DNA from: Spirogloea muscicola
Lineage: Eukaryota > Streptophyta > Zygnematophyceae > Spirogloeales > Spirogloeaceae
Direction of reading: 5' to 3'
Assembly: GCA_009602725.1 (NCBI GenBank)
Contig: WELB01000223.1
Coordinates: 107,123-130,984, forward strand
DNA: 23,862 bases
Made by a program: the position numbers and the translations under genes. The notes beneath the pieces were generated by a model that saw only the letters and a list, made by a program, of their open reading frames with translations, made no database searches and was not told where the DNA came from. Positions within the stretch are counted from its first letter, which is position 1. Each line of letters starts with the position of its first letter. Positions 1-23,862 of the stretch are shown here, one piece after another.

Positions 1-58
1 GCCGCCACCCCTCTTAAACCCCGGGCCGCCGCCGGCGCCGTCGCCGGCGGCGCCCGCC

Positions 59-3000
59 ATGGGGTCCGCGGCGGCGTGCAGGCCCGACGCCACGCCGCCC
101 GCCGTCGCCCCACCCGCGCAGTCTCGGCGCCGCCTTCGGAGCCGGAGTCCCGAACTTCCCCCGGCCAAGTTCGCGTGGGCGAAGCGGTTTCTCACCCTCG
201 CCGCCTTCCATGCCGCCACCACGCCACCTCCGCCGCAGCCCCCCCTTCTTCCGCCGTCGCCACCCTCGCCTGCGAAGCCCCCGCGCGCGCTGTGCCCCAC
301 CTGCTCGCGGGGTTCCGCAACTCCCCATGGTGTCTCCATGCATCGGCGACACTGCCAGGGGCATGCCAGCCCCACCGGCACTCCGCCCGCAGCGGCCGTC
401 GCAGCTTGCAGCCCCATCGTCCTGGCCCTGGCATCTACTCAGGCGCAGCATTCCACGGAGCATTCCACGGAGGCAACTACCCAATCGCCTCCCGCCCGAG
501 AGAAGTGTCGGGCACAAGCGTTATCGCCTCCACCCCTGAGATGCGAGGGGACCCACGAGGTGGCCACGCTCCTCCATCCTCAGGGTACCATGCCCCATGT
601 GCTCGGCCCTGACGTCCCTGAGTGTACTTCTCCGGCGACAGTGGTGCAGCAGCCGCTACCGCCCGCCGAGCCGTTGTCACCACAGCCGCCGACGTCCCCT
701 CCGCCCCCACCTCCTCCGACGCCGCCTTCCCGACCATCCGCCATCCCGCCTCTCGAGCCGCCCAGCCTTCCACAGTCGGCGCCATCGACGCCCCCCCGGT
801 CTCCGCTGCCTCCACCCCCGCCGAGCGAGCCGGCTCCACCGCCGTCGCCTCCACCTCTCTCGCCCGACCCGCCTCGGTGCCAGCTTTGCCAGAGGACCTT
901 CACCACGCGGTCCGGCCGGTCCAACCACCAGCGAACTTGCACGTGCAACAACAACCGTGCGGAGCAGGCGCGGAGCGCAGCGGCGGCGGGTGGTCGTCGG
1001 GGCAGACCAGGCAGGCCTCCCGCGCCGTCCCCGCGTCCCCGCGCTCCTCCCACGCCTCACAACTGGCAGTGGCTGGCCGGCCTCGACCTGGCCGCAGTTC
1101 ACCGCCAGGCGGCCCTGCCGCTCCTACGCCACGTTCCACGCTGGGCGCGCCCACACCTCCGCCGCGCTCTCCGCCCGGTGACATAGCGGATCGGTGCGCA
1201 CCACAGAGACGAGGCGGCGTGGAAGTTGTTCATCCTCTTCCCCCGGCTGTTGCTCGGGCGGCTCTCTCTCGACAGCCGCAAGCAGGGCCAGCAGCCCCTC
1301 TTGGAACGCGTCCAGTTGTTCGAGAGCGGGCACTGGGAGGAGCTCCTTGCGAGGCACGACACAGCCGTGGCGGCGTCCGCGGCCAACCGTGGTGGTCGAG
1401 GGGCTCCACACGACCGGGCCGCCATTGTCCGCAGGGCTCTTCGCTACGGCCACGCGGGCGAGCTCTCTCGGGCTGTGCAGGCCCTGGACGATGCGATGCT
1501 GGCGCCGACCAATGCGGCAACCCGGGCAGCTCTGGACTCCCTCCACCCCCCGTCCAGCTCCCCCCTGCCACCGTGGTTGGCCGCGTTCGCCCCGCCGGAG
1601 GAGGTGGTCTTGGAAGCCGACGCCCTCAAGAAGGCTCTCCAGACCAGCCGTCGGGTAGCCGCCGGCGGCCCCTCCCGCATGCTAAGTGAGCACCTGCGGG
1701 AGATCTTCCTCGAGGGTGAGGCGACAGACTTCAACGCGCTGCTGCAGATCTGCCAACACATGGCCCGAGACAATGTGCCGGCCAGCATCCGCGGCGTACT
1801 GTGCACCGGCACGCTGCTCGCTCTCGACAAGCCGAGCGGGGTAGTCAGGCCCATTGCCATTGGGGAGGTCCTGTGCCGCCTGGTGAGCCGCGTACTCTGG
1901 CAGCAGCATGCGGGGCCGGCGCAGGTGCACATGGCGCCACACCAGTACGGCGCGGGGCTGCGGAGTGGGGGCGAGGCCGTTGTCCGTGGGGTTCGTGCGA
2001 CCTTGGACCAGCACCCGGGGTGGCTGGTGCTGGCCATTGACGTGAAGAATGCCTTCAACACTGTGGAGCGCGCCAGTATCGCGGAGGAGCTCCGGGCATC
2101 CTTCCCCTCCCTGGTACCCTTTTTCCGCTTGGAGTACGGTCAGCCCAGCGACCTCCTCTGGCGGACAGGGGGGGATTAAGTGGAGGTCCTGCAGTCCCAA
2201 GCGGGCACGCGGCAAGGGGACCCCCTCGCCGGCTTCCACTTTGCGCTCGCTCACCACCGGGCTCTGCAGGCAACTGCCGCGGCACACCCAGGAGTCCTGC
2301 TCGCCTCCTTCGCGGACGACACCACCATAGTCGGCCCTCCGGAAGACGTGGCGGCGGCCTTCATCACCTTTAAGCTGCAGCTGGCCACCCTCGGCCTGTC
2401 CACACGGGCGTCAAAGTGCGCGGCTTGGTCTCCCTGCGGCCTCCCACCCACCCTGACGCTGTCCACCTGCTGCCAGACTCAGGCAGATGGCTTCACCCTG
2501 CTGGGGTTCCCCATCGGCGCGTCGTCCTTCGTGGAGGGGCAGCTGCAAGCCCACCTTGTGGAGCATCTTCAGTTCAGCCTGCGGCCCGGCTTCCCGAGCT
2601 GGACGACATGCAGCTGTCGTTGGCCATGTTGACCAAGGCCATTGGGCAGCGGCCCCAGTACTTGACGCGGGCCACTCCGCCGTCCCCAGGGGCGTTGGCG
2701 GCGTACGCGGATTTTGATGCAGGCATGGTGGCGAGCTTGGCGGCCCTGGTCCGCCACCAGGGCTTCCTCCAGTTGCCAGCCGCTATCCAACAGGCGGCGC
2801 TACCATTCAGCCTAGGAGGTCTCGGTCTGCGCTCGCTCGCCCGTTCTTGCCAGGCTGCATACCTCGGCAGCTGGGCGTAGACTGCCGCCTCCGTGGCCCA
2901 GCGCTTCATGGTCCACGGCCGGCGTGCACTGGAGCAGGCGGTGGTGGAGGTCGACATGGGCCCGCTGCCGTTCCAGGTGTCGCTTCGCTCCGCCCACCAG

Positions 3001-3935
3001 GAGCTGCTCGCGGCGCACCCGGACCTGGCAGGCCAGGCGGTCCCCTTCGCACACCTCGCGCACACCGCTGACCTGCGCGTCCAAGCGCGCTTCGCGGCTG
3101 TGGTCGACAAGGCCGCCTACACCACCGCCGTGCTGCAGCTCCCCGAGGCCGACTTGCGCGGGCGCGCGAGACTTAATCGGCCTCCTCCCGGGGGGCAGCG
3201 GCATGGCTTTAGGCCCTTCCCATCAATGACGCCCTCGCTCTCCCCGATGAGGTATTTCGCACTGCCGTCCACCGTCTCCTGGGGCTGCCGCCTCCATGTC
3301 TCCAGGGCGTGCGTCAGTGTGTATGCGGCGAGCGAGGGGCCGAGTCTGGGGAGCTGGCCGATCATGTTCTCCGCTGCGCCCACGGCGGCGAGCGGACAAC
3401 GACCCACGACCGCCTCCATGATGCGATGCATGGCATCCTGTTGGAGGCTGGCTTCTCCGTGGCAGCGGAACACTCCGGCATCATGCCGATCCAGGAAAGG
3501 GCCGACGGTCTCCACGCCCGGCGTGTAGACCTGGTGGCCACCCCAAAGGCCGGCGGGCCATGTCTTCTCCTGGACGTGGTGACCACCGATGCATACGAGC
3601 TCAAGTACGCAGTCCATCCGCGGGAAGACGAGTTCTTCCCGTTGGCATTTGCCACCCATGAGGCGCTGGGCGCTCAGTGGCTCGAGCTGCTCACCCAGCT
3701 CGCCCGCAACACCATCGCCCGTTGCGTCCATGGGGAGCCGGTAGAGTTTCCTGCAGCCGGGTCGCTGGCGCAAGTGTATCGTATGCGTCTGGCAGTCTCG
3801 CTGCAGAGGTTTATGGCCCGGGCGCTGCACCTTCGTGCCGGCAGAGCCGTCGCTGCTGCCTCTGGCCCTGGCCAGGGGACCCACTTCCACGAGCCTAGCA
3901 TCTCCGACCTGCGGCTGCTGAGCAGAGGTTACTGA
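59..3935 (+). pseudogene. LINE polyprotein: zinc fingers, reverse transcriptase, REL endonuclease (disrupted)
   Basis: In life this protein would nick target DNA and prime reverse transcription of its own RNA. From the ATG at 59 (context CGCCATGG), two fingers of the form C-x2-C-x12-H-x3-C lie at residues 79-99 and 274-294, separated by a Ser/Pro-rich stretch. RT motifs: A, LAIDVKNAFNTV, with Asp codon 2039-2041; B, GTRQGDPL, near 2204-2224; C, FADDTT, 2309-2320. The zinc knuckle CVCG...HVLRC is at 3318-3377. The REL core is RRVDLVAT (Asp codon 3528-3530) then LLLDVV (Asp codon 3573-3575). The protein ends LLSRGY with TGA at 3933-3935. The frame is broken by TAG at 1184-1186, TAA at 2177-2179, a net -1/+2 shift near 2560-2590, TAG at 2878-2880, another shift near 3165-3200, and TAG at 3210-3212. 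Similarity to the family continues across every break, so this is one decayed gene. Confidence 0.9.
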
Positions 3936-4030
3936 GTAATTTAGGGTCGTAGCTGCTTTGTTTCTCTGTGTGCTTGCTATTCTTAGCGCTTCCCCTGGCC
4001 CCCTTCTCGTACTCTGTTCATTCTTTTTTT

Positions 4031-4049
4031 GGGCTGGCTTTTCCAGCCC
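4031..4049 (+). other. LINE 3' UTR hairpin, copy 1
   Basis: A perfect 7-bp stem, GGGCTGG / CCAGCCC, with loop CTTTT, lies 95 nt after the LINE stop codon. A T-rich TTCATTCTTTTTTT box precedes it and CTCAATGGGCGAGCAC follows. Both flanks recur at other copies. Confidence 0.8.
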
Positions 4050-4141
4050 CTATTCTCAATGGGCGAGCACTTTCTCCTTTTATACCACCTTCCTACCTGA
4101 GATATCCGGCCAGGGTTAGCCCTGCTCGGCTCCGCCCAGCG

Positions 4142-4188
4142 GCCCTCTAGCCGACGCTACGAGGACGCTACGCGCCTGGGCATGACAC
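4142..4188 (+). repeat. Conserved LINE 3'-terminal block with GACGCTAC direct repeat
   Basis: This 47-bp block matches 17151-17197 at 44 of 47 positions by eye, in the same orientation and likewise downstream of a LINE stop. It starts GCCCTCTAGC, contains two copies of GACGCTAC (4153-4160 and 4164-4171), and ends GGGCATGACAC. Sequence similarity between the two copies stops at its right edge, which is why it is taken as the 3' end of the element. Confidence 0.75.
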
Positions 4189-4389
4189 CAGCACGAAAGG
4201 ATAATTACACAGCACGATCAGCGGCTCTTTTAGATAGCCACTCACTACGCCTTGGCCAAACGACCACAAATCGAAAGTGCTCGCTTGTACTTTGCCTTTT
4301 TCTTTCACTAGCCTAAGCAAAAAAAGTTGTAAAACAGGATAAGCAGAAAAATGCGAAATCAGTAGAAAGTTCTCCCAACAGGGGACAAT

Positions 4390-4645
4390 GGCTGTAAAAG
4401 GTGTAAACAAGGTCTGAAGGGCCGGAAAGTGTTAAGTGACACAGCTGACTGAAGAAGCGGCCCTTCCTAAGGGGACGAGAGCTGTGAAAAGCTAGCCCAC
4501 AAAACAGTAGACAATTTACAGGATTCAACAGCCGTATACCAAGCAGGAGAATGAGTGTGTATTGAGAGATTGAGGGCCTGTGTGGCCAAGTACAAAGGCA
4601 AGCACATTGACAAATGTACGTGACCTGCTGCTAAACTTGACCCTC
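4390..4645 (-). mobile_element. 3' UTR of inverted LINE fragment (hairpin copy 2 at 4479-4498)
   Basis: Read on the - strand, this is the UTR following a LINE stop at 4646-4648. It shares the early UTR sequence GCAGCAGGTCACGTACAT and GTGCTTGCC with the copies near 6300, 7450, 18700 and 19880. The hairpin on the - strand is GGGCT / AGCTC, with one pair being a G.U wobble in the sense RNA. The tail CCCCTTAGGAAGGGCCGC matches the tail of the copy at 18430-18455, so the two belong to one subfamily. Confidence 0.75.
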
Positions 4646-4949
4646 TCAGTAACCACGAGTCAGCACATAGAGGTTGCTAAACTAATGCCCGAATACCGGA
4701 CGCCAATTGACAAGCTCTTGAGTTACCAGCTAAGGCTCGATCAGCTTTCCGATGCGACGCATGAGCCTGAGCTCGCTGCAGACAAGCTGACACTCGGCGT
4801 CGCAAGAATGACAAGTAGGCTGTCGGCATGCCCATATGAGCTGGAAGCATATCCTCACGTCGAGCATATTCCAGACTTGCAATATTCTCCAGTAAGGTAT
4901 GAAAGCGAGGACCCATGCAGCGGAAAGTGTCAAATGTAAATTCCGACAC
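4646..4949 (-). pseudogene. LINE endonuclease C-terminal fragment
   Basis: The - strand frame beginning at 4949 contains AYLSFLRRRVSACLQRAQAH followed by RKADRALA. This aligns with VYRMRLAVSLQR and LRAGRAVAAAS near the end of the LINE protein at 59-3935. After a frame change, the last codons read VLTRGY and then TGA at 4646-4648, the conserved family C-terminus. It continues the endonuclease fragment at 5128-5753; the two are separated by the minisatellite at 4970-5085. It is only a remnant and cannot encode a working enzyme. Confidence 0.75.
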
Positions 4950-4969
4950 TCAGGAATTGAGAAATAGAT

Positions 4970-5085
4970 GGCGAATCTTGTTGATTGGCTCGATAGCGAA
5001 TCTTGTTGATGGCACGATGAGCTTTCGGCGAATTTTGTCATTTTGTTGATGGCGAATCTTGTTATCTTGTTGATGGCGCGCTTCG
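4970..5085. repeat. Minisatellite, GGCGAATCTTGTT-type unit
   Basis: Units begin GGCGAATCTTGTT or a close variant at 4970, 4996 (GCGAATC...), 5027 and 5051, with a degenerate start at 5075. The units at 5027-5050 and 5051-5074 are each exactly 24 bp and differ at a few positions. Earlier units are longer (about 26 and 31 bp) because of added bases after the shared GTTGAT. The array sits inside a LINE endonuclease remnant. Confidence 0.75.
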
Positions 5086-5127
5086 AATTGCCGCCGGTAG
5101 GAGGTGATTGCTGCGGGGGTAATCAGA

Positions 5128-5753
5128 TTAGTATCGGAGCTTTCTCTGCTCAGCACCTCCCACTGCGTGGCTAGCGATCTGCAATGATGCGGAACTCTTG
5201 TATGCCTCCGTCACATCCATGTCAACCAAGGCTCGTGGGCCTCCGCCAGATTGTACACCCACAATGTCCAGGGTGCGACAGTGATGGCGTCCCTGAGAAT
5301 CCGTGGTGATGGGCATTATATTGCTCACTTCCACAACGGCGCAGTAGCTGGCGTCGCGCATCAGGTCCGCCAGGGCGTCCAGTGGGAAATTATGGACGCC
5401 CACCACCTCAGGGCCTGTAGGACACCGCAGCATGTGGGTGGCAAGGTCTCCGCCCTCCGCACGGAAGCCGCATTCATACTGAGTTACTCCAATCAGGCAG
5501 GTCGGGGGCAGGCCTAGCAACAGCTGGAGAAGTGTCCGATATGCCTCGGGGCTGATTTTGAACGCGTTGTGGATGACGTGCGTTGTGAGCCAGTCCGTTG
5601 CCCCAGGTGTTGCGAGCGATGTGAGACGTGCCAGACTCCTACTGACATCTGGCATTCTCCTCAATGTCTTGCGGCGCTCATCCTCAACTGCTGCAACGAG
5701 TCTGTCCTGTGCCCCTTTGTCTGATGCTTGGGCAAGCGCTGAGAAGGGAAGGA
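5128..5753 (-). pseudogene. LINE zinc-knuckle and REL endonuclease fragment
   Basis: On the - strand an open frame can be followed from about 5742 to the TAA at 5128-5130. It contains ALAQASDKGAQDRLVAAVED, the conserved PGATDWLTTHVIHNAF, LLGLPP, a knuckle YECGF...HMLRC, and the REL core CRTLDIVGVQSGGGPRALVD. The matching stretch of the full-length copy reads AAAWL...ALPINDALALP, then LLGLPPP, CVCG...HVLRC and RRVDLVATPKAGG. It is divergent enough to be a different subfamily. The upstream end is marked by a pyrimidine run (TTCCTTCCCTTCTCAG) just beside the end of another LINE remnant (stop at 5776). The rest of the domain lies beyond the minisatellite at 4646-4949. Confidence 0.82.
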
Positions 5754-5775
5754 AGAGACCACTAAGGTTGGCTGC

Positions 5776-5998
5776 TTAGTAACCCCTAGTAAGCAGCCGC
5801 ACGTTGATAAGTAAGACGCCAATAGGACTCGCCCCGCCTGTACTCTGAGGCACTAGCCAGGGCATGACCAGCACGCATATGCAAGGTGTAACGAATGCTG
5901 CGCATTCCCAAGCCCGGGCTGCGGGTGGAGCAAGAAAATTGGGGCAGCATTGAGATGGGACTGCAACAGTCAAATGGTAACGACTTCTGCAGGGGCAA
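5776..5998 (-). pseudogene. LINE C-terminal fragment ending RLLTRGY
   Basis: The - strand reads HMRAGHALASASEYRRGE, matching the family pattern LRAGRAVAAASG, and after a frame change ends NVRLLTRGY with TAA at 5776-5778. On the - strand its end abuts the start of the 5128-5753 fragment within about 25 nt, so the two are head to tail. The block 5776-5850, including CGCCCCGCCTGTACT, recurs at 18553-18650. Confidence 0.65.
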
Positions 5999-6007
5999 AG
6001 TCCAGGG

Positions 6008-6370
6008 GTCAGGGGGTCCGAGGGTCGGTGACGTAGGAGCTCATCCAAAGGGGGCGAAGGGTGTGAAAAGTCAGCTCCAAAGTAATGGACAAGGTCCAAG
6101 GAGCGACAGGCCCTAACGAGGCAGAGAAAACCACACAGGTATGCAAGATACCACAGCGAAGGGGAATCATCCACCCCTTCCCCTTCCCACGTTGGAAGAC
6201 ATCACCACCCATCCAATCCAGCATTTCCCCTACACAGGAGAAATGGAGTGTGTACCGAGTGATGGAGGGCCTGAAAGGCCAAGTGTTAAGGCAAGCACAT
6301 TGACAGATGTATATGTCGTGCTGCTAAGCTGACTCGCTCACTAATCACGAGTCAGCACGTAGAGGTCGCT
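6008..6370 (-). mobile_element. 5'-truncated LINE 3' end (last codons plus 3' UTR)
   Basis: On the - strand the sequence reads GTGCTGACTCGTGATTAG (VLTRD, TAG at 6341-6343) and then the shared early UTR with GTGCTTGCC. It includes TTGTCCATTACTTT and a degenerate hairpin near 6061-6082 whose arms (GGAGCTG / CACACCC) no longer pair well. The tail CCCCCTTTGGATGAGC matches the UTR subfamily at 18430. It lies upstream of, and head to tail with, the 5776-5998 remnant. Confidence 0.65.
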
Positions 6371-6779
6371 ACACGGGGAGGGGAGCGGACCGGCACGTAA
6401 GAGTTCCTCTGGAACGCCATGTCTGGCGTCTTCCTGAGGCAGGCTACACCGTGGCCATGGAGAACTTCAACATCATGCCCCTGAAACCTGGGGCAGAGGG
6501 CCGTCTCCACACGCATCGCCAGCCGATCTCGTCGCTTCGCACGGACGGTGGAGACCTCGCTACGCACATGTGGCACTGGCCCACTAGCTTTTGAATGCCC
6601 ACCAAAAGGAAGTGGTCAACATCTATGACGACCTCCGGGTTGCCTTGGCGGGCTTGCTGTGTGACGCCTTCTACCGCACAGCTTTGAAAGTGAAACAACA
6701 TCATGCCAATCACCACGGACGCCCAGAGACGCCTTCAAAGTTCTGCTCCCTAGACACTCTGGACGTAAATGCTGGCTGA
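6371..6779 (+). pseudogene. Chimeric LINE endonuclease fragment (copy 1 of a duplicated composite)
   Basis: Pieces in shifting frames read NAMSGVFL, then AGYTVAMENFNIMPLKPGAE, matching HDAMHGILLEAGF and HSGIMP of the full-length LINE. These are followed by GGDLATHM, then NIMPITTDAQRR and LDTLDVNAG, which instead match the 5128-5753 subfamily (GGDLATHMLRC, NIMPITTDSQGR, LDIVGVQSGG). The zinc-knuckle region of the second subfamily thus follows the endonuclease start of the first, an order no intact element has. The same chimera, with the same inverted neighbour on its left, occurs at 18758-19170. Confidence 0.72.
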
Positions 6780-6807
6780 GGACAAATGTGCCTGTGTTTA
6801 TATTATG

Positions 6808-7071
6808 TAGGCATATCTTTTGTTGCTGCGCCGTCAAATGCGAACCTCTTTGCAGCCGGGTCTGCCAGGAGCGACGCCCAGCTTCAACGCCGCCGGTTCG
6901 CTCGCACAAGTCTTCCGAATGCGCTTGGCGGTATCGTTTGAACGTTCTTTTGCCCACGCCGTCCACTCGCGAGCAGGCTGTGCTATGGCCGCCGCCTCTG
7001 GGTCTCGGCGGAGTGCCTCTTTCCCTGCAGCGAGCTATTCTGACCTGATGTTGCTCACTCGCGGATACTGA
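6808..7071 (+). pseudogene. LINE endonuclease C-terminal fragment ending LMLLTRGY
   Basis: The frame at 6820-7071 contains GSLAQVFRMRLAVSFERSF, HSRAGCAMAAASGS and SYSDLMLLTRGY, then TGA at 7069-7071. It aligns along its whole length with GSLAQVYRMRLAVSLQRF...LRAGRAVAAASGP...SDLRLLSRGY of the copy at 59-3935. Only the last 80 or so residues remain, the usual result of incomplete reverse transcription. The first 35 bases (GCATATCT...CTTTGCAG) also recur at 19690-19737. Confidence 0.85.
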
Positions 7072-7167
7072 GCCTCCCTCTGCATCGTCTTGTGTTTTGT
7101 CGTGTTTTGTAGTGTAGTCCTTTTTCGGCACCTCTTTCTTTGGCTTTGAACATTGTCCATTCTTTTT

Positions 7168-7186
7168 GGGTTGGCTTTGCCAGCCC
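7168..7186 (+). other. LINE 3' UTR hairpin, copy 3
   Basis: GGGTTGGC-TTT-GCCAGCCC forms an 8-bp stem in which one C-G pair is replaced by a U.G wobble in the sense RNA. Confidence 0.78.
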
Positions 7187-7258
7187 CTCTTCTCAATGGG
7201 CGAGCACCTTCTTTTTCGGCACCTCTCTCTTTGGCTTTGGACATCATCCATTCTTTTT

Positions 7259-7277
7259 GGGCTGGCTTTGCCAGCTC
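7259..7277 (+). other. LINE 3' UTR hairpin, copy 4
   Basis: GGGCTGGC-TTT-GCCAGCTC forms an 8-bp stem with one G.U wobble on the sense strand. The flanks are the same as at copy 3. Confidence 0.78.
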
Positions 7278-7330
7278 CTCTTCTCTCTGGGCGAGCACGT
7301 TCTTCTTGTAGGCGCTAAGCATCCGAATGT

Positions 7331-7690
7331 GCACAAGAAAGCTGGTCGAGCTTCTGGTTGGTGGCAGATGTACTTAGAAATAGCCATCCCTTATTCAGGC
7401 ATCAATCAGCCACTTTTACTAGCTTACGAGGTATTACTGAGCGGGTCGCCTTAGCAGCAGGTAATATACATCTGTCAGTGTGCTTGCGGGTATATTTGGT
7501 TACTCAGGCCCTCCTGTATTACAGCGTACAAGCGTTGCATTCCTTGCTTTTTCGTCGTCTTTTTTTGCCATCCCGGACCTCTTCTTCTACCGTTGGCCCC
7601 TTCAAAAGTCTGCATACCTGTGGCTTTTCACAGCCCTTGCCCCCATTGGGAGAGCACTTTTTTTCTGTACCCATGTTGACCAACGACTTT
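7331..7690 (+). mobile_element. 5'-truncated LINE 3' end with variant hairpin
   Basis: The first 137 bp (GGTCGAGCTTCTGG... to the early UTR GCAGCAGGTAATATACAT) closely match 19759-19894. The conserved end TTACGAGGTATTACTGAG is a shifted version of the L-T-R-G-Y-stop codons. At 7618-7633 the usual stem is replaced by CTGTG / CACAG around GGCTTTT, and the tail CCCATTGGGAGAGCAC follows. The fragment is directly downstream of, and in the same orientation as, the remnant at 6808-7320. Confidence 0.68.
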
Positions 7691-7869
7691 CCACCCCTAG
7701 CAAAGGGAGCATGTGATCCGGCGTCAGCCAGCAGCTGCGGGCGTCGAGGCTTGTCATAGTCGAGTGTAATGCACTCGTCAACGAGAAGGCGCGCGGTGCG
7801 CATGAAATGAAATGGTGGCCGATTTGAGCTGGTGGCCGAGAGAGGAAGTGGGTCTCTCAATGGGAGCAA

Positions 7870-7892
7870 GGGCTGCGATAGTAAGCCAGCCC
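7870..7892 (-). other. LINE 3' UTR hairpin, copy 5
   Basis: Sense on the - strand: GGGCTG / CAGCCC, a perfect 6-bp stem with an 11-nt loop. The tail CTCCCATTGAGAGACCCAC resembles that of the copy at 7618-7633. Confidence 0.65.
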
Positions 7893-7940
7893 GACAATGA
7901 TTGACAAGGGTCGAAAGACATCGCGGCCAGATTGACTGGT

Positions 7941-7959
7941 GGCTGGGGAAAGGCCAGCC
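7941..7959 (-). other. LINE 3' UTR hairpin, copy 6
   Basis: Sense on the - strand: GGCTGG / CCAGCC around CCTTTCC. The tail CACCAGTCAATCTGGCCGC is shared with the copy at 16931-16948. Confidence 0.7.
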
Positions 7960-8048
7960 CAAAGGAATGGACAAGGTCTGAAGGAGCCGGAGTGCGAAAG
8001 AACCGAGAGAGGCCCCCCAAAAGAATGAGCTCGCTCATAGAAGATAGG

Positions 8049-8066
8049 GGCTGGCAGAAGCCAGCC
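8049..8066 (-). other. LINE 3' UTR hairpin, copy 7
   Basis: Sense on the - strand: GGCTGGC-TTCT-GCCAGCC, a perfect 7-bp stem preceded by TTGTCCATTCTTTTT. Confidence 0.75.
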
Positions 8067-8611
8067 TAAAAAGAATGGACAAATACCAAAGAGCCACAAC
8101 AGGTGCCGAAAAGAAGAGAAACACACAGCTAGGCATCTAGACAACTAGACATGACGAAAGCACAGGAAGCTCAATACCCGCGGGTGAGCAACATCAGGTC
8201 AGAGTAGCTCGAAGCTGGATTAGATGCAGGCAGACGAGACCCGGAAGCAGCAACAATAGCACGGCCCAAAAGCAAATGGACTTTGCAGAGGCCCAGGCTT
8301 GGGACCTGCGGAATCTCGCTTGACTCCAGGGAGTTCCACGCGGCGGCTAGAGCACGACGTGGCGCGGAGGCGGGCGGGCTGCCCTGCGAGGAGGGGCGTC
8401 CCGGACTTTCTGTTGACCACGATAAGCTACTTGCAGCATCGCCATGTTGTATCGACGGTTGCTGCGGCTCCTGGCAGCTCCTCGGAGATCGGCCTTCCTC
8501 GGCCGATGCGGCAGATCCGACGGCACAGGCTGGCCGGCTAGTGCGCAGCTCCCGCGCCTCCGAGACTGTGGCCGAGACACTGCGAGAGCCGCCTCCTGGG
8601 CGCGCGCGGCC

Positions 8612-9721
8612 ATGGCGGCCATGGCGGCGGCGGCGGCTGCGGTGCTCTTGGCTCTGTCGGCCGCAATGGCGGACGGCGCTCGGGAGGCGGCTTCGCCTGG
8701 GGGCGGCGCCTGCCTGCCGGGCTTCGCGCCAGGGCCGCGCTCAGGGACGTGCCTGCTGGCGGCGCCCGGCCCGGCGTCCTTTGGCCAGGCCGAGGCGGAG
8801 TGCCAGGTCTCCCCATCCCCTGCCGTCGCTGTTGAGCCGCTCGAGCTCTCGCCTCGCCGTCGTCGCCACCGTTGGTGCCACCGTTGACGCCCTGCCCCGT
8901 CTGCATCCACAGCGTCGTGGGGGCCGGCTGGCGACGCTCCTGGGGCGCTTGGCGCTCGAGGACGTGGCGGAGCTGTGCCGAGCGTTACCCGGCGGCACTG
9001 GTGACGGCGGGAGCAGCGAATGCCTCGTGGGTGCCACGCGTGGCCTACAGCCAGGTGCGCAGCTCACTGTATATGAATACGCTATTTTCGTCGGCCCGCG
9101 CTGCAGAGTCGCCCGATTTGATCTCTGCTACTTACGTCAACAAGCGCGCCTCTGTGGCTTTCCTTTCGGCAGACCCGCCATGGAGGTGGACGGAGCCCTG
9201 CGCGGCCTTCTCCACGGGCCTGTGGCTGGCCACTACGACGCCGTCGGCAGCCTCTCCCTCGGCAACTGGTGAGCTCCACTGCACACAACTTGGCGCCCAC
9301 TCGCTCCTGCGCTGTGGCTTGCGCCGCAGAGGAACGATCCCTCTGCTGAGGACTGTGGTGGCTGGCATGCAGTGCGGCCACTGAGATGGTGGCAGCAGGA
9401 CGAGCTGCAGCAGGCAGCCGCAGCAGCAGCAAAGGCAGTGGGCCGCTGTGTTCATGTGGTGCCAAAGGCCGGTAGGGCCCACGCACCCTGGTCCCAGTGG
9501 TGTGCGCCTCGACAGCACCATTCATCTGCTCGCAGTCGGCTTGCAGTGTCACGCTGTCATTTGCCGTCAGTTCCACCTCTCAGGGCCTTTTGAAGGTGCT
9601 GCTTGGCGCCGGCCACGCCCACAGCGCTGATAGTGACGGCCAGCGGCGGCACTTGAGAGTGGAGTCGAAGACGTCAAAGACAAAAATGAAGACAAAGAAG
9701 ACTAAGAAGAAGTCGAAGTAA
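8612..9721 (+). CDS. Secreted C-type lectin-domain protein (multi-exon; one inferred frameshift)
   Basis: Start chosen at 8612 (GCGGCCATGG); it gives a signal peptide MAAMAAAAAAVLLALSAAMA, while an in-frame ATG at 8444 would hide it. Inferred exons are 8612-8806, 8913-9054, 9107-9268 and 9373-9721. All junctions are GT-AG and phase-consistent. Seen in order: CLPGF...GTC (long-form N-terminal pair), FGQAEAEC, RRGGRLATLL...LEDVAELC, CLVGATRGL, PPWRWTE, RCVHVVPKAGR, TLVPVVCASTAPFIC. This is the C-type lectin pattern with all four core cysteines. The calcium-site EPN/WND signatures are not obvious, so sugar binding is uncertain. One base appears to be missing near 9475-9477 (GGG), between KAGR and the last block. 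The intron 9055-9106 (52 bp) is unusually short; a donor at 9031 is an alternative. The tail is Lys-rich (KTKKTKKKSK) with TAA at 9719-9721. The LRR exons begin 22 bp later, so this may be the N-terminal part of one larger gene. Confidence 0.7.
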
Positions 9722-9743
9722 AAGCCGAGCGGCACGAAGCACG

Positions 9744-12700
9744 ATGGAAGACCGCGGCACAGCTGCAATCACTGGCCTGGACCTCAACGGCTTTGGCCTT
9801 CATGGCTATGTTCCGCAGTTCCTCCGCAACCTCCCGGTGAGCACCGGGAGCTCTCCTCTCAGCATGCATATCTGCAACTCTGCTGCAGCGTGGATGAGCA
9901 GTGCCTTGCAGAGACTTCGCAGCCTGGCAAGTTTGAGCTTGTTGGTGTGACCTGGCGGCTTGCATGACCTCAATCTCCACCAGAAAGACCGGAGGATAAG
10001 GAAAGAGCAGAAAGGGCAGAAGGTACAGAAATTGAAGATGGCTGGAGGGGAGACGGATGGGGGCATGCAACAGAAGGACATCATCAGCTGTGTCCATTTT
10101 TGAACATATCGATGTGGCTCTGATGGCTCCTCTGCTTCACCATTGTGCGCAGGACTTGGGCTTCATCCATGCAAGCCAGAGCTTCTTCGTCGGCGCACTG
10201 CCAGATCTAAGCAGACTGAGTCTGCTCGCTGAAATTGACTTCTCGCTTAACCTCCTGTCGGGCCCGCTGCCGCTGTGGGTCACAGCACTGCCTGCCCTGC
10301 GTTTCCTGGACCTGCGCCACAACAGCTTCACAGGCGTGCTTCCACCATCGCTGTTCAGCACGCGGCTGGACGTGCTCGCGGTGAACAACAATGCCCTCAA
10401 GGAGCCAATCCCGACCAATCTGGGCTCCCTCCCGGTCTCGCTCGCCGTTCTCGCCCAAAACGCGCTCGGCGGGCTGATTCCCGCCAGCATCGGGCAGCTC
10501 GCGCCGACGTTGTCGGAGCTTGTGCTGCTCGACAACGGCCTCATTGGTGGCCTCCCCGCGACCATCACCCAGCTCCACTCCACGCTTGTACTCAACTTCG
10601 CTGACAACCGACTCAATGGCGGCCTCCCCCTCGACATCGGCAATCTCACAAGCCTCGTTCAGGTAAATGGCCAACGCGTTGCGTTCCTCATTGCAAGCAT
10701 CTCCCCCTTGAGCAGCTTTGACGGGACTCGCAGCGTGGCCTGCAGCTGGACATTTCGAGCAACCGCTTGGCAGGCAACATCACCACCTCGGAGGTGTTCT
10801 TTTTTCCCAAACTGCAGGTACAGCTCCTACTCATGTGGCCCTCTGCCAAGCATTTTAACATATCAAATTGACCAACTCTATCTCTTCCTAGACCTAGCAA
10901 CATGAGCGAGCTGCTTGGGGCTAGTCATTTCTGTTCCTTGGCTGTTATGGCCAAAGACCATGACGAGTGCGGCTGCTGCTTCTTGACTTGGTGCTCCTTC
11001 ATGTCGCGTGTTGAGCTTAAGAATTCCTTCAATCTTGCAGCTATTCAACTATAGCGAAAACTTCTTTGTAGGCAAGCCGCCGGCCAATACAACAATTGAT
11101 CTTATCATTGGCGAGGATTGCAGCAGTGGGCACTGCAAGGCATTTGTCCTACCTCCTGGTAAAGTGGCACACGGTCTAGGCCTCTCTATGGCTTTCACAG
11201 TAGGTACAGGTTGATGGTCAAGAGCTGCTCAAGTGTTACTTCAGATGATTTGAAGGGGTCTCAAAGATAAGGTTGTCAGCTCTGTAAGGTGTTATTTAAT
11301 GCCAAGTTTTTCAGTGGAGTGGCTAACCTCATCTAACGTGCTGTCGTTTGCTGCCACAGTGGGTGGACTATTGCAACCTCCACCCCCGCTGCTATCGCCA
11401 TCTCCACCACCATCGCTCTCTCCACGAGCACCATTGATATCACCCTCGCCAACAACATCACCCCCACTGTTGTCGCCTATGTCCAGTCCGCCGCCACTGC
11501 CATCGCTACCAGCCCTACCTCCACCTCCGTCGCCTCTCATCGGAGCATCTCCAGCCTCTCCGCCTCCGCCTCCAGCAGCCCCATCTTTTGTGTCGCCGCC
11601 GCCGTCACCGTCACCGGAGCTCAGCCCGCCTTTGCTGTCGCCATTGGCACCATTGCCAGCGTCGCCTGAGTTATTGCCAACGCCACCCTACTCCCCACTA
11701 TCCCCGCCACCACTGATCCACCCGTCGCCTTCAATGCTACCTCTTCCACCGCCTCCACCCTCACCAAAAGTGCCGCCTCCGGAGTCGCTTTCTCCGCCTC
11801 CTTTGCCGCCCTTTTTATCCCCGCTGCCACCTTCAATTTCTCCACCAATTCTGGCCCCTCCGTCAATGTCTCCTCCTCCATCTCCTCCGCTGTCGCCGCT
11901 GCCACCATCGTCAATCTCGCCACCATTCCTGCCGCCGCTAACCCAATCGGCGCCTCCGCTGCCGTCGCCCCCAGTGATGCTTTCTCCTCCGACGCCTCCC
12001 CCACCATCTCTGCCAGAATCACCGCCACCACAACAGCCTGCCCTGCAGCCACCTTTTCCACCACCATTCTTGGTGCCACCCCCTCTACCTTTGCTACCGC
12101 CACCTTCCCCTGCTTTGCCGCCGCCGCCGCCACCACCGCCGCCGCCTCCATCACCGCTGCTGCCACCGCCAGCAGTCTTCCCATCGCCAGCGCCTCCCCC
12201 ACCACAGAATACACCCGGCCCTTTGCTCGACCAACTAACAATCCTTGGAGCTCAAGGCGGTGCTCATCGGTGCATCGGAGCAAGTCGCCACCTGGAATAC
12301 GTCCAGTCCCTGCGATGGCTGTACCCCTGGCACAGAAGCATCGTGCGCCTGGTCTGGAGTGAATTGTGATGACCAGGCCTTTGTAATAAGAATCAAGCTT
12401 GATCCCTTTTTCGATTTATATGATTTTTATACGTATGACATTGGCAACATTCCGGCCAGCCTTGGCAGCCTCGCCACCCTTCAGCAGCTGTCGCTGCCTC
12501 AACAAGGCTTGTATGGCCCCATCCCTCCGGAGCTCGGCAACCTCACCAATCTGCAATTCTTGTGAGGATCTATCCATATTCCATGGCGGCATACGAATGA
12601 GTGATTGCCCATCCTTTGCTCCTTCCTCTCACCTTAGCATTCACAGCTTGGGCTTAGGCTTGATAATTTGTTCAGGTTCATTGGGAGGGTCCCAGGCTTG

Positions 12701-15076
12701 GGCAATAGGCAGTAGTGTTGCTTATAATCCAGGATAGATTCAGTTATTCAGTTGGGGCATTCAGTCAATGGCCGGTTCACGAAGTAGGGCTCGGGCCATT
12801 ACTTTTCCTTAGGCTAGTGAAGTAATCAAGGGATAATGTTTATCTAGGGATTATGTCGGTCAGAAAGCCATGGCTTACTTCATTGGTGCCAATGTGGGCT
12901 TACTTAAACGGCATCAATGTTGACCTTTTCAATTCCGTTGAGTGTTGATGCGCTTCCAAGTCCCTTATGCTCGCCAATCTTGTTTTGCCTGTGGCTTGGG
13001 ACCTGAGCAACAATAATCTCACAGGCGAGATTCCAGCGTCTCTGGGGAATCTGAAGGTGCTGACAACCCTGTCCTTGCATAATACTCTGCTGCAGGGGCC
13101 CATTCCTGAAGCGCTGGGCACGCTGCCGCTCCTTGGCAACCTCGACTTGTCAAATAATTATTTATCTGGCAACATCCAAGTCGTCCTCGGTCTCCAATCG
13201 CTGACGGAGCTCAACGTCAGTAACAACCTCTTCTCTGGCGAAATTGTGGGCCCCCAGCCCGGGCTGCGACAGCTGAATATTTTCAGCAATTACTTCATGG
13301 GTGCAGCCACTCAATTCAGCTCTGACACATTCAATTGCTTCGGTGTGAGCAAGGGTGTGTCTGTTCCCGGACAACGAGATTGGCAAGGTTGCTTTGCCTT
13401 CTATGAGCTCGCAGCACTCCCGCCGACACCCACAGCCAGCCTCCTCGCTCTCAAGGCTGAGCTTGGTGACCCTTTTGAGTTGAATTGGGATGCAAGCAAC
13501 GCCGTTGACCCCTGCGCTGGCTGCCCTGATAACTGCATCCTTGCCCGGCTCAATTGTGACTACTTTGGGCACGTTACATCTCTTGATCTGAGCTTGCTAA
13601 TTTACTTAAATGACGTTGCTCGCCCATTCCCAATGACATTGACAAATCTTACAACCCTACAAGTGCTTATCATTTCGAATAGTGGCCTCTACGGGTCCAT
13701 CCTAGCATTTGTCACATCCAGATTGCTCCTCCTCGGAGACCTTCAGCTTAACAGCAACAAGCTCAGCGGACCTCTACCAACAGACATAGGCAATCTGGAC
13801 ATGCTGATCTACCTGGACCTCAGTTACAATCTGCTGAGCGGGGTCCTCCCAGATTCTTTTGCTGATTGTGTCAGCTTGTCTTCCCTTCATCTCAGTAACA
13901 ACCAGCTGAGCGGGCCTGTCCCGGCGGTCATTGGCAACCTGAACACATTGTTCGACCTGGATTTGAGTTACAACTTTCTGAGTGGGGCGCTCCCTGGGAC
14001 ATTGATGGGCGTTACTTATCTCAGTCTTGAGAACAATTTCCTCGACGGGCCCATCCCCTCTTTTGTTTTTGATGTCGATCGCTCATTTGCGATCATTGAC
14101 CTAAGCAACAACGAGCTCACTGGGCCAATAACCGACTCGGATGTTCGCATCCACGTCGACCTATCAGGGAATTACTTGACCGGCCCCATTCCAACGTTCC
14201 TTGATTCCACCGCTGACAACTGCTTGGGAGAGCTAAGTGCATCTGCAGATCGGACTGGTCAACGGTCCTTTGCGACTTGCACACAGTTCTTCGTGCGCGC
14301 CACGATGGCGGTGAGCTTGGCTGCACCATTGCTCGACCTCAAGGCGGTGCTTGGTGACCCATCATCATTGGATACTTGGAACTCCACTACACCTTGCGAT
14401 GGATGTTTGACTGGCAGCTGCACTTGGGCTGGCGTCCAGTGCGACAACCACAATCACATTACCCAGCTCCACATCACTATGGTGCAAGGTGCCCTCCATA
14501 GCATCCCGGCATCACTGACATCGCTCACATCACTTGGGGAGCTCAAGTTGCAATCCAACATGTTTGGTGAGGCCATCCCGGCCGACATTGGCAACCTCTT
14601 TCTCCTCACTACCCTCGATCTGAGCATCAACTTGCTGGTGGGTGCAATTCCGGATTCCATTTCCAACATGACACTTTTTGTCAGCTTTGGACCTCTCCAA
14701 CAACCAACTATTGGGATCATTGCCCGACAGCTTGGCAACCCTGTCGCTCTTGCAATCGCTTTCCTTGGAGACAAACGCCGTGACAGGTTCCATCCCCCAG
14801 ACCTATGAACAGCTTACCAGTCTGGTCTCTGTGAACCTAGCCCAGAATCAGTTGACAGGTGGGTTACCTCTGGGCTTCTCAACTTTGCCCAACTTGAGAT
14901 CGCTCAATGTGACGGGTAACTTCCTCACCAGCAGCCCTTCTGGAGCCACAGCGGCGAATGTCATAGACATCAGCTTCAATTGTATCAATGTGACAGTGGA
15001 TAAAATGCCAGCAGATCAAAGGCCATATAGCGATTGCTCTGGCTATCTCATTGCTCCATCTCCTAGCCCGCTGTAA
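9744..15076 (+). CDS. Leucine-rich repeat protein with proline-rich hinge and repeated LRR modules
   Basis: Inferred exons are 9744-9836, 10153-10662, 10746-10817, 11041-11158, 11360-12561 and about 12999-15076. The first five fit GT-AG introns with matching phases. Exon 10746-10817 is exactly 72 bp, one 24-residue repeat (LDISSNRLAGNI...). Repeats follow the plant-type L-x2-L-x2-L-x-L-x2-N-x-L-x-G-x-I-P pattern (for example DLSNNNLTGEIPASLGNLK). A Ser/Pro-rich segment at about 11370-12230 separates the first LRR block from the rest. Cys-rich N-caps (LDLKAVLGDPSSLDTWN...PCDGC...CTWAGVQC) recur at about 12245, 13440 and 14335. Capping pairs C...GQR...C close each module. Frame breaks are an extra T at 12245-12246 and an extra T in the run 14675-14679. 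The stop is TAA at 15074-15076. No kinase or clear membrane segment follows. The likely role is an extracellular or wall-associated binding protein. ATG 9744 gives no signal peptide, which supports joining to the upstream lectin exons. Confidence 0.85.
11370..12230 (+). other. Proline/serine-rich low-complexity hinge of the LRR protein
   Basis: About 285 codons consist mostly of Pro with Ser, Leu and Ala, in motifs such as SPPP, LSPLPP and PSPPP, ending in runs of eight or more prolines near 12115-12150. Such segments are typical of algal and plant hydroxyproline-rich extracellular proteins. A long open frame on the opposite strand is a by-product of this composition. The segment sits between two LRR solenoids and probably forms a rigid, glycosylated spacer. 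Confidence 0.85.
12562..12998 (+). other. Inferred LRR-gene intron with aberrant acceptor
   Basis: The donor is good (TT|GTGAGG at 12561/12562). The 24-residue repeat phase requires the next exon to start at 12999, giving LQFL joined to DLSNNNL. The two bases before it (12997-12998) are TG, not AG. The only nearby acceptor, CCAAG|TCC at 12960, is in the wrong phase. Confidence 0.5.
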
Positions 15077-15949
15077 CAAATATATTACACCTCTGCAGGT
15101 CATCAACATTCCGTGCTCCATCTGCTTGCACTTGCATTTTGTTAAAATCGTGAATACGTGGGCTGAGTGTTGAGGTCGTCGAGCCATTTTTGATGAGCAT
15201 GCCATGAGGTTCTGAGTGCAGCCGCTTGGGAGTGCTGTTGCACATGCAGCAACAGACACTGTACTTGCAACTCATTTGTCTTGTCGTGTTTGTAGCTCCT
15301 GCAGAGCTTATTTCCGAGGTTGCTTGCCTGCTTCTGGACGCGCACGGCAAAGCGCTCTTGCAACCAATTGCTCTGGAGGGCTTCTGCAGTAAGATGCTTT
15401 GGTGATGATCTTCACCAGTTTGGGGCTTGCTGGCGAAATGCACTTAGCTAGAGTCGAAATGGATGCCTCCCTCCTACTTACTGAGCAGCATTTTGAATCG
15501 TTACAAAGTTAAAACCTTCCCACCAGTGAATCTGTCGGCAACAAAGGACTGTTGGTCACCCATTCACCAAAACAAGAGGTGCTGGGTCCACGCGCTTCAG
15601 AGCATTATTGGGTAGTAAGTGCTAGCATCATTCTTTTGTGAGCGTACCTAACATTTCAAGCTTGCTGTGTTGCAATTGCCATCCGTGCGCCACATAAGGG
15701 ACTGGCAGTTGTCCCCGCTGTGTCACTGCATAGCGCTATAAGTCGTGAGTATAGCAAAGCTTGTCACTCTGCGATTAGGAATATGTGCCTACTCTGACCC
15801 AAGTGTACGAATGTCGTGCCTGCCCGTATAGCGCCCACTACGCGTCGTCATCCACACCTGGAACTCCACCTACAGACCAGAACTCTGCCTGACTAGCAGC
15901 AGCCTGCCCTGAATGCCCTTACTACCAGGTCAGCAGGCATGCAAAGAAT
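15077..15949. other. 3' flank of the LRR gene, no gene seen
   Basis: There is no convincing open frame on either strand and no LINE similarity. A TGTAA pentamer, the usual poly(A) signal of volvocine green algae, overlaps the LRR stop codon, but its distance from any cleavage site is unknown. Composition is more balanced than in the flanking LINE-rich DNA. Confidence 0.5.
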
Positions 15950-16158
15950 GTGGCAAGCATCACCACACACAAACAAGTGACACCTGTCCTCCCTCACACT
16001 CGCGTGCGCCTCCAGCGCCGCTGCGTCCTCATCCCCGCCGGGGGATCTTTCACCGCCCGCTTCGGCCCCCTGGCCACCCTGGCCTGGAGCGCTGGCCTAC
16101 TCGGGCCGCGCGCCGAACCCTTGCCGGCTAGCTACTCGGATCTGCATCTCCTGTCTGT
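15950..16158 (+). pseudogene. LINE C-terminal remnant ending SYSDLHLLS
   Basis: The frame reads TRVRLQRR and then, at 16116-16146, ASYSDLHLLS, matching SYSDLMLLTRGY of the copies at 7071 and 8171. The last codons are missing because the sequence switches at about 16158 into the middle of another endonuclease copy, so two fragments are joined head to tail. Confidence 0.6.
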
Positions 16159-16709
16159 TTATCCGGCGATGGAGGTGTCTGGGATCATGCCAATCTCCTC
16201 AAGGCGCGGCAAGCCATACGTGCGGCGTCTGGACGTGGTCGCTACCCCGCGGGGCGGTGGGCCTCGTCTGCTCTTGGACGTGGTTACTGATCGACGCATA
16301 CAAGGCTGGCGCACCAACGTCAACCGTGTCTGGCTGGGCCACGTCCAGCGCGGAGCGCAAGAAGGAGCGGCACTACCATGATCATCCTCGAGGGGACCAT
16401 CTTTACCCGTGTGCCATGGACATCTATGGAGGCTACGGCGTGAAATGGTCCTCCCTGATCCAGCATCTGGCCCGGCTGGTTGATGCGCGTCGTCGAAGTC
16501 GGGGGGGCAGCTTGGGCCACTCCAGCATTTCGCAGGCCTTAGTTGCATATTATAGAATGCGGCTCTCGCTTAGTTTGCAGCGCTCGCAAGCATTGGCTCT
16601 TCATCAACGTGCAGGGCGCGCTCTAAGTCAGGCCTCCGGCTTTCGTGGCGGCGCTCCAGCTCCCCAAGTTAGCTTGTCAGATTTGTTTGTGCTCACCCGT
16701 GGGTACTAA
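16159..16709 (+). pseudogene. LINE REL endonuclease and C-terminus, one frameshift
   Basis: The first frame reads MEVSGIMPISSRRGK, VRRLDVVATPRGGGPRLLLD and VVTD, the catalytic core of the REL domain. It then changes frame at about 16288, where an extra GATC-like 4 bp appears in CTGATCGACGC. The second frame gives DAYKAG, KWSSLIQHLARLV, RMRLSLSLQRSQALALHQRA, GRALSQASGF and LSDLFVLTRGY with TAA at 16707-16709. Similarity to the copy at 59-3935 runs throughout. This is the second best preserved endonuclease in the window. Confidence 0.85.
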
Positions 16710-16930
16710 TGTCATCTTAGGTACCTTAGATTAGGTCTCCGTATTATGTAGCATTGTTTAGTCTGCACTCGACTCTGCCTGAACAATGTATTGGCTTGAA
16801 TTGGCCTCCCTTTCAATTCATGCGCCCCGCGCGCCTTCTCTCTGTCTAAAGGTTACTGAGCGTTCCCTGGCTGATGTCTTAGTCCTAGTCGTTCGCACTC
16901 AAGCTCCCTCAGACCTTGTCCATTCTTTTG

Positions 16931-16948
16931 GGCTGGCCTTTCCCAGCC
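16931..16948 (+). other. LINE 3' UTR hairpin, copy 8
   Basis: GGCTGG / CCAGCC form a 6-bp stem around CCTTTC. The subfamily tail CACCAGTCAATCTGGCCGC is shared with the inverted copy at 7941-7959. Confidence 0.7.
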
Positions 16949-17150
16949 ACCAGTCAATCTGGCCGCCTTTCTCTTGCCGGCGGCTGCGGCGGCGGCCGCG
17001 CTAGATCGCTCTCCAACAGGGGGACTTGCGGAGAAATAGCCTCTCTCCGGCGTCCGATCTCATCAAGGCCCAACCCCGCAACGGGGGTCTAGGCAATAGG
17101 TACAGACACTTAAGCGTCCGCCGCCCCAAGGCTCTCCGGCCCGCCTGACT

Positions 17151-17197
17151 GCCCTCTAGCCGACGCTACAAAGACGCTACGCGCCCGGGCATGACAC
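17151..17197 (+). repeat. Conserved LINE 3'-terminal block, second copy
   Basis: It matches 4142-4188 at 44 of 47 positions, including the paired GACGCTAC units and the final GGGCATGACAC. It lies 442 bp after a LINE stop codon, against 207 bp in the first copy. Confidence 0.75.
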
Positions 17198-18399
17198 GAA
17201 GGTCTACATCACGACTTTCCAAGGTGAAGCAAGATGTGGTCAGTTACACGATCAAAGGCACTTTGGCCACTTGGATGCTACACATACCGGCAAGTCCAAT
17301 TAAGAACAACACTCGAGATGATACTGCCAACGATATGTATTCTTTTCAGGACTGTAGTCATTGCTTGATTGCCTCTACAGCTCGCAACAATTTCAATTAC
17401 ACGTACTTGAAATGGTGGTCGACAGATTCCCAACAATAGCAGCAGTTAGGCAGGGCTTTGTCAATCACCCCTTCATCAAGCCTGCTACTTGTCCAGTATC
17501 TCAACAAGGCCGGAAAGGGCCTGAAGAGGATGACAGGCAAATTGGGAGTAGTGCAATTGACATGTGCAGGCCGTATGCTGTTGGTCAGCAGACATATAAG
17601 GCCGATACGGGGCTTGGCGAAACTATCCTCTGCAGCTGCAAAATCAAGTATAGGTCATCCGTCGAGGCCGTGGAAGAACAGCTTGGCATTTGTCCAGGCA
17701 CGCTCGCCACTCGTCAGGCGAGCAATCGCAGAAGTGGTTTTCTTCCAAGACAATGTGAGGCAAGCAGTTGTGGCTCGAGAGAACGTGGTGAGAAGCGCCG
17801 GACGTTTACAGCAGACAGCAAGTAGATGACCGCTGTGAAGGCTCCATTGGTGGAAGACAGGCGCTCGCGCTCGAGGCCATCAGCCTCGTGATTCTGATGC
17901 GCCGCCATCCTGGCCAGTGTCAGCGTCCGCGTGGTGGCGCTTGGCACGACCCAAGCCGGCCCTTTTGTGGGTCAGGCACTGATACCGTTGTGTGACGCTG
18001 TTGGCGTGCGCAGGTCAACCCTACAGGGCCCCTGGTCCTCCCACTGGGGGCACCCATGCCGCCTGTGCCTGGCTGGGCGACAAATGACTGCACCTCGAGC
18101 TGCTCAGAGGCTGTTGCAGACTACTGCTTTAGCATCCCCAGCATTCACCAATTCTTGACTTCGTTCCGGACTGTGATTCAAATCGTGTGAAATGTCTCCC
18201 AACCACTAATCTCGTATTCTGAAGCCATCCATCACAAGCTCGCGTAAGTCATCATTCAACATTTAGGCTATCTGTTTGTGCATGTTCCTAAATCTTCGCT
18301 CTTCACTTCTATTCACAATGTGTTGCGTTGCCGGCCACGTGGACTCTGACGTGTCACCTGAATTACACACATATCTGCCTTATCGGCGTTACTTGGCAG
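17198..18399. other. Unassigned region between LINE clusters
   Basis: No LINE similarity is seen. A + strand open frame at 17458-17829 (123 codons) contains RPWKNSLAFVQARSPLVRR and AEVVFFQDNVRQAVVAREN, which look somewhat protein-like. It has no recognisable domain, and frames on the opposite strand look equally plausible, so it is not called as a gene. Confidence 0.4.
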
Positions 18400-18757
18400 T
18401 CGACACTGTGTGGCATGACAAGTGGCTGAAGAAGCGGCCCTTCCAAAGGGGGTGAGGGCTGTGAAAAGCCAGCCCGCAAATGAGTGAAATAACATAAGAA
18501 GCCGGAAGCCTTAGACCAAGCAAGAGAGCAGAATGCCACTAAGGAAGACTGCTCAGTAACCCCTAGCAAAGGTCAGCCGCATCTGGTAGTAAGGGTCAGC
18601 CGCATGTGGATAGGTAAGAAGCTAAAAGTAGTCGCCCCGCCTGTACTGTGTGTGTTCAGTGATGGGGGGCCTGAGTGGCCAAGTAGGAAGGCAAGCACAT
18701 GGCAGATGTGCATCACCTGCTACTAAGGTGACCCGCTCAGTAGCCACGAGTCAGCAC
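18400..18757 (-). mobile_element. Two head-to-tail LINE 3' ends (hairpin copy 9 at 18456-18475)
   Basis: On the - strand, VLTRGY with TGA at 18737-18739 is followed by the shared early UTR. A second C-terminus, RLTFARGY with TGA at 18553-18555, lies 184 bp further on. The second UTR carries a hairpin with GGGCTG / CAGCCC and the tail CCCCCTTTGGAAGGGCCGC. The 18553-18650 stretch repeats 5776-5850. Confidence 0.7.
18456..18475 (-). other. LINE 3' UTR hairpin, copy 9
   Basis: Sense on the - strand: GGGCTG-GCTTTTCA-CAGCCC, a perfect 6-bp stem. Confidence 0.7.
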
Positions 18758-19170
18758 GTAGAGGTCGCTACAATGGCAGGGGAGCGGACCAGCACGCACG
18801 ACCTCCTCCGGAACGCCATGTATGGCGTCTATCTGGTGGCAGCTTACACCTTGGCCATGGAGAACCTCAGCATCATGCCCCTGAAGCCTGGGGCAGATGG
18901 CCGTTTCTACACGCGTTGCGCCGATTTCGTCGCCTCACACGGATGGTGGAGACCTCGCCACGCACGTGGCAATGGCCCACTCAACTTTGAAATCCCACCA
19001 AAACGAAGTGGTCGACATCCACAACCACCTCCGGGTTGGCTTGGCGGGCTTGATGCGTGACGCCTTCTACCGCAAGATTTGAGGTGAATGACATCAGGCC
19101 AATCACCATGGACGCCCAGAGACGCCTTCACAACTGCACTCTAGACATTGTGGATGTACAAGCTGGCTAA
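18758..19170 (+). pseudogene. Chimeric LINE endonuclease fragment (copy 2 of the duplicated composite)
   Basis: The frame at 18770 reads GERTSTHDLLRNAMYGV, MENLSIMPLKPGADGR and TRCADFVAS, matching GERTTTHDRLHDAMHGI, HSGIMPIQERADG and RRVDLVAT of the full-length LINE. From about 18937 it changes to GGDLATHVA, LAGLMRDAFY, then RPITMDAQRR and TLDIVDVQAG, matching the other subfamily at 5128-5753. The junction, order and left-hand inverted neighbour are the same as at 6371-6779, but this copy is better preserved. Confidence 0.78.
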
Positions 19171-19455
19171 AGGGGGAAGGCGCGCGGAGCGCATGAATGA
19201 AAGGGATGCCTATTCGAGCTAACACATTGTTCAGGCAGAATCTAGCGGAATCAACAAGGCTACATAAAACGGAGTCATAAGCTAAGGTACTTAAGGTAAC
19301 AGGGTGACATTGGTACCTAAGGGTGAGCACATACAAATCTCACAAGCTAGATTGAGGAGCCGGAGCGCCACCACGGAAGCCAGTGGCCTGAATTAGAGCG
19401 CGCCCTGCACGCTGATGAATAGCCACAGCTTGCGAGCGGAGGATAGTGTGTCTTG
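19165..19455 (-). pseudogene. LINE C-terminus and 3' UTR, inverted copy of 16560-16845
   Basis: On the - strand it encodes VAIHQRAGRALIQA, FRGGAPAPQSSL and LYVLTLRYQ. These correspond to LALHQRAGRALSQA, FRGGAPAPQVSLSDL and VLTRGY of the + strand copy. The UTR similarity (GAACAATGT..., CATGCGC.CCGCGCGCCTT) continues to its end. The stop codon region is altered, so the reading frame runs on into the UTR. Confidence 0.78.
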
Positions 19456-19689
19456 GTCGATCTTATGAAGGCGTATAAGGGTTCAGCGTCGACCTATATT
19501 GCCACAGAGAAGGTATGTAAAGCAGACATATTTGCACAATGATTCGACTACCTCCCCTTGCAGTTTCTTCCTAGCAGCCGCAAATCTTCATATGCAGGAC
19601 CTATTCCAAACCCTACTCGAGGATATGCTACTCTAGGAAATGAACGAGATGAGGATTGCATGCCTTCCGTCTGAGATGAGCTTGCTGTG

Positions 19690-19920
19690 CGCATATCTGT
19701 CGTTGTTGCGCCGTCGGATTGTAGCCTCTTTGCAGGAGCTAAGCCTCCGAGTTGCAGATAAGAGCTGGTCGACGAGCTTCTGGTGGGGGGCAGATGTACT
19801 TAGAAATAGACGACCCTTGTTCAGGCATCAATCAGCCACTCCTACTGGCTGGCGCGGTGCCACCGAGTGGTCGGCTTAGCAGCAGGTGATGTACATTAGT
19901 GATGAATGTGCTTGAGTTCA
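19690..19920 (+). pseudogene. LINE C-terminus and UTR start, related to 6808-6860 and 7331-7467
   Basis: The frame reads AYLSLLRRRIVASLQ, close to AYLSFLRRRVSACLQ of the inverted remnant at 4646-4949. The stretch 19759-19894 (AGATGTACTTAGAAATAG, GGCATCAATCAGCCACT, TTAGCAGCAGGTGATGTAC) matches 7331-7467. It ends in the early UTR without reaching a hairpin. Confidence 0.65.
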
Positions 19921-20536
19921 TATAACTTTGATATAATTTGATGGCCATTTGAGCTACAATGGCGTTATAATCTGGAGTAGTGTTTACAAATGAAACACGA
20001 CCAGATCCTCGAAGTTGCAATTTGTCCAATTAAGATGACAGGTTCTTCGTGTGGGAATGAATGTTATTTCTGCTTCGAATTCCATGAAAATAACGATGAA
20101 AGTCAGACTAAGGTGTTCAATGACCTAGTTGTACATTTGTAGCAAGCAATTTTGAAATGTCACATGAGTTTATTTCGGTTCGTCACAGCAAGGGATTGGA
20201 AATCCTTGTGTTGGTGGTTCAGATCTACTTTTAGGCAAGAAGCAGAAGAAGAGAAGAGAGAACGCGATAAAGCAATAAGAAGGCCATGGACTGATACGAA
20301 CCAGCACTCGTAGGTTTCAATCCAATAAATTACCTTTTCCAATTTGAGTATACAAGGTTTGCGTGGAAGTATAATAGAGTGCTATATGGAACAATGGTAG
20401 ATACGGGCTTACAAATTCCTACTGTTCTCTTTCGCAAAGAACTATCTAATGAGAACAATAAGACTGAAGAGTTCGAAATTTCTGGAGAACCCAAAATACC
20501 TGACAGGCTAATGTGGCACTGCTTCCTGTTTGGCAG
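19921..20536. other. AT-richer spacer, no gene seen
   Basis: The base composition shifts clearly toward A and T compared with the rest of the window. No domain, LINE similarity or convincing start codon was seen on either strand. Confidence 0.5.
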
Positions 20537-20692
20537 GCAGGCCTTTGTCATGCCGTTCTGGAGGTCACCAAGCACCCAGCTGGCCTCATCATCCAATCTG
20601 CCGCCTCTCTTGAGCCTTCCTTACAAGATCCAGGACTGGGCATTATCGACTTGAGTTGCAAAGATACCCTTCATGGCCTTACACTTGGATGA
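20537..20692 (+). other. Possible 3' exon of an unidentified + strand gene
   Basis: Preceded by an acceptor-like CTTCCTGTTTGGCAG, 51 codons are open to TGA at 20690-20692, including HAVLEVTKHPAGLIIQSAAS and LGIIDLSCKD. The pattern of hydrophobic residues looks coding, but no family is recognised and no upstream exon was found. It would overlap the glycosyltransferase stop by 14 bp, tail to tail. Confidence 0.2.
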
Positions 20693-21857
20693 TGGGGCTC
20701 GGAAGCTGGGTATATCCGAGCATGTCAACATCTGGCACAGACCGGGCTGTTGTCCATAGGTCTGTCACAATCGTGTCACAGGTATCATTCCTGGAGATGA
20801 GGCCTCGCATGTGCTTGATGTGCAGCACTTCCACGCTGACATGGGCATCAATGTATGCAGCACGCTTGCCCCAGCCACCTGCAAGCTCGACAGCCATATG
20901 TACCCCTGCCAGCACCATTTCCCCAGTCCTGGCCATCCACTTCTCACGGGCCACCGTTGTCTTGATTGCTCGGTAGGGTATCCGCTGTGCCAAGATGGGG
21001 TTGGCTATGTGCAAGGTGGCATTCTCAGGTAGGCAACGGCGCACGTTGAACCTATAGTCGTACATTCTGAAGTACTTTTGGTCCTTGAATTGCTCCACAA
21101 TTGTGTCTGCAGCCGCCAAGCTGCCTCGACTTTGGTCAGGCAACACAAGGCGCCTGGATTGCTGCGGCGTACATTCGTCCTGGTGAAGTCAGCAGAGAAG
21201 GGGGAGGGGTTCGAGGCCCCTGCCAAGAGTCGTGGGGGGCACTGGGTAGAGGTACTCGTCGAGGTCGCAGAAGAGGGTCCGCTCCGACAATCCCCTGGTC
21301 CTATATATGCAGTCATTCAAGTACGCTTGCTGGCCATGATAGTATGCCGGATACTTGCGCTCCTCCCTCACGTCCAACAACGTCATGCGGCCATCCTCAA
21401 CATATCTCTGTACTTGTGGAGCAGCATAGCCACCTCTTACTGCGGTGCCGGCAACTGACTTGTTTGCAGGACACGATGGTGACCATGCAAAGAGTGGCTG
21501 TTTGAGCGCAGGGCACTTCCATGCCCTCAGATTTGCTAGTTGGCACCCTTGAATGCCACAAAGTCAGCCTAGCCGCAGGTAGCCACATGCCGCTACTGGT
21601 GGCCATGGATACTGTGTTCTACCTCCTGCATCCACGCCAGTGTCTACTCCGTGGGGCGCATCACCAAGAGCACGGTACTTGCCTGATACAAACCCAGGAG
21701 GTCTGTTGTCATGCTGCCCTCTGCCAGGTAAAACACATAGTGGACGCTGTTGTGCATCAGGTGATCGTGATACCGAAGCCAGTCCGCCACCCTTGAGGCA
21801 TGGATAAAGTCTGTCATGGGAGGTCCGCAGTATGAATTTTTGAAGGCTGGAGGAGCC
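20679..21857 (-). CDS. GT92-like glycosyltransferase, catalytic exons
   Basis: This probably transfers sugar onto glycans in the Golgi, as GT92 (DUF23) enzymes do; the substrate is unknown. Inferred exons on the - strand are 21857-21694 (CGPPMTDFIHASRVADWLRY, HYVFYLAEGS), 21439-21224 (GGYAAPQVQRYVEDGRM, YYHGQQAYLNDCIYRTRG, TLFCDLDEYLYP) and 21106-20679 (DTIVEQFKDQKYFRMYDYRF, EKWMARTGEMVLAGVHMA, EVLHIKHMRGL). DLDEY is the metal/nucleotide-sugar motif; the late EKW...GVH and VLH blocks are also family-like. The first intron, 21693-21440, is GT-AG and phase 1 on both sides. The second, 21223-21107, is phase 1 but begins GC, so the donor is uncertain. The start of the first exon uses acceptor CGCAG. 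The stop is TAA at 20679-20681. Upstream exons are described separately. Confidence 0.75.
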
Positions 21858-22302
21858 CTGCGACCACAAGCGACAGATTCTGACGGGCTCAGCAACCTGG
21901 TGAGACCAAAGCTCTTGTCTAGGCAGGCCTCACCCACAGAGGTGCCTGCCTCTGCCACCACAATGTGCATGGTCACAATTGCTCCACAGCGTGCCTGCTG
22001 GTGCCCGCTGTCGTTGGGGTTTGCGACACATTGGAAGATTCTTCTCCATAGACCAGCATGTACTCCACTTCTTGATTTCCCTCCTTCATGCGTAGCTGTG
22101 GAGCAAAGGATGCAGGTGTCGGGCATTTTGAATCATTCAGCTGCCTCATACTGCAGGGCCTCACTGTGAGCAGCACGCCGCAAGTCCTCCGCAAAGGGGT
22201 CAGTTGGGCCCAAAAGCTTCGATGCAGCATGAGAAGTACGAGCAGGCTCATTGACTCTGCTCAATCTGCTGGGCAGTAATGTCAGCTCACAAGCCGGCTC
22301 AC

Positions 22303-22480
22303 ATGTCCATGCCTACGCGACCGCAAGGGCTGGAGCAGAGAGGTCACATTGAGGTCATGAAGTGCGAGGTACAGCTGCCCTCCTTGCGAGGCGTCAGTGT
22401 CATTCACTGAGAACTTGCATCGTATGATTAGCGCCTCGTATGGCATTTGCATACCATAGCCTGCTGAGTGCGCCATATTA
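22303..22480 (-). CDS. Probable upstream exon of the GT92-like gene
   Basis: The - strand frame reads GYGMQMPYEALIIRCKF, then GGQLYLALHDLNV, and ends before a good donor (CAT|GTGAGC). A tyrosine-rich stretch leading to a conserved Arg-Cys-x-Phe, then Gly-Gly-x-Leu, fits the region that precedes the catalytic part of GT92 proteins. The exact acceptor and the linking exon between 22303 and 21857 are not resolved; a microexon at 22095-22064 would fit the phases but is speculative. Confidence 0.45.
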
Positions 22481-23320
22481 AGACAGTGAGTGGGCGGCTG
22501 TGAGCCTGTGCACTGGAGGTTGTGTTGTGCAATGAACAACAGAAAGGGTGCAACATGGACGACAAAGAGGCTGCAGTAGGTCTCAAGTTGCGGGCACAGC
22601 ATGTTCGCTCGGGAACTGACTTGCACACTGCCATCCGCTTGGCCAGATTGAGCCTGAGCAAATCAAGCCTGGATGACACTAGCAACCCAGCAAGTGGTGA
22701 GAGGAGCTGGCCTCTTGCCTGGCAGCACATGGACCGCAGTTCCCCTGATGCCAAGATTGCGCAGGTATACTTCGTCTACCTGCAGAAGTTTCTAAACACA
22801 TCAGCGCGCTCGCTCGAGTAGCACTTCATGGCAAGGAGCTGCCTGCAGAGGTACACTGGATGATTCACAAAGATGAACGCCCTGCTGGTCCTGCTTGATG
22901 AGATGCCTGGCGCCGTTTTATGAGAAAAGTAGGAGTATCTGCTCTTGGGCGTCGGCCAGTTCTTTCAGTCGGAGGTGAGGCGTGTGCTCAGCCCACGCTG
23001 CGTACATATCTGTCTAACATGCAACATGCTGCTTGCTACATCCTGCTGAGGCAACGAGGATCGCTGGACACAAACCGGCTCCTGGGGTACGGCGCCCAGA
23101 TGCAGAAATGGGCTGGATCCCTGAATGCGTCCTGCTTGCATCCGCCAAGCCAGCAGAGGTCACTCAAGCAGGAGCAAAGGGGGTGCACCGGCGGCCAGCT
23201 CGGTGAGCAGCAGCCAAGTCGCAGCTGGACGCTTAGCTGCTCGGGGCCTCCGACAACATGCTCATCATCTGGTTTCGGTCCATGGCTGCCCGTCCACAGG
23301 ACGATGACATGATTGGAAAC
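22481..23320. other. Probable introns and unresolved exons of the GT92-like gene
   Basis: No exon could be placed with confidence. A short - strand piece near 22770-22845 (LLAMKCYSSERADVFRN) lies between an acceptor-like CTCTGCAG and a donor-like CAG|GTAGAC. A + strand open frame at 22522-22821 is equally long and has no recognisable domain, so neither is called. Confidence 0.35.
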
Positions 23321-23862
23321 CTGCAAGTTGGTCCAGTCCACTGACCGTGAGGCTGGGCGCGTGACTCCCAATGACAGTGAACTCGTCTGGGCCTGTCCTG
23401 TACGCGCTGACGTGCACATAGACCTGCAGGGCGCCTCCGCTGCGCTTCCGCGTGCGGAAGGGAATGCGCTGGACGCCCGCAAAGGCGTGCCTGCTGTGCA
23501 GCCCCTCCTCATCACCCTGGCCGAGCTCTCCGTCGACGGCATCACGGTCGCCGGCCCCGGTGGTCTCCCATCCTCCGCCTCCTCGGCCGCTGTCTGCGGC
23601 AGAGTCTGTGCTCTGCGGGGCGCCGGCGGGTGGTTGGGACAGGGCAGCTGCTGCTTCAGCACACATGTGAGCGAGGCGGGCGCAGGCATCCTCGACTGGG
23701 CGAGGTGCTGTTGGGGGTCCGGCCGCCAGTGCCCACGTCTGATCGCCCGCGGCAGCACGCTGGAGACGAGGGCACGGTGCAAGCTCGCAGCTCGGTGGGC
23801 GTACCGGTGCGCCGAGCGGGCCGGCGCGGCGGGCGGCGCGCGCGGCGGCGGCGGCGAGGGGG
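23321..23862 (-). CDS. Probable N-terminal exon of the GT92-like gene, cut by the window end
   Basis: One - strand frame is open without a stop from the window end to the donor-like CAG|GTTTCC at 23321/23320. Its first two-thirds are Ala/Gly/Pro-rich and low complexity. The last third reads HAFAGVQRIPFRTRK, GALQVYVHVSAYRTGPDEF and TVIGSHAPSLTVSG, typical of the beta-rich N-terminal part of secreted or Golgi glycosyltransferases. A start could be the in-frame ATG at 23664-23666 or lie beyond the window. No signal anchor is visible in this piece. Assignment to the same gene rests on strand, spacing and style only. Confidence 0.45.

Follow-up and report, generated by a model that had tools for sequence, protein, structure and literature searches.

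What is the short inverted repeat that recurs at ten places, on both strands, in this stretch of Spirogloea muscicola DNA (the window, all 23,862 nucleotides that were analysed), and do the G.U wobbles in some of its copies show selection on RNA structure, as the first-pass annotation held? A stem, intact or decayed, lies within 2 bases of each of the ten positions that it gave, on the strand that it gave, and the degenerate copy that it placed near 6070 is present, with its pairing gone (Table 1).

Table 1. LINE pieces and hairpin copies in the window.
Position	Strand	Feature	Remark
2..3935	+	Frame-broken Q1-family LINE copy: zinc-finger-like N-terminus, RT, zinc-knuckle and endonuclease-like C-terminus ending LLSRGY	ORFs; RVT_1 on two pieces
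3936..4078	+	3' UTR of the Q1 LINE: box, hairpin, GGGCGAGCAC, TTC-rich end	Right edge approximate
4031..4049	+	Hairpin GGGCTGG-CTTTT-CCAGCCC, 7 bp	Without wobble
4479..4498	-	Degenerate hairpin GGGCTA...CAGCTC in a nested fragment; its pairs include a G.U and an A.C	Just past the 3' end of an E-type LINE (4555-4680, minus strand; judged by eye)
6060..6079	-	Decayed hairpin copy, stem gone	
7168..7186	+	Hairpin GGGTTGGC-TTT-GCCAGCCC, 3' UTR of Q3-type LINE fragment	Stop codon ends 7071
7259..7277	+	Tandem second 3' end; hairpin GGGCTGGC-TTT-GCCAGCTC, one wobble	91 nt past 7168
7618..7633	+	Type-B fragment, alternative 5-bp stem CTGTG/CACAG	
7870..7892	-	Type-B hairpin GGGCTG/CAGCCC, 11-nt loop	
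7940..7960	-	Type-C hairpin GGCTGG/CCAGCC, then CCAGTCAATCTGG	
8047..8066	-	Type-D hairpin AGGCTGGC-TTCT-GCCAGCCC	104 nt beyond LLTRGY stop codon at 8171
15981..16709	+	Q2-type LINE fragment	Own 3' end at 16794-16840, without GGGCTGG-type hairpin
16930..16949	+	Type-C hairpin, separate 3'-end fragment	Outside the Q2 LINE's UTR
18456..18475	-	Old-type hairpin GGGCTG/CAGCCC	Box ahead of it decayed

The copies were described as lying downstream of LINE C-termini, which holds for 4031, 7168 and 8049, each in the 3' UTR of its own LINE. Of the other seven, 7259(+) belongs to a tandem second 3' end, and 4479(-), 7618(+), 7870(-), 7941(-), 16931(+) and 18456(-) are 3'-end fragments in nested positions. 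I rejected the assignment of 16931(+) to the 3' UTR of the Q2-type LINE that ends at 16709, since the Q2 family ends otherwise, in ...CGCGCGCCTTCTCT, an end found by a loose pattern in 38 of 40 fetched copies; the strict GGGCTGG-type hairpin occurs in none of these 40 UTRs and a loose form in three. Three imperfect stems were said to differ by one wobble base each. This is true of 7168 and 7259, but 4479(-), whose pairs run GC, GU, GC, CG, UA, AC, carries an additional A.C mismatch at the sixth pair, and the predicted fold of its 34-nt core differs from the GGGCTGG-type stem. The wobble of 7168 (C4>T) marks a young subfamily, being found in 33 of 96 placed rows among the 100 matches listed (four rows were left unplaced); on a tree, one event accounts for the subfamily and one further event (L171) is independent. 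The alternative CTGTG/CACAG stem at 7618 exists, but as a singleton, with one exact and three one-mismatch matches in the genome.

Chance palindromes in GC-rich repeats would be another account, with nothing in its favour except that single short stems hold little information. The counts make it a very improbable one. A 19-nt hairpin pattern with up to three mismatches matches the window three times, against a mean of 0.10 in 100 shuffles, none of which reached three. Genome-wide, a 35-mer of box plus hairpin (up to three mismatches) has 1,949 matches and none when reversed, and two further overlapping patterns have 1,025 and 1,535 matches against one and none reversed; both of the latter have parts of the box and tail fixed, which makes them uninformative on any helix between the two, and only the first 100 places of each were listed. 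The hairpins are pieces of a 3'-terminal module, some 60 nt long, of single-ORF, R2-like LINEs: a box, a GGGCTGG...CCAGCCC-type hairpin, a GAGC motif and a TTC-rich tail. An Rfam search gave no match at the gathering threshold, and a literature search, with most subscription papers outside its coverage, found no published account of the module.

As first annotated, the hairpin is a feature of LINE 3' UTRs and forms in the sense orientation; it lies near the 3' end and is common to several LINE families. It sits about 75-105 nt past the ORF stop and some 20-30 nt ahead of the 3' end. Among UTRs fetched by protein match, and so blind to the hairpin, 37 of the 39 usable Q1 copies and 35 of the 39 usable Q3 copies have it no more than 150 nt past the stop, with one change allowed in each arm (two of 80 copies left out as masked); 32 and 26 of them, respectively, have the strict form, and the median distances from the stop are 76 nt in Q1 and 90 nt in Q3. 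Past the GAGC motif, identity among Q1 copies takes some 15 columns to fall from over 90% to about 30%, in UTR-end alignments that leave out 13 of 120 rows. The Q1 copy in the window has relatives 87-88% identical to it, some with open frames of 1,142-1,403 aa.

The case for function comes from a contrast between families. Q1 and Q3 proteins are 64% identical; their modules match at 49 of 58 bases (0.82; shuffle maximum 0.72), whereas the UTR upstream of the module is at chance, with 51 aligned pairs of which 41 match (0.54 of its length; shuffle maximum 0.58). Comparisons involving type B give the same picture (16 of 120 rows were left out of another UTR comparison). The module is thus common to at least three types of LINE, Q1, Q3 and B, whose 3' UTRs differ elsewhere, an instance of tail sharing between LINEs. 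Families Q2 and E, which are related (proteins 44-51% identical), are without it. Hairpins of their own that had been considered for them (Q2 GCGC-CCC-GCGC; E GGCCA-CACA-TGGCC) were dropped because the folding of their ends is not clearly better than that of shuffles (z -0.85 and -1.76; 35 and 11 of 200 shuffles equally good).

Selection on pairing is another matter. On a tree of 61 UTRs, 14 transitions made a wobble and 12 an A.C mismatch (p 0.85); 35 of 96 UTRs were excluded as non-homologous upstream or rearranged, and 40 in the set had been chosen, from the listed rows of the pattern with 1,025 genome matches, to display stem variants, so that the rates are not those of the population. Two other, stem-agnostic samples gave four wobbles against three A.C (55 sequences; one of 56 rows left out) and four against nine (35 sequences; two of 37 left out). 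The claim that the wobbles show selection on RNA structure does not survive these counts: G.U and A.C changes are equally frequent, the outcome that the first-pass annotation had itself named as speaking against it. Unpaired sites already lean to C>T over G>A (2.07 vs 1.32 per site), and among UTRs fetched by protein match pairing was retained in 10 of 27 cases, where the mutation spectrum predicts 10.7. Nor did double changes lend support: they numbered zero, zero and two in 60, 55 and 36 stem-agnostic sequences, not above shuffles, and a compensated GGTC/GACC stem has no exact match in the genome and three one-change matches. The stem evolves more slowly than the remaining UTR in Q1 (0.86 vs 1.67 per site, p 0.03) and no more slowly in Q3 (2.38 vs 1.89, p 0.21; some rearranged copies in the set). 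Within a family, copies act much like neutrally decaying insertions, and finding G.U changes in a few copies is therefore no signal of selection.

Across families, in modules selected by stem resemblance, the stem is nearly invariant and parts of the loop are conserved too (55 of 138 rows were left out of one such stem/loop comparison). What is conserved in the stem and in part of the loop is chiefly the sequence, and for this reason covariation is uninformative for the stem. One might then suppose that the module is kept as primary sequence, as a protein-binding motif or as a 3' end swapped among LINEs by template switching, with the inverted repeat incidental or weakly needed. The near-invariant stem and conserved loop parts, the double changes no commoner than in shuffles, and the folding of types B (z -0.93), the commonest type by stem-agnostic patterns, and C (z -1.57), no better than that of shuffles, all favour this; yet types A, D and Q1 fold far more stably than shuffles (z -3.9 to -4.7), and their perfect inverted repeat of 7-8 bp would be odd as an accident. 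I consider it unlikely, though it has to be reckoned with. The stem-loop near the 3' end, a feature of stringent-type tails, is found in types A, D and Q1 and is not significant in B and C.

The whole 60-nt end might even be one two-stem RNA, in which the box UUGUCCAU pairs with the downstream AUGGGCGA across an internal loop around the GGGCUGG hairpin, with a family-specific loop; it would then match, in a natural and compact form, the engineered 43-nt R2 tag. I put this forward tentatively and regard it as rather doubtful. The outer helix is predicted in the folds of types A, D and Q1. Among 138 cluster representatives a box pairs with its own tail no better than with swapped tails (z +0.82; wider stretch z +0.39), a weak test, since the inner hairpin was the basis for picking the representatives, which include some chance look-alikes and many old, decayed copies. 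Outer pairing was kept in eight of 12 events in Q1 (expected 4.5; p 0.04, uncorrected among four tests and not taken as support) and in eight of 23 in Q3 (expected 7.4). Types A and B seemed to differ by a change of C-G to A-U, but this requires a one-base register shift and was discarded.

What kind of protein would use such an end? Each of four LINE copies has one stop-to-stop ORF of 1,267-1,386 aa, with C..C..H..C before the RT and C.C..H..C behind it invariant in all four; RVT_1 is present in both proteins scanned. The putative endonuclease is a pattern, R..D.V...GGPR...DVV, read by eye, and a structure model of the C-terminus (pLDDT 46) was set aside as too poor. A profile of the four proteins against the PDB, hence against solved structures only, ranks R2 retrotransposon proteins first (9nl2, E 1e-11; LINE-1 ORF2, 2.3e-4), although phmmer with one protein found no PDB match at E 0.1. 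By sequence comparison the RT thus appears nearest to R2-like proteins among solved structures. The zinc-knuckle spacing, CX1CX12HX3C (first sequence; C815, C817, H830, C834), departs from the CX2-3CX7-8HX4C of RLE-type (R2/NeSL/Utopia-like) LINEs, as given in the accessible part of PMC5678591.

A recognition element for TPRT, as first proposed, remains the best reading by position and by precedent (PMC4176376 and PMC10499050, in their accessible parts), without the evidence of selected pairing once offered for it. The hairpin is probably the core of the module, which would serve as the recognition and start site of the RT; the LINE reverse transcriptase most likely recognizes the module. The protein would bind the module on its own RNA, reverse transcription would start from nicked target DNA at the tail next to it, new copies would hence carry the module, and genomic copies would afterwards decay largely neutrally, which would explain why G.U is not preferred over A.C. 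A hairpin directly ahead of a 3' end, in families whose consensuses end TTC-rich and without poly(A), could instead act on the LINE RNA itself, in the formation of its 3' end, in termination or in stability. However, truncated LINE copies retain the module hairpin, and an end common to families and kept in such copies fits template selection at least equally; I think such an action on the RNA improbable.

If the hairpin is indeed part of an RT recognition site, a short, abundant, natural 3' module common to R2-like LINE families offers a good test bed for RNA choice by LINE proteins and a candidate compact template handle. The lesson for method is that a few old copies with wobbles do not establish that RNA structure is under selection; wobble changes need counting as tree events, against unpaired sites.

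How does the module compare with known LINE ends, as far as the accessible parts of the cited papers go? In R2, a two-stem core of 43 nt from the 3' UTR serves TPRT as well as the whole UTR (Bombyx mori; PMC10499050). The LINEs here likewise have an R2-like single-ORF protein, a short RNA core near the 3' end and two stems predicted for types A, D and Q1, the outer of which has no covariation support; unlike R2, which targets 28S rDNA, they lie at many places. Zebrafish LINE proteins bind their cognate 3' stem-loops (PMC4176376), and the module resembles the ends of the stringent LINEs UnaL2, ZfL2-1 and ZfL2-2 (PMC4176376; UnaL2 repeats, PMC3747384) in having a short stem-loop close to the 3' end, with short repeats after it, and in a stem common to families with a varying loop, although those belong to the L2 clade and their binding was measured, whereas binding here would follow by analogy. 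Plant L1 elements (L1 clade; PMC3747384) also end in a hairpin, with compensatory changes in a variable stem where the stem here is nearly invariant, and they have a CGAG string 3' of the stem that recurs here within GGGCGAGC, a likeness that is only a lead.

The hairpin belongs to a module of about 60 nt at the 3' end of two LINE families, Q1 (C-terminus LLSRGY) and Q3 (C-terminus LLTRGY). I fetched 120 UTRs through matches to three LINE C-termini, without using the hairpin in the choice. In the 150 nt that follow the stop, and allowing up to one change in each arm, it is present in 37/39 usable Q1 copies and 35/39 usable Q3 copies (32/39 and 26/39, respectively, for the strict form). After the stop come about 60-85 nt of other UTR, a box (TTGTCCATTC or TGTTCATTC), GGGCTGG-loop-CCAGCCC, about 10 nt, then ATGGGCGAGC and lastly a TTC-rich end. 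Column identity in Q1 then falls from >90% to about 30%, and Q3 shows a similar, less sharp drop; this marks the element's 3' end. Copies without an ORF upstream still keep their 3' ends. Q1 and Q3 are 82% alike in the module while their remaining UTRs are no closer than the best shuffles, and comparison with module type B again finds the module alike and the remaining UTR within shuffles.

Across the host genome (153 Mb, 471 contigs), a 35-mer of box and hairpin with up to three mismatches has at least 1,949 matches (reversed control, 0), three stem-unspecified patterns have at least 1,025 (control 1), 1,535 (control 0) and 38 (control 0), and an older hairpin type has at least 568 (control 0); these sets overlap one another, and all repeat counts are lower bounds. 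Many older, diverged modules of GGGCTGGCCTTTCACAGCC types, with differing boxes and tails (L201-L224), suggest that this group of LINEs has a long past within one genome. The same composite, two modules 30 nt apart of which one has its hairpin arm duplicated, is present at C2:907306-907445 and at C5:1571744-1571883, both among the matches listed for the pattern with at least 1,025. In the flanks of 104 UTRs out of these 120 (L021-L140; 9,374 bases), the same patterns pick up four more modules, against about 0.3 expected from genome counts, so nesting looks commoner than under a uniform spread; the second 3' end lies up to about 100 nt past the first, on the same or the opposite strand. LINE copies possibly insert into TTC-rich tails.

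In the window, stems of this type, some decayed, lie within 2 bases of all ten positions in the first-pass annotation, and three of the ten match a strict 19-nt pattern, against 0.10 expected. Their supposed placement downstream of LINE C-termini holds for 4031, 7168 and 8049, each in the UTR of its own LINE; the 7259 copy is a tandem second 3' end, and the remaining six are nested fragments. One of these, at 16931, was considered as the UTR of the Q2-family LINE ending at 16709 and rejected: Q2 ends in a conserved ATGCGCCCCGCGCGCCTTCTCT, and the strict hairpin occurs in 0/40 of its genome copies (L061-L100; loose form, 3/40), so the 16931 copy sits in a separate fragment. The Q2 protein is about 51% identical to those of Q1 and Q3, yet has a wholly different 3' end in one genome. 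A further family, E, ends in CTTGGCCACACATGGCC...ACACGCATTT (L181-L191, L195); in its window copies, read by eye, loop and arms vary (GGCC/GGCC, GGCCT/AGGCC, GGTT/GGCC), and 4479(-), again by eye, sits just past the end of one of them (4555-4680). The window (contig 223, bases 107,123-130,984) has a high GC content and contains LRR and proline-rich reading frames, which may point to a green alga, besides many LINE fragments.

Other LINE 3' ends and a probable host gene in the window
Feature	Position	Strand	Basis
E-type 3' end	4555-4680	minus	by eye
E-type 3' end	6248-6371	minus	by eye
E-type 3' end	7408-7514	plus	by eye
Q2 3' end	within 16710-16840		ATGCGCCCCGCGCGCCTTCTCT
Probable host gene, between LINE clusters	10036-15076		LRR and proline-rich reading frames

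Wobble-making stem changes had been taken as a sign of selection on RNA structure. Among 96 placed rows of 100 listed matches to a stem-unspecified pattern (at least 1,025 in the genome), the wobble C4>T occurs in 33, mostly one subfamily, and a smaller shared wobble, C>T at the third base of the 3' arm, in 9; a G1-A mismatch is shared by 16, and G3>A, which makes an A.C pair, recurs in 4. Wobble and A.C changes number 4 and 3 in type B (55 sequences), and 4 and 9 in the old type (35 sequences). On a tree of 61 UTRs, drawn from non-stem columns only, 14 transitions make wobbles and 12 make A.C mismatches (p 0.85 when tested against an even split, and p 0.56 for the 0.593 predicted from unpaired-site rates), with two wobble-making changes and one mismatch on internal branches. 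For inner pairs, in UTRs chosen by protein match alone, pairing is kept in 10/27 change events in Q3 (expected 10.7) and 4/12 in Q1 (expected 4.0). Double stem changes (0, 0 and 2 in 60, 55 and 36 sequences) do not rise above shuffles (means 0.84, 0.15 and 1.21), and 4479(-), one of three stems cited as differing by a single wobble, carries an A.C mismatch in addition to the G.U. Thus both outcomes that the first-pass annotation named as refuting are what the tree, the inner pairs, the double changes and 4479(-) give: equal A.C and G.U frequency, and a lack of covariation. In Q3 the rate of change is similar in the stem and elsewhere in the UTR (2.38 vs 1.89 per site), in Q1 it is lower in the stem (0.86 vs 1.67, p 0.03), and between families the stem hardly varies. 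The failed selection test does not show the stem to be unused; the hairpin is real and ordinary in kind, and the evidence for selection was over-interpreted.

A function is favoured by the likeness of the module between families whose remaining UTRs differ, and by predicted folds that are much better than shuffles for Q1 (z -3.92) and types A (z -4.73) and D (z -4.71); the folds of types B and C are not better (z -0.93, -1.57). In Q1, A and D the box is predicted to pair with AUGGGCGA, giving a two-stem shape that is attractive because R2, as described in PMC10499050, needs merely a 43-nt core with two stems. Tail swaps among 138 representatives cost no pairing energy (z +0.82), so the pairing of box and AUGGGCGA, and with it the two-stem shape, is put forward as hypothetical.

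Most likely, the LINE protein would bind the module on the RNA and reverse transcription would start at the TTC-rich end, and the stem may be needed for binding or initiation. The module's location, its sharing, its defined 3' end and the 3' ends kept in ORF-less copies are observed and fit this mechanism; against it, related LINEs of this genome get by with different 3' ends. The accounts of zebrafish L2 stem-loops (PMC4176376) and of R2 offer precedents for such putative recognition.

Four copies carry single stop-to-stop ORFs of 1,267-1,386 aa with pairwise identities of 44-64%, and their joint profile against PDB places R2 retrotransposon proteins at the top (E 1e-11), with LINE-1 ORF2 at 2.3e-4. 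The domain order, zinc finger, RT, zinc-knuckle and an endonuclease-like end predicted by sequence, is like that described for R2-type LINEs, which end in an endonuclease (PMC5678591, PMC4640811). The C-terminal knuckle, CX1CX12HX3C (alignment positions C815-C834, L193 protein), differs from the LINE consensus CX2-3CX7-8HX4C as PMC5678591 gives it.
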